A DNA stretch of 64,000 bases, taken from the NCBI RefSeq assembly GCF_003074135.1, contig NZ_PPDK01000001.1, forward strand, positions 2,852,001-2,916,000, read 5' to 3'. Below are positions 1 to 64,000 of this stretch, piece by piece; within the stretch, counting starts at the first letter, position 1; the number at the start of each line of letters is the position of its first letter. The stretch comes from Euzebya tangerina (lineage in GTDB: Bacteria; Actinomycetota; Nitriliruptoria; Euzebyales; Euzebyaceae). The notes beneath the pieces are model-generated. The model had not been told where the DNA came from. It did no database searches and saw nothing but the letters and a program-made list of their open reading frames with translations. A program made the position numbers and the translations under genes.

Positions 1-1015
1 GCGCCTGGACCACCTTCACGCTCTCTCCGTGCTGGATGAGCAGGGAGGCGTAGGTATGGCGCAGGTGGTGGAACGTGGCGTCAGGCACGCCTGCAGCGTT
101 CGCGGCCTTCCTCCATGTGGGGGAGAACGTGTTGCGCGCCACTGGTCGACGGCCACCGGTGGTGAACACGAGCGAGACCGACTGCTCGCTCAGCCGATGC
201 GCTGCATCGCGGACAGGCATCTTCTGAGACTCAGGAGAGAAGGCCTCGATGTGCGCCTGTAGCGCCTCGACGGTGGTGCGGGGGAGTGGGATCTCTCGAC
301 GTGACGCCTTCCGCTTCGGCGGTCCCAGGAACGGCGGTTCTCCGGCTACCTTCGCGAGCTGGCGGTCGACGGTGAGCACGGGATCGGGACCGAGGTCGAG
401 GCGGTCCATGGTGAGTCCGAACACCTCACCGATCCGTAGCCCCGTTGTGGCAGCGAGCGTCACAGCAGCGCGGTAGTGCTCAGGCATTGCGTCCCTGACC
501 GCCTCCACCTGCGCCACCGTGAGCGGCTCCACGGGCTTCTTGACGACCTCGGGGAGGCGTGTCCCATCGCATGGATTGCTCCGTATCTTCTGATCGCGCA
601 CAGCGCTCTTGAAGATCGAGAACGTGATCCCGTGGATCACCGCCACCGTGGAGGGCGCGAGCTGCTCACTGAGTCCCTTCACCCACTTCTGGATGTCGCC
701 TGGCCGGATCCGTCGGAGCTGGCGATCGCCGATAGCTGGGTAGGCGTGACGACGAAGATGGCTTTCGTAGCTCTTCGCTGTGGTGGGACGGATCATCTGC
801 ACCTGGCGCCACTCCTCCGCGTACTCGCGGAAGGTGATGGTCCCGGCATCGGGATCGATCCAATCGCCGCGGAGCTTGTCAGCCCGCATCGTGACAACGA
901 ACGCCTCCGCGTCCGTCTTGCGCCTGAACTGCTTCGACCGCGACTTGCCCGCTTCGTCTCGGTATCGGACCTGCCAGGGCTTCGCGCTCTCGGGACGCTT
1001 GGTGATCGTGGCCAC
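1..1015 (-). CDS. int: Tyrosine-type site-specific integrase (C-terminus cut by window edge)
   Basis: This catalyses integration and excision of the element. About 338 residues are visible. An N-terminal arm-binding-like segment (about residues 5-50) is followed by a core-binding SAM-like domain (60-160) and the catalytic domain. The first catalytic Arg is R194 in a TGLRIGE box, and an HHLRH box supplies H316 and R319. The nucleophilic Tyr lies past the window edge. The GTG at 1015 is chosen because an AGAGGAG ribosome-binding site lies about 8 bases upstream and no better start is in frame. It diverges from the excisionase-like gene, the usual phage int-xis layout, and two repeated motifs (1041-1054, 1071-1090) lie in the shared control region. 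Confidence 0.93.
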   Translation of the reverse strand, partial: MATITKRPESAKPWQVRYRDEAGKSRSKQFRRKTDAEAFVVTMRADKLRGDWIDPDAGTITFREYAEEWRQVQMIRPTTAKSYESHLRRHAYPAIGDRQLRRIRPGDIQKWVKGLSEQLAPSTVAVIHGITFSIFKSAVRDQKIRSNPCDGTRLPEVVKKPVEPLTVAQVEAVRDAMPEHYRAAVTLAATTGLRIGEVFGLTMDRLDLGPDPVLTVDRQLAKVAGEPPFLGPPKRKASRREIPLPRTTVEALQAHIEAFSPESQKMPVRDAAHRLSEQSVSLVFTTGGRRPVARNTFSPTWRKAANAAGVPDATFHHLRHTYASLLIQHGESVKVVQA

Positions 1016-1040
1016 TCGACTGCTCTCCTCTGCTCCAGGG

Positions 1041-1090
1041 GTGTAGTCAAGTGTATCGACAGTAAGCCCCGTGCACTGTAGCCAGTGCAC
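1041..1090. promoter_or_regulatory. int/xis control region with two repeated motifs
   Basis: Read on the minus strand, 1054-1041 is ACACTTGACTACAC. The same 14 bases occur on the plus strand at 2482-2495, in front of the next large gene. Bases 1071-1090 form an 8-bp perfect inverted repeat (GTGCACTG, 4-base spacer, CAGTGCAC), and CAGTGCAC recurs twice at 11686-11705 near the other end of the element. These look like protein-binding sites. Whether they are repressor/Xis operators or integrase arm sites is inference. Confidence 0.5.
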
Positions 1091-1162
1091 ACCAACGAGA
1101 GCTGATGGCGGACGACTAGGGCCAACTTGAAGGGTGCCGCCCCGCTGTCTGTACAGACATCC

Positions 1163-1369
1163 ATGAGCCCAGCAGCATCCGCAGACCGCCTTCTGACCCT
1201 CGATGAAGTCGCCAGCTTCCTCGGGATCCCCAAGTCCACCCTGTACGCGTGGCGCTCGATGTCACCGAAGCAGGGTCCCCGAGGGATCAAGGTCGGGAAG
1301 TACGTCCGCGTGCGCCAGTCAGAGCTTGATCGCTGGCTGGAGGAGCAGGCTGAGGACGTCGAGGCGTGA
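1163..1369 (+). CDS. Excisionase-family helix-turn-helix DNA-binding protein
   Basis: This 68-residue protein is almost entirely one MerR/excisionase-type winged HTH: a tLDEVAsFLGIPKSTLYAWR-like helix-turn-helix at about residues 10-30, then a basic wing and a SELDRWL helix near 50-60. This 'helix_turn_helix, excisionase family' architecture usually assists the integrase in excision, or regulates int. It lies directly divergent from int. The ATG at 1163 is preferred; a TTG at 1127 would add 12 unremarkable residues. The stop overlaps the next gene's GTG (GTGA), so the two are probably translationally coupled. Confidence 0.8.
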   Translation: MSPAASADRLLTLDEVASFLGIPKSTLYAWRSMSPKQGPRGIKVGKYVRVRQSELDRWLEEQAEDVEA

Positions 1370-1836
1370 GCACCTACGCCGATCTGATGGCAGCCGCGGA
1401 ACAAGTTCAGCAGATGGTCAAAGACGCCCGCGAGTACACCACCTACTTCGTCGGCACACTCGGGCTTGATGACCATCACGGGCTTGAAGACACCGAGCGG
1501 GACTTAGTCAAAGTCGGGGAGACCAAGTCTCGCACTCCCCACAAGCGCCTCATCAGCGCCAGCCGCATGCCGGAGCCGATGCAGCCCGTCCTCATCGCCA
1601 CGATCAAGCCGTGGCGTGATCACTGGGCGCACGGGATCATCTTGGACACCGATCCTGACGACGATCGGTACTACGCCGCACGCAAGTACGGGCTGGAAAC
1701 GCCTCACGAGTGGTTCCGTGGGGGAGCGGAGATGAAGATCTTGCACATGGCGCTCACGCTGCAGAAGCAAGGTCTGGTCAAGGTGACCGAGCACAGAATC
1801 TCTCTCGAACGCCGGGAACCCCGAGTACCGCGCTAA
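1366..1836 (+). CDS. GIY-YIG/MUG113-like small protein
   Basis: This 156-residue protein starts at a GTG overlapping the stop of the excisionase-like gene. Its middle resembles the T5orf172/MUG113 branch of the GIY-YIG nuclease fold: a TYFVG strand (about residues 25-30), an LVKVGETK strand followed by a KRL helix (46-62), a PEPMQPVLIATI strand, and an EWFRG motif near residue 115 where this family has EWF. That suggests a small nuclease-like or DNA-binding element protein, but the canonical GIY and YIG triplets are degenerate and activity cannot be assumed. It converges with the next minus-strand gene, overlapping it by 4 bases. Confidence 0.5.
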   Translation: MSTYADLMAAAEQVQQMVKDAREYTTYFVGTLGLDDHHGLEDTERDLVKVGETKSRTPHKRLISASRMPEPMQPVLIATIKPWRDHWAHGIILDTDPDDDRYYAARKYGLETPHEWFRGGAEMKILHMALTLQKQGLVKVTEHRISLERREPRVPR

Positions 1837-2324
1837 CCCATCGCCCAGTCCGCTGAGCCGCCCGCCGCGGCGTCGAGGATCTCCTGATCGAGGGTCCCGC
1901 GCCGCCGCTTCCCCTCACACGACGCACAGAGGCCGTGAGCCCGAAACTCAGTTGATCCGCAGGGGCACACGAACGCCTCACGATTGACGCGGGCAGGACG
2001 AAGCGGAGCGTCATCTGGCTGAGGGTCCCGTCCCTGGCGCCGTGCTCGTGCAGCGTGCGCTCCGCACGCGCCCTTAGTCTCCGCTTCGCGGTCGCATGCC
2101 ACCACCAGGCACCATCGGCTCTGTCGGGATCGAGGGCTCGATGGTCGTGATGGCCGGAGAGACGGGTCTCGGATCGCAGCGATCACGCTGGCGCATCGAG
2201 CGATGTCTATTAGGTACCCAGGGTCCTGAGCCATCGCCTCCAAGCCCTCCTCGATCACGCTGCCGAACCTGGCTTGGATCTCGTCGTCAGATAGCTCTTG
2301 GTCAGCGGGGTGGCGGGGAGGCAT
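1833..2324 (-). CDS. Hypothetical zinc-ribbon protein
   Basis: This 163-residue protein of unrecognised family has an acidic N-terminal helix (about residues 8-50), a low-complexity Arg/Pro/Ser middle, and a C-terminal four-cysteine cluster (CPCG about 117, then CASC about 132) that should bind one zinc. It is the only minus-strand gene among the early genes besides 5882-6166. The 3' end overlaps the preceding plus-strand gene by 4 bases. No convincing ribosome-binding site precedes the ATG at 2324, so the N-terminus is uncertain. The element holds many such small cysteine-cluster proteins. Confidence 0.5.
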   Translation of the reverse strand: MPPRHPADQELSDDEIQARFGSVIEEGLEAMAQDPGYLIDIARCASVIAAIRDPSLRPSRPSSPRSRQSRWCLVVACDREAETKGACGAHAARARRQGRDPQPDDAPLRPARVNREAFVCPCGSTEFRAHGLCASCEGKRRRGTLDQEILDAAAGGSADWAMG

Positions 2325-2479
2325 GAAGGCAGACCAGGGTACTGGTGTCCTGCTGCTGGTAGTGGGGTCTCTCTACGTGTCACTCCTACTTAGAACTGTA
2401 TGGAGTTCACTGGACACTCCCCCCCGAGACGCACGCACGCGAGAGCCTAGGGATAACCGCACTTCTAGCTCTGTAATAG

Positions 2480-2547
2480 TGACACTTGACTACACACCAC
2501 CCATGCTGATGACACTTGACTCACTAACTCATCTCCTGCCGAGTTAG
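2480..2547 (+). promoter_or_regulatory. Operator-like region before the tandem-HTH gene
   Basis: Two direct copies of TGACACTTGACT lie at 2480-2491 and 2510-2521, exactly 30 bases apart, about three helical turns. The first extends to match the int-side motif over 14 bases. They are followed by a 7-bp perfect inverted repeat, CTAACTC at 2524-2530 and GAGTTAG at 2541-2547. TTGACT could serve as a -35 box. No clear -10 hexamer was found, so the exact promoter is not assigned. The rest of 2325-2479 shows no convincing gene. Confidence 0.45.
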
Positions 2548-2637
2548 CGAAACTCAGCTACGATGCGTCTCACCGCAAAGTTAAGCCCTCGCGATCGTGT
2601 GACCGATCCGAGGGCGCGTCGGAGAGGTACCTCCGCA

Positions 2638-4293
2638 GTGACGAGATTAGCCCAACATCACCAAACCGCCGCCATCGAATGGCAGGTCCCACAGCATCTT
2701 ACGAGCACCGCTTTGGGCCAGGCGCTCGCCGACCACCTCGCGGTCTGCAACGCCACCCCGTACGGCCGTCAGGACTTCACGCCCGTCCCAGCCGCCGAGA
2801 TCGCCCGAGCCGAGGAGACGGGCACAGACCGCGAGTGGCGCGTCATGTGCTCCGCCCTCGTCCACGACGGCCGCATCGACGGGCGCCCCATGCTGATGCA
2901 CGCATGCGGTGAACCGCTTCATCGATGCTACGCCGCAGGCGGATGCGACCAGCAGGAGCCCAATCCCGAGCCTGCTCAGGAGCACCCTGAGCCGCTGGCT
3001 GTGCGGCTACGCGCTCTCCAGGCGGCGCTTGATCCGAGCGTCCGCCTCAGCGGCTATCAACGGGTCTTCTTAGCTCTTGTCGCCCTCGATCGAGTGTGGC
3101 CTGAGGCTCTTGACGATGTGGAGCGGGTCGAGCGCTTCCTGCACGCCTACCCGATCCTCTCCGATGCCGTGGCCGCCGACGACGATCCGACGGCATCTTG
3201 TGAACTATGCCGCGGCGGTCTGGATCCTCGATGCGCCGAGCACCGCGGAGGACGGACCTACCGCCACGTCACGCGAGGGCAGCCGCTGTCTCGGTCTGAG
3301 CAGTATCAGCGCACGTGGATCTTCCGGACCACAGAGGCCGTCAGGCATCGCAACGATCACCGACAGGTCCCCGAGGGCGCAGGTCGAGCGATGTTGGAGG
3401 ACGTGGCGGACGCTGGCGCCCTCAGCTTCACGGCTCTGCTGGTCCTGGCTGCGCTTCTGAGCGAGGTTGACGACCGCGGCCACACCGACCTTCGCGTTAC
3501 GACCCGCGACCTGGCTCAGGCCATTGGCGTCGGCAGCACGACCGCGATCAGCGCTGCGCTGCTGGAGCTGCACGAGCTGGGCGTCATCTTGCACATGCCG
3601 AGCACTCGCTACACCCGAGTGACGGTGAAGATCTCCGACGAGCCCAGGACCGCCGACACGCCGCTTCCGCGAGCTGCTGACGGCTTCCGTGTCGACTACG
3701 GCGCCCTCCTGGTCCACGATGCGCTTCACCGCGGCGTGGTGACCACCCAAGCCCAGATCGCCGCGCACTTCGGCCTCTCCCGCGATGTTGCCCGCGCCTA
3801 TCGTCAGCGCGCCGAGGAGCTGGGCGCCGTCACCGTGACGGGTCGGGGACGCGGGACTCAGATCCAGGCCGAGGACGTGGACCTGATCGCCTTCGTGAGG
3901 CCCGCGACAGCCGAGGAGCTGGCGACCGAGGAGCGTCATCAGCGCGAGCGTCAGAAGCACGCTGAGGCGCAGGAAGAGCAAGCCGAGATCTTCATCGATG
4001 ACCGCCAGGCGAAGCTCCAGGCAAACCGTCGGCACCACTGCTCGGACTGCGGCAGGGCTACCTTCGGTCATCTCGACTCGCATCGCTGCCGAGCACGCCG
4101 TCCGAAGCCGACACGCGCTCCCGTACGCCCCCAACCCGCTTGCGCCTGGAACGCGCCCTCGCCAGCAGCTCGACCCACTCCAACACCGGTGTCGTCCGAC
4201 GCGCCGCCCTGGCGCACACCGGAGCGACTTCGGCAGAGATACGAAGACGCCCAGCTCGACTTCGAGCGCATCTTGTTAGGAGCAGAACCGTGA
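2638..4293 (+). CDS. Large element protein with two winged-helix domains and a C-terminal zinc finger
   Basis: This 551-residue protein is the largest in the element. It has an unassigned N-terminal third, a first winged HTH at about residues 264-320 (TTRDLAQAIGVGSTTAI-type recognition helix), a second HTH at about 345-420 (AQIAAHFGLSRDVARAYRQRA), a basic glutamine/glutamate-rich helix, and a zinc-finger-like cluster near 467-487 (CSDCG then HLDSHRC). Tandem winged helices plus early position suit a replication-initiator or master DNA-binding protein, but no catalytic motif supports either. A GTG at 2638 with GGAGAGG 10 bases upstream is taken as the start. An ATG at 2563 would add 25 residues but has no ribosome-binding site. 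The stop overlaps the next GTG. Confidence 0.7.
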   Translation: MTRLAQHHQTAAIEWQVPQHLTSTALGQALADHLAVCNATPYGRQDFTPVPAAEIARAEETGTDREWRVMCSALVHDGRIDGRPMLMHACGEPLHRCYAAGGCDQQEPNPEPAQEHPEPLAVRLRALQAALDPSVRLSGYQRVFLALVALDRVWPEALDDVERVERFLHAYPILSDAVAADDDPTASCELCRGGLDPRCAEHRGGRTYRHVTRGQPLSRSEQYQRTWIFRTTEAVRHRNDHRQVPEGAGRAMLEDVADAGALSFTALLVLAALLSEVDDRGHTDLRVTTRDLAQAIGVGSTTAISAALLELHELGVILHMPSTRYTRVTVKISDEPRTADTPLPRAADGFRVDYGALLVHDALHRGVVTTQAQIAAHFGLSRDVARAYRQRAEELGAVTVTGRGRGTQIQAEDVDLIAFVRPATAEELATEERHQRERQKHAEAQEEQAEIFIDDRQAKLQANRRHHCSDCGRATFGHLDSHRCRARRPKPTRAPVRPQPACAWNAPSPAARPTPTPVSSDAPPWRTPERLRQRYEDAQLDFERILLGAEP

Positions 4294-4658
4294 TCTCGAT
4301 TCTCAATGTCTGTTCGGACTGTGAGCAGACCATCGCTCACGTCAGCACCCGACACGGATGGATCGCTGTCGATGAGATCGAGGGGAACATGGTCCGTCGG
4401 CCGGATGGAGCGTTCACAAGAGCATCTTTCGTCACGCCTCACCCGTGTCGAGCTGTGGCCAATCCGATTCCGGATCTTGCCGAGCGAATGTGGCAGACAT
4501 CGCTTCAGATCGAGTGCCCGATGTGCCACGCGCCAGAAGGTCACAAGTGCGTGAACCTGCGCAATCCAGAGCAGGAGAACCGTTGGCCCCACACTCCTCG
4601 CCTGGAGCCTCCTCGTGCGCCTGATGAGGTTCCGTTGGACTGGGCCGACACAATCTGA
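4290..4658 (+). CDS. Phage-type small zinc-finger protein
   Basis: This 122-residue protein starts at a GTG overlapping the preceding TGA, with AGGAG about 8 bases upstream. An N-terminal CSDC pair is followed near residue 74 by CPMCHAPEGHKC, then a downstream HTPR. The pattern C-x2-C-x-A-x2-G-x2-C...H-x2-R is a zinc-finger type common in actinobacteriophage early regions. The likely role is nucleic-acid binding, but the target is unknown. It belongs to the same forward run as its neighbours. Confidence 0.65.
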   Translation: MISILNVCSDCEQTIAHVSTRHGWIAVDEIEGNMVRRPDGAFTRASFVTPHPCRAVANPIPDLAERMWQTSLQIECPMCHAPEGHKCVNLRNPEQENRWPHTPRLEPPRAPDEVPLDWADTI

Positions 4659-4702
4659 AGAAAGTTCGAGGGAAGTGACATCTCGCGGCCGATGCCAGGT
4701 GT

Positions 4703-4903
4703 ATGAGCAGCACACTGATCCTCCTCGTCCCACTCGTCGTGACCATCTTCTGGCGACTCAGCCCGCGCATCGCCAAATCCCTCGCGAGGCGTCGTCACCC
4801 CATCCCGTCGGAGGCCGAGATCGAGGTCGGGGTCCGCGCCATCTGTACGCCAGGACACCCCGCGCACGAGGCGCTCATGCGTGACATCCGGAGCGCATCG
4901 TGA
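4703..4903 (+). CDS. Small single-span membrane protein
   Basis: This 66-residue protein has a hydrophobic N-terminus (about residues 4-18) followed by a basic patch (RIAKSLARRRH) and a soluble tail. This is consistent with one membrane span and an N-out orientation. No family is recognised. Its TGA overlaps the GTG of the next gene, and that coupling is the main evidence that it is translated. Confidence 0.5.
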   Translation: MSSTLILLVPLVVTIFWRLSPRIAKSLARRRHPIPSEAEIEVGVRAICTPGHPAHEALMRDIRSAS

Positions 4904-5211
4904 CCGCCCTGGCCGAAGCCCGCACCCTCCGCGACGACGGCGCCGCTGCTGCGCTGTACGGCACGCTGGCCGAGTGGCGGCTGTGCGCTAAGGAGGAGCT
5001 GCAACGTCTGGCTGAGAGCGGCGACACGTTCACGTCCGATGACATGGTCTCATCTGTCGGGCTCCCGCCAGCAGGATCTCCGAACGCCTTGGGAGGACTG
5101 TTCGCAGGAGCCTCACGTCAGGGCCTGATCGAGCCTGTTGGCTACCAGCAAAGCCAGCGGAAGGCGCGACACGCGGGAGTCGTGAGGACGTGGCGAGGCC
5201 GATCTGAGTGA
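4900..5211 (+). CDS. Actinophage-type winged-helix-like hypothetical protein
   Basis: This 103-residue protein has the pattern of a conserved actinophage early protein: an ARTLRDDGAAAA helix, a central FTSDDMVSSVG segment, a Gly/Leu-rich helix and a C-terminal GLIEPVGYQQSQR...HAGVVRTWR. The layout resembles a winged helix in which the last part forms the wing, probably a DNA-associated replication accessory. I cannot name a biochemical function. It overlaps both neighbours by 4 bases (GTGA), so it is one link in a coupled chain from 4703 to 5807. Confidence 0.6.
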   Translation: MTALAEARTLRDDGAAAALYGTLAEWRLCAKEELQRLAESGDTFTSDDMVSSVGLPPAGSPNALGGLFAGASRQGLIEPVGYQQSQRKARHAGVVRTWRGRSE

Positions 5212-5807
5212 GCGTCCTCGATCAACTCGAAGAGGCTTGGGACCACGCCGAACGCCTTGACTTCGGATACGGCAGCACAGGGCTTCGCTTCGAGAGGACC
5301 AGCTCGTCCGCCAGCTCCTCGACCCCGCGACCATCGGAGTTCAGCGAGGACGTGTGGGCCAGCATCCACCATCTGTGGACCGAGACCGAGCACTTCCATG
5401 GCCTGGGCTCTGAGCGCTATCAGATCGGCCCAGATCGGGCAGGAGAGCTGCTCGACGCCCTCAGACCACACGAGTTCGACATAGACGTCCAGCTCGCCGC
5501 AGAGACGGCCCTGGCGCTTCTCCCGTCGCTCTTGCTCGAACCCCCCGACGCGCTCCGAGTGGTCCCCGATCTCGTCCGCTGTCCTGGCAGCCCCCATCGT
5601 GAGTGCGTGGCCTGGATCTCACCGGGCCAGAAGCGCTGCGAGGACTGCCAGGCACGAGCCGACTGGCTCCGTCACGCTGACCCCGATCAGGACGCCAGCA
5701 TCTGTCCGAACCCATGGGGGCGCCCGCAGTGCCAGTCCACACCTGAGCACGGTGGGCTCTGCAAGAGCTGCGCCCAGAGCCTGTACAACTCGCGACGGAC
5801 CGCATGA
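5208..5807 (+). CDS. Hypothetical protein with C-terminal cysteine clusters
   Basis: This 199-residue protein of unrecognised family ends the early run. The first 120 residues are acidic and helical. The last 80 carry six or more cysteines in C-x(n)-C pairs (CPGSPHREC, CEDC, CPNPWGRPQC, CKSC), enough for two zinc sites. It starts at a GTG overlapping the upstream stop. It is followed by 74 bases containing a purine-rich AGGGGAGGAG tract but no convincing gene, and then by opposite-strand DNA. This is where the presumed deletion of structural genes begins. Confidence 0.55.
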   Translation: MSVLDQLEEAWDHAERLDFGYGSTGLRFERTSSSASSSTPRPSEFSEDVWASIHHLWTETEHFHGLGSERYQIGPDRAGELLDALRPHEFDIDVQLAAETALALLPSLLLEPPDALRVVPDLVRCPGSPHRECVAWISPGQKRCEDCQARADWLRHADPDQDASICPNPWGRPQCQSTPEHGGLCKSCAQSLYNSRRTA

Positions 5808-5881
5808 TCATCCCCACTCACCGTGTTAGGATCTGCACCCAGAGGGGAGGAGTGCGTCCGCACACGGCTTCCATCCATCGC

Positions 5882-6166
5882 CTACCCGGTGAAGACCGCG
5901 ATCGTCTCGCACACCGCAACAACTGCGCCGAGCGCTAAGGCGGTGTAGCCCGTCCGCCGGGCCAGAGCGTCTTTCGGGAAGCCGTTGGCCATCAGCGTGC
6001 CGAGCGATGTCAGCAGCAGCGCGACGACCATCGGACTGAGTTCATCGTCTGTGTAGATCGACAGCAGGGCCACCGCCGCCACGATCACGACGACGCCCAG
6101 CACGCTCAGCACGATCGGACGATGCGGCTGACGAGGGCTGGACGACTGCTGCGACATGCCCAGCAC
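5882..6166 (-). CDS. Small three-span membrane protein
   Basis: This 94-residue protein has a short polar N-terminus (SSSPRQPHRP) and three hydrophobic segments at about residues 19-38, 45-62 and 74-92. No family is recognised. It stands alone on the minus strand between the early genes and the tail/lysis genes, so it may be an independently transcribed accessory (moron-like) gene. ATG at 6166 or 6154 is possible. Its 5' end overlaps the region where the tail-protein reading frame must begin. Confidence 0.5.
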   Translation of the reverse strand: MLGMSQQSSSPRQPHRPIVLSVLGVVVIVAAVALLSIYTDDELSPMVVALLLTSLGTLMANGFPKDALARRTGYTALALGAVVAVCETIAVFTG

Positions 6167-6171
6167 CTACC

Positions 6172-6645
6172 CGGCACGCCAGCCCGACGAACGAAGCGAC
6201 CGACCCAGAGGCTGAACCTCAGCGCTTCTACGCCATCGATTTCCCCGTCAACGGCCGCGACGAGCACGTCCAGGTCAGAGTCCTCGTAGACGGGCTGTGG
6301 TCCGACTGGGCCTCCGTCCGGGTCACCGCTGACTACGTCCTCCCCGCGCTGCCACCGGTGACCGTCACAGCTCAGAACCGGTACCTCGACGTCGCTGCCA
6401 CCCATCCCACCCCAACCGGCGGGCAGCCCACCGTGTTCGCGATCGACGTCGAGCGTCGGCAGAACACCCGAGGGATCTGGACCGACCTGGCTGGAACCCC
6501 TGACAGCGTCGACACCATCGCCGAGAACGCGGACCCCGACGCCACGATCTCGGACTACCGGACCGCCCCACACCGGACCTACGAGTACCGCATCACCGCC
6601 TACGGAGACAACGGCACCGCGATCACTACGCCCTGGACCAGCTAG
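6172..6645 (+). pseudogene. 3' remnant of a phage tail/minor-tail protein with fibronectin-type-III-like domains
   Basis: The open frame encodes two beta-sandwich-like units. The first reads YAIDFPVNGR...VQVRVLVDGLWSDWASVRV; the second runs from VTVTAQNRYLDV to YEYRITAYGDNGT. This is the pattern of the C-terminal fn3 repeats of actinophage minor tail proteins. No ATG, GTG or TTG occurs in frame between a stop at 6055 and a GTG at 6358, which falls inside the domain. An ATG at 6156 reads a different frame and stops after 19 codons. The gene therefore lost its 5' part, or suffered a frameshift near 6180. Its position just before the endolysin matches the 3' end of a tail module. Confidence 0.65.
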
Positions 6646-6661
6646 GCCACCACCTCACCCG

Positions 6662-6684
6662 GCCCCTGTCACGACGACGGGGGC
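6662..6684 (+). terminator. Hairpin between tail remnant and endolysin
   Basis: GCCCC at 6662-6666 pairs with GGGGC at 6680-6684, with partial TGTC/GAC pairing inside. The stem is followed by TTCTCC rather than a clean T-run. It may be a weak terminator or a processing site before the lysis genes. Confidence 0.4.
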
Positions 6685-6705
6685 TTCTCCATGCCTGGAG
6701 GCTCG

Positions 6706-7476
6706 ATGACCCCCTCAACTGCTCTCACCCTGCCCCAACCTCGCACTCGCCAGGACTGGGGAGCACGACCGACTTCACGATCGAGGATGCGCCTCCCCGC
6801 TCGTGGGATCCACGTGCATCACAGCGTGACTGAGGCCTCGGACTATGACCCGGTCCTGGAGCCGACCGACGATCCCAATGGCGACATGCGCACGATCGAG
6901 CGGATCGGGATCCAGCGCTTCGGCTACCTCTCATACAGCTATGCCTTCCACCCCTCAGGCGTGGAGCTGGAGGGCATGGGCACCCGGATCGGCGCCCACA
7001 CCAAGGACTACAACTCCACCTCCTTCGGCTTCGTCCTCATCGGCAACTACGAGATCTATGAGCCGACCGACCCGCAGCTCCGCGCCATGGCCCGCCGCGC
7101 CCGCCTGCTGATCGAGGACGGCCTCCTGGTCGAGGACTTCTACCTCCTACCGCACCAGCGACGGAAGGCCACCGCCTGCCCGGGCAAGCACATGGTCTCC
7201 CGCCTCGATGACCTGCTCACCATCATCCGCTCACCCCAAGAGGAGCCCAGCGTCATGCCCAACCCCTACCAGCACCTGCTCAAGGTCACCCTCCCCGAGC
7301 CACACGGCCGCTGGGGCAAGGGAACCCACTGGTTCCACGTCTCCGGCACCGATGCCGTCCACGTCCGAGGCGTCGGCCTGGCGTACTGCCAGAACGTCCT
7401 CAAGCTGCCCGTCATCATCTCCACCGACGGCCCTGGCTTCCTCGACGCCCACGCCCTGGTCTTCGGTACCGCGTAG
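6706..7476 (+). CDS. Endolysin: N-acetylmuramoyl-L-alanine amidase (PGRP/amidase_2 fold)
   Basis: This should cleave the amide bond between muramic acid and the stem peptide for host lysis. In this 256-residue protein the amidase domain spans about residues 15-172. Candidate zinc ligands are the His pair at 38-39 (IHVHHS), H150 (LLPHQ) and C158 (TACPGKH). The C-terminal 80 residues (about 175-256) form a separate domain, perhaps for wall binding, that I do not recognise. The ATG at 6706 is chosen because GGAGG sits 5 bases upstream; an ATG at 6691 is less likely. There is no signal peptide, as expected for a holin-dependent endolysin. Four small membrane genes follow immediately. Confidence 0.88.
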   Translation: MTPSTALTLPQPRTRQDWGARPTSRSRMRLPARGIHVHHSVTEASDYDPVLEPTDDPNGDMRTIERIGIQRFGYLSYSYAFHPSGVELEGMGTRIGAHTKDYNSTSFGFVLIGNYEIYEPTDPQLRAMARRARLLIEDGLLVEDFYLLPHQRRKATACPGKHMVSRLDDLLTIIRSPQEEPSVMPNPYQHLLKVTLPEPHGRWGKGTHWFHVSGTDAVHVRGVGLAYCQNVLKLPVIISTDGPGFLDAHALVFGTA

Positions 7477-7478
7477 CC

Positions 7479-7874
7479 ATGAGCCCCGAAGCCGGACGGT
7501 GGACCTGGACCTACGTCGCTCTGGCGTTCGCGGGCTACTGGGGCATCCAGGCCATCATCTGGGCTGGTGCGCCACTGGCCGTCCGCGTCGGAGTGCCCAT
7601 CGCCATCATCACCTACACCACCGCAGCGCTGATCGTCGGCGCCGCAGCACTCCGAGGACGCGCCAACCTCTGGACCGCATGGGTCCTGGCCACACCGCCG
7701 CTGGTGCGGACGGTGGTCTGGCTGATCGAGTTCATCCAGACCGGCCAAGGCGGGATCCTCGCCGCCTCCAACTACATCGGTGACGCCGTCGCGGTCCTCG
7801 CCGCGTGGCAGATCACCCGAGGACGGCTTGCCCGCTACATCGCCCGAGCCCACGGAGTCCCCGATGGGCGTTGA
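7479..7874 (+). CDS. Small four-span membrane protein of the lysis cassette
   Basis: This 131-residue protein has hydrophobic segments at about residues 10-28, 33-58, 65-85 and 92-110, with a basic C-terminus (RGRLARYIARAH). It starts 2 bases after the endolysin stop and overlaps the next gene by 11 bases. No named holin family is recognisable. The context makes it a candidate holin or holin-regulating membrane protein. Confidence 0.6.
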   Translation: MSPEAGRWTWTYVALAFAGYWGIQAIIWAGAPLAVRVGVPIAIITYTTAALIVGAAALRGRANLWTAWVLATPPLVRTVVWLIEFIQTGQGGILAASNYIGDAVAVLAAWQITRGRLARYIARAHGVPDGR

Positions 7875-8130
7875 GTCCGCCGAGGGCTTCCTGACGATCC
7901 TCGACACCTTCGGGGTCATCGGCTCCCTCGTGGTTGTGCTGATCCTCATCCTCCTGGGCTACCTCCGCGTCGGCCGCGAGGTCGACAAGATCGAGAAGCG
8001 AGCCGAAGCCAACGAGGAGCGCTACGGGCAAGCCATCCGAGACCTCGCTGACTCCGTGGGCGACATGGCCGACACCACCGAGGCCACCCACGACATCGTC
8101 AAACGGCTGCAGGAACGAGCACGGCAATGA
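7864..8130 (+). CDS. Single-span membrane protein with coiled coil (holin/antiholin candidate)
   Basis: This 88-residue protein has one strong span (about residues 18-40, GVIGSLVVVLILILLGYL). A charged heptad-like helix follows (about 44-85; EVDKIEKRAEANEERY), predicted to form a cytoplasmic coiled coil. The layout matches many actinophage holin-like or Rz-like proteins next to an endolysin. The ATG at 7864 lies inside the end of the upstream gene. A GTG-less longer frame from 7780 is a shadow. Its stop overlaps the next ATG (ATGA). Confidence 0.6.
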   Translation: MGVESAEGFLTILDTFGVIGSLVVVLILILLGYLRVGREVDKIEKRAEANEERYGQAIRDLADSVGDMADTTEATHDIVKRLQERARQ

Positions 8131-8393
8131 CCACACGCTTCCTCATCGCCCTGGCGGTCCTGACCCTGCTCGTGCTCATCATCTGCACTTGGCGAGCCGT
8201 GCAGCGCCGCATGGCCGCGCCCGCCATCGAACCCCCCACCGACCTCCTCACCCGAACCTCAGCCCTGCGCCAGCGGGCACGCCGTCTCCGAGACGAGTCC
8301 TTGGAGATCCGAGCCGCCAACCACTTCGTGGAAGCGATCGAGCACGCCCTCTCCGGCTGGCCCGACCCCGACCAGGAGACCCCCCAACCGTGA
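8127..8393 (+). CDS. Small membrane-anchored protein of the lysis cassette
   Basis: This 88-residue protein has an N-terminal span (about residues 5-23, FLIALAVLTLLVLIICTW) followed by a basic helix (QRARRLRDESLEIRAAN). This N-in, cytosol- or wall-facing helical layout resembles spanin- or antiholin-like partners, but no family is recognised. ATGA and GTGA overlaps join it to both neighbours. Confidence 0.55.
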   Translation: MTTRFLIALAVLTLLVLIICTWRAVQRRMAAPAIEPPTDLLTRTSALRQRARRLRDESLEIRAANHFVEAIEHALSGWPDPDQETPQP

Positions 8394-8740
8394 GCCTCTA
8401 CCTCGCAGTCATCACCACCCTGCACATCGTCACCATGACCAGCGGAGTCGCCTTCACCGCCATCTACACCGCGACCCGCCACCAGGCCCGACGCATGACG
8501 GATCTCCTGCTGGCCGCACCGGCACTGTTCGCCCTGCAGTCGCTGCGCAGCCTCATCCTGATCGTGACGGCCGACGACGAGATCACCTTCACGTGGTCAC
8601 GAGCTGACATCTGGGGAACGGTCGGCGACGTCACCGCCCTCGTCGTGCAGATCGCCGTGGCGACCGGCTCGGTCCTGTTCCTGGTCGCCATGCTCAAGCT
8701 GACCCGCAAGACCCACCCGTTGCGCCGGGTCACGGATTAG
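8390..8740 (+). CDS. Small three- to four-span membrane protein
   Basis: This 116-residue protein has spans at about residues 3-27, 39-60 and 78-103 and a basic C-terminus. It starts at a GTG overlapping the preceding TGA. It is the last of the coupled run 6706-8740, so it probably shares the lysis-cassette transcript. No function can be assigned from sequence. Confidence 0.55.
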   Translation: MSLYLAVITTLHIVTMTSGVAFTAIYTATRHQARRMTDLLLAAPALFALQSLRSLILIVTADDEITFTWSRADIWGTVGDVTALVVQIAVATGSVLFLVAMLKLTRKTHPLRRVTD

Positions 8741-8805
8741 AGTCGAAGGTGAAGGAGGCCCTGGGAACGGGGGCTCAACCGACTCACCCGGAAGGGGATT
8801 CATCT

Positions 8806-9174
8806 GTGAACGACATCAAGGTCATGGACGGCTTGAAGTTTGACGTCATGCACACCGACAACGCAGCTCTCATGCACTGCCCGTCGTGTGGCGAGGGGTA
8901 CACCCACATCACTGGAGTCCACGTGGGCGGACGCCCGAAAGAAGACGGTCCGTTCGAGAACGTGATCGTCGAGGGCTCCAAGGTCAGAGAGCATGTCCCC
9001 GCCGGTCTCATGGCGATGCCTGACTGGCCCAACCTTCGGCGGGACTACGTGACGTTGACGGGCTGGTGTGAGATGTGCCACGGCTCGTTTGGCATCTCCT
9101 TCATCCAGCACAAGGGCCAGACATTCGTCCAGCCGCTTACCAACTCGTGGAGCGCAGTGAAGCCCGGCAGATAG
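8806..9174 (+). CDS. Zinc-ribbon hypothetical protein
   Basis: This 122-residue protein has a CPSCGEGYTH pair near residue 26 and a CEMCHG pair near 91 that together would form a zinc ribbon around a beta-rich core. Small proteins of this kind occur as accessory genes on actinobacterial mobile elements, and the role is unknown. The GTG at 8806 is chosen because GGAAGGGG lies 8-9 bases upstream; an upstream GTG at 8749 would add 19 residues without a good site. A strong hairpin (9271-9308) follows about 100 bases after the stop. Confidence 0.6.
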   Translation: MNDIKVMDGLKFDVMHTDNAALMHCPSCGEGYTHITGVHVGGRPKEDGPFENVIVEGSKVREHVPAGLMAMPDWPNLRRDYVTLTGWCEMCHGSFGISFIQHKGQTFVQPLTNSWSAVKPGR

Positions 9175-9235
9175 GCGCTCTGCCTACCACGCCGCGCTAC
9201 GCTTCCTAGACCGCGGAGCCTGTCCATGGTCCGGC

Positions 9236-9359
9236 CGGATATCCATACCGGGGTCGGCATATCCGCACAGCAACGCCCCTCACTCCCTTCCGCGGACGAG
9301 GGGCGTTGTCGCGTTCTAAGGGCCTCTGAGGCTGTCTCACGTGGGTCAGGACCCTTAGA
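9236..9359. other. Structured non-coding stretch with three inverted repeats
   Basis: The gap 9175-9461 holds no gene. It contains CGGATAT (9236-9242) with ATATCCG (9259-9265); an 11-bp perfect stem (9271-9281 with 9298-9308); and TCTAAGGG (9315-9322) with CCCTTAGA (9352-9359), whose pairing extends inward with a bulge. The middle one is probably a terminator. The outer two could be operators or RNA stems. Confidence 0.55.
9271..9308 (+). terminator. Strong 11-bp hairpin, probable terminator
   Basis: CAACGCCCCTC at 9271-9281 pairs perfectly with GAGGGGCGTTG at 9298-9308 across a 16-base loop. No long T-run follows, as is usual in high-GC actinobacteria. Its position after the forward-reading gene 8806-9174 supports termination of the lysis-side transcript. 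Confidence 0.6.
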
Positions 9360-9461
9360 GCCCTATCGTCGCTCCTGGGGCGCCTGAGAAGCGCTGAGAG
9401 GACGTGTCAGCCGACCGACTGCAGGGGTAGGACCGGCGTGCAGTCGATCAGGAGGGCGTAC

Positions 9462-9683
9462 GTGGTCAAGAGCTGGGACGAGATCGAAGCCGACGACCGG
9501 CGCAGCAACGCCAAGTGGAACGCGATCATGTGGTCGCTCTCGCTGGTCTTCTGGATCGGCTTCTACGTCTTCGACTCCGACGCGTGGAAGCTGATTCTCC
9601 TCGTGCTGAACGCGCTGAGCGTTGTCTACTGGGTCATCGTCTACCGCAAATCCAGCCCGGACCACGGAGAGGGCACATCGTGA
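9462..9683 (+). CDS. Small two-span membrane protein
   Basis: This 73-residue protein has an acidic N-terminus (KSWDEIEADDRR) and two hydrophobic segments at about residues 21-36 and 42-60. The GTG at 9462 has GGAGGG 5-6 bases upstream, a much better start than the ATG-less frame from 9438. The TGA overlaps the GTG of the next gene. No family is recognised. Confidence 0.6.
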   Translation: MVKSWDEIEADDRRSNAKWNAIMWSLSLVFWIGFYVFDSDAWKLILLVLNALSVVYWVIVYRKSSPDHGEGTS

Positions 9684-9835
9684 TCGCCCTTGACGTTGGA
9701 ATCATCGCGTTCGCTCTTCTGATCTATGGCTTGGAGTGGCGGAAGCGCCGGAAGCGTGGGACACCAATCGACCCAACCGACTACGCCGCCGTTGCCGCAG
9801 TCGTGGCTTTCATTGGCTTCGTACTGATCCTCTGA
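9680..9835 (+). CDS. 51-residue two-span membrane protein
   Basis: This very short protein has spans at about residues 3-17 and 37-51, separated by a strongly basic loop (WRKRRKRG). The GTG overlaps the upstream TGA, which indicates coupled translation with the preceding small membrane protein. The two may form a hetero-oligomer, but that is inference. Confidence 0.5.
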   Translation: MIALDVGIIAFALLIYGLEWRKRRKRGTPIDPTDYAAVAAVVAFIGFVLIL

Positions 9836-9865
9836 CCGTCACAGCCATCTGCCACGATCAGACCC

Positions 9866-10021
9866 ATGAGCAGACCACCACTCGTCGCCCCCTACCTCGC
9901 CCGCTGCCCGAGCTGCTGCCGTCCGTTCAAGGGGCGCGTGGATCTCAGGGTCGAGCCACCGAGCGGACGCATGACGTGCCCGTGGTGCCTCGCATCGGTG
10001 CTGCTGATCTCCGACGTGTGA
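9866..10021 (+). CDS. 51-residue zinc-ribbon protein
   Basis: The protein has a CPSC pair near residue 14 and a CPWC pair near residue 38, four cysteines that should bind one zinc, with a basic linker between. It starts at an ATG 30 bases after the preceding stop. Its last 11 codons and stop lie inside the 36-bp repeat that recurs at 10966-11001. That makes the 3' end of this gene the apparent target site of the segment that follows. Confidence 0.55.
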   Translation: MSRPPLVAPYLARCPSCCRPFKGRVDLRVEPPSGRMTCPWCLASVLLISDV

Positions 10022-10022
10022 G
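9987..10022 (+). repeat. 36-bp perfect direct repeat, copy 1
   Basis: Bases 9987-10022 are identical to 10966-11001, offset by 979 bases. This copy covers the 3' end of the zinc-ribbon gene (residues LASVLLISDV, then stop). The arrangement resembles a segment inserted into a gene 3' end with regeneration of the coding sequence. Confidence 0.85.
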
Positions 10023-10240
10023 TGGCTGAATAGCTAGAGGGGAGCGTCCTTGAGTGACGGTCACTTCGCAGTCTTCGCAACGGATCCTAGGGTTCGGGCT
10101 AGGCGAGAGGGGAGAAGCTGGACTAGCATCTGCTTTCTAAGGATCCGGCTCTTCACGCCGATAAGTGTGAAAGACTCCCCGAATTCGCTGTGATCTTCGC
10201 CAGGACTAAGGTCCTGACACCCTGCCCTGGAGGCCCTGTC

Positions 10241-10555
10241 ATGTCTGACCTTCTTGACCGCCCACAGACAACTCCCCCCCACAAGATCGACGCCCTAGCC
10301 ATGATTGAGGACGTCGAAGCATCTGTCCCACCAGCGTTCAAGGAGCGGTTCCACGACGACATGATGCAGGCTCTAACCGAGAGTGGTCGGCAACAGGACC
10401 TCACGATCGTCATCAACGCGGTCTACCACTGGAAGTGGTCGATCGAGGTCCACGCGAACCCGCACTTCCACGCGGCGCTCAGCGAGTTCGGTGATGGCGA
10501 AGGTATTGCTGCTGATGCACAGGAGCTGGATATCGACGCCTTCTTCGGGCTCTAG
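10241..10555 (+). CDS. 104-residue hypothetical protein, DUF6247/antitoxin-like
   Basis: The ATG has GGAGG about 7 bases upstream. The protein is acidic and helical. A segment at about residues 25-60 (VEASVPPAFKERFHDDMMQAL...) resembles the short helical DUF6247 family often found before RelE-like toxins. That likeness is by eye only. It lies inside the interval bounded by the 36-bp repeats and converges with the next gene, sharing 4 bases of overlap at the stops. The 219 bases upstream (10022-10240) are more AT-rich than the element average and probably hold its promoter, though no confident -35/-10 pair was found. Confidence 0.5.
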   Translation: MSDLLDRPQTTPPHKIDALAMIEDVEASVPPAFKERFHDDMMQALTESGRQQDLTIVINAVYHWKWSIEVHANPHFHAALSEFGDGEGIAADAQELDIDAFFGL

Positions 10556-10866
10556 GTCGTCTTCTTGCTGACAGTGAGCGGAACGACGTACGGGTAGTCG
10601 ACGTAGTAGATCACCGAGAGTTGCAAGTCGTGGCCACTGACCGGGACGTTCCAAACCGTTCGAGGATTCAGCGGGCTCAGCTTGTGGGTGTAGCCAGCGA
10701 GTGTCTCCAATGACTGGCGATCAGACAGACACTTGACGATGTCCTTCAGTGTTCGGCCTACGGCCTGTCGCTGGGTTGTGCTGAGCTGAAGGACCGCCAT
10801 GCTTTGTTCAAGCTGGTTGCTGGTTCCCTTCATGACCTTGTACTGAACGTTGGTGGGCTGCGTCAT
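10552..10866 (-). CDS. 104-residue hypothetical protein in repeat-flanked segment
   Basis: This protein has an N-terminal helical half (SNQLEQSMAVLQLSTTQRQAVGRTLKDIVKCL) and a C-terminal beta-rich half (LQLSVIYYVDYPYVVPLTVSKK). The second half loosely recalls RelE-type toxins (alternating aromatic strands, basic tail), but no catalytic signature is evident. It is the convergent partner of 10241-10555 in the repeat-bounded interval. Codon use is less GC-biased than in chromosomal genes, consistent with recent acquisition. Confidence 0.5.
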   Translation of the reverse strand: MTQPTNVQYKVMKGTSNQLEQSMAVLQLSTTQRQAVGRTLKDIVKCLSDRQSLETLAGYTHKLSPLNPRTVWNVPVSGHDLQLSVIYYVDYPYVVPLTVSKKTT

Positions 10867-10965
10867 GGGACTGACCTACTTCTGCGACTTCGTACGGTTG
10901 ATGCTTGGGCAAGAATCTCAGGATACTGGTGACCCCGGTCATCAAGGCTGAAGCCCCCGTCCCGG

Positions 10966-11001
10966 GCCTCGCATCGGTGCTGCTGATCTCCGACGTGTGA
11001 G
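10966..11001 (+). repeat. 36-bp perfect direct repeat, copy 2
   Basis: This is identical to 9987-10022. Here it encodes only the orphan C-terminal LASVLLISDV fragment of the upstream zinc-ribbon gene. A third, partial copy (about 20 bases with one or two mismatches) lies at 11184-11204, after the next small gene. Confidence 0.85.
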
Positions 11002-11019
11002 CGTGCGATCATGGAGAGC

Positions 11020-11190
11020 ATGACGACATACAAGAAGGTGAGCTGGTTGTGCACCGAGTGCGAGGACAACGAGCCAAGCGAGTACATGCACCACGACGAC
11101 GCCTTCAGGCAAGCCGAAGCGCACGATCGCGAGCGTCACCGCGGTGAGAAGAAGACCATCCACCGCTACGAGAACGGTGGAGTCGGCTGA
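11020..11190 (+). CDS. 56-residue small charged protein with CxxC motif
   Basis: The protein is short and hydrophilic, with one CTEC pair near residue 11 and many His, Glu and Arg residues (HHDDAFRQAEAHDRERHRG). A further metal site using histidines is possible. The ATG at 11020 or 11011 is in frame; neither has a strong ribosome-binding site. It lies between repeat copy 2 and the partial third copy. No family is recognised. Confidence 0.5.
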   Translation: MTTYKKVSWLCTECEDNEPSEYMHHDDAFRQAEAHDRERHRGEKKTIHRYENGGVG

Positions 11191-11229
11191 TCTCCGACCT
11201 GTGAGCACAACGCGTCTAAAGTGCGAGCC

Positions 11230-11676
11230 ATGCAGATGACAACGAGCTGGACATGTGATGTCTGTGGCGAGGACTCCGTCACGGCCGACAACGGTTACGT
11301 GGTGTGGGATATGGACCGCGAGACGATGGAGGATCACAGCTTCTCGATCATCCATCAGTCTCGATGCGACGACGACACGATGGCGTCTTCAAGCCCGTTG
11401 GCGGAGTTCTTGGGGCCTGACGGCTTGGCCAATCTGACATCGTTGCTGAGCCTTGGGCCGGTCATGATGAAGCGCGAGAGCCGCGATCGTCCTCCTCCGA
11501 AGGACATGACTCAGTTCATCGACTTCTTCCGTCGACTCCAGCTACCCGGATACGAGCAGGCCCGTCCCAACTTCCAAACCGAAGTGGCCTACGAGCGCTT
11601 GTACGACGCGAGCGAACTCTACCCGTATCTGCAGACCAATCTTGACTGGATCGCCGACCTCGATCCCGACTACTAG
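11230..11676 (+). CDS. Conserved hypothetical protein with N-terminal zinc ribbon
   Basis: This protein of about 148 residues begins with TSWTCDVCGEDSV, followed by a YVVWDMDRETMEDHSF strand region and an IIHQSRCDDD segment that may supply a third and fourth zinc ligand. It then has a helical LAEFLGPDGLANLTSLLSLGP region and an FIDFFRRLQLPGYEQARP motif near residue 98. The arrangement recurs in uncharacterised bacterial proteins, and the function is unknown. Starts at 11221 (GTG), 11230 or 11236 (ATG) are all possible. It is the last gene of the element. Confidence 0.65.
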   Translation: MQMTTSWTCDVCGEDSVTADNGYVVWDMDRETMEDHSFSIIHQSRCDDDTMASSSPLAEFLGPDGLANLTSLLSLGPVMMKRESRDRPPPKDMTQFIDFFRRLQLPGYEQARPNFQTEVAYERLYDASELYPYLQTNLDWIADLDPDY

Positions 11677-11685
11677 GCTCTCTGC

Positions 11686-11705
11686 CAGTGCACACTCAGT
11701 GCACA
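11686..11705 (+). repeat. CAGTGCACA direct repeats near element right end
   Basis: CAGTGCACA occurs at 11686-11694 and 11697-11705, an 11-bp period that places the sites on one DNA face. The same octamer forms the palindrome in the int/xis control region (1071-1090). The rest of 11677-11878 holds a 10-bp repeat GAAACGACCG (11715-11724, 11797-11806) and a small GCCGG/CCGGC hairpin, but no gene or tRNA fragment. Confidence 0.55.
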
Positions 11706-11878
11706 TGACAACCTGAAACGACCGGATCTGACCACAGACGTCCTGACCGTCGATCAGGTGAAACCGCAGGTCAGAGCCGGTTTGCTCGACTAGCTCGAAA
11801 CGACCGAAACCATCGGTTCGCAAACTCGCTTATCGCCGGTTCGTTCCGGCCCGGGCCTCTCACCTCGCCGCGGGCTGG

Positions 11879-12277
11879 CTACTCCTCGAGTGGCACCGGA
11901 TTGCCGTCATCGTCGACACCGACCAGATCGCCGGTGCCGAGCACGTCGCGGAGCTGCGCCAGCCGTGCCGGGTCGTTGTCGTAGCTGACGACGATGAAGC
12001 CCGAGCCCAGGATCCACGGCCCGTCTGTCTGATTGCTGGAGGACCGAATGCTGTCCTCCTCGGTGTCGGTGAACACGACGGTGATGTCCCCGTCTTCGTC
12101 GTCCTCGCAGGTGATCAGGTCGGGGAGCGGCTCGCGACGTTCGCGGCAGGCGACCAAGCCCTCCTCCTCGAACTGGTCGAGGATCGCCGCGGCGGTCTCC
12201 GCCGGCGGCCCGGACGTGCACCCCGCGAGCAGCCCCGCGATGATCACCCAGGAACCGAGGGCTCGACGCGCGGCCAC
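11879..12277 (-). CDS. Predicted secreted lipoprotein
   Basis: This 132-residue protein begins with a type-II signal peptide (basic start, hydrophobic stretch, LLAGC lipobox with Cys near residue 20), so it is probably lipidated outside the membrane. The mature part is acidic, with an LVACRERREPLPDLITCEDD segment that could form one disulfide, and ends with GVDDDGNPVPLEE. No family is recognised. It starts 1 base after the stop of the LPXTG-type protein gene, so the two are almost certainly co-transcribed. Confidence 0.75.
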   Translation of the reverse strand: MAARRALGSWVIIAGLLAGCTSGPPAETAAAILDQFEEEGLVACRERREPLPDLITCEDDEDGDITVVFTDTEEDSIRSSSNQTDGPWILGSGFIVVSYDNDPARLAQLRDVLGTGDLVGVDDDGNPVPLEE

Positions 12278-12278
12278 C

Positions 12279-13739
12279 CTAGCCCTCGCGACGTCGCAGA
12301 GAGACCAGGATCAGGCCGCTGAGGAGCATGAGCCCGAGTGCTGGAAGCGCGACGGTCGATCGTGAACCCGTGCGGGGCAGGTTGGTCTGGGAGTTGCTCG
12401 AACCGGAGCTCGAGTTGCTGGAGCTCGAACCAGAGGTGGAGGTTGCGGTGAAATCGGCGGTCGCACCGGCCTGGGTCCGATTCAGCTCAAGGCTGATGGC
12501 CGACCCGGTTCCCTCGGGAATCAGACCGACCGCCACCGGCTCGGTCAGGACCACGACACCGGTTGGGTCCGACGGTGGGTCGAAGTTCTCCTGGAAGCCG
12601 CCAGGTTCGACGCACGTCTGAAGACCTCGGTCGCTGAGGAAGCAGGACTCCTCCTCCGTGGTGCCCAGATCCAATCGGAGTGCACCGGCGCTCCGGTCGA
12701 GATCGACGCCCGCATTGGCCGCCGCGGGTGTCCGGAGGTCGGGAGGGAGGATCTCGAGCAGTCCAGTTGGGAGCTCGCGAACGATGTCAGCCGTGTCAGT
12801 CGTCGAGTCGGCGCCGAGCGCCTCGAGCACCCCCGGGAGCATGGTCACCGTGACGTCGGGCTGATCCCTGTCCGTCGCCGGACGAGCCGTGCCATTGGCG
12901 GCGGCCGCCGACCGTGCCGCACCGATCTCGATGATGAACAGGCCATCAGGTGCGTCGGCGCGGTCTTGGTCGGTTGGGATGACGGTGATGATGGAGGGCC
13001 CGACGGTCGACTCGGTGCGGATGACGCGATCGCTGAAGACCGAGGTGCTCACCCCGTCGCCGCCGTACATCGTCACCAGAGGTCGGTCGGTGAGGTCCGC
13101 GCGCAGCTCGCTGACGGCCTCCTCGATCTCATCGAGCGCCGGGTCGCCCTGAGGGAGCGCGGCGAGCGCCTGATCAAGGCGGATCAGGTTGTCGGTCATT
13201 CCCTGCACGCCGGGCGAGGACAGGTCAGCCACGGCCGCGTCGGTGAGGAGCAGTTCGAGCTGCGCACCGTCCGCCTCACTGCGCGCCCCGGTCGTGCTCG
13301 TCGTTGCCTGTGCCTCGCCGAGCCGTCCGCTCAGGTAGGCCTCCAGGTTGCCGGCAGCACCATCGTCCAGGTTCGCTGCGTCGACGGTGTCGTTGGTGAC
13401 CGCCGTGCCTCGGCGTGCCTCGGCCTCCGCTCCAGCGGGTTCGAGTGCGCCGGCAGCGTCTGCACACGTGATCGCTGTGCAGTCCGATCCGGACGCGCTC
13501 AGGTGGTTGACCTGCAACTCAACAGTGTCCAGCTCGTTGCCGCCGATCTCGACCTCGAGGCCGTTGACCGTCCCAGCACCGGCGAAGAGCAGGCGGTTCG
13601 CCACCCCCGACCCGGCATCGAGTTCCGTCGTCGGGTCGGTGTCGGACGTCGTGTCGTTCGTCTGGGAGTTCTGGGCTCCGCCGGGCAGCGCGGGAAGCAG
13701 GAGCGCCACGAACAGGGCACCCACGAACAGCTTCTTCAT
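12279..13739 (-). CDS. Secreted LPXTG-type cell-wall-anchored protein
   Basis: This 486-residue protein has an N-terminal signal peptide (MKKLFVGALFVALLLPALPGGAQ, cleaved after about residue 22) and a C-terminal sorting signal: LPRTG, a hydrophobic span (VALPALGLMLLSGLILVSL) and a RRREG tail. A sortase should link it to peptidoglycan. The body is acidic and Ala/Thr-rich with few cysteines, and a Ser/Asn-rich spacer precedes the anchor. No catalytic domain is recognised. The ATG at 13739 is chosen because it begins the signal peptide; longer in-frame starts overlap the AarF gene. It sits 49 bases behind that gene and just before the lipoprotein. No sortase gene is in the window. Confidence 0.8.
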   Translation of the reverse strand: MKKLFVGALFVALLLPALPGGAQNSQTNDTTSDTDPTTELDAGSGVANRLLFAGAGTVNGLEVEIGGNELDTVELQVNHLSASGSDCTAITCADAAGALEPAGAEAEARRGTAVTNDTVDAANLDDGAAGNLEAYLSGRLGEAQATTSTTGARSEADGAQLELLLTDAAVADLSSPGVQGMTDNLIRLDQALAALPQGDPALDEIEEAVSELRADLTDRPLVTMYGGDGVSTSVFSDRVIRTESTVGPSIITVIPTDQDRADAPDGLFIIEIGAARSAAAANGTARPATDRDQPDVTVTMLPGVLEALGADSTTDTADIVRELPTGLLEILPPDLRTPAAANAGVDLDRSAGALRLDLGTTEEESCFLSDRGLQTCVEPGGFQENFDPPSDPTGVVVLTEPVAVGLIPEGTGSAISLELNRTQAGATADFTATSTSGSSSSNSSSGSSNSQTNLPRTGSRSTVALPALGLMLLSGLILVSLRRREG

Positions 13740-13788
13740 GACAGAGGAACCCCTGGTCGCTAGACGGCTACTGGCGGAGCGGTCGAGT

Positions 13789-15195
13789 CTAGGCGCGAAG
13801 GTTCGACGCGTCGATGAAGGGCCGCTCCTCCTCACCCATGGGGGTCGCGGGCGGCGCGTCGAACCAGAACTCCTCCGAGATGCGGCGCCACGTGTTGGTT
13901 GCGCCGAGCAGCGCCATGATCGAGTTGATGCCCCACTGGATGCGATTGAGCACCAGGTAGTCGGGGGGCAGGTTCAGCCGTCTGATCATGTCGGAGTACC
14001 CCGCTCGCGGGTCGCTGGTCATGGCGATGACGCTCTGCGCGAAGGTCTGCGTGTAGGTGAAGGGCTCGTAGCTGAGGATCGGCGCGTTGAAGGCCTTGAA
14101 CCAGTCCAGGAGGCGCTGTGCGTCGGGCTTGGCACCCGGGAGGAAACCCGCCTCGTCGAACACCGCGAGCAGCCCCTCGGCATCGTCCTCCCACAGCGGT
14201 GCCAGCTGCCGCTTGATCATGGCCCGCATCTGCGAGGTGAAGGTCTTGACGGCGCCGAAGTCCAAGAACACGACCGAGCCGTCACCGGGAAACAGATAGT
14301 TCCCCGGATGCGGGTCACCGTTGAAGAGACGGAAGCGGTGGAGGGAACCGAAGGAGAACCGGTAGATCGCCTCGGCGTACCGCTGCTTCGCGGCATCGTC
14401 GGCCTCGGCGAGCATGCCCTCGAAGGACTGGCCCTCGACGAACTCGGTCACCAGGATGCGGGGACGACACCACTCCAGGTGGACCGCCGGGATGCGGACG
14501 AAGGGGTGCCCGTCGTAGCGGTCGAAGAAGGCCTGGTGGTACTGGGCCTCGCGCTGGTAGTCGAGCTCGTCAGACATGCGGTCCCGCAGCTCGAGCATGA
14601 GCGGCTTGACCTTGAGGTTGGGGGAGACGACCTTGACCAGGGGTGCCAGGAGCTCGGCGTTGTCGAGGTCGGACTCGATGGCCTCGGCGATCCCGGGGTA
14701 CTGGACCTTCACCGCGACGTCGCTGCCATCGGGCAGGGTTGCGCGATGGACTTGACCGATGGAAGCCGACGCGACCGGCTCGGGGTCCCACACCGCGAAG
14801 ACGTCCTCGGCGGGTGTGCCGTACTGCTCAGCGATCACACCCTCGATGACCTCAACCCCGACCGGCTCGGACTGCGCGCGCAGGGCGGCGAGCTCCTGCT
14901 GGTAGGCCGCACGCACCTCGGGTGGCAGATCCACGTCCACGAAGGAGGCGATCTGGCCCATCTTCATCGCCAGACCCTTCATCGATCCCAGCAACTCTGC
15001 GGCCTGGGCGGCCGTCTCCGCGTGGAAGGCCGTCTCGGCACCACCCTGGCCGGTGAGGTCCCGCAGACGGGCCCCCAGCAACCCGGCCCCGGCACCGGCG
15101 GAGAACCGTGCGAGGTTCCGCCCCCGCGAGAGGCGATCCCCCAAGGGATTCCCGCGGCCGTCGTCAGACGCGGGAGTAGGGCGGTCGGATGCCAT
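13789..15195 (-). CDS. AarF/UbiB (ABC1) family atypical kinase
   Basis: This 468-residue protein carries the ABC1/ADCK hallmarks: the KxGQ motif at residues 78-81 (MKMGQ), the A-rich loop and catalytic Lys near 163 (VAVKVQYPG), then GDPHPGNYLF and LDFGAV, corresponding to the catalytic and metal-binding loops. The family acts in ubiquinone or menaquinone-lipid homeostasis as an ATPase/kinase-like protein. The substrate here is unknown. It is divergent from the PP2C phosphatase, sharing a 47-base control region, and lies upstream of the wall-protein/lipoprotein pair. Confidence 0.92.
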   Translation of the reverse strand: MASDRPTPASDDGRGNPLGDRLSRGRNLARFSAGAGAGLLGARLRDLTGQGGAETAFHAETAAQAAELLGSMKGLAMKMGQIASFVDVDLPPEVRAAYQQELAALRAQSEPVGVEVIEGVIAEQYGTPAEDVFAVWDPEPVASASIGQVHRATLPDGSDVAVKVQYPGIAEAIESDLDNAELLAPLVKVVSPNLKVKPLMLELRDRMSDELDYQREAQYHQAFFDRYDGHPFVRIPAVHLEWCRPRILVTEFVEGQSFEGMLAEADDAAKQRYAEAIYRFSFGSLHRFRLFNGDPHPGNYLFPGDGSVVFLDFGAVKTFTSQMRAMIKRQLAPLWEDDAEGLLAVFDEAGFLPGAKPDAQRLLDWFKAFNAPILSYEPFTYTQTFAQSVIAMTSDPRAGYSDMIRRLNLPPDYLVLNRIQWGINSIMALLGATNTWRRISEEFWFDAPPATPMGEEERPFIDASNLRA

Positions 15196-15242
15196 GTGCC
15201 TCCATCATGCCCGGGCGTGCCGGTTACAGTCGGCGGCCGACC

Positions 15243-16025
15243 ATGACCGAGCGACCGTCGATCACCAGTGCCCTCCTGCGGGGTTGCGACCACACGGACC
15301 TGGACCGCATCGCGGCGACCGCCGTCTCGCCCGGGCTGGCCATCGCACTGTCCCGAGGGCGTGAGCCGAAGCGCTACCACTACACCGATCCGAACGAGGA
15401 CATCGTCGGGGCGACGGCCGGCGAAGAGTCGGTGGTCCTGGTGGCGGCTGACGGCCACAACGGCTGGTCTGCCAGCCATCAGGCCGCCCCGATGCTGCTG
15501 GAGCGGATGACAGCATGGAGGACGGCCCCGAGCAGGCGAGAGATGGTCCTGGTGTTCCACGAGATCAACGCCGCCCTGCACGACGCGCGAGCGGGCGCTG
15601 ATCCCGCGCAGGGTAGGTCGCGGACCACGCTCAGCCTTGCCCTGGTGAGGCGGGACGATCACGGTCAGCGGTACCTGACCCACGCGACGGTCGGGGATTC
15701 GCCGGTGCTGGTCATCCGGGACCGCCGGACCTACCGGGTCAGCAAGGACCGGCACCGGTTCCTGGGGAATTCGCTGTCCGCCCCGCAGGTCGCCGGCTCG
15801 ATGGACTACGGCCAGACCGACCTGGGCCCCCACGACGTCGTGGTGGTGGTGACCGACGGGTACACCAACTTCGCCAGGGCGGGGGACATCGCCCGCCTCC
15901 TGCAACCGACGGCGGAGCAGTCCGCACGCCGGATCATCGACCACGCCGGCGAGCAGGGGGCAGGGGACAACGTCGCCGTTGCGGTGCTCTTCGGCGACGG
16001 GCCTGCTCATCCGGCCGACGCGTGA
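15243..16025 (+). CDS. PP2C-family Ser/Thr protein phosphatase
   Basis: This 260-residue single-domain protein carries metal-binding motifs of the PPM family: NED near residue 52, AADGHNGW at 68-75, VGDSPVLVI near 157, VTDGYTNF near 206 and GAGDNVAVAVL near 240. It should dephosphorylate Ser/Thr on an unidentified protein. No membrane span or regulatory domain is fused. The ATG at 15243 gives a clean N-terminus; 15189 would run into the AarF gene's start. It is followed 12 bases later by the CysQ-like gene. Confidence 0.88.
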   Translation: MTERPSITSALLRGCDHTDLDRIAATAVSPGLAIALSRGREPKRYHYTDPNEDIVGATAGEESVVLVAADGHNGWSASHQAAPMLLERMTAWRTAPSRREMVLVFHEINAALHDARAGADPAQGRSRTTLSLALVRRDDHGQRYLTHATVGDSPVLVIRDRRTYRVSKDRHRFLGNSLSAPQVAGSMDYGQTDLGPHDVVVVVTDGYTNFARAGDIARLLQPTAEQSARRIIDHAGEQGAGDNVAVAVLFGDGPAHPADA

Positions 16026-16037
16026 CACCCTCGGCCC

Positions 16038-16814
16038 ATGGCTGAACCTGCTGACCACACCCTGGCCCGTCGTTTGGCAACGGAGGCCGGACGGATGTTG
16101 GTCGCGTTGCGCGCCGAGCATCCGGATCCCGGCGCTCGCCGCCAGGCCCTCAAGGACGCCGGGGACGCCAGCGCCCAGGTCTTGATCGCGCGGCTTCTGA
16201 GCGAGGAGGTGCCGTCCGACGCGGTGTTGAGCGAGGAGGCTCGGGACAGCGCAGATCGGCTGTCGGCGGACCGGGTGTGGATCATCGACCCGGTGGACGG
16301 GACCCGGGAGTTCGGCGAGCCGCCACGCGACGACTGGGCTGTCCACGTCGGCCTGTGGGAGCGAGGGGTCGACGATGCGGATGAGGGGGAGTTGACGGTC
16401 GGCGCGGTCGCCCTCCCAGCCCTCGAGCTGACCCTGGGAACAGACGCTCCGCCGGCCCTGCCGCCGGCCGCAGAGCGACCGCGGGTGGTGGTGAGCCGCA
16501 CCCGACCGCCGGAGGAGGCGCAGCGGGTCGCCAGGGCGCTGGGCGGCGAGTTGGTGCCCATGGGCAGCGCCGGCGCGAAGGCCATGGCGGTCGTCCGTGG
16601 GTTGGCGGAGGTCTACGTGCACGCGGGTGGGCAGTACGAGTGGGACTCAGCCGCGCCGGTGGCCGTCGCCCGAGCGGCGGGACTGCACACCAGCCGGATC
16701 GACGGGACGTCGTTGCGATACAACCAGCCGGACCCCTACCTGCCGGACCTGCTGATCTGTCGCCCGGAGTTGGCCGCCACCGCGCTGGCGGCGATCCGCG
16801 AGGCTACGGCCTGA
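16038..16814 (+). CDS. Inositol-monophosphatase-family phosphatase, CysQ-like
   Basis: This 258-residue protein has the FIG/IMPase metal motif DPVDGTREF near residue 82, the upstream SEE glutamates (LSEEARDS) and the C-terminal WDSAAPVAVARAAG motif. The length and the GTREF variant point to 3'(2'),5'-bisphosphate nucleotidase (CysQ, PAP/PAPS recycling in sulfate assimilation) or a related sugar phosphatase rather than classical SuhB. It probably shares a transcript with the upstream phosphatase gene and converges with the acetoacetyl-CoA synthetase gene across a repeat-bearing gap. Confidence 0.85.
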   Translation: MAEPADHTLARRLATEAGRMLVALRAEHPDPGARRQALKDAGDASAQVLIARLLSEEVPSDAVLSEEARDSADRLSADRVWIIDPVDGTREFGEPPRDDWAVHVGLWERGVDDADEGELTVGAVALPALELTLGTDAPPALPPAAERPRVVVSRTRPPEEAQRVARALGGELVPMGSAGAKAMAVVRGLAEVYVHAGGQYEWDSAAPVAVARAAGLHTSRIDGTSLRYNQPDPYLPDLLICRPELAATALAAIREATA

Positions 16815-16863
16815 CCGGGGCGCGGTGGTGTGTCGGCTGCGAGCGCGGGCCGCTCAGAGGTGA

Positions 16864-16943
16864 CACACCCGTGAAGCCACCCCCGAGCAGCACACCCGTG
16901 AAGCCACCCCGAGCAGCACACGCGTGAAGCCACGCCCGAGCAG
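16864..16943. repeat. Three tandem copies of a 26-27 bp repeat
   Basis: Copies at 16864-16890, 16891-16916 and 16917-16943 share CACAC(C/G)CGTGAAGCCAC followed by a C-rich stretch and CGAGCAG. Copy 2 is one base shorter and copy 3 has two substitutions. A further CACACC follows. The array fills the gap between two convergent genes and encodes nothing convincing. Confidence 0.9.
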
Positions 16944-16958
16944 CACACCTCGGCCGAG

Positions 16959-18902
16959 TTAGGCGAACAGCGAGCGGTACGCCTCCAACGCCTCCGGGTT
17001 GGCCATCGCGTCCGCGTTGTCCACGGTGCCGCCATCGATGACCGTCTTGACGGCCTTCTCGACCTTCTTGCCCGAGATCGTGTACGGCACCGCAGGCACC
17101 TGCACGATGTGTGCCGGGACGTGCCGTGGGGTTGTCGTGGTCCGGATGTCGGTGCGGATCCGGGTCAGCAACGCCTCGTCCAGCTCCGCGCCCTCCACGA
17201 GCACCACGCACAGCACCACCTCGACGTCTCCCTCCACCTGTCGGCCCACGACGATGGAGTCCTCGATCTCGGGGATCTGCTCGATCGCTCGGTAGATCTC
17301 CGCAGTGCCAATCCGCACCCCGCCGGGGTTGAGCGTCGTGTCCGACCGTCCGTAGAAGATCACCCCTCCCTCGGGTCGGATCTCGATGTAGTCCCCGTGG
17401 GTCCAGACACCGGGGTGCTCCTCGAAGTACGCCGACCGGTACTTCTCATCGTCGGGGTCGTTCCAGAACGAGACCGGCATCGAGGGGAACGGCTGGACGC
17501 AGACCAGCTCTCCCTTGGTCCCCACAGGGACCTCCTCGCCGGCGGGATCGACGGCCCGCACGTCCATGCCGAGCGCACGTGCCTGCAGCTCTCCGCGCCG
17601 GACCGGCAGTATCGGGACGCCACCGGCGAAGCAGCCGATGAGGTCCGTCCCGCCGCTGACCGAGGCCACCTGGATGTCGGCGGCGACATTCCCGTAGATC
17701 CAGTCGAACTGCTCCGGGTTGAGGGGTGCGCCGGTCGACATGAGCGCACGCAGAATCGAGAGGTCGGCAGCCTCACGCGGTACCAGCTCCGCCTGGGCAC
17801 AGGCGGCGAGGAACTTGGGGCTGGTCCCGAAGTGCGTGACGCCGAGCTCCTCCGCCACCGACCAGAGGCGGGCGAGGTCGGGATGGGAGGGGCTCCCGTC
17901 GTACAGCACGATCACCGACCGGCTGGCCAAGGCCGAGACCAGCCAGTTCCACATCATCCACCCGCAGGTGGTGAACCACATGATCACATCGCCCGGCCGC
18001 AGATCGCTGTTCAGCTGGTGCTCGACCAGGTGCTTGACCAGCGTGCCGCCGTGGCCGTGGACGATCGACTTGGGGGCCCCCGTGGTGCCGGAGGAGTACA
18101 TGATGAACAGCGGATGGTCGAAGGGCACCTGCTGGAACGTCGGCTCTGCGGGGGTCCCGGTCAACAACGCCGCATAGGCGTGGACCGCCAGCGACCAGGA
18201 GGTTGAATCGAATGCCGCCACCCCGGACCCGACGAAGTCCACGACGATGAGGTGATCCAGGGTCGGGAGCGCGCGGACGATCCCGTCGACCTTGTCGGCC
18301 AGGTCGTGAACCCGGCCGTTGTAGCGGTACCCGTCGGCGACGAGCAGCACGGTGGGCTCGACCTGACCGAACCGGTCGACCACTCCAGCGGCGCCGAAGT
18401 CCGGAGAGGTGGACGACCAGGTCGCCCCCAAGCCGGTTGCGGCCAACATGACCACGAGCGTCTCGACGGTGTTGGGCATGAACGCGCACACGCGGTCACC
18501 AGCCTGGACGCCCATCCCGGAGAGGGCCTGCTGCAGCGCGCCGACCTGGGCTCGTACCTGGCCGCGCGTCAGCCGTCGAGGGTGTTGCCCCTCGCCGGTC
18601 GAGATGACGGCCACCTCGTCGGCTGGACCTGCAAGGAGGTTCTCGGCGTAGTTCAGCCGCGCGTCCGGGAAGAAGCGCCTCCCGGGCATGCCCGTCCCGC
18701 TGCTGATCCGCTCACCCCTGTGGCCGACGACGCCCAACTCGTCCCAGACGAGAGACCAGAAGCCGTCGATGTCGGCGACCGACCACGCGTGCAACTCGGC
18801 GTAGCTCGTCGGCGCACCGGGTGCGGCAGCCATGAAGGCCGCGAGGTTGGTCCGTTGGGCGGCGGTCGGGTCGGGCTCCCAGAGCACGGGGTTGGATGCC
18901 AT
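16959..18902 (-). CDS. aacS: Acetoacetyl-CoA synthetase
   Basis: This 647-residue member of the ANL adenylate-forming family activates acetoacetate with ATP and CoA. The N-terminal ACAS_N region is followed by the P-loop-like YSSGTTGAPKSIVHGHGG (about residue 265), the TCGWMMWNW motif typical of AacS, GTDLIGCF near 415, GDY.E and YGRSDTTLNPGGVRIGTAEIYRAIE near 520-545. The C-terminal ISGKKVEKAVK motif carries the acetylatable catalytic lysine. The length matches the family. It feeds acetoacetate or polyhydroxybutyrate-derived carbon into acetyl-CoA. It stands alone on the minus strand. Confidence 0.94.
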   Translation of the reverse strand: MASNPVLWEPDPTAAQRTNLAAFMAAAPGAPTSYAELHAWSVADIDGFWSLVWDELGVVGHRGERISSGTGMPGRRFFPDARLNYAENLLAGPADEVAVISTGEGQHPRRLTRGQVRAQVGALQQALSGMGVQAGDRVCAFMPNTVETLVVMLAATGLGATWSSTSPDFGAAGVVDRFGQVEPTVLLVADGYRYNGRVHDLADKVDGIVRALPTLDHLIVVDFVGSGVAAFDSTSWSLAVHAYAALLTGTPAEPTFQQVPFDHPLFIMYSSGTTGAPKSIVHGHGGTLVKHLVEHQLNSDLRPGDVIMWFTTCGWMMWNWLVSALASRSVIVLYDGSPSHPDLARLWSVAEELGVTHFGTSPKFLAACAQAELVPREAADLSILRALMSTGAPLNPEQFDWIYGNVAADIQVASVSGGTDLIGCFAGGVPILPVRRGELQARALGMDVRAVDPAGEEVPVGTKGELVCVQPFPSMPVSFWNDPDDEKYRSAYFEEHPGVWTHGDYIEIRPEGGVIFYGRSDTTLNPGGVRIGTAEIYRAIEQIPEIEDSIVVGRQVEGDVEVVLCVVLVEGAELDEALLTRIRTDIRTTTTPRHVPAHIVQVPAVPYTISGKKVEKAVKTVIDGGTVDNADAMANPEALEAYRSLFA

Positions 18903-18962
18903 GGCCGAACCCTAGAGGTCGACCACCCTCGTGGTCGACGCGATGGCGAGGCGGTCGGGCGG

Positions 18963-20432
18963 CTACGACCCCGACCGCATCACCTCGATTCGGACGGTTG
19001 CGACACCGTCGTCCTTCATCCGCAGTTCGTCCGCAGCAGCTGAGGAGACGTCCAGGACGCGATCGCCGGAGAAGGGCCCCCGGTCGTTGATCCGGAGGTT
19101 CACGACCTCCCCGTTGTCCAGGTTGGTGACCCGGATGAGGCTGTTGAACGGGAGCGTGCGATGTGCTGCGGTGAACTCGGCGGGGTCGAACGTCTCGCCG
19201 TTGGCCGTCGGCCGTCCCTCGAAGCCTGGTCCGTACCACGAGGCCACGCCGTGGATCACCTCCACGGGGGAACCGTCCCCGACGTCCGGCTGTGTCGGAC
19301 CAGGCGGGCTGATCGGGTCCGGGGCGGGGGCGGAGGAGGGGGCCGGCTCCGGCTCCTCCGGCGGGCCAAGCGGCTCTGGGGGAGCGGAGAGCGGCCCGGG
19401 CTCGTTCTGCAGGGCCGAGTCGAGTTGGGCGACCACGAAGTCATCGGCAGCGACCGGCCCGCCGACGACCACACCGGAGCTGAGCACGTGGGCGTTGCTG
19501 CGCAGGAACGTCTCGCTCGTCGCCGGCAGCTGGTCGGTCGGGGGGACCAGCAGCAGCGGGGCGCCCAGGCTTGCGGCCAGCGATCCGGCCGACAGCGCAT
19601 CGGGGAAGGCGCGGCCGGAGGCGAACACCGCAGGACGGGGACTGCCGTCGAACCGTCGCAGCGACTCCGCAGCCAGTGCCACCGACGTGTCGTACCGACT
19701 GCTCTCGACGATCCGCCGTGTCTGATACCCGAGCCCTCGCAGCTGGTCCTCCACCTGATCTGAGATCGTCTGGGCATTGCCGAGGATGATGACCTCGGAT
19801 GCGCTGAGCTGGGCCAGGGCACCGACGGTTGCCGACGGTAGGGCGTCCGGCTGGGTGAGCAGGGTCGGGATCCGGTCAGGAGTGGCCGCGAGGGACCCGG
19901 AGGCAACGGCATCCGGCCACGCACGGTCGGGGTTTGGGTGTTCACCGAGCGCGAGCACCACCTCACCCGTCCGCGAGGGCCCGGCGGCGACGGCGATGGC
20001 CTGAGCGGTCTCGAAGCGACTCGCGCCGGCCAGTCTGTTGATGTCGTAGCCGAGCGTTCGCAGACGCTGCTCGACCGCGTCGGAGACGGCGTTCACGCCC
20101 CCGAGGATCCACACCCGATCAGCCTGGAGTCGTGCCAGTTCGGCCTCGACGGCGACCGGGAGGCTGTCGGTGGCGGTCAGCAGCAGAGGAGCGTGCAGCG
20201 CGTGCGTGAGCGCGCTGGCGGCCAACGCGTCGGGGAAGCTGAACGCGGTCGCCAGGACCACGTCGGAGGCTTGGGACCGGAACTGCTGGGACGCCTCGAC
20301 GGCGGTCTGGATGCGATCGTTTCCGGCGGCACGGCTGACGACGGAGTCTGCTGAGGCCAGGGTTGGGCTCAGCGACACGACGAGTACGGCTACCAGGAGT
20401 GATGTGGCAGCGCGTTTGAGGGAGAGGGGCAT
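18963..20432 (-). CDS. CWB2-repeat protein with C-terminal RlpA-type barrel domain
   Basis: This 489-residue secreted protein has a signal peptide (to about residue 28) and three cell-wall-binding repeat 2 units (about 32-350) with the typical R-x2-G-x2-R-x2-TA, FPDAL and V-x-I-x-GG signatures. A Pro/Glu/Ala-rich linker (about 350-390) leads to a double-psi beta-barrel like RlpA (about 393-485; GVASWYG...NGETFDP...LRINDRGPF...). The conserved Glu of NGETFD and Asp of INDRGPF, considered catalytic in RlpA lytic transglycosylases, are both present, so it may be a wall-bound glycan-strand hydrolase. The 200 bases upstream (20433-20636) show no gene, and I found no convincing riboswitch there. 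Confidence 0.88.
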   Translation of the reverse strand: MPLSLKRAATSLLVAVLVVSLSPTLASADSVVSRAAGNDRIQTAVEASQQFRSQASDVVLATAFSFPDALAASALTHALHAPLLLTATDSLPVAVEAELARLQADRVWILGGVNAVSDAVEQRLRTLGYDINRLAGASRFETAQAIAVAAGPSRTGEVVLALGEHPNPDRAWPDAVASGSLAATPDRIPTLLTQPDALPSATVGALAQLSASEVIILGNAQTISDQVEDQLRGLGYQTRRIVESSRYDTSVALAAESLRRFDGSPRPAVFASGRAFPDALSAGSLAASLGAPLLLVPPTDQLPATSETFLRSNAHVLSSGVVVGGPVAADDFVVAQLDSALQNEPGPLSAPPEPLGPPEEPEPAPSSAPAPDPISPPGPTQPDVGDGSPVEVIHGVASWYGPGFEGRPTANGETFDPAEFTAAHRTLPFNSLIRVTNLDNGEVVNLRINDRGPFSGDRVLDVSSAAADELRMKDDGVATVRIEVMRSGS

Positions 20433-20636
20433 GGAGCGGGGAGGGTGGAGGTCAGGACACCGCTGATCAGCGGGGCAGACTGTCTGGTGTGCGACCGTCT
20501 GCGGTGTGTCGAGCCTGGTCAGAGGGGGAATGGCCAGAAGATCGACGTCACCACGTTGCTAGGCAATCTGCCCAGAAGGACGTCTCAGTACAACGGACTG
20601 CCGATGTCCAGACGGACACCTATCCGATTTGACTAG

Positions 20637-21041
20637 TTACGCTCCGGCGCTTGCCTTGACGGCGAGGACTGGACAATCGGCGCCCAGAAGCACATCTTGA
20701 GCGTTGGACCCCAGTACGAACTTGCCGACGGGGGACCGACGTCGAACGCCGATGACGATCAGATCGATGTCCTGCTCGCGCGCGTAGGCCACCAGGTCCT
20801 TGCCCGGATCGGCTCCTCGGACCAGTGCGTGCACCTCCGACGACACGCCCTCGGTCGCCAGGTCCGAGCTGATCGCTTCCAGCTGCTCCTCGTACCCAGC
20901 GATCTGGTCCTCGTCCCGTCCCTCGCCATGGAAGGAGTGAACCAGGAACAGCGTCGCGTCACGCAGCTTGGCCTCAGCCGTTGCGGCGGCCACGGCCGCA
21001 TGCCCCTCGGGTGTGTCGACGTAGCCGACGAGGATCTTCAC
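20637..21041 (-). CDS. Universal stress protein (UspA family)
   Basis: This 134-residue protein is a single Usp domain with the start strand MKILVGYVDTPEG, a central IDLIVIGVRRRSPVGKFVLGSNAQ segment giving the ATP-binding G-x2-G-x(n)-G-S pattern, and a closing CPVLAVK strand. ATP-binding Usp proteins act as cytosolic dimers in dormancy and stress adaptation. It is monocistronic and divergent from the ACT-domain gene across about 150 bases (21042-21194). Confidence 0.9.
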   Translation of the reverse strand: MKILVGYVDTPEGHAAVAAATAEAKLRDATLFLVHSFHGEGRDEDQIAGYEEQLEAISSDLATEGVSSEVHALVRGADPGKDLVAYAREQDIDLIVIGVRRRSPVGKFVLGSNAQDVLLGADCPVLAVKASAGA

Positions 21042-21194
21042 AGGGTGCTCCTTGCAGTCGAGATGGGACCATCGAGACGGGCGTCAGCATACGTCGGTCA
21101 GGGGCAGCCCGGTGTGCAAGACTGCGGTAGACGCGTTCGATGCCGATGTCGGCGCGCCCCACGCAACAAGACCGCAGGCAACAAGGATGGTTGG

Positions 21195-21569
21195 ATGCAC
21201 AAGGACTTCACCCTCATTCCGGACGATCACCCTGGTGCGCTCGCCCGCCTCGGTGAGGCGTGCGGGAAGGCCGAGATCAACATCGAGGGGATCAGTGCCT
21301 TCACCGGGGGTGGCAAGGGGGTGGTCCACGTCTTGGTCCCCGATGCCGAGCACGCGCTCGAGGTCCTGACCGAGGCGGGGTTGGACGTCCGGGCCGCACG
21401 CGACGTGGTGGTCACCGACATCCCTGACCGCCCGGGTGCGATGGGCGAGGTCTGCCGTCAGGTGGCGGATGCCGGCATCAACATCGAGCAGGCGTATCTG
21501 GCCACCGGCGGGCGGATGGTGCTGGTGGTCGATGACGTCGAGCAGGCCCGGGCCTTGCTCGGACGCTGA
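21195..21569 (+). CDS. Tandem ACT-domain protein
   Basis: This 124-residue protein contains two ACT-type modules. The first is residues 3-65 (FTLIPDDHPGALARLGEACGKAEINIEGIS); the second is 67-124 (DIPDRPGAMGEVCRQVADAGINIEQAYLA). There is no enzymatic domain, so it is probably an amino-acid-sensing regulatory protein. The ATG at 21195 is used because upstream in-frame starts run through the Usp gene. It lies 64 bases ahead of the large NAD-glutamate dehydrogenase, itself an amino-acid-regulated enzyme, which suggests a functional link. Confidence 0.85.
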   Translation: MHKDFTLIPDDHPGALARLGEACGKAEINIEGISAFTGGGKGVVHVLVPDAEHALEVLTEAGLDVRAARDVVVTDIPDRPGAMGEVCRQVADAGINIEQAYLATGGRMVLVVDDVEQARALLGR

Positions 21570-21633
21570 GTAGCGCCGGGGCGGCACGAGCTCGCGTGGC
21601 GCGGTCGATCAGCTGAGCGGAGGCGGGAGAGCG

Positions 21634-24600
21634 ATGCACGACGCACTGACGGATCTCGAGGACCACCTGGCCACACGTGTCAGCCCTGAGCGGCTGGACA
21701 ACGCCACCGCGCTGGCCTGGTCGACCTATCGCCGCCTGGCAGACGACGAACTGGCCACGCTCGACCTCGATGCCGCCGCGGTCACGGTCGATCGTGCCCT
21801 GCAGCTGTTCGAGACCGGTCGTCCGGGAACGCCGACGATCCTGATCGAGGACTCGGGCGACTCGAGCATCCTGCTGGTCCACATCGCCGACGGGCCCTTC
21901 ATGATGTCGACGATCCTCGAGGAGCTCCATCGTCTGGACCTCGAGCCCGTCGACCTGGCCCACCCCGCGGTCGGGGTTCGCCGCGACGCCGATGGTCGAC
22001 TCGTGGAGATCACCGCCGCTCGCGGGGCATCCCATCGCGAGGCCTACATCTCCCTTGACTTGCAGACCCGCCTGTCGGACGAGCAGAAGCAGGTCGTCGT
22101 TGATCGGCTGCACGCCGTCCTGGCCGACGCGCTCAGGGTGGTCGAGGACTTCCGCCCGATGACAACGGCGCTCGAGGCTGTGGTGACAGCCATGGAGGCA
22201 CACGGGGACAGCGAGGAAGCCGAGTTCCTGCAGTGGCTGCTGGACGATCACTTCGTGTTCCTCGGCTATCGCAGTGGCGCCGACGGTCTTGGCCTGCTGC
22301 GGGACGAGAGCAGCGTGTCGCTGGATGAGCTCGACGGCCACGACTGGGCCGACAGTCCGGTGCTCGACGTCACCCGCACCGCGGGCGTCTCGCCGGTGCA
22401 CCGCCAGGTCCGGATGACCTCGATCGCCGTGCGCCCGCCCCACCGGGATGGCGATCGTGCCGACGAGCACCGGATCCTCGGTCTGTTGGCCCAGAAGGCC
22501 TTCGTCCAGCCGTCGTCGACGGTTCCGGTGTTGCGGCGGAAGCTCCGAGCCGTACTGGACGACGTGGACGTGGTCGACCACTCCCAGGATGAACGCGCCA
22601 TCCGGACGCTGTTCGATGCGCTGCCCAAGCAGGAGCTGTTCGAGCTGACCCATGACGCGCTGCGGGACGCGCTGATCAACCTGGTCGACGTCAGCCGTCG
22701 GGGCGGCGTCCGGCTGACGGTCCGTCGCGAACGAAACGGTCGCTCGGTGTCGGTGCTGGTCACGCTGCCACGCGAGCGCTTCTCCGCGGCACTCCGTGAG
22801 GAGATCCAGCAGCTGCTGGCCGGGCGGTTGGGGGCCACATCGGTCGACTACCAGCTCTCCTTGACCGAGCGGGACCAACCCCTGCTGCACTTCACGCTGC
22901 AGTCGGACGATGGGCTGGACCCAGCCCCGATCGACCTGGATGCCCTGCAACGGGAGATCACCTCGCTGGCGCGGACCTACACCGATGCGTTGGCCGCTGC
23001 CCTGGTTCCGCACCGAGGGTCCGATGAGGCCCGGTCGGTCGCCAAGGCGTGGTGTGCCGGGCTGCCGCCCGCCTACACCGAGACGACGCCGATCGCGATG
23101 GCCACCATCGACATCGAGGAGCTCGAGCGCCTGGATGGGCCGGATGCGGTCCGGATGCGGCTGGTCGAGCCGGCCGGAACGGGCAGCACGGGTCGGCCGG
23201 GTCTGCTGCGCTTCCGGCTGTACAAGTCAGGCCCGGGTGTCGAGCTGTCCGACTTCCTGCCGCTGCTCGAATCGATGGGGCTGACGGTGGTCGAGGAGCA
23301 GCCGTACGCCCTGCTGGAGGCGCCCGTCTGGGACGAGGTGCACATCCACGACTACGGGGTCCGCAGCTCGGTGGGGGAGATCGATGTGGCCAGCGACGGC
23401 CCGCGGATCGCCGCAGCCGTCGCGTCGATGTGGTCGGGGAGGAGTGAGGTCGACTCGCTCAACCGGCTGGTCATCGCCGCCGACACGGGGATAGACCTGG
23501 TGACCGTCCTGCGGGCCTACCGCCGCTACGGACGACAGGTCGGCACCAGCTACACCGAGGCCACCATCAACGACGCGCTGCTCGAGCACCCTCGCGTGGC
23601 AGCCGCGCTGCTCGCCTACTTCGAGGCCCGGTTCGACCCGGCACGTCCGGACTCCGAGCGGCAGGCAGCCGAGGAGGCAGCACGAGCGGCCGTAACTGCC
23701 TCGCTGGAGGAGGTCGCCAGACTGGACCAGGATCGGATCCTGCGGACCTTCCTGGGACTGATCGACGCCACGCTGCGGACCAACGTGTGGCAGCGCCGCC
23801 CGTGGCTGTCGTTCAAGTTCGACAGCGGACGGGTCCCCGAGGTGCCCAAGCCGGTGCCCTACCGGGAGATCTTCGTCTACTCCGCAGCCATGGAGGGCGT
23901 TCACCTCCGCGGGGGGCCGATCGCCCGGGGCGGGCTGCGGTGGTCCGACCGGGTCGATGACTTCCGCACGGAAGTGCTCGGTCTGATGAAGGCCCAGATG
24001 AGCAAGAACGCGGTGATCGTGCCGACCGGCTCCAAGGGCGGGTTCGTGCTGAAGGCCCGACCGGACGACCGGGATGCCCTGGCTGAGGCGGTCCGTGCCC
24101 AGTACCGGGTCTTCATCAGCGGGCTGCTCGACCTCACCGACGACCTCGACGGGGAGACCGTGGTCCCGCCGAACGACGTCGTCCGGCACGACGATGCTGA
24201 TCCCTACCTCGTCGTCGCGGCCGACAAGGGCACGGCGACCTTCTCGGACCTGGCCAACAGCATCAGCCAGGAGTATGGCTTCTGGCTGGACGATGCGTTC
24301 GCCTCCGGCGGATCCCAGGGCTACGACCACAAGGCGATGGGCATCACTGCGCGGGGTGCCTGGGTCGCGGTGCAGCGCCACTTCCGCGAGCTCGGCATCG
24401 ACGTCCAGGAGGAGCCGATCGACGTCGTCGGCGTCGGTGACATGTCCGGGGATGTCTTCGGCAACGGACTGCTCCGCAGCAAGGCCGTTCGTCTCGTCGC
24501 GGCGTTCGACCATCGCGACATCTTCATCGATCCGGCACCGGATCCGGCCACCTCCTACGCCGAGCGACAGCGTCTCTACGAGCTTCCTCGCTCGACCTGG

Positions 24601-26322
24601 CAGGACTACGACCGGGCGCTCATCAGCTCCGGCGGCGGCGTGTGGTCACGGACCTCGAAGTCGGTTCCGCTCTCGCCAGAGGCCCGCGAACTCCTCCGCA
24701 TCGATCAGGAGGAGATCAGCCCACCGGAGCTCATCTCCGTCCTCCTCCGCGCCCACGTCGACCTGCTGTGGTTCGGCGGCATCGGCACCTACGTCAAGTC
24801 GCCGGACGAGTCGCACACCGAGGTGGGCGACCGGGCCAACGATGCCATTCGGGTCAACGCCAACGAGGTCGGCGCTCGAGTTGTCGGCGAGGGTGGCAAC
24901 CTGGCGATGACCCAGCGTGGGCGGATCGCCTACAGCCGTCGTGGCGGCCGTTGCAACACCGACGCCATCGACAACGTGGCCGGCGTCAACACCTCCGACC
25001 GTGAGGTCAACCTGAAGATCCTCCTGCGCCGCGCCATCGAGGCGGGCACCCTCGACCCGACGAAGCGGGACGACCTGCTCGCCTCCCTCACCGACGAGGT
25101 CGGGGACGCGGTGCTCCGGGACAGCTACAAGCAGACCTGGGCGATCAGTCAGGAGGTCAACGCCACACCGGGTGGGATGGGGAGCTACGAGGACCTGATG
25201 GCCCGGTTGGAGGAGCAGGGCCGCCTGGACCGCGATGTCGAGGTGCTGCCGGACACTGCGGAGATGATCCGGCGTCGGGCCGACGGTGCCATCCTCACCC
25301 GGCCCGAGCTCAGCGTCCTACTGGCCTACAGCAAGATCGACCTGACCGACCAGCTCCTGGCCTCCGACATCATCGACCAGCCGGTCGTGGCCGCGATGGC
25401 ACGGGAGTACTTCCCCGACACCGTGTCGGAGCGATTCCCCGAGGCGATCGAGTCCCATCAGCTGCGCCGCGAGATCGTTGCCACGGTCGTGGCTGGCGAC
25501 GTGTGCGATCGGATGGGCATCACCTGGGCCGGACGAGTTGCCGGCGATCTCGGGGTGGACATCCCGACCGTTGTCGGGGCCTACTGGATCGCGCGCGGTG
25601 TGATCCAGGCTGACCAGAGCTGGCGTCGTGTCGAGCGCCTCGACGGCCGTGCCGATCCGGTCCTGCAGTTCGAGCTCAAGGGCGCGATCGACTGGCTGGT
25701 GGATGCCTTCACCCGCTCCTACATCCGACAGGGGAGGACCAACGACATCGCGGCGGCCATCGATGTCGACCGGCCGGTGCTGGTCGAGTTGTGTGCCGCG
25801 GACGCTGCGGCGGATCGTTCGAGCGCGATGCGCCTGACCCGCCAGGCGGCGCAGCGGTGGGTCGACCTCGGCATCGATGAACAGGTCGCAGAGGACATCG
25901 CCCTGCTGCCATCACTCAGCCTGGTGCCGGGCATCTCCGCAACGGCGGCACGAAGTGGCCGTTCCGTAGCCGACTGCGGCGAGGTCTATGCGCTGCTGGC
26001 CGCTCGACTGCCGATCGAGGGCCTCTCACACCGGCTGCAGCGCTACGAGCCGCACGGTCGCTGGGAGCGCGGGCAACATCGCGGACTGATCGACGATCTG
26101 CGGCGGCTGCAGCACGGGCTGGCCCGTCTGGCCATCGACGAAGCCGGGCCCTCGGAGGACCCCGCCGCCATCGTCACCACTGCGCTCGCCCGTCGTTCCG
26201 ACGCGCTGCAGGCTGCGGAGTCCATCGCCGCCGCGGTGTTGGCCCAACCGGACGTCGATCTCAACGCCGTTGCGGTTGCGGTCAGGTCGTTGGCGGCGCT
26301 GTGGACCGACTCAGGTCACTAG
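21634..26322 (+). CDS. gdh: Large NAD-specific glutamate dehydrogenase (L-GDH, about 170-180 kDa class)
   Basis: This 1,562-residue protein oxidises glutamate to 2-oxoglutarate with NAD. The N-terminal ACT-like and regulatory half (about 1-690) is followed by the conserved catalytic core: RGGPIARGGLRWSDR and a DFRTEVLGLMKAQMSKNAVIVPTGSKGGFV stretch near residue 765-810, GDMSGDVFGNG near 935, and WFGGIGTYVKSP near 1050. A long C-terminal helical region completes the L-GDH family. The length matches the Streptomyces clavuligerus/Mycobacterium-type enzymes. GGCGGGAGAGCG precedes the ATG. In actinobacteria it usually serves glutamate catabolism and is tightly regulated. It ends head-on with citrate synthase. 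Confidence 0.95.
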   Translation: MHDALTDLEDHLATRVSPERLDNATALAWSTYRRLADDELATLDLDAAAVTVDRALQLFETGRPGTPTILIEDSGDSSILLVHIADGPFMMSTILEELHRLDLEPVDLAHPAVGVRRDADGRLVEITAARGASHREAYISLDLQTRLSDEQKQVVVDRLHAVLADALRVVEDFRPMTTALEAVVTAMEAHGDSEEAEFLQWLLDDHFVFLGYRSGADGLGLLRDESSVSLDELDGHDWADSPVLDVTRTAGVSPVHRQVRMTSIAVRPPHRDGDRADEHRILGLLAQKAFVQPSSTVPVLRRKLRAVLDDVDVVDHSQDERAIRTLFDALPKQELFELTHDALRDALINLVDVSRRGGVRLTVRRERNGRSVSVLVTLPRERFSAALREEIQQLLAGRLGATSVDYQLSLTERDQPLLHFTLQSDDGLDPAPIDLDALQREITSLARTYTDALAAALVPHRGSDEARSVAKAWCAGLPPAYTETTPIAMATIDIEELERLDGPDAVRMRLVEPAGTGSTGRPGLLRFRLYKSGPGVELSDFLPLLESMGLTVVEEQPYALLEAPVWDEVHIHDYGVRSSVGEIDVASDGPRIAAAVASMWSGRSEVDSLNRLVIAADTGIDLVTVLRAYRRYGRQVGTSYTEATINDALLEHPRVAAALLAYFEARFDPARPDSERQAAEEAARAAVTASLEEVARLDQDRILRTFLGLIDATLRTNVWQRRPWLSFKFDSGRVPEVPKPVPYREIFVYSAAMEGVHLRGGPIARGGLRWSDRVDDFRTEVLGLMKAQMSKNAVIVPTGSKGGFVLKARPDDRDALAEAVRAQYRVFISGLLDLTDDLDGETVVPPNDVVRHDDADPYLVVAADKGTATFSDLANSISQEYGFWLDDAFASGGSQGYDHKAMGITARGAWVAVQRHFRELGIDVQEEPIDVVGVGDMSGDVFGNGLLRSKAVRLVAAFDHRDIFIDPAPDPATSYAERQRLYELPRSTWQDYDRALISSGGGVWSRTSKSVPLSPEARELLRIDQEEISPPELISVLLRAHVDLLWFGGIGTYVKSPDESHTEVGDRANDAIRVNANEVGARVVGEGGNLAMTQRGRIAYSRRGGRCNTDAIDNVAGVNTSDREVNLKILLRRAIEAGTLDPTKRDDLLASLTDEVGDAVLRDSYKQTWAISQEVNATPGGMGSYEDLMARLEEQGRLDRDVEVLPDTAEMIRRRADGAILTRPELSVLLAYSKIDLTDQLLASDIIDQPVVAAMAREYFPDTVSERFPEAIESHQLRREIVATVVAGDVCDRMGITWAGRVAGDLGVDIPTVVGAYWIARGVIQADQSWRRVERLDGRADPVLQFELKGAIDWLVDAFTRSYIRQGRTNDIAAAIDVDRPVLVELCAADAAADRSSAMRLTRQAAQRWVDLGIDEQVAEDIALLPSLSLVPGISATAARSGRSVADCGEVYALLAARLPIEGLSHRLQRYEPHGRWERGQHRGLIDDLRRLQHGLARLAIDEAGPSEDPAAIVTTALARRSDALQAAESIAAAVLAQPDVDLNAVAVAVRSLAALWTDSGH

Positions 26323-26326
26323 CCGA

Positions 26327-27616
26327 TCAACCCCGGCTCTCGATCGGGACGTAGGTCCGCTCTGAGGAGCCTTGGTAGATCTGCCGTGGCCGGCCGATGC
26401 GGGTCTCCGGATCCGCCATCATCTCCTTCCACTGGGCGATCCAGCCCGGTAGACGACCGATGGCGAACATGACGGTGAACATCTCCTCGGGCAGCCCCAT
26501 GGCCCGATAGATCAGGCCGGAGTAGAAGTCGACGTTCGGGTACAGCTTCTTCTCGATGAAGTAGTCGTCCTTGAGCGCGACCTCCTCGAGCTCCTGAGCG
26601 ATCTCGAAGAGCGGGTCGTTGGGGATCAGCTTGCGCAGGACCCGGTCGGCGGTCTCCTTGATGATGGTCGCCCGCGGGTCGAAGTTCTTGTAAACGCGGT
26701 GGCCGAAGCCCATGAGGCGGAACGGGTCGTCCCGGTCCTTCGCCCGGGCGATGAAGGAGGCCGTGTCGCCGTCTGCGTCCCGGATCTCGGTCAGCATCTC
26801 CAGCACCGCCTGGTTGGCGCCGCCGTGCAGCGGCCCCCACAGGGCGTTGATACCGGACGCGATTGCGGCGAACATGTTGACCTGGGTCGAGCCGACCAGT
26901 CGGACGGCTGAGGCGCTGGCGTTCTGCTCGTGGTCGGCGTGCAGGATGTAGAGCAGGTCCAGCGCTTTCGCGACCTCGGGATCGACCTCGTACGGCTCGG
27001 CCTTCACCGCAAACATCATGTGCAGGAAGTTCTCGGGATAGGACAGCTTGTTCCACGGGTAGATGAAGCGCTGCCCGATGGACTTCTTGTACGACCAGGC
27101 GGCGATGGTGGGCAGCTTGGCCATGAGCCGGTAGATCGAGACCTCGACGTCGCGTTCGTCCAGGGGGTCGTAGTGGTCCTGGTAGAACGTGGAGAGGCCG
27201 GCCACGGCCGCTGACAGGATCGCCATCGGGTGGGCGCTCTTGGGGAAGGCGTCGAAGAACTGCCGCATGTCCTCGTGCAGCAACGTGTGGATCGTGATCT
27301 GGTGTTCGAAGTCGTCAAGGGTCGCCTGATCGGGCAGATCGCCGTAGATGAGCAGGTAGGCGGTCTCGAGGAACGAGGAGCTCTCCGCCAACTGCTCGAT
27401 CGGGTACCCCCGATAGCGCAGGATGCCAGCCTCGCCGTTGAGATAGGTGATCTCGCTCTGACAGGAGGCCGTCGACGCAAAGCCCGGGTCATACGTGGTC
27501 AGGCCCGTCGCCCCGCGCAGCCCGGAGGAGTGGATGCCTCGCTCCCCTTCCGTGCCGGTCACGACCGGCGCGTCGAAGCTCTCCCCGTTCAGTGCAATGG
27601 TGGCGTGGTCAGTCAT
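26327..27616 (-). CDS. gltA: Citrate synthase (type II, hexameric class)
   Basis: This 429-residue protein condenses oxaloacetate and acetyl-CoA, the entry step of the TCA cycle. The catalytic triad is visible: H264 (GPLHGGANQ), H306 (MGFGHRVYK) and D363 (YPNVDFYSG). The N-terminal beta-sheet extension and the length match the E. coli-like type II class. The ATG at 27616 is supported by a GGAGA about 10 bases upstream; longer in-frame starts are not supported. It is divergent from the GH13 gene across 146 bases with no obvious operator. Confidence 0.95.
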   Translation of the reverse strand: MTDHATIALNGESFDAPVVTGTEGERGIHSSGLRGATGLTTYDPGFASTASCQSEITYLNGEAGILRYRGYPIEQLAESSSFLETAYLLIYGDLPDQATLDDFEHQITIHTLLHEDMRQFFDAFPKSAHPMAILSAAVAGLSTFYQDHYDPLDERDVEVSIYRLMAKLPTIAAWSYKKSIGQRFIYPWNKLSYPENFLHMMFAVKAEPYEVDPEVAKALDLLYILHADHEQNASASAVRLVGSTQVNMFAAIASGINALWGPLHGGANQAVLEMLTEIRDADGDTASFIARAKDRDDPFRLMGFGHRVYKNFDPRATIIKETADRVLRKLIPNDPLFEIAQELEEVALKDDYFIEKKLYPNVDFYSGLIYRAMGLPEEMFTVMFAIGRLPGWIAQWKEMMADPETRIGRPRQIYQGSSERTYVPIESRG

Positions 27617-27762
27617 CGGGGCAGATCTCCGGTCTGTAGGTGGTCCTGGTGGTCTGGTGCGGTCGTGGCGGTGACGACGTGGGCTGCAGGTACCAACGCT
27701 AGCGGACGCACCCAGCGGCAGTATTCCCCGATCCACAAACGACACGCATCGGCAACACGTGG

Positions 27763-29505
27763 GTGGCACGCTACGCCTCGATGGACGCCGAGGTGTTCGA
27801 AGCCGCCGTCAGGGATCACGCTGTGGCCCTGTACGGCGCGGGGGACGCGGAGCGGTTGGTCCGGGGCCTGCAGGCCCTCGCCGACCAGGCCTGGATGTCG
27901 ACCACGCCACGTGGACTGGACCACGCCGACGTCTGGTTGATCGCCTACGCCGATCACGTCCGGGACGCCGGGGACCCTCCAGCGGAGCGGACGCCCTTGC
28001 AGGTCATGGCAGCGCTGCTGGAGGAGGAGTTGGCCGATGTCGTCTCCGGGGTCCACCTGCTGCCCTTCTATCCCTGGACCTCCGACGACGGCTTCGCGGT
28101 CATCGACCATCTGGCCGTCGATCCTGGCGTCGGATCGTGGGCGGACCTCTCGGCGATCGGTGCCACCCACCGGCTGATGGTCGATGGTGTGGTCAACCAC
28201 GTGTCGGCGTCGCACCCCTGGGTCGCGGCATGGCTGGCCGACGGGCGGGACGGGTGGATCCTCGAACCGGACGCCGAGATGGACACCTCGGCAGTCGTCC
28301 GGCCTCGCACCGCTCCGCTGCTGACCGCATTCGAGGACGCGGCCGGCCGGACCCGGCAGGCCTGGACCACCTTCGGGCCGGATCAGGTCGACCTGGACTA
28401 CGGCAACCCCGACCTGCTGCTGGCGATGACAGAGATCCTGCTCACCTACGTGCGGCATGGCGCTTCGGTGATCAGGCTGGACGCCGTGGGGTTCCTGTGG
28501 AAGGCCTCGGGCACCACCTGCATCCACCTTCCCCAGACCCATGAGATCGTCCGCCTGTGGCGGACGGTCATGGACCACCTCGCACCCGGGACCATGCTGA
28601 TCACCGAGACCAACGTGCCCCATGACGAGAACGTGAGCTACTTCGGCGTCGGGAGCGACGAGGCACACCTCGTCTACCAGTTCCCGCTGGCCCCGCTGGT
28701 CCTGGCCGCCTACGTGTGGGGCAATGCCCAGGATCTGTCACGCTGGGCCGCAGCCCTGGCTGACCCGCCCGTCGGGTGCACCTACTTCAACTTCCTGGCC
28801 TCACACGATGGCATCGGGCTGCGACCAGCCGAGGGACTGCTGTCCGCAACCCAGATCCGGGGGCTGTGCAACCTGGCGAGGTCGACCAGTGGCGGGGTCA
28901 GCTACCGCACCGACGTCGATGGCTCGGAGGACCCCTACGAGCTCAACACCACCTACGTCGATGCGCTGTTGGCCGTGGCAGACGATGGGCTGGGTGTGGC
29001 GCGGGTCATCGGGGCGCACGCGATCCTCCTGGCGCTGCAGGGCGTTCCTGGCATCTGGTTGGGATCCCTCTTCGGCCAGTCGGGAGATCCTTCGCTGGTG
29101 GAGCAGACGGGCCGTCTTCGATCGATCAACCGGGCGCGGCTGTCACTCGAGTCGCTCCGGGCCGCACTCGAGGATTCCCGGACGGTTGAGCAGGGCGTCT
29201 TCGAGGGGATCAGTCGTCTGGTCCGACTCCGACGAGCACACCCGGCGCTGGCCCCCGACAGCCCCCAGCACATCCTGCCGACCCCCGGCTGGCTGGTCGG
29301 CATCGTCCGCGGTCGCGCCGGTCACCGGGTCTTCGTCATCGTCAGCGTGTCGAACCGGGACCGCTCGGTGATCCCCTCCGACCTCGTCGGACGATCGACC
29401 TGGCGTGACGCGCTCGCCGCGCAGGACGGCCGCGACATCGAGGCGGGCGACGTCGTGGTGCTCCCCCCCTACGGCGTCATGTGGCTGGAGGAGATTGGAT
29501 CCTGA
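27763..29505 (+). CDS. GH13 subfamily-18-type sugar phosphorylase, probable glucosylglycerate phosphorylase
   Basis: This 580-residue alpha-amylase-fold protein shows LLPFYPWTSDDGF near residue 100 and VDGVVNHVSASHPW near 140. The nucleophile is D240 (VIRLDAVGFLWK), followed by TTCIHLPQTHEIV, and the acid/base is E282 (LITETNVPHDENVSYFG). This signature belongs to sucrose and related glucosyl phosphorylases (GH13_18). Its end lies about 390 bases from gpgS on the opposite strand, so glucosylglycerate phosphorylase (releasing glucose-1-phosphate and glycerate) is the favoured substrate call over sucrose. That choice is inference from context. Confidence 0.82.
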   Translation: MARYASMDAEVFEAAVRDHAVALYGAGDAERLVRGLQALADQAWMSTTPRGLDHADVWLIAYADHVRDAGDPPAERTPLQVMAALLEEELADVVSGVHLLPFYPWTSDDGFAVIDHLAVDPGVGSWADLSAIGATHRLMVDGVVNHVSASHPWVAAWLADGRDGWILEPDAEMDTSAVVRPRTAPLLTAFEDAAGRTRQAWTTFGPDQVDLDYGNPDLLLAMTEILLTYVRHGASVIRLDAVGFLWKASGTTCIHLPQTHEIVRLWRTVMDHLAPGTMLITETNVPHDENVSYFGVGSDEAHLVYQFPLAPLVLAAYVWGNAQDLSRWAAALADPPVGCTYFNFLASHDGIGLRPAEGLLSATQIRGLCNLARSTSGGVSYRTDVDGSEDPYELNTTYVDALLAVADDGLGVARVIGAHAILLALQGVPGIWLGSLFGQSGDPSLVEQTGRLRSINRARLSLESLRAALEDSRTVEQGVFEGISRLVRLRRAHPALAPDSPQHILPTPGWLVGIVRGRAGHRVFVIVSVSNRDRSVIPSDLVGRSTWRDALAAQDGRDIEAGDVVVLPPYGVMWLEEIGS

Positions 29506-29656
29506 CGGCTCGAACACCCTCAGGTCCGTCCGCGGGTCCCTACGGTGTGACTGGTCGCTGTGGAGCGTTGGCCGTCGGTGGGACAATCGCCACCTGCGGT
29601 GAACTCGGCTACTGCTGAGACCAAACCCGTCGCGAAGAACCTGCGAGGAGCGCGTC

Positions 29657-29863
29657 ATGAACGACGCAAGACACCAACAATTGATGTTCGCCACCTACGT
29701 CGCGTTCGGATTCATCGGAAGTCTGATCATCGCCTGGATCATGCTCGACAGCGCGTTGTCGGCGTTGGGCATTGCAGCAATCGTGGGACTCGGTTGCGGC
29801 GTCGGCTACGCGATAGGGCGGCTCGTCATCGACGGGCCGTCAAAGGGGGCCCGAGACGGTTAG
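29657..29863 (+). CDS. Small two-span membrane protein
   Basis: This 68-residue protein has a polar N-terminus and two hydrophobic Gly-rich helices (about residues 9-27 and 34-55; IAAIVGLGCGVGYAIGRLV), reminiscent of AtpI-like or small glycine-zipper proteins. GAGGAG lies about 8 bases before the ATG. It follows the phosphorylase by 150 bases and converges with gpgS. Function unknown. Confidence 0.6.
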   Translation: MNDARHQQLMFATYVAFGFIGSLIIAWIMLDSALSALGIAAIVGLGCGVGYAIGRLVIDGPSKGARDG

Positions 29864-29892
29864 GCCGGAGGCTCCAGACGGTTAGATCGGTC

Positions 29893-30858
29893 TCATGGGG
29901 CGGTGGCACGGTACTCAACCATCGGTGGTCGCTCGATGATCTCGATCTGGCCGGCTTCCAGCAGGTTGACGGTGTCGTCGGCGTCGCGCTGGAACTGCCG
30001 GTAGGCCGTCGGCAGATCCGGGAACGTTGCCCGACCCGCATCGGGCAGCCGACGGAGTGCGGCCTGGGCAACACCGAACGCCATGCGGGACAGCGCCGTG
30101 ATGTCCTGGTTCCGATGGATGCGCTGGCCGATGTCCACCTGCGCGATCGCGTCGGCACCGCGGCGGCCCAACGTATCGATCAGCATGCCGATCTCCACGC
30201 CGTACCCCGTCGAGAACGGGATGGACTCGAGCAGCTCTCGGCGGCCGGCGTACTCGCCCGAGAGAGGCTGGACCAGCCCGGACAGCTCCGGCCAGAACAG
30301 GTTCAGCAGCGGTCGGGCCAGCAGCTCGGTGACCCGCCCGCCACCAGCCGGGTGCAGGGTGCCGTTCAGCTCGATGGGCCGGTCGTAGAAGGCCTTGACC
30401 AGCTCGATCTGCGGCGTGGTGATCAGGGGCGCGACCAGTCCGCTGACGAAGATCGGGGACGGGTTGCGGATGTCGGTGTCGACGAAGGTGATGATGTCGC
30501 CGCTGGTGACCGACAACGACCGCCACAGCGCATCGCCCTTGCCGAGTGCCGGGCCGAGGTCGGGGAAGGCCCCGATGTCGGTGTGGACGCGGGCGCCTCG
30601 GTCAGCCGCCACCTCCGGCGTCGCATCGGTGGACCCGCCGTCCAGCACGACCACCTCGTCCACCAGGACGCCGGCCAACGACATGACGGCATCGATGACG
30701 TCGCCGATGGTCGGGGCCTCGTTGTAGGCCGGCAAGACGACGCTGACCGAGAGGCCCTGATCGGCCTTGGCCCACGCAGCGGCCTCCAGGTCCAGGCTGC
30801 GGGACTCGAAGGTGCGACGTCGATACCACTCAGCGACGTCGAAGTCGGGGATCTGCAT
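29893..30858 (-). CDS. gpgS: Glucosyl-3-phosphoglycerate synthase
   Basis: This 321-residue GT-A glycosyltransferase (GT81 type) transfers glucose from a nucleotide sugar to 3-phosphoglycerate, the first step to glucosylglycerate and, in some actinobacteria, to methylglucose lipopolysaccharides. Visible are SVVLPAYNEAPTIG near residue 40, EVVVLDGGSTDAT near 70, GKGDALWRS, the metal-binding D127-T-D129 (VDTDIRNP), and FYDRPIELNG...GGGRVTELLARPLLN with the family's long C-terminus. The gene starts 27 bases after the cupredoxin stop and so looks like the distal gene of the oxidase operon. No GpgP phosphatase is visible nearby. Confidence 0.92.
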   Translation of the reverse strand: MQIPDFDVAEWYRRRTFESRSLDLEAAAWAKADQGLSVSVVLPAYNEAPTIGDVIDAVMSLAGVLVDEVVVLDGGSTDATPEVAADRGARVHTDIGAFPDLGPALGKGDALWRSLSVTSGDIITFVDTDIRNPSPIFVSGLVAPLITTPQIELVKAFYDRPIELNGTLHPAGGGRVTELLARPLLNLFWPELSGLVQPLSGEYAGRRELLESIPFSTGYGVEIGMLIDTLGRRGADAIAQVDIGQRIHRNQDITALSRMAFGVAQAALRRLPDAGRATFPDLPTAYRQFQRDADDTVNLLEAGQIEIIERPPMVEYRATAP

Positions 30859-30885
30859 GGCTATCTCAGCGTCAGCAGTGCTCGG

Positions 30886-31509
30886 TCAGCTGAAGGTGAT
30901 ATCGCCCTCCATGCCGGCGGCGCGGTGACCGGCGATGGAGCAGAAGTAGGTGTAGGTCCCGGGGTCGATCGTGATGGTGGTCACGTCGATCCCGTTGGTG
31001 GCCTCGACCAGGACCGAGTCACCCTGGAAGCCCTCGATGACGACGTTGTGGACCTGCCCCGAGGAGTTGTCGATCGCGACGGTCACCTCGCCAGCCGGTG
31101 CTTCGGCCGGCGCTGAGGTGTAGACCAGCGAGCTGTCCGCCCCCCAGACCAGTGCCCCCTCCGGGATCTCGGTGACGGCAGCATCACCGCCCTCCTCGCC
31201 CTCACCACCGTGCTCCTCGATCTCGCGCACGCCCACGCTGGCAGCTACGCCGCCCGCACCGACCAGTCCGAGCATGGCGATGGTCAGGCCGACGGCCAGA
31301 GCTGGTGCGGAGATGTTGCGACTGCGCTCGACGACGAAGGCGACGACCAGTACGTAGGCAGCCGCGACGACGGCCACCAGGACGCTGATGGACTTCGGGA
31401 CCGCCAGCAGGATGCGAGACAGCGACCACGCGAACAGCAGGATGCCGCCCAGGATCGTCACCGGCATCAGGATCGGCGTGAACACTCGCCGCCGAAAACT
31501 CTCGTTCAT
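30886..31509 (-). CDS. Membrane-anchored cupredoxin (blue-copper domain)
   Basis: This 207-residue protein has three predicted spans (about residues 11-34, 40-61 and 69-92), then an acidic Glu/Gly linker and a C-terminal plastocyanin-like domain (about 125-207) on the outer face. Copper ligands H154 (GQVHNVV), C190, H195 and M200 (FCSIAGHRAAGM) are all present. It probably shuttles electrons or copper at the caa3 oxidase. Its ATG overlaps the stop of ctaG (ATGA) within the oxidase operon. The upstream longer frame has no ribosome-binding site and overlaps ctaG, so MNESF is the start. Confidence 0.85.
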   Translation of the reverse strand: MNESFRRRVFTPILMPVTILGGILLFAWSLSRILLAVPKSISVLVAVVAAAYVLVVAFVVERSRNISAPALAVGLTIAMLGLVGAGGVAASVGVREIEEHGGEGEEGGDAAVTEIPEGALVWGADSSLVYTSAPAEAPAGEVTVAIDNSSGQVHNVVIEGFQGDSVLVEATNGIDVTTITIDPGTYTYFCSIAGHRAAGMEGDITFS

Positions 31510-32402
31510 GGGGTCTTCTCGCCTCGTTGTTCGGTGAGTTCGGGAATCATGTCGGTCCCGGCGTAGTCCCGCCAGTACAGGAAGTCGGGTTCGCCGCGCT
31601 TCTCCTCCCGGGACCAGCGGAAGAACATCACGGCGATGATGCTCCACATGAACAGGCCACCGCCGATCTTCATGATCAGTCCGGCGATCTGGAGGTCAAC
31701 AACCGGTGTGATGGCCTCCCAGATCCGTGGGGCCGACGCGTAGGAGGTGTAGATGGCCGCGGAGGAGAACGTCAGGAACGATGCCGGCACGGTCGGCACG
31801 ATCGAGTGGCTGAACAGGTAGGCCATGCGGCCGAGGTAGCTGTAGTGCGGCAGCTCCGGCAATGGGGAGAAGACCGGCCACCACATCAGCAGGCCGACCA
31901 GCACCCACATGACGTGGGTGAAGAGGTGGAACAGGCCGTTGGTCACGCTCGTGTCCACCCACAGGGGCGTGTGGGCGATCGCCACGAAGGTGTTGACCAG
32001 CACGATCGCTGGCAGGGGTTTGGTGGCCGCGCGAACGATGCGCGTCAGACGTGGTGTCAGCAGCGCCCGGAACAGCCACGCCGGTGTCCCGAGCAGCAGC
32101 AGCGGCGCGGCGGCCAACTGGAACAGCAGGTGCTGCACCATGTGGACGCTGTAGAGGTAGTCCTCGCCCAGGCTGTGGATCGGCCAGCTGCCGCCGATGA
32201 GGAACAGCATGACGCCGCCGTAGAACATGGCCTTCTGCTGCCGCGTGGCAAAGCCGGTGCGGCGCAGATGGGCGGGGGCGTGCGTCGGCCCCAGGGTGCT
32301 CAGCAGGTAGGCGTAGCCACCTGCGAGCAGGACGACCAGCAGCAGGATGTCCGGGAAGAACTGGAACCTGACCGCGGTGGAGAACTCGACGGGAGGGGGC
32401 AT
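31506..32402 (-). CDS. ctaG: Cytochrome c oxidase assembly protein CtaG (caa3 type)
   Basis: This 298-residue multi-span protein has about seven hydrophobic helices and family signatures: KAMFYGGVMLFLIGGSWPIHSLGEDYLYSVHMVQHLLFQ (about residues 55-95), a WVDTSVTNGLFHLFTHVMWVLVGLLMWWP stretch and the C-terminal GGGLFMW.I...FF.W. The conserved histidines likely bind copper for Cu-centre assembly, as proposed for caa3-type CtaG. It overlaps ctaF by 1 base and the cupredoxin gene by 4. Confidence 0.92.
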   Translation of the reverse strand: MPPPVEFSTAVRFQFFPDILLLVVLLAGGYAYLLSTLGPTHAPAHLRRTGFATRQQKAMFYGGVMLFLIGGSWPIHSLGEDYLYSVHMVQHLLFQLAAAPLLLLGTPAWLFRALLTPRLTRIVRAATKPLPAIVLVNTFVAIAHTPLWVDTSVTNGLFHLFTHVMWVLVGLLMWWPVFSPLPELPHYSYLGRMAYLFSHSIVPTVPASFLTFSSAAIYTSYASAPRIWEAITPVVDLQIAGLIMKIGGGLFMWSIIAVMFFRWSREEKRGEPDFLYWRDYAGTDMIPELTEQRGEKTP

Positions 32403-32743
32403 CAGAACCCCTGGGGGTCCAGTCCGTTGCTGCCGAGGAACCAGTCAGCTGCGACGACCGCGAAGATGACGGCTGCCAATGCCAGGCCTCCCACGAACAT
32501 GCGCCGCAGCGCTGGGTGATCGAAGCGCAGGTGCATGAACCAGGCACCCACCAGAACGAACTTACCGAGGGTGAGGATGATCAGCGAGGGCGTGGTCACG
32601 GCCCGGCCCAGTGACTCGCGGAAGACGTAGAGGAGGACCTCGACGGTCGTCATGACGGCCAGGATCCCGGCGATCTGCAGGTAGGCGCCGCGGGATGGGC
32701 CGTGGTGCTCCTGCTCGGTGTCGTCGGCGGTTTGTTGAGCCAT
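32402..32743 (-). CDS. ctaF: Cytochrome c oxidase subunit IV (prokaryotic type)
   Basis: This 113-residue protein has three spans (about residues 22-44, 51-70 and 82-102) with the family pattern TTVEVLLYVFRESLG...LGKFVLVGAWFMHLRFDH. It stabilises the oxidase core. It sits 22 bases after subunit III, and its stop overlaps the ctaG start. Confidence 0.9.
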   Translation of the reverse strand: MAQQTADDTEQEHHGPSRGAYLQIAGILAVMTTVEVLLYVFRESLGRAVTTPSLIILTLGKFVLVGAWFMHLRFDHPALRRMFVGGLALAAVIFAVVAADWFLGSNGLDPQGF

Positions 32744-32765
32744 GGGGTTTGGTCCTGTCCCGCCG

Positions 32766-33383
32766 CTAGCCGACGGGGATGAGGTAGATGACGGTGAAGA
32801 TCACGATCCACACGATGTCGACGAAGTGCCAGTACAGGCCAACCAGTTCGACGGTCTCGAGGTGCTTGTCGGCGGTGATGCCGCCCCGCAGGGACAGTGC
32901 CCAGAGCGCCACCAGCATCACCACCCCGACGGTGACGTGAACGCCGTGGAAGCCGGTCAGCATGAAGAACGAGACGCTGAAGGGGCTCGTTTCGAGCTTG
33001 AAGCCCTCCTCCACGAAGAAGGCGAACTCATACATCTGGCCGGCCAGGAAGACCATGCCCATCAGCGCGGTGGCCAACGTCCAGGTCTGGAAGGCCCGCA
33101 TGTCCCGGCGCTGCAGCGCGTCCAGCGCCAGCACCATGCCGAGCGAGGACATCAGCAGGATGAACGTCGAGGCCGAGGTGAACGGGATGTCGAAGACGTC
33201 GAACGCGGTGAGCCCGTCGTTCGTCCGATTCAGGTAGAGCAGGTAGGTCGCGATCATCGCGCCGAAGAACAGGCACTCCGACCCGATGAAGGTCCACATG
33301 CCCAACTTCTCGTTGGACATGCCGAGGTTGGTGGTGTGGCCGTGATCGGCCGCCGCGTGGTCGGCTGCGTCCACGGTGCTCAT
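32766..33383 (-). CDS. ctaE: Cytochrome c oxidase subunit III
   Basis: This 206-residue protein has five predicted helices, the compact bacterial form of COX3. Motifs include SNEKLGMWTFIGSECLFFGAMIATYLLY near residue 24, the GMVFLAGQMYEF region, FFMLTGFHGVHVTVGV near 135 and a LYWHFVDIVWIVIFTVIYL C-terminus. It starts at the ATG at 33383, overlapping the ctaD stop by one base. The much longer in-frame extension to 34268 is a shadow of ctaD. Confidence 0.94.
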   Translation of the reverse strand: MSTVDAADHAAADHGHTTNLGMSNEKLGMWTFIGSECLFFGAMIATYLLYLNRTNDGLTAFDVFDIPFTSASTFILLMSSLGMVLALDALQRRDMRAFQTWTLATALMGMVFLAGQMYEFAFFVEEGFKLETSPFSVSFFMLTGFHGVHVTVGVVMLVALWALSLRGGITADKHLETVELVGLYWHFVDIVWIVIFTVIYLIPVG

Positions 33384-35356
33384 CAGTGGTGCTCCTCTGC
33401 GGAGGGCTCCAACGCCCAGCCGAGCATCGAGCCGAACGTGAGGATGCCACCGACCGCGAAGAAGGCGGTCATCGTCAGACGGTCCTCGAAGAAGACGCCG
33501 TAGGCCGCGATCGGCAGACCGAGCGAGAGTAGCAACGGGAACCACGACGGATCCGGCATGTGGATGCCGAGTTCCTTCGCGGTCTTGCCGCTCACCTTGT
33601 CGCCGTAGGGGCCACCGGGGTTCTCGTCGTCGGCCCCGCCGGCCGCGACCCGGACGGGTGTGCCGGAGTCGTCGGAGGCGTACTTGCGATACCACAACTC
33701 GTCGTTGTCGCTGATCTGGGGGATCTGGTCGAAGTTGTGGACTGGTGGTGGGGAGGAGGTCAGCCACTCCACGCTCCGTGCATCCCACGGGTCCGCGCCG
33801 GCGGGCGGGTTGTTGCGCGAGAGGAAGATGTTGGCCACGAAGATCAGGAAGGAAACCCCGATCACGAGGGCCCCGAGTCCGACGACCGCGTTCCACACGT
33901 TCCAGCCCATGCCGTCGGCGTAGGTGTAGTAGCGACGGGGCATGCCGTTCAGACCCAGGAAGTGCATCGGGCCGAAGGTCAGGTTGAAGCCGACCAGCAT
34001 CGACCAGAAGTGGATCTTGCCGATCCGTTCGTTGAGCAGCTTGCCGAAGACCTTGGGGTACCAGAAGTAGATGCCACCGAAGAGTCCGAACAGTGCCCCA
34101 CCGAAGAGGACGTAGTGGAAGTGGGCGACCACGTAATAGGTGTCGTGCTGCTGGGTGTCGTGGGGGACCAGGGAGTGCGTGACCCCGGAGAGGCCGCCGA
34201 TGGTGAACATCGACACCAGCCCGATCGCGAACAGCATCGGGGTGGTGAACCGGATCTGCCCACCCCACATCGTGCCCAGCCAGTTGAAGATCTTGATGCC
34301 GGTCGGGACCGCGATGAGCATGGTGGCGATGCCGAAGGCGGAGTCAGCGACCGGGCCGAGGCCGGCGGTGAACATGTGGTGGGCCCACACACCCCAGCCG
34401 AGGAAGCCGATGGCGATCCCGCTGAACACGATCGCGGAGTAGCCGAACAGCGGCTTGCGGCTGAACACCGGGAGGATCTCGGAGACGATCCCGAACGCCG
34501 GCAGGATCATGATGTAGACCTCTGGATGCCCGAAGAGCCAGAACATGTGCTCCCACAGGACGGGGTCGCCACCGTTGAGCGGGTCGAAGAAGGGACCGGC
34601 GAAGCGGACCTGGAACATCATCTGCCACAGCGCGATCCCGATGATCGGCATGGCGAACAGCAGCAGGAACGCGACGACGAAGCTCATCCAGGTGAACACC
34701 GGCATGCGCATCATCGTCATGCCCGGTGCGCGCATGTTGAGCACCGTCACGATGAAGTTGACGGCACTGGCCAGCGATGCCACACCGGCGATCTGCAGGC
34801 CCATCGAGTAGAACAGCGTCCTCGACTGCTGGATCGCCACCGCGTCGGCCGCGAGGTTCCCGGCCGGGTCGGGACCGACCAGCGCCTGGGGGAAGTAGGA
34901 GACCCAGGAGCTGTTCGGCGCACCCTCGAACAGGAACGAGCTGTAGACGAAGAGGCCCGCAACGATCCAGATCCACAGACTCACCGCGTTGATCCGCGGG
35001 AACGCGACGTCACGCGCCCCGATCTGCAGCGGGAGCAGGTAGTTGATGAAGGCGGCGCCCAGCGGCATCACCACGAAGAAGACCATCGTCAGGCCGTGCA
35101 TCGTGAAGATCTGGTTGTAGGCATCCGCCGACAGGACCTCACCGTTGGGTGTGGCCAGCTGCGCGCGGATCAGGAGCGCCTCCAGACCTCCGACGACGAA
35201 GAAGATCAGCGCCCCAACGCCGTACATGATGCCGATCCGCTTGTGATCGACCGTCGTCAACCACGAGACCACGCCCGTGGTCTTGGTCGGGCGCGGGAAG
35301 ATGCCGCGACGACGTGGGCGGGTCGCGGTCTCCGGGTTCTCTGCGATGGCGGTCAC
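33383..35356 (-). CDS. ctaD: Cytochrome c oxidase subunit I (A1-type heme-copper oxidase)
   Basis: In this 657-residue catalytic subunit the low-spin heme ligand candidate is H87 (FTMHGLT), with H414 as partner. CuB ligands are H277, H326 and H327, the cross-link Tyr is Y281 and the D-channel glutamate is E279 (GHPEVY). H412 (AHFHYVL) should ligate the high-spin heme. A C-terminal extension of about 100 residues reaches two further spans, typical of caa3/SoxM-type subunit I. The presence of E279 makes it an A1-type proton pump. It is the second gene of the operon, 3 bases after ctaC. Confidence 0.96.
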   Translation of the reverse strand: MTAIAENPETATRPRRRGIFPRPTKTTGVVSWLTTVDHKRIGIMYGVGALIFFVVGGLEALLIRAQLATPNGEVLSADAYNQIFTMHGLTMVFFVVMPLGAAFINYLLPLQIGARDVAFPRINAVSLWIWIVAGLFVYSSFLFEGAPNSSWVSYFPQALVGPDPAGNLAADAVAIQQSRTLFYSMGLQIAGVASLASAVNFIVTVLNMRAPGMTMMRMPVFTWMSFVVAFLLLFAMPIIGIALWQMMFQVRFAGPFFDPLNGGDPVLWEHMFWLFGHPEVYIMILPAFGIVSEILPVFSRKPLFGYSAIVFSGIAIGFLGWGVWAHHMFTAGLGPVADSAFGIATMLIAVPTGIKIFNWLGTMWGGQIRFTTPMLFAIGLVSMFTIGGLSGVTHSLVPHDTQQHDTYYVVAHFHYVLFGGALFGLFGGIYFWYPKVFGKLLNERIGKIHFWSMLVGFNLTFGPMHFLGLNGMPRRYYTYADGMGWNVWNAVVGLGALVIGVSFLIFVANIFLSRNNPPAGADPWDARSVEWLTSSPPPVHNFDQIPQISDNDELWYRKYASDDSGTPVRVAAGGADDENPGGPYGDKVSGKTAKELGIHMPDPSWFPLLLSLGLPIAAYGVFFEDRLTMTAFFAVGGILTFGSMLGWALEPSAEEHH

Positions 35357-35359
35357 GCG

Positions 35360-36547
35360 TTACTCCAAGGTTGCGAGGTAGGCGATGATGGCGTCGAGTT
35401 GCTCACCGTTGATCGGCTCGCCGTCGACCTGAGTGGCCGGCATGTGGGAGCCGGGTTTGATCCCCGATGAGTTGCGGATCCACGCACGCAGGTTCTCCAT
35501 GGCCTCGTCCGGGTTCTCCACCTGGTCCCCGAACGGTGAGTCGAAGATGTAGCCGGCGAAGGCCTCACGGGCGGCGAAGTGCGTCAGGTCCGGCCCGACG
35601 CGCGAGGGGTTGTCGGGATCGACGTCAGGGTGCCCCGTGATGTTGTGACAGCCGATGCACGCGCCGGTGACGAACAGCTCCTGCCCCTGGGTGACCAACT
35701 CGTCCTCGGCCAGTGGTGCCGGCTCCTGCTGCGAGGCCACCCAGGCCTCGTAGTCCTCGGGAGCGTGCGCGATCACCGTGAAGCGCATGTTGGCGTGCGA
35801 CAGGCCGCAGAACTCCGCGCAGTTCCCCGGATAGATCCCCGGTTCGTCGGCCTGGATGCGCATCTCGCGGATGGCACCCGGCACGTAGTCGCGCTTCCCG
35901 GCGAGCGAGGGCACCCAGAAGGAGTGCAGCACCGGTGCGTGGCCGTACACGTTGGTGTTGCCCGGCTCGGAGCCGTCCAGCCGGATGTAGATGTCGCGTC
36001 CGGTCGGGATGTGCAGCTCCGAGGCCGTCCAGATCCCGGCCTCCTCGTAGCGGAACTCCCACCAGTACTGCTTGCCGACCACATCGATCATCAGGGCGTC
36101 GGGGTCCGGCTCGCGGGCCAGGTCGAAGATGGTCCTGACGGTGGGCACGGCGATCACGACCAGGATGAGCGCAGGGATGATCGTCCAGACGATCTCCAGG
36201 CGGGTGTTGCCGTGCGTCTGGACCGGCAGCTCCTCCTGCCCCTTGTCCCGGAACCGGACGATGATGTAGGCCAGCCCGGCGAAGACGAACACGAACACGC
36301 CGATGGCGATCGGATACGCCAGGTCCCACAGGGCGTCCTGGTCGGCGGCGACGGGGCCCAGGGGTTGGAGCGCATCGGCCGGCAGTTCACGCCCGGGGTC
36401 TGGGCCCGGGATGTTCGCGGTGGGGCTCCCGTCGAAGTCACGGGAGCACCCGGCCAGCACGCCGGAGAGCAGCCCGACCGCCAGGAGCAGTCGTACCCGC
36501 GCGGACGACAGGTGTCCTCCGAGCCGGCTGAGCGAGGCAGGCCTCAT
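35360..36547 (-). CDS. ctaC: Cytochrome c oxidase subunit II fused to cytochrome c (caa3 type)
   Basis: This 395-residue protein has a lipoprotein signal (LAGC, C34), two spans (about 78-98 and 118-138), and a CuA cupredoxin domain with ligands H208, C243, E245 carbonyl, C247, H251 and M254. A C-terminal class-I cytochrome c follows, with heme attachment C297-x2-C300-H301 and a likely axial Met in GSHMPATQ. The fusion lets the complex accept electrons without soluble cytochrome c. It is the first gene of the oxidase operon, and the divergent region 36548-36749 contains two inverted repeats. Confidence 0.95.
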   Translation of the reverse strand: MRPASLSRLGGHLSSARVRLLLAVGLLSGVLAGCSRDFDGSPTANIPGPDPGRELPADALQPLGPVAADQDALWDLAYPIAIGVFVFVFAGLAYIIVRFRDKGQEELPVQTHGNTRLEIVWTIIPALILVVIAVPTVRTIFDLAREPDPDALMIDVVGKQYWWEFRYEEAGIWTASELHIPTGRDIYIRLDGSEPGNTNVYGHAPVLHSFWVPSLAGKRDYVPGAIREMRIQADEPGIYPGNCAEFCGLSHANMRFTVIAHAPEDYEAWVASQQEPAPLAEDELVTQGQELFVTGACIGCHNITGHPDVDPDNPSRVGPDLTHFAAREAFAGYIFDSPFGDQVENPDEAMENLRAWIRNSSGIKPGSHMPATQVDGEPINGEQLDAIIAYLATLE

Positions 36548-36587
36548 GGTGTGGGACGTCTCCTAGAGGGGTTGGCGGGAGCTTTGC

Positions 36588-36644
36588 GTCGGCTTTGCGG
36601 GCCGACCATAGGGGATCTCGACGGTTGGTCAGCAGTTGACCGAC
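36588..36644. promoter_or_regulatory. Inverted repeats between oxidase operon and two-component genes
   Basis: GTCGGC (36588-36593) with GCCGAC (36601-36606), and GTTGGTCA (36624-36631) with TGACCGAC (36637-36644, one mismatch), lie in the divergent gap. They are candidate operators for ctaC or for the histidine kinase gene, possibly bound by the neighbouring response regulator. No -10/-35 pair is assigned. Confidence 0.35.
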
Positions 36645-36749
36645 GGCATCGAGGCAGATTGTGGCACACGGGCCTGGTCATCGCCCAACGGCACGGACAG
36701 CCGCCGTCGCCCAGGATTCCGTTGTGACCGGCGTATCCTCGACGCTGCG

Positions 36750-38036
36750 ATGGACTCCTCCGTTGATGCAGCCCTGGGCAGGGTGGCGCTGGTCCTGCGA
36801 TCGATCGGTGCCGTGTGGATGGTGCTCCTGGTCGCCGTGTACGGCTGGGCCGGGGATCTCGACGAGCCCGACATCGCGGTGTACGTCACCTCGCTCGGTG
36901 TGGCCTGGGCGATCCTGGCCTGGGTGACCGGGTGGATGCGCCATCCGCGCCGCGACCGGGACTGGCTGCTGCTCGCGACCGATCTCGGCGTTGCGGTGAC
37001 GGTGGTGCTCATCTCCGCCGCCGTGCAGGAGGACGTCGGGTACGTCGGGGGCTACCCCTTCGCCTCACTGGTCGTCGGGCTCGCGGCCGCCGGACGGCGC
37101 GGGGTGGTGGCCGCCGCGGCGACACTCAGCGTGGCAACACTCGCTGCGCTGGGGATCGGCGGCGTGAACCTCGGCGCCTTCGTGGTGGGACAGATCCTGC
37201 TGTACGTCCTCGGGGCAGCCGCGCTGGTGATGGGGACGGAGGTGCTGCGGTCCAACGAACGACGGGCCCGGCAGGCTGAGGCGGCACTGGTGATCGCTGA
37301 GGAGCGAGCGGCGACGGCCGCCCACCTGCACGACTCGGTGCTGCAGACCCTGGCGCTGATGCAACGTCGGGCAGACGCCCCGGCCACCGTCCGGACGCTG
37401 GCACGCCGACAGGAGCGCGAGCTCCGGGAGTGGCTCTTCCCGGACGGCGACGTACCGGCCAGCACGCCGACCACCGCAACGCAGACCGCGGAGCCGGACA
37501 CGGTGGAGCCGACCGAGGCGGCAGCGGAGGGATCCTCCGCTGGGTCGCCGCGGACCGGGGAAGCGGCCGTCAGCCTGCGCACGGCGCTCGAGCAGGCCGC
37601 GGAGGACGTCGAGGAGCGCTACGACGTGGCGATCCGAGTGGTCACCCTGGGACGGGTGGGCCACCTGACCGTGGCCACCGACCGTCGCTCGCCGGCCGGT
37701 TCGGTGGTGATGGCAGCGCGTGAGGCCATGGTCAACGCGGCCAAGCACGCCGGTATCGCCTCGGTCGACGTCTTCGCCGAGTCCGCCATCATGGCATCGT
37801 CGAACGGTTCGGCCCAGGCCGAGACCGCTGAGGAGCTGACCGTGTTCGTCAGAGACCGCGGTGTCGGCTTCGATCCCGAGGCGGTGCCCGAGCATCGGCA
37901 CGGTGTCCGCGGGTCGATCGTCGATCGGATGAGCCGAGCCGGCGGGTCGGCGACCATCACCTCGGCACCGGGCACCGGCACCGAGGTGGTCCTCCGGCTA
38001 CCGCTGCGAACCGCGAGCGAACAGGAACCCACGTGA
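36750..38036 (+). CDS. Membrane sensor histidine kinase (HisKA_3/LuxR-partner type)
   Basis: In this 428-residue protein about six spans fill residues 10-165. A short coiled linker is followed by a dimerisation box with the phospho-acceptor H194 in AAHLHDSVLQTLALM, then a variable acidic insert (about 230-285) and the HATPase domain. The HATPase has AMVNAAKHAG near 330, VRDRGVGFDP near 370 and HGVRGSIVDRM...GTGTEVVLRLPL at the end. The DxV-QTL box marks the NarX/DesK-like class that pairs with NarL-type regulators. The ATG at 36750 begins the first polar stretch before the spans. The stop overlaps the regulator's GTG. The sensed signal is unknown. Confidence 0.9.
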   Translation: MDSSVDAALGRVALVLRSIGAVWMVLLVAVYGWAGDLDEPDIAVYVTSLGVAWAILAWVTGWMRHPRRDRDWLLLATDLGVAVTVVLISAAVQEDVGYVGGYPFASLVVGLAAAGRRGVVAAAATLSVATLAALGIGGVNLGAFVVGQILLYVLGAAALVMGTEVLRSNERRARQAEAALVIAEERAATAAHLHDSVLQTLALMQRRADAPATVRTLARRQERELREWLFPDGDVPASTPTTATQTAEPDTVEPTEAAAEGSSAGSPRTGEAAVSLRTALEQAAEDVEERYDVAIRVVTLGRVGHLTVATDRRSPAGSVVMAAREAMVNAAKHAGIASVDVFAESAIMASSNGSAQAETAEELTVFVRDRGVGFDPEAVPEHRHGVRGSIVDRMSRAGGSATITSAPGTGTEVVLRLPLRTASEQEPT

Positions 38037-38677
38037 AGGACCGCCTCAAGGTGTACGTCGTGGACGACCACACGATCTTCCGATCGGGGCTGCGGAGCGA
38101 GATCGCCTCGCAGGTGTGGATATCGGGCGACGCCGGAACCGTCGACGGGGCGATCGAGGGCATCCTCGCCGACGACCCAGCCGTGGTCCTGCTGGACGTC
38201 CACCTGCCCGATGGCGGCGGTGCAGCCGTGATCGAGGGTGTCAGGCGGGCCGGCAACGAGCGTGCGGAGTTCCTGGCCCTCTCGGCCTCGGACTCCGCCG
38301 AGGACGTCGTGGCCATCATCCGCGCCGGCGCTCGCGGATACGTCACCAAGACCGTTCCGCCGGATGAGCTGGTGACCGCGATCCGGCGGGTCTCCGGTGG
38401 TGACGCGTACTTCTCACCGCAGCTGGCGGGCTACGTGCTGGACGCCTTCGCCCAGATCCCGGTCGTCCAGATCGAAGAGGAACTCGGCCAGCTGACCAAC
38501 CGTGAGCGCGAGGTCATGCAGCACCTCGCCCGTGGCTACACCTATGCCGAGATCGCCGAGACCCTGGTGATCTCCATCAAGACCGTCGAGACCCACGCCT
38601 CGAACGTCCTGCGCAAGCTGCAGCTATCGAACCGACACGAGCTGTCGAAGTGGGCGCACGACCGCAACATCACCTGA
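38033..38677 (+). CDS. NarL/LuxR-family response regulator
   Basis: In this 214-residue protein the receiver domain (about residues 5-120) has acidic D11-D12 and phospho-acceptor D55 (VVLLDVHLPDGGG), the switch Ser in LALSASD, and the conserved Lys in GYVTKTVPP. The C-terminal LuxR HTH spans about 150-210 (LTNREREVMQHLARGYTYAEIAETLVISIKTVETHASNVLRKL). It is coupled to the kinase by a GTGA overlap. Divergence from the caa3 operon makes respiration a plausible target, but that is inference. Confidence 0.93.
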   Translation: MKDRLKVYVVDDHTIFRSGLRSEIASQVWISGDAGTVDGAIEGILADDPAVVLLDVHLPDGGGAAVIEGVRRAGNERAEFLALSASDSAEDVVAIIRAGARGYVTKTVPPDELVTAIRRVSGGDAYFSPQLAGYVLDAFAQIPVVQIEEELGQLTNREREVMQHLARGYTYAEIAETLVISIKTVETHASNVLRKLQLSNRHELSKWAHDRNIT

Positions 38678-38724
38678 CGATTCGGCGCGGGTGACCGGAC
38701 CGACAGGCGGGGAGAGTTGCGGGC

Positions 38725-39579
38725 ATGCCCGAAGGTCACACCATCCATCGCCACGCCCGACTGCAGCGCAAGGTCCTGCAGAGCCAGCGGGTTCACGCCT
38801 GGTCGCCGCAGGGACGCTTCGACGACGGCGCGGCCCGCATCGATGGCCAGACCTGCCTGGATATCCAGGCCCACGGGAAGCACCTGCTGTACCACTGGGG
38901 CGACGACGGGGGCGACGGAGCGGGGCAGCCCAGCGGCGACGTCCTGCACGTCCACCTCGGCCTCTTCGGCAGGTTCCGCACCTTCCACGACGAGCCACCG
39001 CCACCCACCGACGGCACCCGGCTGGCGTTGCGCGTCGATCAGGGTGATGGTCAGGGCTCAACGATCTACCTCGCTGGCGCCACGATCGTGGATCTGGTCA
39101 CGCCGGAGGAGGTCCCCGACATCATCGACCGGCTCGGTCCGGACCCGCTCGACGCGGACGCCGACCCTACGCGGTTCTACCAGGCGCTCAGCCGCCGGAC
39201 GGTCCCGATCTGCGAGGCCCTGCTCGACCAGAAGGCGATCGCCGGCATCGGCAACGTCTACCGCGCCGAACTGCTCTTCCGCGCCGCCATCGACCCGAAC
39301 ACGCCGGCCGGTGAGATCACCGAGGCGCAGGCCACGGACCTGTGGGAGGATGCCGTGCACCTCCTGCGGCTGGGCGAGAAGAGTGGTCGGATCGTCACCG
39401 TCGAGCCAGACGATGTCGGCAGACGTCGCCGGTCGGACCTGCGGCGCGGCGAGCGCCTGTACGTCTACAAGCGGCATGACCGGCCGTGCCATCGCTGTGG
39501 GACGCCGATCGTGCAGTGGGAGCCGCGAAGCCGGACCATCTGGGCCTGCCCGGTGTGCCAGCAGACCCACGGGGGATGA
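38725..39579 (+). CDS. nei: Fpg/Nei-family DNA glycosylase (endonuclease VIII-like)
   Basis: This 284-residue protein removes oxidised bases and nicks the strand. It starts PEGHTIHR, with catalytic Pro2 and Glu3; the PEGHT form indicates the actinobacterial Nei/Nei2 type rather than Fpg (PELPE). A helix-two-turn-helix region includes LLDQKAIAGIGNVYRAELLFRA near residue 168-190. The zinc finger near the C-terminus has CHRCG and CPVCQ. It follows the response regulator by 47 bases and may share its transcript. Confidence 0.92.
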   Translation: MPEGHTIHRHARLQRKVLQSQRVHAWSPQGRFDDGAARIDGQTCLDIQAHGKHLLYHWGDDGGDGAGQPSGDVLHVHLGLFGRFRTFHDEPPPPTDGTRLALRVDQGDGQGSTIYLAGATIVDLVTPEEVPDIIDRLGPDPLDADADPTRFYQALSRRTVPICEALLDQKAIAGIGNVYRAELLFRAAIDPNTPAGEITEAQATDLWEDAVHLLRLGEKSGRIVTVEPDDVGRRRRSDLRRGERLYVYKRHDRPCHRCGTPIVQWEPRSRTIWACPVCQQTHGG

Positions 39580-39651
39580 CGGCGCGGGCAGCCCGACAGC
39601 CCTTGAGCCAGCGGTGCGGCCACATAGACTCCCCCGCGATCGACGACCGCT

Positions 39652-42036
39652 GTGACAGGACCAGGCGTGGAAGAGCCAGCTGAGCTACGCCGTGATCTGG
39701 GGTTCTGGGGAGCCCTGACGATCGGGGCGGGGACCATGATCGGCGCCGGGATCTTCCTCCTGGCCGGCTTGGCACTGGAGCAGGCCGGTCCGGCAGCCGT
39801 CCTCAGCTACCTCGTCGCAGGACTGGTCTGCCTGCTGACCGCTGCCAGCGCTGCCGAGCTCGCGACGGGCATGCCGACCTCCGGCGGTGACTACTACTTC
39901 GTCTCGCGATCGCTCGGACCGGCGTTCGGCGCGATCTCCGGCGTCGGCATCTGGCTCAGCCTGACCGTCGCGATCGCCTTCTACCTCGTGGGGACCGGTG
40001 AGTTCCTCACCCAGGTCTCGCCGCTCGATCCGACCGTCGGCGCCCTCATCGCCACCGCGCTGCTGCTGGTCCTGAACGTGGTGGGGGCGAAGGTGTCGGG
40101 CTCAGCACAGGTCGTGATCGTCCTGGCCCTGGTGGGCATCCTCGGAGTGTTCGTCGTCGGTGGGTTGACGGAGGTGGAGACCGCCAACCTGTCGCCCTTC
40201 GTGCCCGAGGGTGGCGGCGCCGTCCTCTCGACGACCGCCCTGGTGTTCGTGTCCTTCCTCGGCTTCGTCAAGATCGCCGCGGTCGCCGAGGAGATCAAGG
40301 ACCCGGCCAAGAACCTGCCGCGGACCCTCATGGGATCCGTGGCGCTGGTGACGCTGCTCTACGTCCTGATCGTGCTGATCATCGCGGGCATCTTCACGCA
40401 GGAGACGATCCGGGAGGTGCCGGATCCCCTGACGCGTGCTGCCCGGCTCGTCTACGGCTCGGCGGGTGCGCAGGCGATCATCATCGCCGGCCTGTTCGCC
40501 ACCCTCTCGAGTGCCAACGCCTCGATCCTGGCCGCGTCGCGGATCAACCTGGCCATGTCACGCGACCGCCTGTTCCCGCGGTCGTTGGCCACGATCAACC
40601 AGCGGACCGTCACGCCGGTCCGGGCCATCCTGCTCACGTCGTCCCTGGCGGCCCTGCTGATCGTGTTGCTGCCGAACGTCGAGGAGCTCGCCAAGATCGC
40701 GAGCTCGCTGCAGCTGTACTCCTACGCCGCCATCAACGTCGGCGCGGTCGCGCTCCGGGCGGCCGATCCGGAGTGGTACCGACCGACCTTCCGGGTGCCG
40801 CTCTCGCCGTACCTGCAGGTGATCGCAGCCCTGGGCTGCCTGTCGATCATCGGCTTCTCCGGGGTTGCGGCCCAGGCAGCCGTGGTCGGCCTGATCCTGC
40901 TCAGCCTGTTGTGGTATGCGCTCGTCCGGGCTGGTGGAGAGATCGACATCGAGCATGCGGTTCCGCAACTGCAGGCTCGCTGGGCACAGCTCGGCCTGCG
41001 TGCCCTCTTCGCCCCTCCGTCCGCTGCTGACGTCCCCGCCGACGACGCCACCAGCGTCGCACCCATCGAGCGCATCAGCGGTCCCGACGATCCCCGGCAC
41101 GTCGTCGTGGCGCTCGGCAACCCCCGGACCGAGCGAGCCCTGCTGCGGGCTGGACGGTGGATCGCGACGGGGCGGGACGCCGGAGGAGAGGTCGACGGGG
41201 TGCACCTGGAGGTCGTGCCGCGCCAGACCCCGCTCGGGGCCTCGGACCTTCGAGCTGACGAGACCCGGCAGACCCTCCAGCGGCTCGACTCTGTCCTCGA
41301 GGAGTTGGACGCGTCGAGCGCCAACGGGAGGCCCGTATCGGACACCGCCCTGCGGACCTCGGTCGATCTGGTCCACGACGTGTCGACGTCGCTGGTCCGC
41401 GAGACCACCGGCCGCGGCGGCGACCTGCTGCTGCTGGGGTGGCAGGGCGGCTTCTCCCTCGGTCGAATCGCACGATCTCCCGTCCGGCACGTGATCGCGG
41501 AGCTGCCAGCCGACCTCGCCGTCCTCCGCAACCGCGGGCTGTCGGACATCCGACGGATCCTGGTGCCGTGGGGTGGCGGCCGACACGCTCGACTGGGGCT
41601 CGAGGTGGCCGTGCGCATCGCCGGCGCGACCGGCGCGCGCATCGATCTGCTGCGGATCGTCACCCCGGACGTCGACGCGGGTCGGGAGCGCGAAGCCGTG
41701 CTGCGGCAGGTGGACGACATCGTGGACGACACCGAGGTCGACGTGCTCGTGGAGACCGCAGATGATGTCATCGCCACCATCACCAGCGTCGTCGAGCGGG
41801 ACGGCCACGAACTCGTGGTCATCGGCGCGAGTGGCGAGACCCGCATCCGGAGTGTGCTCTTCGGCACCATTCCGGATGTCGTCGCCGACAGCGTGGGGTG
41901 CTCGGTCATGCTGGTGCGCCGGTACCTGCCGAAGCACTGGGCCTACCGGGCCTCGGATCGCATGAAGCGGTTCAAGGAACGGCTGGGCGTCGGCTCCTCC
42001 CCGCCGTCGTCTGCCGACGGTGCCGCCCCGTCGTGA
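39652..42036 (+). CDS. APC-type amino-acid permease fused to C-terminal universal-stress domains
   Basis: In this 794-residue protein the N-terminal about 430 residues are an APC-superfamily transporter with twelve predicted spans and the family start LGFWGALTIGAGTMIGAGIFLLAGLA (about 16-40). The soluble half (about 480-790) contains two Usp-like modules. The clearest ends ...HELVVIGASGETRIRSVLFGTIPDVVADSVGCSVMLV, with the Usp G-x-S signature and closing strand. Such fusions probably let nucleotide or stress signals gate transport. The substrate is not predictable. The GTG at 39652 gives the family-length N-terminus. It converges with DUF1772 across a 14-bp tandem repeat. Confidence 0.9.
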   Translation: MTGPGVEEPAELRRDLGFWGALTIGAGTMIGAGIFLLAGLALEQAGPAAVLSYLVAGLVCLLTAASAAELATGMPTSGGDYYFVSRSLGPAFGAISGVGIWLSLTVAIAFYLVGTGEFLTQVSPLDPTVGALIATALLLVLNVVGAKVSGSAQVVIVLALVGILGVFVVGGLTEVETANLSPFVPEGGGAVLSTTALVFVSFLGFVKIAAVAEEIKDPAKNLPRTLMGSVALVTLLYVLIVLIIAGIFTQETIREVPDPLTRAARLVYGSAGAQAIIIAGLFATLSSANASILAASRINLAMSRDRLFPRSLATINQRTVTPVRAILLTSSLAALLIVLLPNVEELAKIASSLQLYSYAAINVGAVALRAADPEWYRPTFRVPLSPYLQVIAALGCLSIIGFSGVAAQAAVVGLILLSLLWYALVRAGGEIDIEHAVPQLQARWAQLGLRALFAPPSAADVPADDATSVAPIERISGPDDPRHVVVALGNPRTERALLRAGRWIATGRDAGGEVDGVHLEVVPRQTPLGASDLRADETRQTLQRLDSVLEELDASSANGRPVSDTALRTSVDLVHDVSTSLVRETTGRGGDLLLLGWQGGFSLGRIARSPVRHVIAELPADLAVLRNRGLSDIRRILVPWGGGRHARLGLEVAVRIAGATGARIDLLRIVTPDVDAGREREAVLRQVDDIVDDTEVDVLVETADDVIATITSVVERDGHELVVIGASGETRIRSVLFGTIPDVVADSVGCSVMLVRRYLPKHWAYRASDRMKRFKERLGVGSSPPSSADGAAPS

Positions 42037-42037
42037 A

Positions 42038-42079
42038 CCATCACAGTCCGGCCATCACGGTCCGGCCATCACGGTGCAG
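42038..42079. repeat. Three tandem copies of a 14-bp repeat
   Basis: CCATCACAGTCCGG, CCATCACGGTCCGG and CCATCACGGTGCAG lie at 42038-42051, 42052-42065 and 42066-42079. The array starts two bases after the permease stop, and its last copy overlaps the 3' end of the DUF1772 gene at 42069. Confidence 0.85.
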
Positions 42080-42551
42080 AAGCCCACGCGGTGGCAGCCG
42101 TCGCGAGGAAGGCGGTCACCGACAGGGCGGTCCTGACCCGATGCCACGACACCCAGCGGGTCTCGAAGGCGCTCCGAAGCCCAGCCGTCGCGGCGCCGGG
42201 CCGGCGACCGGATGTGGCCAGGGCCGTGTTGGCGGGCACGTGCAGCACCGCGGTGAGGGCCAGCTTTGCCAGGCTGGCCATCACGCCGCTCACCAGCAGG
42301 CCGGTGGCCGGGCCCCAGCCGCCGCGAAGGGCCAGCGCCACCCCCTGCGACATCGGCCCGCCGATGAAGATGGCGAAGAAGAGCGGATTCTGGATCTGCT
42401 CGTTGATGCCGACCATGACATCGACGAAGGCGTCATCGGTCGCACCGCGCAACCCCGGCATGACGGAGTTGGCGAACGCGAGCATGATCCCGGCATCGAG
42501 CCCCGTCAACAGCGTGGCAGCGACGAGCGACCCCTCCGACGGGCCGGTCAT
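42069..42551 (-). CDS. DUF1772 (anthrone-oxygenase-like) membrane protein
   Basis: This 160-residue protein has four hydrophobic segments (about residues 8-30, 55-75, 85-102 and 138-157) and the DUF1772 signature NTALATSG...SAFETRWVSWHRVRTALS near the C-terminus. Members are linked to polyketide anthrone oxidation or are of unknown role. Its ATG overlaps the NmrA-type gene's stop, so the pair is co-expressed. Confidence 0.85.
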   Translation of the reverse strand: MTGPSEGSLVAATLLTGLDAGIMLAFANSVMPGLRGATDDAFVDVMVGINEQIQNPLFFAIFIGGPMSQGVALALRGGWGPATGLLVSGVMASLAKLALTAVLHVPANTALATSGRRPGAATAGLRSAFETRWVSWHRVRTALSVTAFLATAATAWASAP

Positions 42552-43393
42552 GCCGCCACCGTCCAGGCGTCAGCGGCGGCCGCCGAGCGCACGAAGTCGC
42601 CGAAGTCGCCGCCGTCCCGGCCCAGGACCTCGACGAGGCCCGGTGCGAGCTGGGCATTGCGGCCGTCCATGATCGCCGCGAACAGCTCGGCGTACTGACG
42701 TGCCAGCGAGGCGGGCATCCCCGCCTCCACCGCCCCGGCCACCCACGTGTCCATCGGCACCTGGACGGCCTGCAGCGATCGTCCCGTCGCCGTGGCGATC
42801 CGCTGGACCATCTCCTCGAGCGTCCACAGGTTCGGTCCCGTCAACTCGTGGGTCTGGCCGGTCAGACGGTCGTCGGTGAGGGACCGGACGATGGCATCCG
42901 CGACGTCGTCGGCGTCCACGACGGGCTCACCGACATCGGTTCGGATGGGAAGGGCCACGACGCCCTCAGCGATGGCGCCGGCGAGGAAGTCCTCGGTGAA
43001 GTTCTGGGCCAGCCACGCGGCACGGAGCACGGTGAGGCCGATGCCGGTGTTCCGGACCGCCTCCTCCGCCGCCCTGGCCTCGGGTTCGCCACGACCGGAG
43101 AGGAGCACCGCGCGGGAGACACCCCGCTCGACGGCCCGGGTGGCGAACGCGCCCACGGTCCCCGCCGCCCCGGGAAACCCCAGGTCGGGGGAGTAGCAGA
43201 GGTAGACGACATCGATGTCGGACAGGACGGCATCCCAGGTGTCGCGGTCGGTCCAGTCGAAGCGTGGAGTGGTGGAGCGGGAGACGCCGCGAACGGCGTG
43301 GTCGGGGTACCCGCTGCGAAGGCGACGGAGAACACGACGGCCGGTCTTGCCCGTCGCTCCGGTGATCAGGATCTGGTGTGGTGTGTGTGTCAT
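42548..43393 (-). CDS. NmrA/SDR-type NAD(P)-binding protein
   Basis: This 281-residue atypical short-chain-dehydrogenase-fold protein has the glycine motif ILITGATGKTGRRV near residue 8-21, the VVYLCYSPDL strand, LLSGRGEPEAR, and a C-terminal substrate domain (LTGPNLWTLEEMVQRIA). The catalytic YxxxK of classical SDRs is absent, as in NmrA/HSCARG-like NADPH sensors and reductases. The ATG at 43393 fits the motif spacing. It is divergent from the AraC regulator across 80 bases. Confidence 0.88.
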   Translation of the reverse strand: MTHTPHQILITGATGKTGRRVLRRLRSGYPDHAVRGVSRSTTPRFDWTDRDTWDAVLSDIDVVYLCYSPDLGFPGAAGTVGAFATRAVERGVSRAVLLSGRGEPEARAAEEAVRNTGIGLTVLRAAWLAQNFTEDFLAGAIAEGVVALPIRTDVGEPVVDADDVADAIVRSLTDDRLTGQTHELTGPNLWTLEEMVQRIATATGRSLQAVQVPMDTWVAGAVEAGMPASLARQYAELFAAIMDGRNAQLAPGLVEVLGRDGGDFGDFVRSAAAADAWTVAA

Positions 43394-43417
43394 GACCCCA
43401 TTCAGCCAGCCGGTCAC

Positions 43418-43442
43418 TGGACGTTCTATGGCTGAGCGTCCA
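43418..43442. promoter_or_regulatory. Inverted repeat between NmrA-like and AraC genes
   Basis: TGGACG (43418-43423) and CGTCCA (43437-43442) form a perfect 6-bp inverted repeat with a 13-base spacer in the 80-base divergent gap. This is a candidate site for the adjacent AraC regulator. Confidence 0.35.
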
Positions 43443-43473
43443 CATTCCATTCGAGTTCGTCTACAGTTGCCCC

Positions 43474-44415
43474 ATGGACGCCGTCGAAGCGCTGCTGGCT
43501 GGCCCGCGGGCCAGAGGTGCCCACCTGCTGCGTGCTCTGATGGCCACACCGTGGGCGATCGGTGTCCGTGATCGGGCTCCGCTGACCGTCGTGGCACTGG
43601 TCACCGGAACGGCCTGCGTGCAGGCCGAGGACGGCACGACGTACCCCCTCACGTCGGGCGACGTCGCACTGGTCAGAGGTCCCGAGCCGTACGTCGTGGC
43701 GGACAAGCCCGGCCGACTGCCCACGGTGGTCGTGCACCCCGGCAATCGCTGCGAGTCCCTGGACGGGCGGCCGCTGGAGGAGTCGATGCGCCTGGGCGTG
43801 CGGACCTGGGGTCACGGGCTCGATGCCTCGACCGAGATGCTCATCGGCACCTACGTCGGTGAGGGTGCAGTCTCCCGGCGGCTGCTGGACTGGCTGCCTC
43901 CGGTTGTCGTGCAGACGGCTGACGCGCGCTCGGCAGGGCTTGTGCAGCTGCTCCGACGCGAAACATCCACCGAGGCCCCCGGCCAGGCGACAGTTCTGGA
44001 CCGGCTGCTGGACGTGCTGGTCATGCAGACGGTCAGGTGGGCCCTGGACGTCGCCGGGCCGCGTGCGCCGGGGTGGTTCACGGGATCCCAGGATCCCGTG
44101 GTGGCCGCCGCCCTCCAGGCCATCCACGACCACCCGGAGCAGTCCTGGACCGTCGCCGCGCTGGCCGGTGAGGCAGGCGTGTCGCGCGCATCGCTGGCGA
44201 AGCGGTTCAGCGACACGGTCGGCGAGAGCCCGATCCAGTACCTGACCGGCTGGCGCATGGATCTTGCCGCCGATCTGCTGGCCGCTGATCCCGCACTCAC
44301 GATCGAGGCGGTCGCCAGGCGCGTCGGATACGCCGGTGCCTTCGGGTTCAGCTCCGCGTTCACCCGCACTCGTGGCGTGAGCCCGTCGGCGCATCGGCGG
44401 CTCGCCACCGTCTGA
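43474..44415 (+). CDS. AraC-family transcriptional regulator (cupin-type sensor)
   Basis: In this 313-residue protein the N-terminal half is a cupin_6/AraC-binding-like domain ([22 protein letters not shown] near residue 50-75). The C-terminal 100 residues hold the double HTH ([45 protein letters not shown] and [32 protein letters not shown]). This layout typically regulates the divergent oxidoreductase pair 42069-43393. The inducer is unknown. Confidence 0.92.
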
Positions 44416-44466
44416 CCAGCGGATGGCCGTTGAGGGTCTCGGGTAGCATGGCCACGCGCGAGACAT

Positions 44467-44655
44467 CGTGCGGGAGAGCGTCGCAAGCCAACAGGTCGGC
44501 GGCCGCCGAAGGAGCAACCGCCCCGGAATCTCTCAGGCACCCGGACCGCACGACCGGTGCGCACGCTGGAGAGCCCTGTCAGGCCAGGACGACAGGCGCC
44601 GAAGGAGCAAGTCGCGAGAGGTCGCGACGAATCTCTCAGGCCTCGGACAGCTGGG
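44467..44655 (+). ncRNA. Tandem glycine riboswitch upstream of gcvP
   Basis: Two consecutive glycine aptamers are readable. The first spans about 44467-44552, closed by GTGCGG pairing with CCGCAC, and contains GGAGAG, GCCGAAGGAGCAA and AATCTCTCAGGCACCCGGACCG. The second spans about 44561-44655, closed by GCTG with CAGC, and contains GGAGAG, GCGCCGAAGGAGCAA and AATCTCTCAGGC...GGACAG. The conserved GCCGAAGGAGCAA and TCTCAGGC elements are in both. It ends about 42 bases before gcvP and should switch the gene on when glycine is abundant. Confidence 0.93.
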
Positions 44656-44696
44656 GTGTTCCATCCACCGACACCGCTCCCCCCGTGCGAGGCCTC

Positions 44697-47528
<2,832 letters not shown>

Positions 47529-47651
47529 AGCCCGAGACGAGTGAGCTGCGCAACGTCCCCATCGGGCGAGGACCGTTCGGCTCTGCACTGACCCACTCGA
47601 CCTGTGGACAACGGGGCCGACGGAGCGCACGCTGGTCGCATCGTGCAGCCA

Positions 47652-48209
47652 ATGTCCGTTGCCACCACCACCGACCCACAGACCAGTGTTCGGCCGCTCC
47701 GTCGCGAGACCTTCGAGGCGCTGGTCGAGCAGGGCCACTTCGCAGGTGAACGTGTGGAGCTGCTCGAAGGGGTCTTGGTCCAGATGCCGCCCATGTCCGA
47801 CCGTCACGCCCGCGCGATCACACTGCTCACCAAGTGGCTCGTCCGCGGTCTGGGTGACGACGTGGAGGTCGGTCCGCAGGTGCCCCTCGCCGCATCGGCG
47901 TTCTCCGAGCCCGAGCCGGACATCAGCGTGACCCGTGTTCGCACGGTCGGTTCCGGCCATCCGCAGACCGCGGAGCTTGCCATCGAGGTGACCCCGTCGA
48001 CGCACCCGACTGACCTGGAGATCAAGCCCGTGATCTACGCCGCGGCCGGAATCCCGCAGTACTGGGTGATCGACCTGGCGGCCGACCGCGCCGTGGTCCA
48101 CTCCGATCCCGGCGACGACGGCTACGCCCAGATCGCGGCAGTCCACGCACCGGCGACCCTCATGTTTCGCGGCGTGTCGATCGACCTGGCTGAACTCCTT
48201 CGACGTTGA
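47652..48209 (+). CDS. Uma2-family (DUF820) PD-(D/E)xK-type protein
   Basis: This 185-residue protein has a restriction-endonuclease-like fold: E in GERVELLEGVLVQM (about residue 40), the SEPEPDISVTR motif near 90, AIEVTPSTH near 115, and KPVIYAAAGIPQYWVID near 125-142. Uma2 proteins are widespread, often of unknown role, and sometimes behave as mobile or defence-associated genes. The ATG at 47652 gives the family-length N-terminus. It converges with the M23 peptidase gene. Confidence 0.85.
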   Translation: MSVATTTDPQTSVRPLRRETFEALVEQGHFAGERVELLEGVLVQMPPMSDRHARAITLLTKWLVRGLGDDVEVGPQVPLAASAFSEPEPDISVTRVRTVGSGHPQTAELAIEVTPSTHPTDLEIKPVIYAAAGIPQYWVIDLAADRAVVHSDPGDDGYAQIAAVHAPATLMFRGVSIDLAELLRR

Positions 48210-48211
48210 AC

Positions 48212-48225
48212 CGCGGCAAGCCGCG
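48212..48225. terminator. Short GC hairpin between convergent genes
   Basis: CGCGGC (48212-48217) and GCCGCG (48220-48225) form a tight hairpin in the 28-base gap between the Uma2 and M23 genes. It could stop transcription in both directions; there is no T-run. Confidence 0.35.
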
Positions 48226-48237
48226 CTCTGCGCCCCG

Positions 48238-48939
48238 TCAGCGGAGCAGTGATCGCACCTCGAGGGCGGACCTGGCGGCGCCGGACTCGGCCTCCAGCGC
48301 ATCGGCCAACTCCGGGTAGGGATTGATGTTGGTCATCGAGCCCCAGTCGGGTGTGGACCAGATCTCGAAGTGCAGGTGGTCCTGTCCGCAGGAGGCGTTC
48401 CCCGACGAGCCGTTGTACCCGATCAGGTCGCCGGCCTCGACGCGTGCCCCCTCGAAGGTCCCGTTGAGCGCGTGGTGGCGCAGGAGCGCGGGAGCGTAGG
48501 CGTGGCGCAGCCCGCCAAGCCCGTCACAGCCCTGCGGACGACCAGGGGTGTCGTTGTTGAGGTGCACGTAGAAGTAGCCGCGACCGTCGTCGCCGGCGAT
48601 CGCCAGCGTGTAGCTGCTGCAGGGGATCCCGTCCTGGCACTCCTCCCCGTGGGCCCGGATGACCTCGCCGCCCATGGCGGCTCGGATCGGCGTCATCTGC
48701 GGCGCCATGATGTCGGTGCCGACGTGACGTCGTCCACCGCTCCGGGGGAAGCCCCACGAGTCGATCATCTCGGTGATCGGCGTGTCGACCGGGAACAGGA
48801 TCGGGGGACCGCCAGACTCGGCCGGCGAGTCGGACTGGACCTGCGGTGCGGCAGACACCGACGCGGGCACGACCAGGCAGACCGCCGTGGCGGCGACGAT
48901 CAGGGCACGACGAAGCGAGAGATGGGTGGGGAAGCGCAT
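48238..48939 (-). CDS. Secreted M23 (LytM-type) metallopeptidase
   Basis: This 233-residue protein is predicted to cut peptidoglycan cross-bridges outside the cell. A signal peptide (about residues 1-31, ending ASVSAAP) precedes the M23 domain. RRHVGTDIMAP (about 70) supplies the first His and the Asp ligands, and DHLHFEIW (about 190) the HxH pair. An inserted loop carries a cysteine pair (ECQDGIPCSS) that probably forms a disulfide. A GTG at 48948 could add three residues. The 127 bases upstream show nothing convincing. Confidence 0.88.
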   Translation of the reverse strand: MRFPTHLSLRRALIVAATAVCLVVPASVSAAPQVQSDSPAESGGPPILFPVDTPITEMIDSWGFPRSGGRRHVGTDIMAPQMTPIRAAMGGEVIRAHGEECQDGIPCSSYTLAIAGDDGRGYFYVHLNNDTPGRPQGCDGLGGLRHAYAPALLRHHALNGTFEGARVEAGDLIGYNGSSGNASCGQDHLHFEIWSTPDWGSMTNINPYPELADALEAESGAARSALEVRSLLR

Positions 48940-49066
48940 GCCGACCACGGTGACGTGCGCCCACCACGCGCATGATCGGCCGGTGGGTCAGCGGTCGTCC
49001 GGCCGGTTGCAAACTTCTGCAAGCGCACTACGGCTTCGCCACGAGGAGGCGCAGAGCCAGCGGGGC

Positions 49067-50848
49067 TCACATCGGGACCGGGAGAACCTCCCCACCACCG
49101 GTCTTGTTCAGCATGACGACCTCGTCGGCCTCCTGGAGCTCCATGCCCTCCACGAAGAGGATCGTCTCACCCTCGCGAACGACGGCCAAGACCAGGGTGG
49201 ACCCATCGCGGCGGTTCACATCGCTCGCTGACACGGTCACCGTGGTCGCCCGCTCATCCACCAGATGCTGGTCCCAGGCCTCGATGTCGGTGCCGTTGCC
49301 GAACAGGCGACCCGCGTCCAGGTTCTTCACGATCCTCGCCATCGCCGGACTGGCCGACGACGGCAGCAGCACCTTCGTCTCGGGCATCCCGAAGAGGTCC
49401 CGGGCCAGCTGGGCTGCCAGCACATTGACCTCGGCGTTCGGCGTCACGGCCACCAACTCGCGCACGTCTGCGGCACCCGCCAGCCGCAGGACCTCCTCGT
49501 CGAGTGCGTCGCCGTTGATGACGCGGAAGCCCTGTCGCTTGGCCCGCCTGCAGCGGTACTGGTTTCCGTCCAACAGCGTCACGGGACCCGGCAGCAGACC
49601 GGCGACGAGCCTCCCCGTCGGGCCGGCGCCGATGACGATCGCGCCGCGTCGTCGGCTCGACCCCTTCTCCAGCTCGCCATTGCGACGCAACCACTCCACG
49701 CCCCAGGTGAGGAACAGCGGCACGGTCGCCGTGGTCGTGATGGCCATGAAGACGAGGATCGAGAAGATCTCCGTGGTGATGATCCCGGCCTCGAGCCCGA
49801 TGCCGGCCACGACGATCTCGACCGCGCCACGACCGTTCATGCCCGCCCCGACGGTGATCCCCTCACGCCAGCCCCGGCCACTCGGCAGGTAGAACAGCGC
49901 GGTGCCGAGGATCTTGCCGGCGAACGCGACGACCATGACGGTCAGCAACAGCGCCAGGTCGGTGCGGAAGACGTCGAAGGAGACCTCGAAGCCCGCCGTG
50001 ACGAAGAAGATCGGTGCCAGCAGTCGGATCGAGATGTCCTGCAGCACGGTCTCGGTGTGCCGCATGGGACGCTGGCTGAACGTCGTGTCGGTGATGACCA
50101 GGCCCGCGATGAAGGCACCCAGGATGGCGTGGAGCCCCGCCAGTTCGGCCGCCTCGGCGAACACCAGGCCGATCGCCACGACCACCAGGAAGTGCAGCGA
50201 CTTCGCATCGGCGGCGTAGCGACGGATCACGGTGCCCATCCACGGGATGACCTTCCAGCCGGCCACGGCCGCGAAGGCGAAGAAGATGGCAGCTTCGACG
50301 GCAACCAGCCCGATGCCACCAGCGTCGACGGTCCCCAACTCGACGTAGCCCAGGATCCCCGCGAAGATCAGCAGCGTCGCCGTGTCGCTGAGCAGCGCAC
50401 CCGCCATCAGCACGTGCGCGATCCGGGTGTCCAGCAGGTCAAGGTCGACCAGAATCCGAGACTTGGTGGCCAGGGAGGTGACCCCGACGGCGATGCCGAC
50501 GAAGAGGCCGGCGATCGGCTCCCCCCCGAACGCGATGACGGCCAGGTACCCCAGGACGAACGGCACGATGAAGCCGCCAGCCGCGGCCAGCAGCCCCGGT
50601 GTGGAGGCTCGCCGGAGGTCCGACAGGTCGATCTCAAGGCCGATGTAGAGCATCATCAGCAGCACACCGAGCTCGGCGAGCACGGTCAGCGACTCGTCCG
50701 GCTGCAGCAGCCCGAGGGCCGCCGGTCCGGCAACGATGCCGATCAAGAGCTCGCCGAGAATGGCCGGATAGCCCAGACGCGTTGCCACCGCGCCCGCGAC
50801 CCAAGCGGCGGCAAGGACGGACAACAGGGGCAGCAGATGCAGCTCCAT
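49067..50848 (-). CDS. CPA2/KefB-type cation:proton antiporter with TrkA_N and TrkA_C domains
   Basis: This 593-residue protein has an N-terminal Na+/H+-exchanger domain of about 12 spans (residues 5-385; GYPAILGELLIGIVAGPAALGLL, MLYIGLEIDL, GVTSLATKSRIL). A Rossmann TrkA_N domain follows near 415-530 (GAIVIGAGPTGRLVAGLL...VINGDALDEEVLRLAGAADVRELVAVTPN), then a TrkA_C-like tail. It likely exports K+ or Na+ in exchange for protons under nucleotide control. It is monocistronic. Confidence 0.92.
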   Translation of the reverse strand: MELHLLPLLSVLAAAWVAGAVATRLGYPAILGELLIGIVAGPAALGLLQPDESLTVLAELGVLLMMLYIGLEIDLSDLRRASTPGLLAAAGGFIVPFVLGYLAVIAFGGEPIAGLFVGIAVGVTSLATKSRILVDLDLLDTRIAHVLMAGALLSDTATLLIFAGILGYVELGTVDAGGIGLVAVEAAIFFAFAAVAGWKVIPWMGTVIRRYAADAKSLHFLVVVAIGLVFAEAAELAGLHAILGAFIAGLVITDTTFSQRPMRHTETVLQDISIRLLAPIFFVTAGFEVSFDVFRTDLALLLTVMVVAFAGKILGTALFYLPSGRGWREGITVGAGMNGRGAVEIVVAGIGLEAGIITTEIFSILVFMAITTTATVPLFLTWGVEWLRRNGELEKGSSRRRGAIVIGAGPTGRLVAGLLPGPVTLLDGNQYRCRRAKRQGFRVINGDALDEEVLRLAGAADVRELVAVTPNAEVNVLAAQLARDLFGMPETKVLLPSSASPAMARIVKNLDAGRLFGNGTDIEAWDQHLVDERATTVTVSASDVNRRDGSTLVLAVVREGETILFVEGMELQEADEVVMLNKTGGGEVLPVPM

Positions 50849-50947
50849 ACGCCTCCCACTGTTCCATGGCGGGGGCGATCCCGCGGTGCAATCGGTCGAA
50901 TCGACCCTAGCTCAGGCGCTGCTCCGCGACGGAACCACCAGCCCGTG

Positions 50948-52039
50948 CTACGGAACGACCAGCGCGGGCGTGCCTCTATCCGTCCCGGCCACACGAATCT
51001 GATCGCGACCACCCTGCTTGGCCTGGTACATCGCGGCGTCGGCTTGTGAGAGCAGCTCGTCGGGGTCATCGGTCAGCTCGGGCAGGAGTGACACGCCGAC
51101 GGACGCGGTGACGGTGACCGGTTCGTCGATCGCCTGGATCGCTGCGTGGACGCGCGCCGCCAGGTGCAGGGCACCCTCCCGGCCGGTGTCGGGACCGAGG
51201 ATCACGAACTCCTCACCGCCGATCCGGGCGACGACGTCGGACTCTCGGACCGTCGCACGAAGGGTCTCGCCGACCGCCATCAGCAACCGGTCGCCGACCG
51301 GGTGGCCGTGGGTGTCGTTGACCCGCTTGAAGTGGTCCAGGTCGATCAGCACGAGCGCCAACTCCGACCCGTTGCGGCGTGCGAGACTGGTCATGCGGCG
51401 CAGTTGCTCGTGGAAGCCACGATGGTTCGCGCACCCGGTCAGGCCGTCCTTGAGCGCGAGGAACTCGAGCTTGGCGGTCAAGGTCACGACGTCGGCGTAG
51501 GAGCGCCGGTGATTGGTGCTGACCAGGGCCGACATCGCAGCCACCATGGCCATCACCCCCGTGACGAAGATGATGGATCCCAGGTCATCACCTGATGCGA
51601 TGCCGACGATGACGGGGGCGAGGATCGCGCCAGCCGAGACGAACAGGACCCCGGCGGGCGGATAGGCCATGGCAGCAAAGATCAGGGCCAGCACCGCCGT
51701 CGGCATCATCGGGCTGCGGACGCCGCCATCCAGCCAGGCCAGCCAGCCGAGCAGCGCCAGCACCGAGGCGCTCCAGGCGTAGAAGCCGGCCAACCACGCG
51801 CGTGTTGCGATCAGGCGGCGCCACGGGGTGAAGAACACCACGACGGTCAGTGCAGCGCCGAGACCGAGGCCGAGGAGCATCATCAGTCGGTTCGGCTCGT
51901 CGGGCGTGGTGGCCAGATAGGCCAGGCCGATGAGGATGACGCCGAGACTCAGCCAGGCCCCGACCCGAACGTGTCGGAGCCAGAACTCCTGGTCGTACTC
52001 GATCCGCTCGTTCCCCATCTCTCGGAGGATCATCGGCAT
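50948..52039 (-). CDS. Membrane diguanylate cyclase (GGDEF domain)
   Basis: In this protein of about 363 residues, roughly six spans lie at 30-175 and lead into a GGDEF domain (about 190-360) with LKDGLTGCANHRGF, LIDLDHFKRVNDTHGHPVGD and a GGEEF active-site motif (RIGGEEFVILG). It should make c-di-GMP from two GTP. The RxxD inhibitory site is not obvious upstream of GGEEF. Several starts are in frame (TTG 52051, ATG 52039, 52033, 52018); 52039 is a compromise. It lies 24 bases after the DUF6027 gene and may share its transcript. Confidence 0.92.
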   Translation of the reverse strand: MPMILREMGNERIEYDQEFWLRHVRVGAWLSLGVILIGLAYLATTPDEPNRLMMLLGLGLGAALTVVVFFTPWRRLIATRAWLAGFYAWSASVLALLGWLAWLDGGVRSPMMPTAVLALIFAAMAYPPAGVLFVSAGAILAPVIVGIASGDDLGSIIFVTGVMAMVAAMSALVSTNHRRSYADVVTLTAKLEFLALKDGLTGCANHRGFHEQLRRMTSLARRNGSELALVLIDLDHFKRVNDTHGHPVGDRLLMAVGETLRATVRESDVVARIGGEEFVILGPDTGREGALHLAARVHAAIQAIDEPVTVTASVGVSLLPELTDDPDELLSQADAAMYQAKQGGRDQIRVAGTDRGTPALVVP

Positions 52040-52063
52040 CTTGGGATGCAAGTTGAGCCGGAA

Positions 52064-52462
52064 TCAGCGTCCTGCCTGGTCGGCGTCCTCCACCCAGCCC
52101 GGATCGTCCAGCGGCACCTGCAGCCACGAGACGATCTGACGGAGTTGCTCGTAGGCCTCGAGGCGGCCCGCGGTGGTGTTGCGCTGCTCGGCCTCGGCCG
52201 TTATCGCGGCCATCCGTCGGATGAGCCTGGGGCCGGCGTGCAGGAGCGCCTCGGTGCCCTCACTGCCGTACTTGACCAGGGCGTATCGCATCAGCGCACC
52301 GACGGGGATGCCCGTGAGCCGCGAGAGGTTGACGAACATCGGCGTGGGATCCTGCGTGGTGTGCAGGGCGACCTCCTCCTTGAAGTTCGCGTGGGGATCA
52401 TCGGCCGGCCACGTGTCGCGGTACGCGGGCAGTGTCGGTGGCGGGTCCGGCTGGACTGTCAT
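52064..52462 (-). CDS. DUF6027-like hypothetical protein
   Basis: This 132-residue soluble protein has YRDTWPADDPHANFKEEVAL near residue 14, NLSRLTGIPVGALMRYALVKYGSEGTEALL near 50-75, and a C-terminal YEQLRQIVSWLQVPLDDPGW. It matches an uncharacterised actinobacterial family (DUF6027 by recollection). The middle may be an HTH (TGIPVGALMRYALVK). Its ATG overlaps the thioesterase stop (ATGA), so the pair is coupled. Confidence 0.7.
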   Translation of the reverse strand: MTVQPDPPPTLPAYRDTWPADDPHANFKEEVALHTTQDPTPMFVNLSRLTGIPVGALMRYALVKYGSEGTEALLHAGPRLIRRMAAITAEAEQRNTTAGRLEAYEQLRQIVSWLQVPLDDPGWVEDADQAGR

Positions 52463-52869
52463 AGCAGCGCCAGGGTCACCGTGGCGTTGACGGCAGGACG
52501 AGGGTCGCCGTCGGCCATCTGGACGACCTGGACGAACGCCATGGACCGGCCGAGGCGGAGCACGCGGGTTTCGGCGATGACGTCGGCATCGGAGACGGGT
52601 CGCATCATCTGGACGGAGATGTCGACCGTGGTGCACCGCCGCATCTCGCCGGCCACGGTCCACATCCCGAAGACCGAGGCGGTGTCGGCCAGGGCCATGA
52701 ACGCCTGCCCGCAGATGATCCCGCCCTCGCGGCACAGGTCGGGGGAGAACGGCATCCGCATGGTCACGGTCGAAGGCGTGATCTCCTCGAACCCGAGGTC
52801 GAGCTGTCCGACCCAGGGGCTGAACCCGGTGGCGAGGACCGTCCTGGCCGTGGCGATGTCAAGTGGCAT
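52459..52869 (-). CDS. PaaI-type hotdog-fold thioesterase
   Basis: This 136-residue single hotdog domain has a central EGGIICGQAFMALADTASVFGMWTV segment and a TTVDISVQMMRPV strand. Such enzymes hydrolyse aryl- or acyl-CoA thioesters. The ATG at 52869 matches the family N-terminus; the upstream frame to 52953 runs into the divergent promoter. It shares that 125-base gap (52870-52994) with the LLM oxidoreductase. Confidence 0.85.
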   Translation of the reverse strand: MPLDIATARTVLATGFSPWVGQLDLGFEEITPSTVTMRMPFSPDLCREGGIICGQAFMALADTASVFGMWTVAGEMRRCTTVDISVQMMRPVSDADVIAETRVLRLGRSMAFVQVVQMADGDPRPAVNATVTLALL

Positions 52870-52994
52870 GGCCCGAGAGCGTACGCACATCGGTGAATGA
52901 ACCATCGGTGGCCAGGAAATCTCGTTGACACACGTTTGAAACTCCGCAAACACTGCCTCCTACCTAGCCCCACACCACGAGGAGATGCCCCATC

Positions 52995-54167
52995 ATGCGC
53001 ATGCGCTTTGGAACGTTCATGGCCCCGTTCCATCACCCCGAGCACAACCCGACGCTGGCCCTGCAGGACGACCTGGACCTGATCCAGCACATGGACCGAC
53101 TCGGGTTCGATGAGGCGTGGATCGGTGAGCATCACTCCGCAGGAAGCGAGATCATCGCCAGCCCGGAGATCTTCATCATGGCCGCCGCCGAGCGGACCCG
53201 GAACATCAAGCTCGGCACCGGCGTGGTGTCCTTGCCGTACCACAACCCGCTGTGGGTGGCCGAGCGGATCGTCCAGCTGGACCACATGACCAGGGGCCGG
53301 GTCATGTTGGGGGTCGGCCCCGGGGCACTGCCGACCGATGCCGCGATGTTGGGGCTGGAACCGCCGCAGATGCGGCCGCTCCTCGAGGAGTACCTGCCGA
53401 TCGTCATGCACCTGCTCCAGTCGGAGGAGCCGATCAGCTACTCCAGTGACCGGCTGACCCTCAAGGACGCACGGCTGCACCTCCGGCCCTACTCCGACCC
53501 GCTGTTCGACACCGCCGTGGCTGCCGTCGCCTCACCCTCCGGTGCGAAGATGGCGGGGAAGCACGGCATGGGTGTGCTGTCCCTCGGCGCGACGGTCGCC
53601 GTCGGCATGGACGTCCTGGCCCACCACTGGACCATCCAGGAGGAGGTGGCCGCCGAGCACGGCAAGGTCGCTGACCGCGACAAGTGGCGGTTGGTCGGGC
53701 TGATGCATCTGGCGGAGACGGAGGAGCAGGCCCGCGAGGACGTCAAGTACGGCATCACGCAGTGGTTCCGCTACTTCCAGCACGTTGCCGCCTTCCCCCA
53801 GATGGCCGTCGAGGGCAACGACATCGACGAGATGATCGACTTCGTCAACAACGGCCTCGGCGTGATCGGGACACCGGAGATGGCGGTCACCCAGATCGAG
53901 GAGCTGTGGAAGCAGTCCAACGGCGGCTTCGGGGCCTACATGACGCTGGCGCACAACTGGGCGAACCTCGAGCGCACGAAGAAGAGCTACGAGCTCTTCG
54001 CCCGGCACGTCATGCCGCGCTTCCAGGGCCAGGTCCACGGCACCAAGGGTGCCGCCGAGCGGGCCGAGGCGGCCCGTGAGGGCCTGGCGGAGCAGCAGAT
54101 GCGGGCCGTGGATGAGGCCACGGAGCGGTACGAGGCCGAGAAGGAGGCCAAGTCCACCAGCCTGTAG
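52995..54167 (+). CDS. LLM-class flavin-dependent oxidoreductase (bacterial luciferase-like)
   Basis: This 390-residue TIM-barrel monooxygenase uses reduced FMN or F420. Seen are MRFGTFMAPFHH, LDLIQHMDRLGFDEAWIGEHHSAG near 40-55, IKLGTGVVSLPYHNPLWVAERIVQLDHMTRGRVMLGVGPGA near 85-120 and the C-terminal helix. It resembles limonene- or alkane-type monooxygenases, and the substrate is unknown. GAGGAG precedes the ATG by 11 bases. The flavin reductase that could supply FMNH2 is convergent, beyond a nested hairpin. Confidence 0.9.
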   Translation: MRMRFGTFMAPFHHPEHNPTLALQDDLDLIQHMDRLGFDEAWIGEHHSAGSEIIASPEIFIMAAAERTRNIKLGTGVVSLPYHNPLWVAERIVQLDHMTRGRVMLGVGPGALPTDAAMLGLEPPQMRPLLEEYLPIVMHLLQSEEPISYSSDRLTLKDARLHLRPYSDPLFDTAVAAVASPSGAKMAGKHGMGVLSLGATVAVGMDVLAHHWTIQEEVAAEHGKVADRDKWRLVGLMHLAETEEQAREDVKYGITQWFRYFQHVAAFPQMAVEGNDIDEMIDFVNNGLGVIGTPEMAVTQIEELWKQSNGGFGAYMTLAHNWANLERTKKSYELFARHVMPRFQGQVHGTKGAAERAEAAREGLAEQQMRAVDEATERYEAEKEAKSTSL

Positions 54168-54178
54168 GAGCCAACTCG

Positions 54179-54230
54179 CCCGGCGTGTGCACGGCGTGGT
54201 CCGGGAGACCCGGATGGGCACACGCCCGGG
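54179..54230. terminator. Nested bidirectional hairpin between LLM oxidoreductase and flavin reductase
   Basis: CCCGGCGTGTGC (54179-54190) pairs with GCACACGCCCGGG (54218-54230) with one bulge, and the loop holds a second perfect stem, TCCGGG (54200-54205) with CCCGGA (54209-54214). It fills the gap between two convergent genes and is probably a two-way terminator. Confidence 0.65.
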
Positions 54231-54245
54231 TGAGGTGCGCCTGAT

Positions 54246-54713
54246 CTAGAGGTACTTGCCCTGCCAGAAGACCAGCGGCTTGACCGGGCCCTCCGCCGAC
54301 ATGCCCAGCGCGTCCACGGCGCCCACAACGATCCAGTGATCGCCGGCCTCATGGACGTCGCTGATCGTGCAGTCGAGCCACGCCAGGGCTTCGGTCAGCA
54401 CCGGAGCACCCGAGGCGGTGGTGGTCCAGGCGTGGTTGGTGTAGTGCTCTCCGGTCTTGGTGAACAAGTCATCGGCGACGGCGTCGTGGCCGGCCCCCAG
54501 CACGCTGACGCCGAAGTGGCCACCGGCCTCGATGTCCGGCCACGTGCTGGAGCCCTTGCCGGGCAGGAACATGACCAGCGGCGGATCGAGTGAGACCGAT
54601 CCGAACGATCCGATCACCATCGCCGGGGCCTCCCCGTCGCTGTCCGGCACACCGGTCACGATCGTCACACCTGTCGGGTACTGCCCCAGGACCTGCCTGA
54701 ATTCGTCGCTCAT
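54246..54713 (-). CDS. Flavin reductase (DIM6/NTAB family)
   Basis: This 155-residue split-barrel FMN protein has QYPTGVTIVTGV near residue 10-20, PAMVIGSFGSVSLDPPLVMFLPGKGSSTW near 30-58 and DCTISDVHEAGDHWIVVGAVDALG near 115-140. It reduces FMN with NAD(P)H for a partner monooxygenase, and the convergent LLM enzyme is the obvious candidate. The ATG at 54713 fits the family length; 54722 is an alternative. Confidence 0.9.
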   Translation of the reverse strand: MSDEFRQVLGQYPTGVTIVTGVPDSDGEAPAMVIGSFGSVSLDPPLVMFLPGKGSSTWPDIEAGGHFGVSVLGAGHDAVADDLFTKTGEHYTNHAWTTTASGAPVLTEALAWLDCTISDVHEAGDHWIVVGAVDALGMSAEGPVKPLVFWQGKYL

Positions 54714-54810
54714 GGGCGTCATCCTGCCAGAGGGTGCGGCTGTTCCGCGGGGCCCTCCCCAAGCCTCGGGGACCGCCGAACCGGAAACGCCAGGTCCTGG
54801 CGCCCCGCAG

Positions 54811-55584
54811 TCAGGCGCCGAGGGCGACGCTGACCCGCCCGAGCACCACCTGTCGCCAGCCACGACGATCCGCAGGGCCGTGGACGGCGGCCTGGGCATA
54901 GCAGACCATCCGACCCGGTGGACCTTCGAGGTCGAGCACCAGGGTGTGGTCAGCGGTGGCAACGAGCACCGTGTGCGGCGCCTCGACCAGCAGCGCCGTC
55001 GCGGGCTGCTCGATGCCGGGGAGGGTCGCGGTGTCGCCCGTGACGAGGTCGGGCGAGAGTCCGACCGCCTCGAGGGCGACCGCGAATCCGGCCTGCGGGG
55101 TGCGATCGCCCAAGGGGACGTAGCGACCCGTCACCAGCCGGCTCGGCCGAGCGGCCTCCGCGGCGGCGAAGGCCAACGAGCGCAGGAACAGGCGCCAGCC
55201 ACGTTCCAGGTCGCCGAGCCATCCGTCCCACGTGTCCAACCCCTCCGCGGCCGCGTCGTCGACCCCCGGCGTGAACGTCTGGATCAGCCGGACGTGGGTG
55301 ACGCCGCCGCGCTGGCTGAGGAGGTACTCCTCGGCACCCAGCTCCACGCCGTCGGCCTCATAGGCGATCCGCAGGCGACGACCCTCCTCGACGGCTCGAA
55401 CCGTTCCCTCGATCGCCTCGTCGGCCCCCCAGTCCACGTGGGAGGCACCACCAACCCGCAGATCGATCTGCGCCCGGGTGCCGAACCACGCCGCGCGGCC
55501 GTCCGCGGTCGAGATGAGCCGCCAGACGTCATCGAGGTCGGCGGCCACGGCTTCGTCGAAGACCAGACGGTGCTCACCGCTCAC
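54811..55584 (-). CDS. SRPBCC/AHSA1-domain protein
   Basis: In this 257-residue protein the first 150 residues are an AHSA1-type START-like fold (FDEAVAADLDDVWRLISTADGRAAWFG, ...YEADG.ELGAEEYLLSQRGGVTHVRLIQTF..., WDGWLGDLERGWRLFL). A second, degenerate copy follows (about 160-257). Such proteins bind hydrophobic ligands. It is the last gene of the VOC-ArsR-SRPBCC operon and overlaps the regulator's stop by 4 bases. Confidence 0.85.
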   Translation of the reverse strand: MSGEHRLVFDEAVAADLDDVWRLISTADGRAAWFGTRAQIDLRVGGASHVDWGADEAIEGTVRAVEEGRRLRIAYEADGVELGAEEYLLSQRGGVTHVRLIQTFTPGVDDAAAEGLDTWDGWLGDLERGWRLFLRSLAFAAAEAARPSRLVTGRYVPLGDRTPQAGFAVALEAVGLSPDLVTGDTATLPGIEQPATALLVEAPHTVLVATADHTLVLDLEGPPGRMVCYAQAAVHGPADRRGWRQVVLGRVSVALGA

Positions 55585-56186
55585 GCCGCCTCCTCTGCGC
55601 TGACGACCGGGAGCACCACCGTCGTGACGGACAGGCGCATCGCCCCCGGCGTGTCCGGGCGATCGTGCCGCTCCATCACCTCGCGGAGGTCGTCGGTGAA
55701 GGCCTGCAGGGCGACCGGGTTCGGCAGGCGGACGGTGGCATCCACGGTCACGGTGGCGACGCGCTCGCCGGACTTGGTTGCTGCCGCCCAGACGCGACGA
55801 ACCGACCGCAGGATGCCGACGGCCGCCGCCACCGCAGCTCGCAGGCCCCGTTGATCGATTGCGGTGGCTGGCCCGCCCTCCACCACCATCGGATCGATCA
55901 GCACCTCGGGGTGGGCCCGCACGAAGAGCTGCTCGGTCAGGCCACGACGTTGCCGCTGGCCCACCCGTCGCACCATCCCGAGGTCCTCGAGGGCTCGGAG
56001 GTGGTAGTTCACCTTCTGCCTGGGCACGTCCAGCGTCCGGCCCAGACCCGAGGCGGAGTCCGGCGTTACCAGGAGCTGCAGCACCTGTCGCCGCAGGGGA
56101 TGGAGCAGGGCAACCACCCGGTCGGGGTCAGCCTCCAACACGGGCTCGCCGGAGGCGGCCTTCGCCACGGTCGGAGGATCACTCAC
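55581..56186 (-). CDS. ArsR/helix-turn-helix family regulator
   Basis: This 201-residue protein has a winged HTH near residues 20-85 ([59 protein letters not shown]). The C-terminal half (about 90-200) has no recognised metal site. The HTH pattern [14 protein letters not shown] is typical of ArsR-like or HxlR-adjacent 'winged helix, SRPBCC-operon' regulators. The GTG at 56186 overlaps the VOC gene's stop (GTGTGA). The 10-bp palindrome at 56616-56641 before the operon is its likely operator. Confidence 0.85.
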
Positions 56187-56602
56187 ACGTGCTGGTCGAT
56201 CAGGATCGGGTTGTTGTCCGGGTCGAGCAGCACGACGTGGGCGGGCCCGCTGGACTCGAGGTCCTCGACCTGCTCGGTCAACTCGAGGCCCGCATCGGTC
56301 AGGGTTCGTTGGATCTCCCTGACGTCGGTGAAGTCCTCCAGCTGCTCCATCCGGTTGGTGAACCCGGGATTGAAGGTGATGATGTTGTCCTCGAACATGC
56401 CGTGGAAGATGCCGATCATGCTCTCGCCGTTCTTCAGGATCAGATAGTTGTCCTCCAGGCTGCCGCCCGTCACCTCGAAGCCGAGGGTGGCGTAGAAGTC
56501 CCGCGAGGCTTCCAGGTCCGCGACGTTGAGGGAGATGGAGAAGGCACCCAGGTCGAGGGTGCCCGGAAGGTCGGATGTGTTCGTCGTGCCGCTCGTGGTC
56601 AT
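56183..56602 (-). CDS. VOC-family (glyoxalase/bleomycin-resistance fold) protein
   Basis: This 139-residue vicinal-oxygen-chelate domain has [27 protein letters not shown] near residues 17-43, and [21 protein letters not shown] at the end with a metal-ligand-like Asp and His. It could be a lyase, isomerase or resistance protein. It is the first gene of the operon, 14-38 bases from the palindromic operator. Confidence 0.88.
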
Positions 56603-56615
56603 GTACGGGAGTCTT

Positions 56616-56641
56616 GTATTGACAACCCAGTTTGTCAATAC
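56616..56641 (-). promoter_or_regulatory. Palindromic operator overlapping TTGACA box before VOC-ArsR-SRPBCC operon
   Basis: GTATTGACAA (56616-56625) and TTGTCAATAC (56632-56641) are a perfect 10-bp inverted repeat with a 6-base spacer. Each half contains TTGACA, so the site covers a consensus -35 box for the minus-strand operon. Its AT content stands out against the high-GC surroundings. It is an expected ArsR-type dimer site, so autoregulation is likely. Confidence 0.75.
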
Positions 56642-57010
56642 TGGGTGAGGTCGAGCGGCTCGGGCCGTCCGTACAGGAATACCTGTGCCCGCGTGCAGCC
56701 CAGATCCCGGAGCTGCGCAGCCTGGTCGGGTGTCTCCACGCCCTCGGCCACGATCTCGAGCCCCAACGCGTGGCCATGGCCATGACCGCACGGGTGATGC
56801 CCTGCCGCTTGGGGTCCATGGTCAGTCCGGCCACGAAGGTCCGGTCGACGGTGCTCCCACCGGACCAGGGCCTCGTGACCGATCACGCGCTCGTCGCGCA
56901 GGTCCGCGATCGGCTGGTGGAACAGCCGCAGTTGATCGTGTGCGACCGCCGCCAGCATCGGCGTCCGCAGGCCCAGCTTGAGCAAGAGCACCAAGGATTG
57001 CCGGCACGTC
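56635..57010 (-). pseudogene. Decayed EAL-domain (c-di-GMP phosphodiesterase) remnant
   Basis: One frame keeps the EAL start (QLRLFHQPIADLRDERVIGHEALVRWEH) and the EAL end ([29 protein letters not shown]...YGRPEPL). The piece between them, TVDRTFVAGL and ITRAVMAMA, is in another frame. The core carrying the N, DDFG and K metal and catalytic residues is missing. At least one internal deletion (roughly 100 codons) and one frameshift are needed. The remnant ends inside the operator palindrome and abuts the pepA stop. Confidence 0.85.
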
Positions 57011-57020
57011 TGGCGCGCGC

Positions 57021-58493
57021 TCAGGTCAGCTGGGCCTCGACGAATGCAGCCAGGGTGGAGACGCCGAACCCGGTCCCGCCGGCCGGTTGATGGCCTCGGG
57101 CCCGTTCGCTGGACAGGAAGGCCGGGCCCGCGATGTCGAGGTGAGCCCAGGGTGTGTCGCCGACGAACCGCTGCAGGAACAACCCGGCGGTCAACGAACC
57201 GGCTTCGGGACCGGTGCCTCCAAGGTTGCGGACGTCGGCGACCTCGGACTCGAGCCAGCGGTCCAGGTCCGCGGGAAGCGGAAGGTGCCACAGGCTCTCT
57301 CCGGCCACCTGTGCCGCCTGGGTCAGGTCCCCGACGACCCGCTGGTCGTTGCCCATCAGCCCGGCCTGGTACGGCCCCAGTGCCACCACGACCGCGCCGG
57401 TCAACGTCGCGACGTCGACCATGACGTCGGGGTGCATGCTGGCCCCGTACCCCAACGCGTCAGCCAGGACCAGACGCCCCTCGGCGTCGGTGTGCATGAC
57501 CTCCACCGTCGTACCGTCGAAGGTCGTCAGGACGTCGCTGGGACGTCCGGCATCGGCGCCGATGGCGTTCTCGGCGAAGGCCAGCAGGCCGGTCACCTTC
57601 ACCCGTCCGCCCAGCGCACCGACGATCTGCAGCGCGCCCGCCACGGCCGCGGCGCCACCCATGTCCGACTTCATGTCCGGCATCCCGGTTGGTGGCTTGA
57701 GGTTGAGCCCCCCGGTGTCGAACGTGATGCCCTTCCCGGCCAGGACGACGTGGGCCACCGGACTCTCGGGTTCGTAGGTCAGCTCCACCAGGCAGGGGTC
57801 GCTGTCCGAGCCACGGCCCACCTGCAGCAGCCCACCACAGCCGCGCTCGACCAGCCAGTCCATGCCGTGGACCTGCACGTCGACCGTCGACGGCATCGCG
57901 TCGCGGGTCATGTCCGCCAAGGCCTGCGGCCCGGCAAGACCCGGTGGTGTGTTGACCATGTCGCGGGCCAGGGAAACTCCGGTGCAGACGATCCTGCTCC
58001 GACCGATGGCAGCGTCGGCTTCCGCCAGCAGGGACGACGGCACGAGCAACTGTGCGGCGGTCGGACCCGAGTCATCGGTCGCCGAGGTGAAGCGGGTGTC
58101 GCGATAGCCGCCCAGCACGAGTCCATCGGCCACGGCCTCGATGGAGGCGCGGGTCGGGTTCACCTGCGCCAGCGTGGTCGCAACACGCTGGACCGACGGC
58201 AGCGCCCGGAGGGCCTCGCCGGCAGCCAGGCGCAGCGCGGCCGGGCTGATCGCGTCCATGCGACCCAGTCCGACGAGCAGCAGCGACCCGAACGGCTGCC
58301 CCGGTGCCGCCAGGCGCAACGTCTGGCCCACGTCACCACGGAAGTCCGGCGTGACGGGGAAGTCGTCCAGATCCAGCGCCGCCAACGCCTCGCTGGCGCC
58401 GGGCCCCTCGATTCCGCCCTTGAACACGCCGACGACGAGGGCGTCGGTGTCGAGGTCGGTCAGGTCGGCGGTGGTTGTTGAGATGGTGATCAC
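57021..58493 (-). CDS. pepA: Leucyl aminopeptidase (M17 family)
   Basis: This 490-residue cytosolic enzyme is a dizinc aminopeptidase. The N-terminal domain (about 1-165) is followed by the catalytic domain with GKGITFDTGGLNLKP near residue 255, MKSDMGGAAAV near 278 (Lys and Asp ligands) and the M17 signature HTDAEGRLVLADAL near 336-349. The canonical NTDAEGRL has His in place of Asn at the first position, a tolerated variant. A GTG at 58493 starts the gene. It is divergent from a small membrane protein. Confidence 0.93.
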   Translation of the reverse strand: MITISTTTADLTDLDTDALVVGVFKGGIEGPGASEALAALDLDDFPVTPDFRGDVGQTLRLAAPGQPFGSLLLVGLGRMDAISPAALRLAAGEALRALPSVQRVATTLAQVNPTRASIEAVADGLVLGGYRDTRFTSATDDSGPTAAQLLVPSSLLAEADAAIGRSRIVCTGVSLARDMVNTPPGLAGPQALADMTRDAMPSTVDVQVHGMDWLVERGCGGLLQVGRGSDSDPCLVELTYEPESPVAHVVLAGKGITFDTGGLNLKPPTGMPDMKSDMGGAAAVAGALQIVGALGGRVKVTGLLAFAENAIGADAGRPSDVLTTFDGTTVEVMHTDAEGRLVLADALGYGASMHPDVMVDVATLTGAVVVALGPYQAGLMGNDQRVVGDLTQAAQVAGESLWHLPLPADLDRWLESEVADVRNLGGTGPEAGSLTAGLFLQRFVGDTPWAHLDIAGPAFLSSERARGHQPAGGTGFGVSTLAAFVEAQLT

Positions 58494-58519
58494 GGCGCCG
58501 CGGAGACTACCCTCGAATC

Positions 58520-58786
58520 GTGCCCCCCGGACTGCTCATCCTCGGACTTGTGGTGGGACTGGGTCTGCTGGTCTGGTGGGTGCTGTCGCTGCGGCGGCTG
58601 GCTCGGACCGCCAGCGCTCAGGCGGTCGAGTGGGACGCGGGTTCGGGGGCTGCGGAGATCTGGACGACCGCCGCGCGCTGTCCGGAGTGCCGAGGCCGCG
58701 GAGCAACGCTGCAGCGGACCCCGCAGGGGTTGCTGCACACCTGCATGGCCTGCGGACACCAGCACGAACGACGGACGCTGGGCTGA
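58520..58786 (+). CDS. Small membrane protein with zinc ribbon
   Basis: This 88-residue protein has one span (about residues 4-24, LLILGLVVGLGLLVWWVLSL) followed by a cytosolic tail bearing CPEC near residue 54 and CMACG near 75, a rubredoxin-like zinc knuckle. No family is named. The GTG at 58520 lies 26 bases from pepA's divergent start. Confidence 0.65.
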   Translation: MPPGLLILGLVVGLGLLVWWVLSLRRLARTASAQAVEWDAGSGAAEIWTTAARCPECRGRGATLQRTPQGLLHTCMACGHQHERRTLG

Positions 58787-58849
58787 GCCGGGCTCGTCGC
58801 TGTCACCCGTGGTGCCGGGTCGGAACCGGCCCTCCGCATCCGGCCTACT

Positions 58850-60160
58850 GTGGCGGGTGTGGCCCGACGACTCCCGCTCCTGATCGGCCTGCTGTTCCTG
58901 GGCGCGTGTGCGGCACTCGGCGGGGGTGAGGGGGCGGATGCGGGTGCGGTCAATCCGACACTCGTTCCGGCTGCGTCGCCTGGCCAGCCCGAACCAGCCG
59001 ATCCGACACCCGACCAGCCCGCACCCGACCAGCCCGCACCAGACCAGCCTGCGCCGCCGGCCGAGCCGACCCCTTCGTCAGGACTCACGAGCACCCCCCC
59101 GGCGGGACGCACCCCGACCCCGACGGCGGGTGACCCCTCGTCCGCCGACCTCGCGCTCCTCGAGATCGCACGACTTGACCAACCGATCGCGATGGCAGTC
59201 CGACCTGGCGACACCGAACGGGTCTACATCGCCGAACGAGCTGGCAGGGTTCGCCCCCTGGGCTTGGACGGCGCGGTGGGGGACCCGCTCGTGGACATCT
59301 CCGCGAGCACCACCACCCAGAGCGAACGCGGCCTGCTGGGGCTGGCCTGGTCGCCGAGCGGCGAGCAGCTGTACATCTCCTCGACCGACACCGACGGGGC
59401 CACGGTCATCGAGGTGTTCGACGTGGCGGACAACGTCCTCGACACCTCCAGCCGACGCGTGGTCCTGCGTGTGGAGCAGCCGGCCAGCAACCACAACGGC
59501 GGTGACATCTCCTTCGGCCCGGACGGGTTCCTCTGGATCGGGCTGGGTGACGGCGGCGCCTCAGACGACCGGTTCGGCAATGGCCAGCGACCTGACACCT
59601 TGCTCGGGGCCATGCTGCGGATCGACCCGCTGAGCGGTGAGCCCTACCAGATCCCTGCTGACAACCCGTTCGTGGCCGGAGGTGGGGCACCGGAGGTCTT
59701 CGCCTACGGGCTCCGCAACCCGTGGCGCTTCTCCTTCGATGCAGCGACCGGTGAGGTGTGGATCGCCGACGTCGGTCAGAACGCCGTCGAGGAGATCAAT
59801 CGGGTACCAGCGGACCAGGCCGGGCTGAACTTCGGCTGGCCGCGGTTCGAGGGTGATCGTCCCTTCGACGGGCTGAGCGCCGACGGCCCGGTGGTGGACC
59901 CGGTCCACACCTACACCCACAGCCGCGGCTGCTCGATCACCGGTGGGGCCGTCTACCGCGGGACGATGATCCCGGAGCTGACGGGGGCCTACCTCTACTC
60001 CGACTTCTGCAACGGCCAGGTCTTCGCGCTGGCCGCCGACGGTGCCGACGTGGACACTGGCGTGGCAGCCGAAGCCGTTGTGTCCTTCGGGCAGGATGCA
60101 GCCGGCGAGATGTACGTGCTCTCGCTCGACGGCCCCGTCTACCGCATCGCACCCGCGTGA
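58850..60160 (+). CDS. Lipid-anchored PQQ-type sugar dehydrogenase (beta-propeller)
   Basis: In this 436-residue protein a lipobox (LLFLGAC) near residue 20 gives membrane attachment, followed by a Pro/Thr-rich linker with DQPAP repeats (about 45-90). The six-bladed glucose/sorbosone-dehydrogenase domain runs from 100 to the end. Family marks are the His of NHNGGDISFGPDGFLWIGLGDGG, NPFVAGGGAPEVFAYGLRNPWRFSFD, DVGQNAVEEIN and the C-terminal RGCSITGGAVYRG blade. PQQ or a related role in oxidising sugars outside the membrane is expected. The stop lies 20 bases before the next, homologous gene. Confidence 0.88.
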   Translation: MAGVARRLPLLIGLLFLGACAALGGGEGADAGAVNPTLVPAASPGQPEPADPTPDQPAPDQPAPDQPAPPAEPTPSSGLTSTPPAGRTPTPTAGDPSSADLALLEIARLDQPIAMAVRPGDTERVYIAERAGRVRPLGLDGAVGDPLVDISASTTTQSERGLLGLAWSPSGEQLYISSTDTDGATVIEVFDVADNVLDTSSRRVVLRVEQPASNHNGGDISFGPDGFLWIGLGDGGASDDRFGNGQRPDTLLGAMLRIDPLSGEPYQIPADNPFVAGGGAPEVFAYGLRNPWRFSFDAATGEVWIADVGQNAVEEINRVPADQAGLNFGWPRFEGDRPFDGLSADGPVVDPVHTYTHSRGCSITGGAVYRGTMIPELTGAYLYSDFCNGQVFALAADGADVDTGVAAEAVVSFGQDAAGEMYVLSLDGPVYRIAPA

Positions 60161-60180
60161 GCACTGAGCCAGGAGTCCCA

Positions 60181-62262
60181 ATGCGAGCCCAACGCAGTCC
60201 CCACCCAACCCGTCGCGCCCTCATGCTGGCCGCCGCGGTGGTCCTGCTCTTCCCGCTGCTCCCGAACCCGATGGTGGCCGCCGGGGAGCCCCAGCGGATC
60301 GGAACCGACCAGGACCCCGTCGTCTCGGCCATCGAACTGAACCAAGCGCGGACAGCCGGTCCCGACGGGGAGCAGTTGACCAGCACCATCGTCCTCGGCC
60401 GGTCCGACGTGTTCGCCGACAACCTGGCCGCCACCGCCCTCGCTGGGCCCGACGGCGCCGTGCTGTTCACCGATGGGGGGCCCCAGGCGTCCTTGCGCGG
60501 AGAGGTCATCCAGGAGATCGAGCGCACGATGCCGCCGTTCGACTGTGCCGACGGCGGGGCAGGCACGATCTTCCTCGCCGGCGGCGTCAACGCGGTCAGT
60601 CAGGCCGTCGAGGACGAACTGCGGCAGTTCCCGTACTGCGTCGAGCGACTGGATGGCCCCAGCCGTGTGGAGACCGCGGTGGCGATCGCAGAGCGCATCT
60701 CCGATCCCTCGGACACCGTGCTGTTGGCACGATCGGACAACTTCGCCGACGCGGGGTCGATCGGCTCCTTCGCGGCAACGACGCGAAGTCGCATCCTCGT
60801 AACACCCACCGACCAGCTGCACCCTGCCGTGGCGGCCGCGCTGCAGGAGATGGCACCCGCGGAGATCGTCCTCCTCGGCGGCGATCAGGCCCTGTCCGAC
60901 ACGGTTCTGCAGCAGGCCGAGGAGTTCGCGCCCACCCGCCGCGTGTCCGGGCCGACGCGTGACACGACAGCGGTGGCCTTCGCACGAGAGCTGTGGGGCA
61001 CCGACCTCGCTGAGCGCGGATCGGGCGTAGCACTGGCCGACGGGTTCGCCGACGATGACTGGACACGACTCTTCGCCGGAGCTGCCTACGCTGCGCAACG
61101 GGGCATGCCGATCCTGTACACCAACGAAGGCGAGATCACGCCCGGGACCGCCGAGTACCTGAGCGCCGAGCAGCCCGACCCCGTCGTCGTCTTCGGCGCC
61201 GCCCCCGCCAGCGATGTGGCGCTGAGCGACGTCCGGATCGGCCTCGAGACGGTGGTGTCCGTCAACCAGCCACTCATGGTCAAGCCCCGACCGGGGACCG
61301 ACGAGCTGTGGATCATCGAGCGGCGTGGGTCCATCCAGGCGCTCGGTCCGGACGGGTTGCGAGAGGTGCTCGACATCTCGAGCACGGTGTCCGCGAACGG
61401 CGAACGCGGTCTGCTGGGACTGGCATTCAGCCCGGACGGCGACACGCTGTACACCTCCTCGACCGACAACGCTGGTGACTCGGTCCTGGACGAGTTCCAG
61501 ATCACCGACGGCGTCGCCGACGTGTCGACCCGGCGCGAGATCATCGAGGTGGACCAGCCCGCCAGCAACCACAACGGCGGCGACCTCGTCTGGGGGCCCG
61601 ACGACTACCTGTACTGGGCCCTGGGTGACGGGGGTGCCTCCGACGACCGCTTCGGCAACGGCCAGAACACCGGCACCCTCCTCGGGGGCATCGTCCGGCT
61701 CGACGTGACCGGTGCGCAGCCCTACACCGTCCCTCCCGACAACCCCTTCGTCGACGGGGGCGGCGCGCCGGAGTTGTGGGCCTACGGGCTCCGCAACCCG
61801 TGGCGCATCGCCTTCGACCCGGAGACCGACGACTTCTACATCGGTGACGTCGGACAGGACCGGATCGAGGAGATCGACTTCGTCCCGGCCGGGACCGGCG
61901 GCGGCCGCAACTACGGCTGGCCCGTCTTCGAGGGCTCCCGTCCGTTCGCCGGGTCGAGCCTGGCCGACCACACCCCCCCGATCCTCGAGGAGAGCCACGC
62001 GCAGGGGAACTGCTCGATCACCGGCGGCGTGGTGTACCGGGGGAACGACATCCCGGAACTCGACGGCGTCTACCTCTACAGCGACATCTGCCGCAGCTCG
62101 ATCCGCGGCCTCATCGTCGGCGACGACGGCACCGTGATCGACCAGGCAGACCTCGACGTTCGGGTCAGCGGCGGCTCACCCGTGGGCTTCGGCGTCGACC
62201 ACCGCGGGGAGGTCCTCGTCCTCAGCCTGAGCGGGGACATCGCCAAGATCGTCCCCGCCTGA
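60181..62262 (+). CDS. CWB2 cell-wall-binding array fused to PQQ-type sugar dehydrogenase
   Basis: In this 693-residue protein a signal peptide (to about residue 35) is followed by about three cell-wall-binding repeat 2 units (about 40-350; TIFLAGGVNAVSQAV, GPSRVETAVAIAERI, AEIVLLGGDQALSDTV). A sugar-dehydrogenase beta-propeller then runs from about 360 to 693 (GERGLLGLAFSPDGDTLY, NHNGGDLVWGPDDYLYWALGDGG, NPFVDGGGAPELWAYGLRNPWRIAFD, DVGQDRIEEIDF). The propeller is a close paralogue of the upstream lipoprotein's. AGGAG lies 5-6 bases before the ATG at 60181; a GTG at 60157 overlapping the previous stop is possible. The wall-binding array replaces the lipid anchor. Confidence 0.92.
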   Translation: MRAQRSPHPTRRALMLAAAVVLLFPLLPNPMVAAGEPQRIGTDQDPVVSAIELNQARTAGPDGEQLTSTIVLGRSDVFADNLAATALAGPDGAVLFTDGGPQASLRGEVIQEIERTMPPFDCADGGAGTIFLAGGVNAVSQAVEDELRQFPYCVERLDGPSRVETAVAIAERISDPSDTVLLARSDNFADAGSIGSFAATTRSRILVTPTDQLHPAVAAALQEMAPAEIVLLGGDQALSDTVLQQAEEFAPTRRVSGPTRDTTAVAFARELWGTDLAERGSGVALADGFADDDWTRLFAGAAYAAQRGMPILYTNEGEITPGTAEYLSAEQPDPVVVFGAAPASDVALSDVRIGLETVVSVNQPLMVKPRPGTDELWIIERRGSIQALGPDGLREVLDISSTVSANGERGLLGLAFSPDGDTLYTSSTDNAGDSVLDEFQITDGVADVSTRREIIEVDQPASNHNGGDLVWGPDDYLYWALGDGGASDDRFGNGQNTGTLLGGIVRLDVTGAQPYTVPPDNPFVDGGGAPELWAYGLRNPWRIAFDPETDDFYIGDVGQDRIEEIDFVPAGTGGGRNYGWPVFEGSRPFAGSSLADHTPPILEESHAQGNCSITGGVVYRGNDIPELDGVYLYSDICRSSIRGLIVGDDGTVIDQADLDVRVSGGSPVGFGVDHRGEVLVLSLSGDIAKIVPA

Positions 62263-62275
62263 GCTCACCACGGTC

Positions 62276-63130
62276 ATGACATCCCACCTGCTCATCGACA
62301 CCTCGAGCCTGATGTTCCGGGCGTTCTTCGCCTTGCCGACGTCCATCACGGACGCGGAGGGCCACGCGGTCAACGCCGTCCGCGGCTATCTGGACATGGT
62401 CTCCACCGTCGCCGCGGAGCTCCGGCCGGATCGGATCAGCCACTGCTGGGACGATGCCGAGGTGCCGGAGGGCCGGCTGGCCCACTACCCGCAGTACAAG
62501 GCGGAGCGCGCCGAGCCCCCGGATGAGATCATCTGGCAGTTCGGGCTGCTCCGCGGCCTGCTGCCGCTGCTCGGTGAGCAGATCGTCGAGGCGCCCGGCT
62601 GGGAGGCCGACGATGCCATCGGCACGCTGGCGGCAGCCGCCGGAGAGTCCGACCGGGTGGTCATCCTCACCGGGGATCGCGACCTTATCCAGCTGGTACG
62701 CGACCCGGTGGTCCAGGTGTGGTTCACCGTGTCCGGGGTGACGAAGATGACCCGGTACGACGAGTCGGGCGTCGTCGAGGCCTTCGGGATCCCCGCTGAC
62801 CGCTACGTCGACTTCGCGATCCTGCGGGGCGACCCGTCCGACGGGCTGCCCGGCGTCAAGGGGGTCGGCGCGAAGACGGCGCAGAAGCTGATCGCGGCCT
62901 ACCCGAACCTGGGTGCGCTGGTCGACGACGCCGAGGCGCAGACGCCGGCGCTGGCCCGGACGCTCGCGGAGACAGCCGAGTACATCGCCGCGATGCAGCA
63001 CGTCGTCCCCGTCCAGACCGATGTCCCCCTGCGCACGGTCGGGCCCGACGCCGACGCGTCCGCCGTGGCGGAGGTGGCGGTCCGCCACGCCATCGAGAGC
63101 CCCGTCGAGCGCTGGGGCGAGCGCGTATGA
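62276..63130 (+). CDS. Stand-alone 5'-3' exonuclease (FEN/PIN fold with H3TH)
   Basis: This 284-residue protein has a metal-dependent flap-endonuclease-like fold: LLIDTSSLMFRAFF near residue 5, WDDAEVPEGRLAHYPQYKAERAEPP near 58-82, APGWEADDAIGTLA and VVILTGDRDLIQLV near 105-140 with clustered Asp ligands, and the helix-3-turn-helix LRGDPSDGLPGVKGVGAKTAQKLI near 180-205. It lacks a fused DNA polymerase domain. It may remove RNA primers or flaps. It overlaps the next gene's start by 4 bases. Confidence 0.92.
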   Translation: MTSHLLIDTSSLMFRAFFALPTSITDAEGHAVNAVRGYLDMVSTVAAELRPDRISHCWDDAEVPEGRLAHYPQYKAERAEPPDEIIWQFGLLRGLLPLLGEQIVEAPGWEADDAIGTLAAAAGESDRVVILTGDRDLIQLVRDPVVQVWFTVSGVTKMTRYDESGVVEAFGIPADRYVDFAILRGDPSDGLPGVKGVGAKTAQKLIAAYPNLGALVDDAEAQTPALARTLAETAEYIAAMQHVVPVQTDVPLRTVGPDADASAVAEVAVRHAIESPVERWGERV

Positions 63131-63621
63131 GGACGATCTGGCTTGCCGCGGCGCTGGCCGTGCTGGTCGCCGGGTGCGGCGAGCCGCCGGTCGACGTGTC
63201 CATCCTGGATCGGTCGGGTTACGTCCAGGATCAGGCCGACGTCCTTGACCAATCCGCTCTTGAATCGCGGCTCGCCGACATCGGCGAGCGGGGACTCGAC
63301 ATCGTCGTGCTGACCTACGAGACCGAGCAGGCGAACTGCGGCGAGGCGTTCCGTGCCGGACTCGAGTTCGTCCAGGCGTGGGAGGCCGATGTCGCGCTCG
63401 TGGCCGTCGCCCGGCCGGGCGACTTCACGTCGACAGAAGAGGATCGGGAGCGCTGTCTGGGGGTGCGGCCCGTCGACGACTTCGCGGTCAGCGCCGGCCT
63501 TCGGGAGGAGATCGCCGAAGATCTCGTGCCGCCGATCGCGGCCGACAACAACTGGGACGAGGCATTCGAGGTCGCGATCGACCGCCTGGCCGAGGAGTTG
63601 CTGGACGAGGAGAGCTCGTGA
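63127..63621 (+). CDS. TPM-domain-like lipoprotein
   Basis: In this 164-residue protein a lipobox (LVAGC, Cys near 17) precedes a domain with the YVQDQADVLDQSALESRLADI start typical of TPM (TLP18.3/Psb32/MOLO) proteins, followed by IVVLTYETEQ, a VALVAVARPGDF strand and a C-terminal helix. These act at membranes, in repair or acid-phosphatase-like roles. Two cysteines (NCGEAF, RCLGV) could form a disulfide. Its TGA overlaps the GTG of the following partial gene. Confidence 0.8.
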   Translation: MRTIWLAAALAVLVAGCGEPPVDVSILDRSGYVQDQADVLDQSALESRLADIGERGLDIVVLTYETEQANCGEAFRAGLEFVQAWEADVALVAVARPGDFTSTEEDRERCLGVRPVDDFAVSAGLREEIAEDLVPPIAADNNWDEAFEVAIDRLAEELLDEESS

Positions 63622-64000
63622 CCATCGATCAGCTCCGCATGCTGGTGGAGGAGGCGGCCAAGGATCTCGTGGCGCGAACCGAGCGGCCCCATCCGGTGAC
63701 GGTGGTGCTGCCGCTGGAGGAATCCACCAAGGTGGTCGCACTCGAGGGCTTCCCGGATGAGGACGGCGCCCGGAAGGATGCGCTGAGCGTGTTGGCAGCC
63801 CGGCAGATGGTCCCGGCCAACGCCGCCTGCTTCGGGTTCCTGGCGGAAGCCGACGGACCGGACGGCCAGGATCTGCTGGTCGTGGTCTACGGGGCACGGC
63901 AGCGTGGGGCGTTCCTCACGGCCGCTGTCCTTGACGAGCCGGCCGGCCTGGGGGACTTCGCCGAACCGGAGGAGCTGGAACCCAGCGCGATGCCGTTCCT
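63618..64000 (+). CDS. Hypothetical protein (3' end cut by window edge)
   Basis: At least 127 residues are visible. It begins MTIDQLRMLVEEAAKDL, continues VTVVLPLEESTKVVALEGFPDEDGARKDALSVLAARQMVPANAACFGF and then turns acidic (EPAGLGDFAEPEELEPSAM). It is a soluble alpha/beta protein without a recognised family. It starts at a GTG overlapping the TPM gene's stop, so it shares that transcript. Confidence 0.7.
   Translation, partial: MTIDQLRMLVEEAAKDLVARTERPHPVTVVLPLEESTKVVALEGFPDEDGARKDALSVLAARQMVPANAACFGFLAEADGPDGQDLLVVVYGARQRGAFLTAAVLDEPAGLGDFAEPEELEPSAMPF

Follow-up and report, generated by a model that had tools for sequence, protein, structure and literature searches.

The reasons for which bacteria make and break glucosylglycerate (GG) are still loosely understood. 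Glucosylglycerate phosphorylase (GGaP) genes, with examples in Meiothermus silvanus, Spirochaeta thermophila and Escherichia coli (YcjM), are accompanied by genes for glucosyl-3-phosphoglycerate synthase (GpgS), GpgP or glycerate kinase, according to the accessible text of a review that reports no experimental confirmation of the metabolic function of GGaP (PMC7178133). In mycobacteria, as far as the available parts of two papers go, GpgS of M. tuberculosis serves methylglucose lipopolysaccharide (PMC2581804) and GG meets a hydrolase (PMC11009771).

We analyzed a stretch of 64,000 nucleotides (hereafter, the window) from Euzebya tangerina (Actinomycetota; Nitriliruptoria; Euzebyales; Euzebyaceae), located at positions 2,852,001–2,916,000 of contig NZ_PPDK01000001.1 (GCF_003074135.1). 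Its caa3 run shares with known caa3-type cytochrome c oxidase operons a ctaC with cytochrome c domain, ctaD, the genes of subunits III and IV, and ctaG, but differs from them in that a cupredoxin gene and gpgS come next, followed by a citrate synthase gene on the same strand (Table 1). As in the published GGaP–GpgS loci, a putative GGaP gene with both sequence marks of this type lies beside the synthase gene. Unlike in those loci, the synthase and GGaP genes are convergent, with gpgS at the end of the probable caa3 operon and GGaP divergent from citrate synthase; moreover, Pfam and NCBIfam revealed neither a phosphatase nor a glycerate kinase gene between ctaC and glutamate dehydrogenase. The window GpgS belongs to the same family as the mycobacterial enzymes and has the same catalytic residues, but its gene is paired with that of a putative GG phosphorylase, where mycobacteria have a hydrolase and M. 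tuberculosis uses GpgS for methylglucose lipopolysaccharide.

The gpgS–GGaP neighbourhood itself is already published, as the accessible text of the review shows (PMC7178133). For a gpgS fixed behind an oxidase and kept across an order, no earlier description was found in the portions of the open-access literature available, in agreement with the sequence-only reading, which could recall no pairing of an osmolyte gene with a terminal oxidase. We are fairly confident in explaining the locus as a ctaC-ctaD-III-IV-ctaG-cupredoxin-gpgS operon opposed by a catabolic GGaP gene; homology-based gene identities, gene order, strand, spacing and order-wide conservation are the observed part of this explanation.

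The caa3 run and its last gene

Genes from ctaC to gpgS are closely packed, with successive gaps of 3, −1, 22, −1, −4 and 27 bases if subunit III starts at ATG 33383, which overlaps the ctaD stop by a single base (GTG 33374 is also a candidate). The start ATG of the cupredoxin gene overlaps the ctaG stop by 4 bases, and its own stop (TGA, 30886–30888) is followed by the gpgS ATG at 30858, so that the distance of 27 bases given in the sequence-only reading is exact by coordinates; it is also the widest gap of the run. Assignment of ctaG was based on Pfam, its score against the NCBIfam equivalog (110.8 bits) not reaching the cut-off of 279.35. A simple scan of the 27-base spacer gave neither a terminator-like nor a sigma-70-like site (sigma-70: 0 found, 0.4 expected), which says little at the 67% GC content of the host genome. 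Rfam at gathering scores gave no match in the region 26000–38500.

Table 1 Features of the conserved block in window coordinates
Feature	Position	Strand	Details
NAD-glutamate dehydrogenase, large type	21634..26322	+	PF05088 811 bits; convergent with citrate synthase
Citrate synthase	26327..27616	-	429 aa; NF004126 669.2 bits (cut-off 505) on longer ORF; divergent from GGaP
GGaP (putative), GH13_18-type	27763..29505	+	580 aa from GTG 27763; alternative in-frame ATG 27781; convergent with gpgS
gpgS, glucosyl-3-phosphoglycerate synthase (predicted)	29893..30858	-	321 aa; ATG start, TGA stop; last of caa3 run
Spacer, cupredoxin stop to gpgS start	30859..30885	.	exactly 27 bases
Cupredoxin gene	30886..31509	-	PF00127 26.7 bits (cut-off 21.2) on longer ORF
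ctaG, caa3 assembly factor	31506..32402	-	PF09678 154 bits
caa3 subunit IV	32402..32743	-	TIGR02229 43 bits (cut-off 37.25)
caa3 subunit III (COX3)	32766..33383	-	PF00510 73.2 bits on longer ORF
ctaD, oxidase subunit I	33383..35356	-	TIGR02891 675.5 bits (cut-off 670.75)
ctaC, oxidase subunit II with fused cytochrome c domain	35360..36547	-	PF02790, PF00116, PF00034; TIGR02866 189.1 bits (cut-off 147.7)

Conservation of the linkage and its possible meaning

Among 30 genomes of the host order, 23 contained gpgS (the window and 22 other stretches), and in all 23 it comes immediately after the cupredoxin gene of the caa3 run, in the same orientation. This position is more than chance, given that it recurs in 22 of 22 gpgS loci of the other host-order genomes, with a gpgS identity of 53–64% outside the genus. 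G004, G005, G021 and G022, which lack gpgS, count neither for nor against the linkage because their caa3 block was cut or not found. Gene starts in the 22 relatives were chosen automatically; on this basis, gpgS begins within the stop of the cupredoxin gene in eight of them, and the gaps elsewhere reach up to 115 bases. In the reverse test, the cupredoxin junction was covered in 26 host-order genomes and was followed by gpgS in 23 and directly by citrate synthase in three; two of the latter (G020 and G028) have the whole block from ctaC to citrate synthase without gpgS, and the third (G017) has its visible part, from subunit III to citrate synthase. Since the oxidase operon remains where gpgS is absent, gpgS is not needed for the oxidase. 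GGaP faces gpgS in 18 of the 23 gpgS genomes, the other five having no adjoining GGaP, and every host-order genome with GGaP carries gpgS (19/19). By synteny, the NAD-glutamate dehydrogenase gene is the outer border of the conserved block; just beyond ctaC, the genes for a sensor kinase and its regulator are found again in only 4 and 3 of the 22 other stretches, respectively. In the ctaD tree, whose basal forks are open, genomes with both gpgS and GGaP occur in all three groups of the host order, and the two gpgS-less tips belong to a group of four that has no GGaP. It is therefore simpler to assume that GGaP was lost first and gpgS later.

Outside the order, the linkage was absent from the samples: neither caa3 nor GGaP lay beside gpgS in any of 23 sister-family stretches, and none of 78 named loci showed gpgS linked to caa3, although GGaP-like genes were near gpgS in 13 of these loci. 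G035 and G045 from the sister families also have gpgS-like matches, which stand outside the neighbourhood count. Eight ORFs neighbouring sister-family gpgS genes were compared to Pfam; one matched a receiver domain and seven, probably in wrong frames, had no match.

Based on the shared strand, the short gaps, the overlaps in relatives and the order-wide linkage, gpgS looks like a member of the caa3 unit, and co-transcription is likely. Of the earlier suggestion that this gene appears to be transcribed with a terminal oxidase, the arrangement has therefore held (23/23), and we infer the transcript itself. Expression of gpgS would then track the oxidase promoter. An internal gpgS promoter is possible because the 27 bases are the widest gap in the operon and relatives have up to 115. 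GGaP would have a promoter of its own in the region shared divergently with citrate synthase (146 bases, or 164 with the GGaP start at 27781).

A tie of GG synthesis to aerobic growth, and thus of GG to respiration, is put forward as a hypothesis. We give an even chance to the alternative that gpgS is a passenger at the end of a conserved oxidase–citrate synthase block, either borrowing the oxidase promoter for convenience or having its own, with GG metabolism unlinked to respiration; this contradicts solely the physiological part of our explanation. Selection other than on GG metabolism may preserve the arrangement, and passenger status is consistent with the blocks that lack gpgS (G020, G028 and, in its visible part, G017), with the location of gpgS away from caa3 in the sister families, and with the open-access literature, in whose available portions no functional link between GG and respiration was found. 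The constant position and the start–stop overlaps speak against a separate promoter in the genomes concerned, but not against passenger status itself. The order-deep gpgS–oxidase linkage, together with a putative GGaP divergent from citrate synthase, is a direct way into the question whether GG serves as a reserve of carbon or charge that is linked to respiration.

A broader interpretation, which we regard as unlikely, makes one carbon, nitrogen and energy module of the whole block in this order, in which caa3–gpgS converges with GGaP and citrate synthase with NAD-glutamate dehydrogenase. GG, a nitrogen-free organic anion, would be made during oxidase expression and replace glutamate at nitrogen shortage, and, whenever carbon is needed for respiration, phosphorolysis would return it to glycolysis and on to the citrate synthase step, with gpgS on the oxidase promoter and GGaP on the citrate synthase promoter region.

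The enzyme pair and a candidate GG pathway

The identification of gpgS as a glucosyl-3-phosphoglycerate synthase gene in the sequence-only reading was borne out by homology. Its predicted product exceeded the equivalog cut-off of NF010496 (377.6 bits; cut-off 262), and the nearest solved structures in the PDB are named glucosyl-3-phosphoglycerate synthase (E 4.1e-77; PDB GpgS entries score 244–263 bits) and are, we assume, mycobacterial (e.g., M. tuberculosis). D126, D128, T176 and H247 were invariant across 14 aligned sequences; judged by motif context, the last three are counterparts of the metal-binding Asp136, acceptor-binding Thr187 and loop His258 given for M. tuberculosis GpgS in the accessible text of PMC2581804.

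In the pathway that we propose, GpgS would transfer the glucose of a sugar nucleotide onto 3-phosphoglycerate, and a candidate phosphatase step would then free GG as the end product. GGaP would convert GG and phosphate to glucose 1-phosphate and D-glycerate, and a type-1 glycerate kinase, encoded elsewhere in the genome (334.5 bits), would feed glycerate back into glycolysis. GH63, presumably the family of the mycobacterial GG hydrolase, was not found in the host genome. The sequence-only reading had pointed to the rest of the genome as the place for a GpgP phosphatase, and none was established there: the mannosyl-3-phosphoglycerate-phosphatase type reached 58.1 bits (cut-off 164.75), the HAD protein resembling it being rejected as a general Hydrolase_3. 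PF00300 (histidine phosphatase) occurs at nine places; five of these proteins were compared to NCBIfam, none scoring above cut-off, and three of the five to solved structures, among which one (L185) weakly resembles a solved GpgP (E 2.5e-12) and is nearer to phosphoserine phosphatase (1.4e-17).

It appears improbable that GpgS supplies a methylglucose-lipopolysaccharide-like polymer in the mycobacterial fashion and not a free osmolyte. The unsettled GpgP, the mycobacterial kind of the closest solved enzymes, the five of 23 genomes with gpgS but no GGaP beside it, and the place of the M. tuberculosis enzyme as key enzyme of that pathway (PMC2581804, in its accessible text) are compatible with such a role, but in 18 of 23 genomes gpgS stands opposite a putative GGaP, an enzyme acting on free GG.

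The GH13 protein has an alpha-amylase domain (Pfam). Its best match among solved proteins is labelled just ‘Aamy domain-containing protein’, and the nearest ones with informative names are glucosylglycerol and sucrose phosphorylases. To E. coli YcjM, a characterised GGaP, it shows 41% identity (419 bits). The nucleophile D240, E282 and D349, which we take to be the catalytic positions, are present. Two marks of GGaPs, (T/S)ETN at beta-strand 5 and a loop-A Glu that is Gln in most other clades (PMC7178133, accessible text), appear in the protein as ITETN, with E282, and as EDPYELN. As a sucrose phosphorylase it was rejected: TIGR03852 (sucrose_gtfA) gave 142.3 bits (cut-off 334.4), and SEDPYE replaces the N(L/V)D(I/L/V)YQ loop.

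By these sequence features, the enzyme is of the GGaP type and not of the sucrose-specific type that the sequence-only reading had named as its refutation. It is very improbable that the protein is sucrose-active or some other GH13_18 phosphorylase, even though a bifunctional sucrose-active GG phosphorylase, XpGP, exists (PMC11009771, accessible text) and the assignment is one of amino-acid marks, not of enzyme assays. Given the gpgS cut-off passed, both GGaP marks and the identity to YcjM, the proposal of a phosphorylase-type GH13_18 enzyme that could degrade GG, and with it the make-and-break reading of the pair, is well supported by homology. In a tree of 39 rows, which includes YcjM as the sole characterised GGaP and for which the program warned of one long sucrose-phosphorylase branch and uneven letter composition (YcjM included), the GGaP and sucrose-phosphorylase sides were split at 100/100 with the window protein on the former. 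Both TETN and the loop-A Glu were found in 35 of 35 proteins on the GGaP side and in none of four on the other, and the putative GGaPs of deep-branching actinobacteria would be a group suited to assay.

Gene layout around gpgS

In the window, gpgS, the putative glucosyl-3-phosphoglycerate synthase gene, lies downstream of ctaC, ctaD, subunit III, subunit IV, ctaG, and cupredoxin genes (the caa3 terminal oxidase operon) on the same strand, with intergenic gaps from ctaC to gpgS of 3, -1, 22, -1, -4, and 27 bases if subunit III starts at ATG 33383. The 27-base spacing between the cupredoxin gene and gpgS, given by the sequence-only reading, is exact by coordinates. The GH13 gene, a candidate glucosylglycerate phosphorylase (GGaP) gene, is convergent with gpgS (387 bases separate their stops), and its divergent region with citrate synthase spans 146 bases, or 164 with the alternative start.

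Positions of gpgS and adjoining genes within the window
Feature	Coordinates	Strand	Remark
gpgS	29893-30858	-	coordinates from ORF
GH13 gene	27763-29505	+	alternative start ATG 27781
Citrate synthase	26327-27616	-	divergent from GH13 gene
NAD-glutamate dehydrogenase, large	21634-26322	+	convergent with citrate synthase

The longest citrate synthase ORF (26327-27769, minus strand) runs 7 bases into the GGaP start, and homology points to ATG 27616 as the true start. For a 518-aa ORF antisense to gpgS (29560-31116, plus strand), the matches in 22/22 relatives coincide with conserved gpgS and do not count as evidence for a gene. Between GGaP and gpgS sits a 68-aa ORF (29657-29863, plus strand; its ATG preceded by GAGGAG at a distance of 7 bases) that probably encodes a small membrane protein and found no relative at E < 0.3 among 264 loci, window copies aside.

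The caa3-gpgS link within and outside the order

The comparison set comprised 66 genomes of the class; the window's order contributed 30, and gpgS (match at E < 1e-30) was detected in 23 of these 30. In the window, as in all 22 other gpgS stretches of the order, gpgS comes directly after the cupredoxin gene in the same orientation. Among these 22 relatives, ctaD was present in 20 (L078 and L090 start inside the operon and do not cover the ctaD region) and ctaG was recognised in 16 at E 1e-10. Under automatic start choice, the cupredoxin-gpgS gap varies between -23 and 115 bases; the gpgS start overlaps the cupredoxin stop in eight relatives; TGATG and ATGA overlaps occur at these junctions. 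The block from the caa3 genes through glutamate dehydrogenase has sharp ends: beyond ctaC, a sensor kinase recurs in 4/22 stretches and its regulator in 3/22, over stretches of unequal reach.

Where the junction was covered in the order, gpgS adjoins the cupredoxin gene in 23 of 26 cases, because three gpgS-less genomes (G017, G020, and G028) keep the junction with a co-directional citrate synthase gene directly after the cupredoxin gene. No complete block was seen in G004, G005, G021, and G022, which stand outside the 26. At the three loci lacking gpgS (L209, L210, and L231), the cupredoxin-citrate synthase interval contains a similar GGTAGGCTGCC or GGTACGCTGCC string, perhaps the citrate synthase promoter.

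In the sister families, gpgS-like matches (E < 1e-30) occurred in 25/36 genomes. The analysis covered 23 of these 25 surroundings (3.5 to 19.9 kb each), and none of the 23 contained a caa3, cupredoxin, ctaG, citrate synthase, or GGaP gene. In 10/23 of these stretches (L094, L098, L249-L252, L256, L258, L259, and L261), gpgS is closely followed by a weak match to a response regulator, identified by Pfam as a receiver domain in L094. Among named gpgS loci (the best 80 of at least 584), the block was seen in two, L105 (Nitriliruptorales bacterium) and L106 (Egibacter sp.), both already among the order's genomes, so 78 count as outside. These 78 (3.6 to 21 kb) showed no caa3, citrate synthase, or glutamate dehydrogenase gene, and 13 carried a GGaP-like gene (>250 bits).

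About 9 kb from gpgS, the window also encodes an amino-acid permease that carries universal stress protein domains (39652-42036, plus strand). In 28 of the best 80 named loci, all lying among L107-L184 outside the order, gpgS is preceded in the same orientation by a match to the C-terminal part of this permease, where a universal stress protein domain lies; the match ends less than 250 bases before gpgS.

Neighbouring GpgS and GGaP genes are already published (PMC7178133); no description of the caa3-gpgS link was seen in listings of open-access papers.

Identity of the two enzymes

The proposed identity of gpgS held at the sequence level: the predicted protein exceeded the 262-bit cut-off of the NCBIfam equivalog NF010496 with a score of 377.6 bits, and the solved proteins nearest to it bear the name glucosyl-3-phosphoglycerate synthase (E 4.1e-77). 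The counterparts of Asp136, Thr187, and His258 of Mycobacterium tuberculosis GpgS, reference residues in PMC2581804, are invariant in a 14-sequence alignment, with equivalence assigned from motif context.

A sucrose-specific phosphorylase, which would have spoken against glucosylglycerate (GG) breakdown, is disfavoured for the GH13 enzyme, whose sucrose phosphorylase score was 142.3 bits (cut-off 334.4). Two marks distinguish GGaP from sucrose phosphorylase according to PMC7178133, (T/S)ETN at beta-strand 5 and a loop A Glu, and the enzyme has both (ITETN and SEDPYELN). Escherichia coli YcjM, annotated as GGaP and counted as such in that review, shares 41% identity with it over 572 positions (419 bits). 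A 39-protein tree split 35 proteins on the YcjM side from four on the sucrose-phosphorylase side (100/100), with both marks in 35/35 and 0/4, respectively. This agrees with the suggestion that the enzyme is a phosphorylase able to degrade GG, its predicted substrate. The tree places it in the GGaP group and does not prove its substrate, because its rows were picked for their resemblance to the window protein, program warnings concerned a long sucrose-phosphorylase branch from Enterococcus and an uneven letter make-up (also for YcjM), and YcjM is the sole characterised GGaP in it. A sucrose-active GG phosphorylase, XpGP, is described in PMC11009771.

Proposed pathway and paired occurrence

Most likely, gpgS would be transcribed by read-through from the caa3 operon. 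GpgS and a putative phosphatase would then yield GG, which GGaP would turn into glucose 1-phosphate and glycerate. Phosphorolysis leaves the sugar phosphorylated without ATP cost. The genome encodes a type-1 glycerate kinase (334.5 bits); neither a MOFRL-type glycerate kinase nor GH63 was found in it, and a search there for GpgP, the phosphatase expected to release GG, gave no settled candidate. Passages of PMC11009771 state that GG can replace glutamate as an anion under nitrogen shortage, and that high salinity with nitrogen starvation leads to GG accumulation in certain organisms. Because glutamate dehydrogenase and citrate synthase adjoin, a testable guess, prompted by the gene anatomy shown here, is that gpgS, GGaP, the oxidase, and these two genes form a carbon/nitrogen/energy module.

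GGaP is convergent with gpgS in 18 of the 23 gpgS genomes of the order and sits on a different contig in G027; in G010, G014, G019, and G024, the search gave nothing beyond weak hits on other GH13 proteins (E 1e-28 to 1e-26). Every one of the order's 19 GGaP-bearing genomes (E < 1e-140) also carries gpgS. In a ctaD tree (26 rows), each of the order's three groups contains GGaP-bearing genomes, and the two gpgS-less tips fall within a group of four lacking GGaP. With the forks at the base of this tree open, the simpler reading is that the breaking gene, GGaP, was lost earlier than the making gene, gpgS.

Follow-up and report, generated by a model that had tools for sequence, protein, structure and literature searches.

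Genes A and B, which lie side by side in the window (the whole stretch of Euzebya tangerina DNA that was analysed, 64,000 nucleotides), encode paralogous proteins with the same propeller domain and two different surface anchors. The arrangement is a real, conserved and recurrent architecture. Our favoured reading, to which we give an even chance as a whole, is a lineage-specific split of a duplicated HHIP-like propeller between a lipid anchor and a wall anchor, the products being likely extracellular enzymes with an altered way of holding their cofactor. A preliminary description had seen in the same genes a paired PQQ sugar oxidase system, which is unproven and is weakened at the cofactor.

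The A and B proteins and their anchors

The features of both genes are collected in Table 1. In a Pfam profile search with a curated cut-off of 25 bits, the GSDH family (PF07995) is matched by A with 132.8 bits (E = 2.2e-38) and by B with 120.1 bits (E = 1.7e-34), and the two propellers are 51% identical to each other, which bears out the adjacent paralogues of the preliminary description. Its distinction between two anchors, a lipobox with a proline-rich stalk in A and three CWB2 repeats in B, also holds. The lipobox of A has counterparts in the orthologues of three related genomes, G001 (LAGC), G002 (LTGC) and G003 (LTAC), and A is accordingly predicted to be lipid-anchored at the membrane, with its propeller exported. 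The N-terminus of B reads as a hydrophobic signal without a lipobox, followed by three stretches matching CW_binding_2 (PF04122, E = 7.3e-26). The P-[ILV]-[ILV]-[LV] (PILL) motif, which every CWB2 repeat requires in Clostridioides difficile, is fitted only loosely or partially by the B repeats, which have AVLF, RILV and PILY at this place. We infer that B is anchored in the wall by its triple CWB2 and that its propeller is exported as well. B would measure 701 residues from a GTG at 60157 and 693 from an ATG at 60181; the latter start is more likely because a probable ribosome-binding site precedes it by 5 nt, and A and B are therefore probably 20 nt apart rather than overlapping.

Table 1 Features of the A and B genes. 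Positions are those of the window.
Feature	Position	Strand	Description and basis
Gene A	58850..60160	+	436 aa, GTG start; predicted lipoprotein with GSDH (HHIP-like) propeller; Pfam and orthologues in G001-G003
Lipobox of A (L17-G-A-C20)	58898..58909	+	Read from sequence
Proline-rich stalk of A	58967..59149	+	20 Pro in residues 38-100 (63 residues)
Six-bladed GSDH propeller of A	59162..60157	+	His215, Arg289-Asn290 = sGDH His144, Arg228-Asn229; Pfam and alignment
Cys codon of A, G/N-CSITGG motif	59930-59932		
Cys codon of A, Lys377 position	60008-60010		
Gene B	60157..62262	+	Signal peptide, three CWB2, GSDH propeller; Pfam and orthologues
AGGAG, probable ribosome-binding site of B	60171..60175	+	5 nt before ATG 60181; read from sequence
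CWB2 repeat 1 of B	60370..60609	+	In-house CWB2 HMM
CWB2 repeat 2 of B	60646..60906	+	Best-scoring repeat; Pfam PF04122 and in-house HMM
CWB2 repeat 3 of B	60940..61209	+	In-house CWB2 HMM
GSDH propeller of B	61252..62259	+	His472, Arg546-Asn547 = sGDH His144, Arg228-Asn229; Cys at Lys377 position; Pfam, alignment and AlphaFold
Cys codon of B, G/N-CSITGG motif	62011-62013		
Cys codon of B, Lys377 position	62089-62091		

Conservation and duplication of the pair

Each of the four genus genomes searched (E. tangerina and G001-G003) retains the pair, the B orthologues being 52-57% identical over their full length and each having an A orthologue adjoining it. The arrangement is thus no product of chance. 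Upstream, E. tangerina has a LAP gene and a small gene in common with G001 and G003, and downstream, exonuclease and TPM genes in common with G002 and G003, with intervening insertions in some genomes. In G001 and G002, a putative short-chain dehydrogenase and a cyclase-like protein (named by reading their sequences) adjoin B. A comparison of the flanks across G001-G003 found no dedicated partner gene travelling with the pair, and LAP, exonuclease and TPM represent regional synteny rather than dedicated partners.

A maximum-likelihood tree built from 50 propellers unites the four A proteins (support 100/100) and likewise the four B proteins (99/98). C4, the third GSDH protein of the genome and also fused to CWB2, groups with B (98/89), and the combined group of B and C4 has the A clade as its sister with moderate support (94/86). 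According to this tree, the A and B propellers are products of a duplication within the lineage. Of the 23 A-type relatives sampled in the class, 21 have a lipobox-like motif before the propeller, which is why A looks like the ancestral lipoprotein form and B like the derived one. The two A-type proteins without the motif carry SLH domains in its place, as do two more proteins of the class; of these four GSDH proteins with SLH (L069, L070, L068 and L057), two fall within the A-type part of the tree.

CWB2 fusions within the class

The E. tangerina genome has 163 CWB2 domain matches, and the 150 matches listed fall into at least 99 loci, compared with 29 CWB2 proteins in C. difficile (PMC4973711). 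Judged by these counts, CWB2 is the default surface anchor of the genome, which encodes a very large CWB2 surfaceome. Elsewhere in the window, a protein encoded at 18963-20432 (minus strand) combines three CWB2 repeats with a DPBB lytic transglycolase domain, and another, at 12279-13835 (minus strand), has an LPXTG-type anchor motif, which points to the probable use of a sortase-type anchor as well.

The preliminary description had proposed the fusion of CWB2 with a dehydrogenase domain as an architecture not described before. Our literature search found no description of a CWB2-GSDH architecture among the papers covered, but the proposal is weakened: the fusion is real yet not singular, since further examples occur in no fewer than six other class genomes (G026, G040, G048, G006, G015 and G027). 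The CWB2-fusion label needs five changes on the tree of 50 propellers, and AU tests reject a single origin, whether all CWB2-GSDH fusions are taken together (p-AU = 4.75e-05) or only the HHIP-like subset (p-AU = 1.0e-04). The tree and the tests together indicate that the fusion arose several times independently within the class, in B by way of what is the default anchor of its genome. One propeller family has thus been repeatedly re-tethered to the surface by lipid, CWB2 or SLH within a single class.

B-like propellers are common outside the class, where they mostly occupy open frames of about 400-500 residues; among the matches listed, alignments spanning both B domains come from class genomes only. 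A scan of named genomes gave only distant GSDH proteins (in Chloroflexi, Planctomycetota, Bacteroidota and others), all of them without CWB2. Related architectures within the class include five frames in G001-G003 (L072, L091, L092, L093 and L097) with a GSDH-like N-terminus and C-terminal CWB2 repeats; these frames are very long (1816-2694 residues), and two of them are truncated by the edge of the stretch retrieved. A single protein at L060 (2855-5470) joins CWB2, an Asd-type GSDH domain and a D-Ala-D-Ala carboxypeptidase M15.

A close parallel to the layout of B is found in the Cwp proteins of C. difficile, which likewise have three tandem CWB2 repeats beside a variable effector domain (PMC4973711) and whose CWB2 ligand is PSII (PMC4973711); in B, however, the effector is GSDH and the wall is actinobacterial.

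Structure and nearest known proteins

An AlphaFold model of the B propeller, built from an eight-sequence alignment, reached a pLDDT of 80.4 and a pTM of 0.85, while a single-sequence model of full-length B (pLDDT 36) was uninformative. The propellers belong to the HIPL subgroup of PF07995, which is common in Actinomycetota, and are 45-50% identical to many single-domain proteins of the phylum, from which B differs by its triple CWB2 anchor and its tandem lipoprotein paralogue. Among solved structures, the sequences closest to both propellers are those of human HHIP (2WFT, 3HO4, 7PGM), and HHIP, including its heparin-bound forms, is also the top Foldseek match of the B model. The structural Z scores (VIA-align) are nearly tied, with 37.2 for HHIP, 35-37 for Asd-type proteins and 35 for sGDH.

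These matches, together with the loss of the residues that hold the PQQ carboxylates (see below), would suit propellers that are non-catalytic ligand-binding modules like human HHIP, directed at glycans or other surface proteins. We nevertheless regard this as distinctly unlikely, as HHIP lacks the Arg-Asn pair of A and B: in a pairwise alignment it has HD where A has RN, which makes the bacterial propellers look more enzyme-like. The pair is present in 43 of 43 HIPL-type sequences, and the accompanying His in 42, although conservation of these residues in HIPL propellers could be structural rather than catalytic.

Active site and cofactor

Residues are numbered after the sGDH reference sequence, which matches PDB 1c9u over all 452 residues. 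In the alignment, A and B share with sGDH and Asd (1CRU, 2G8S, 3A9G) the fold and the equivalents of His144, Arg228, Asn229 and Gly247. Unlike these enzymes, which are basic at Lys377, Arg406 and Arg408, they have Cys at 377, Ala or Ser at 406 and Val at 408; Gln76 is replaced by Glu. The pattern is general among the 43 HIPL-type sequences, where Arg228, Asn229 and Gly247 are invariant, position 377 is Cys in 38, Arg406 is gone in nearly all and position 408 is Arg in one. Of 11 Asd/sGDH-type sequences chosen from the same alignment for Arg at 406 and 408, nine have a basic residue (Lys or Arg) at 377. CWB2 is fused to four of the 11, so the class does have CWB2-anchored proteins nearer the canonical pattern.

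Lys377 and Arg408 have roles in PQQ binding (PMC6881789), and their loss along with that of Arg406 argues, though not decisively, against PQQ. Fungal AA12 enzymes bind PQQ by a partly different set of residues (PMC6881789), and both CcSDH and HHIP are without some PQQ residues, yet CcSDH is PQQ-dependent (PMC4133262). Since His144, Arg228 and Asn229 are kept and AA12 offers a precedent, a quinone-dependent enzyme is still conceivable. Of the PQQ-type propeller in the preliminary description, then, the conserved His, Arg and Asn stand, while the lost basic residues, the proximity to HHIP and the genome searches speak against it.

The check for PQQ synthesis genes that had been proposed came out negative. 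A profile search for PqqC (TIGR02111) gave no match in the E. tangerina genome, and none of 66 class genomes (E. tangerina and 65 relatives) exceeded the cut-off, the sole match in the class being sub-threshold, in G048. The result is informative because the same search succeeds elsewhere in the phylum, with 7 of 246 genomes over the cut-off. PqqE matches were discarded as evidence of PQQ, as they lie far below the cut-off and occur in all 14 control genomes.

If A and B were nonetheless true PQQ/Ca-dependent aldose dehydrogenases, one membrane-bound and one wall-bound, they would have to scavenge the cofactor. Salvage is possible given that E. coli employs a PQQ enzyme although it does not synthesise PQQ (PMC6881810), and the retained His144, Arg228, Asn229 and Gly247, the fold and the AA12 precedent fit such enzymes. 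The substitutions at 377, 406 and 408, the PqqC result and the scores against TIGR03606 (NCBIfam; 50.4 bits for A and 62.5 for B, below a cut-off of 434.55) do not, and we consider this explanation rather unlikely. Automatic annotation as 'PQQ-dependent sugar dehydrogenase' is accordingly doubtful for the large HHIP-like subgroup.

Proposed function

In our favoured reading, A and B would be co-directional, presumably co-expressed sister proteins, each displaying an HHIP-like six-bladed propeller outside the cell, that of A held at the membrane on a lipid-anchored proline-rich stalk and that of B in the wall by triple CWB2. A would have kept the lipoprotein form common in the class, and B, arising from the lineage duplication, would then have been fused to CWB2, the anchor used at about 100 loci of the genome. 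The propellers would most likely be extracellular enzymes that use the His and the Arg-Asn pair to act on a small substrate, either sugar-like or an alcohol. As the Lys and Arg that bind the PQQ carboxylates are gone, a cofactor (altered or salvaged) or the substrate would be held otherwise than in sGDH. A bolder version, in which bacterial HHIP-like GSDH propellers form a distinct class of surface oxidoreductases, whose cofactor is not PQQ or is held in another way, and the pair with lipid and CWB2 anchors provides membrane and wall stations for one extracellular substrate, strikes us as a long shot.

Besides the Cys at the Lys377 position, A and B each have a second Cys in a G/N-CSITGG motif, and a disulphide between the two is possible in both proteins.
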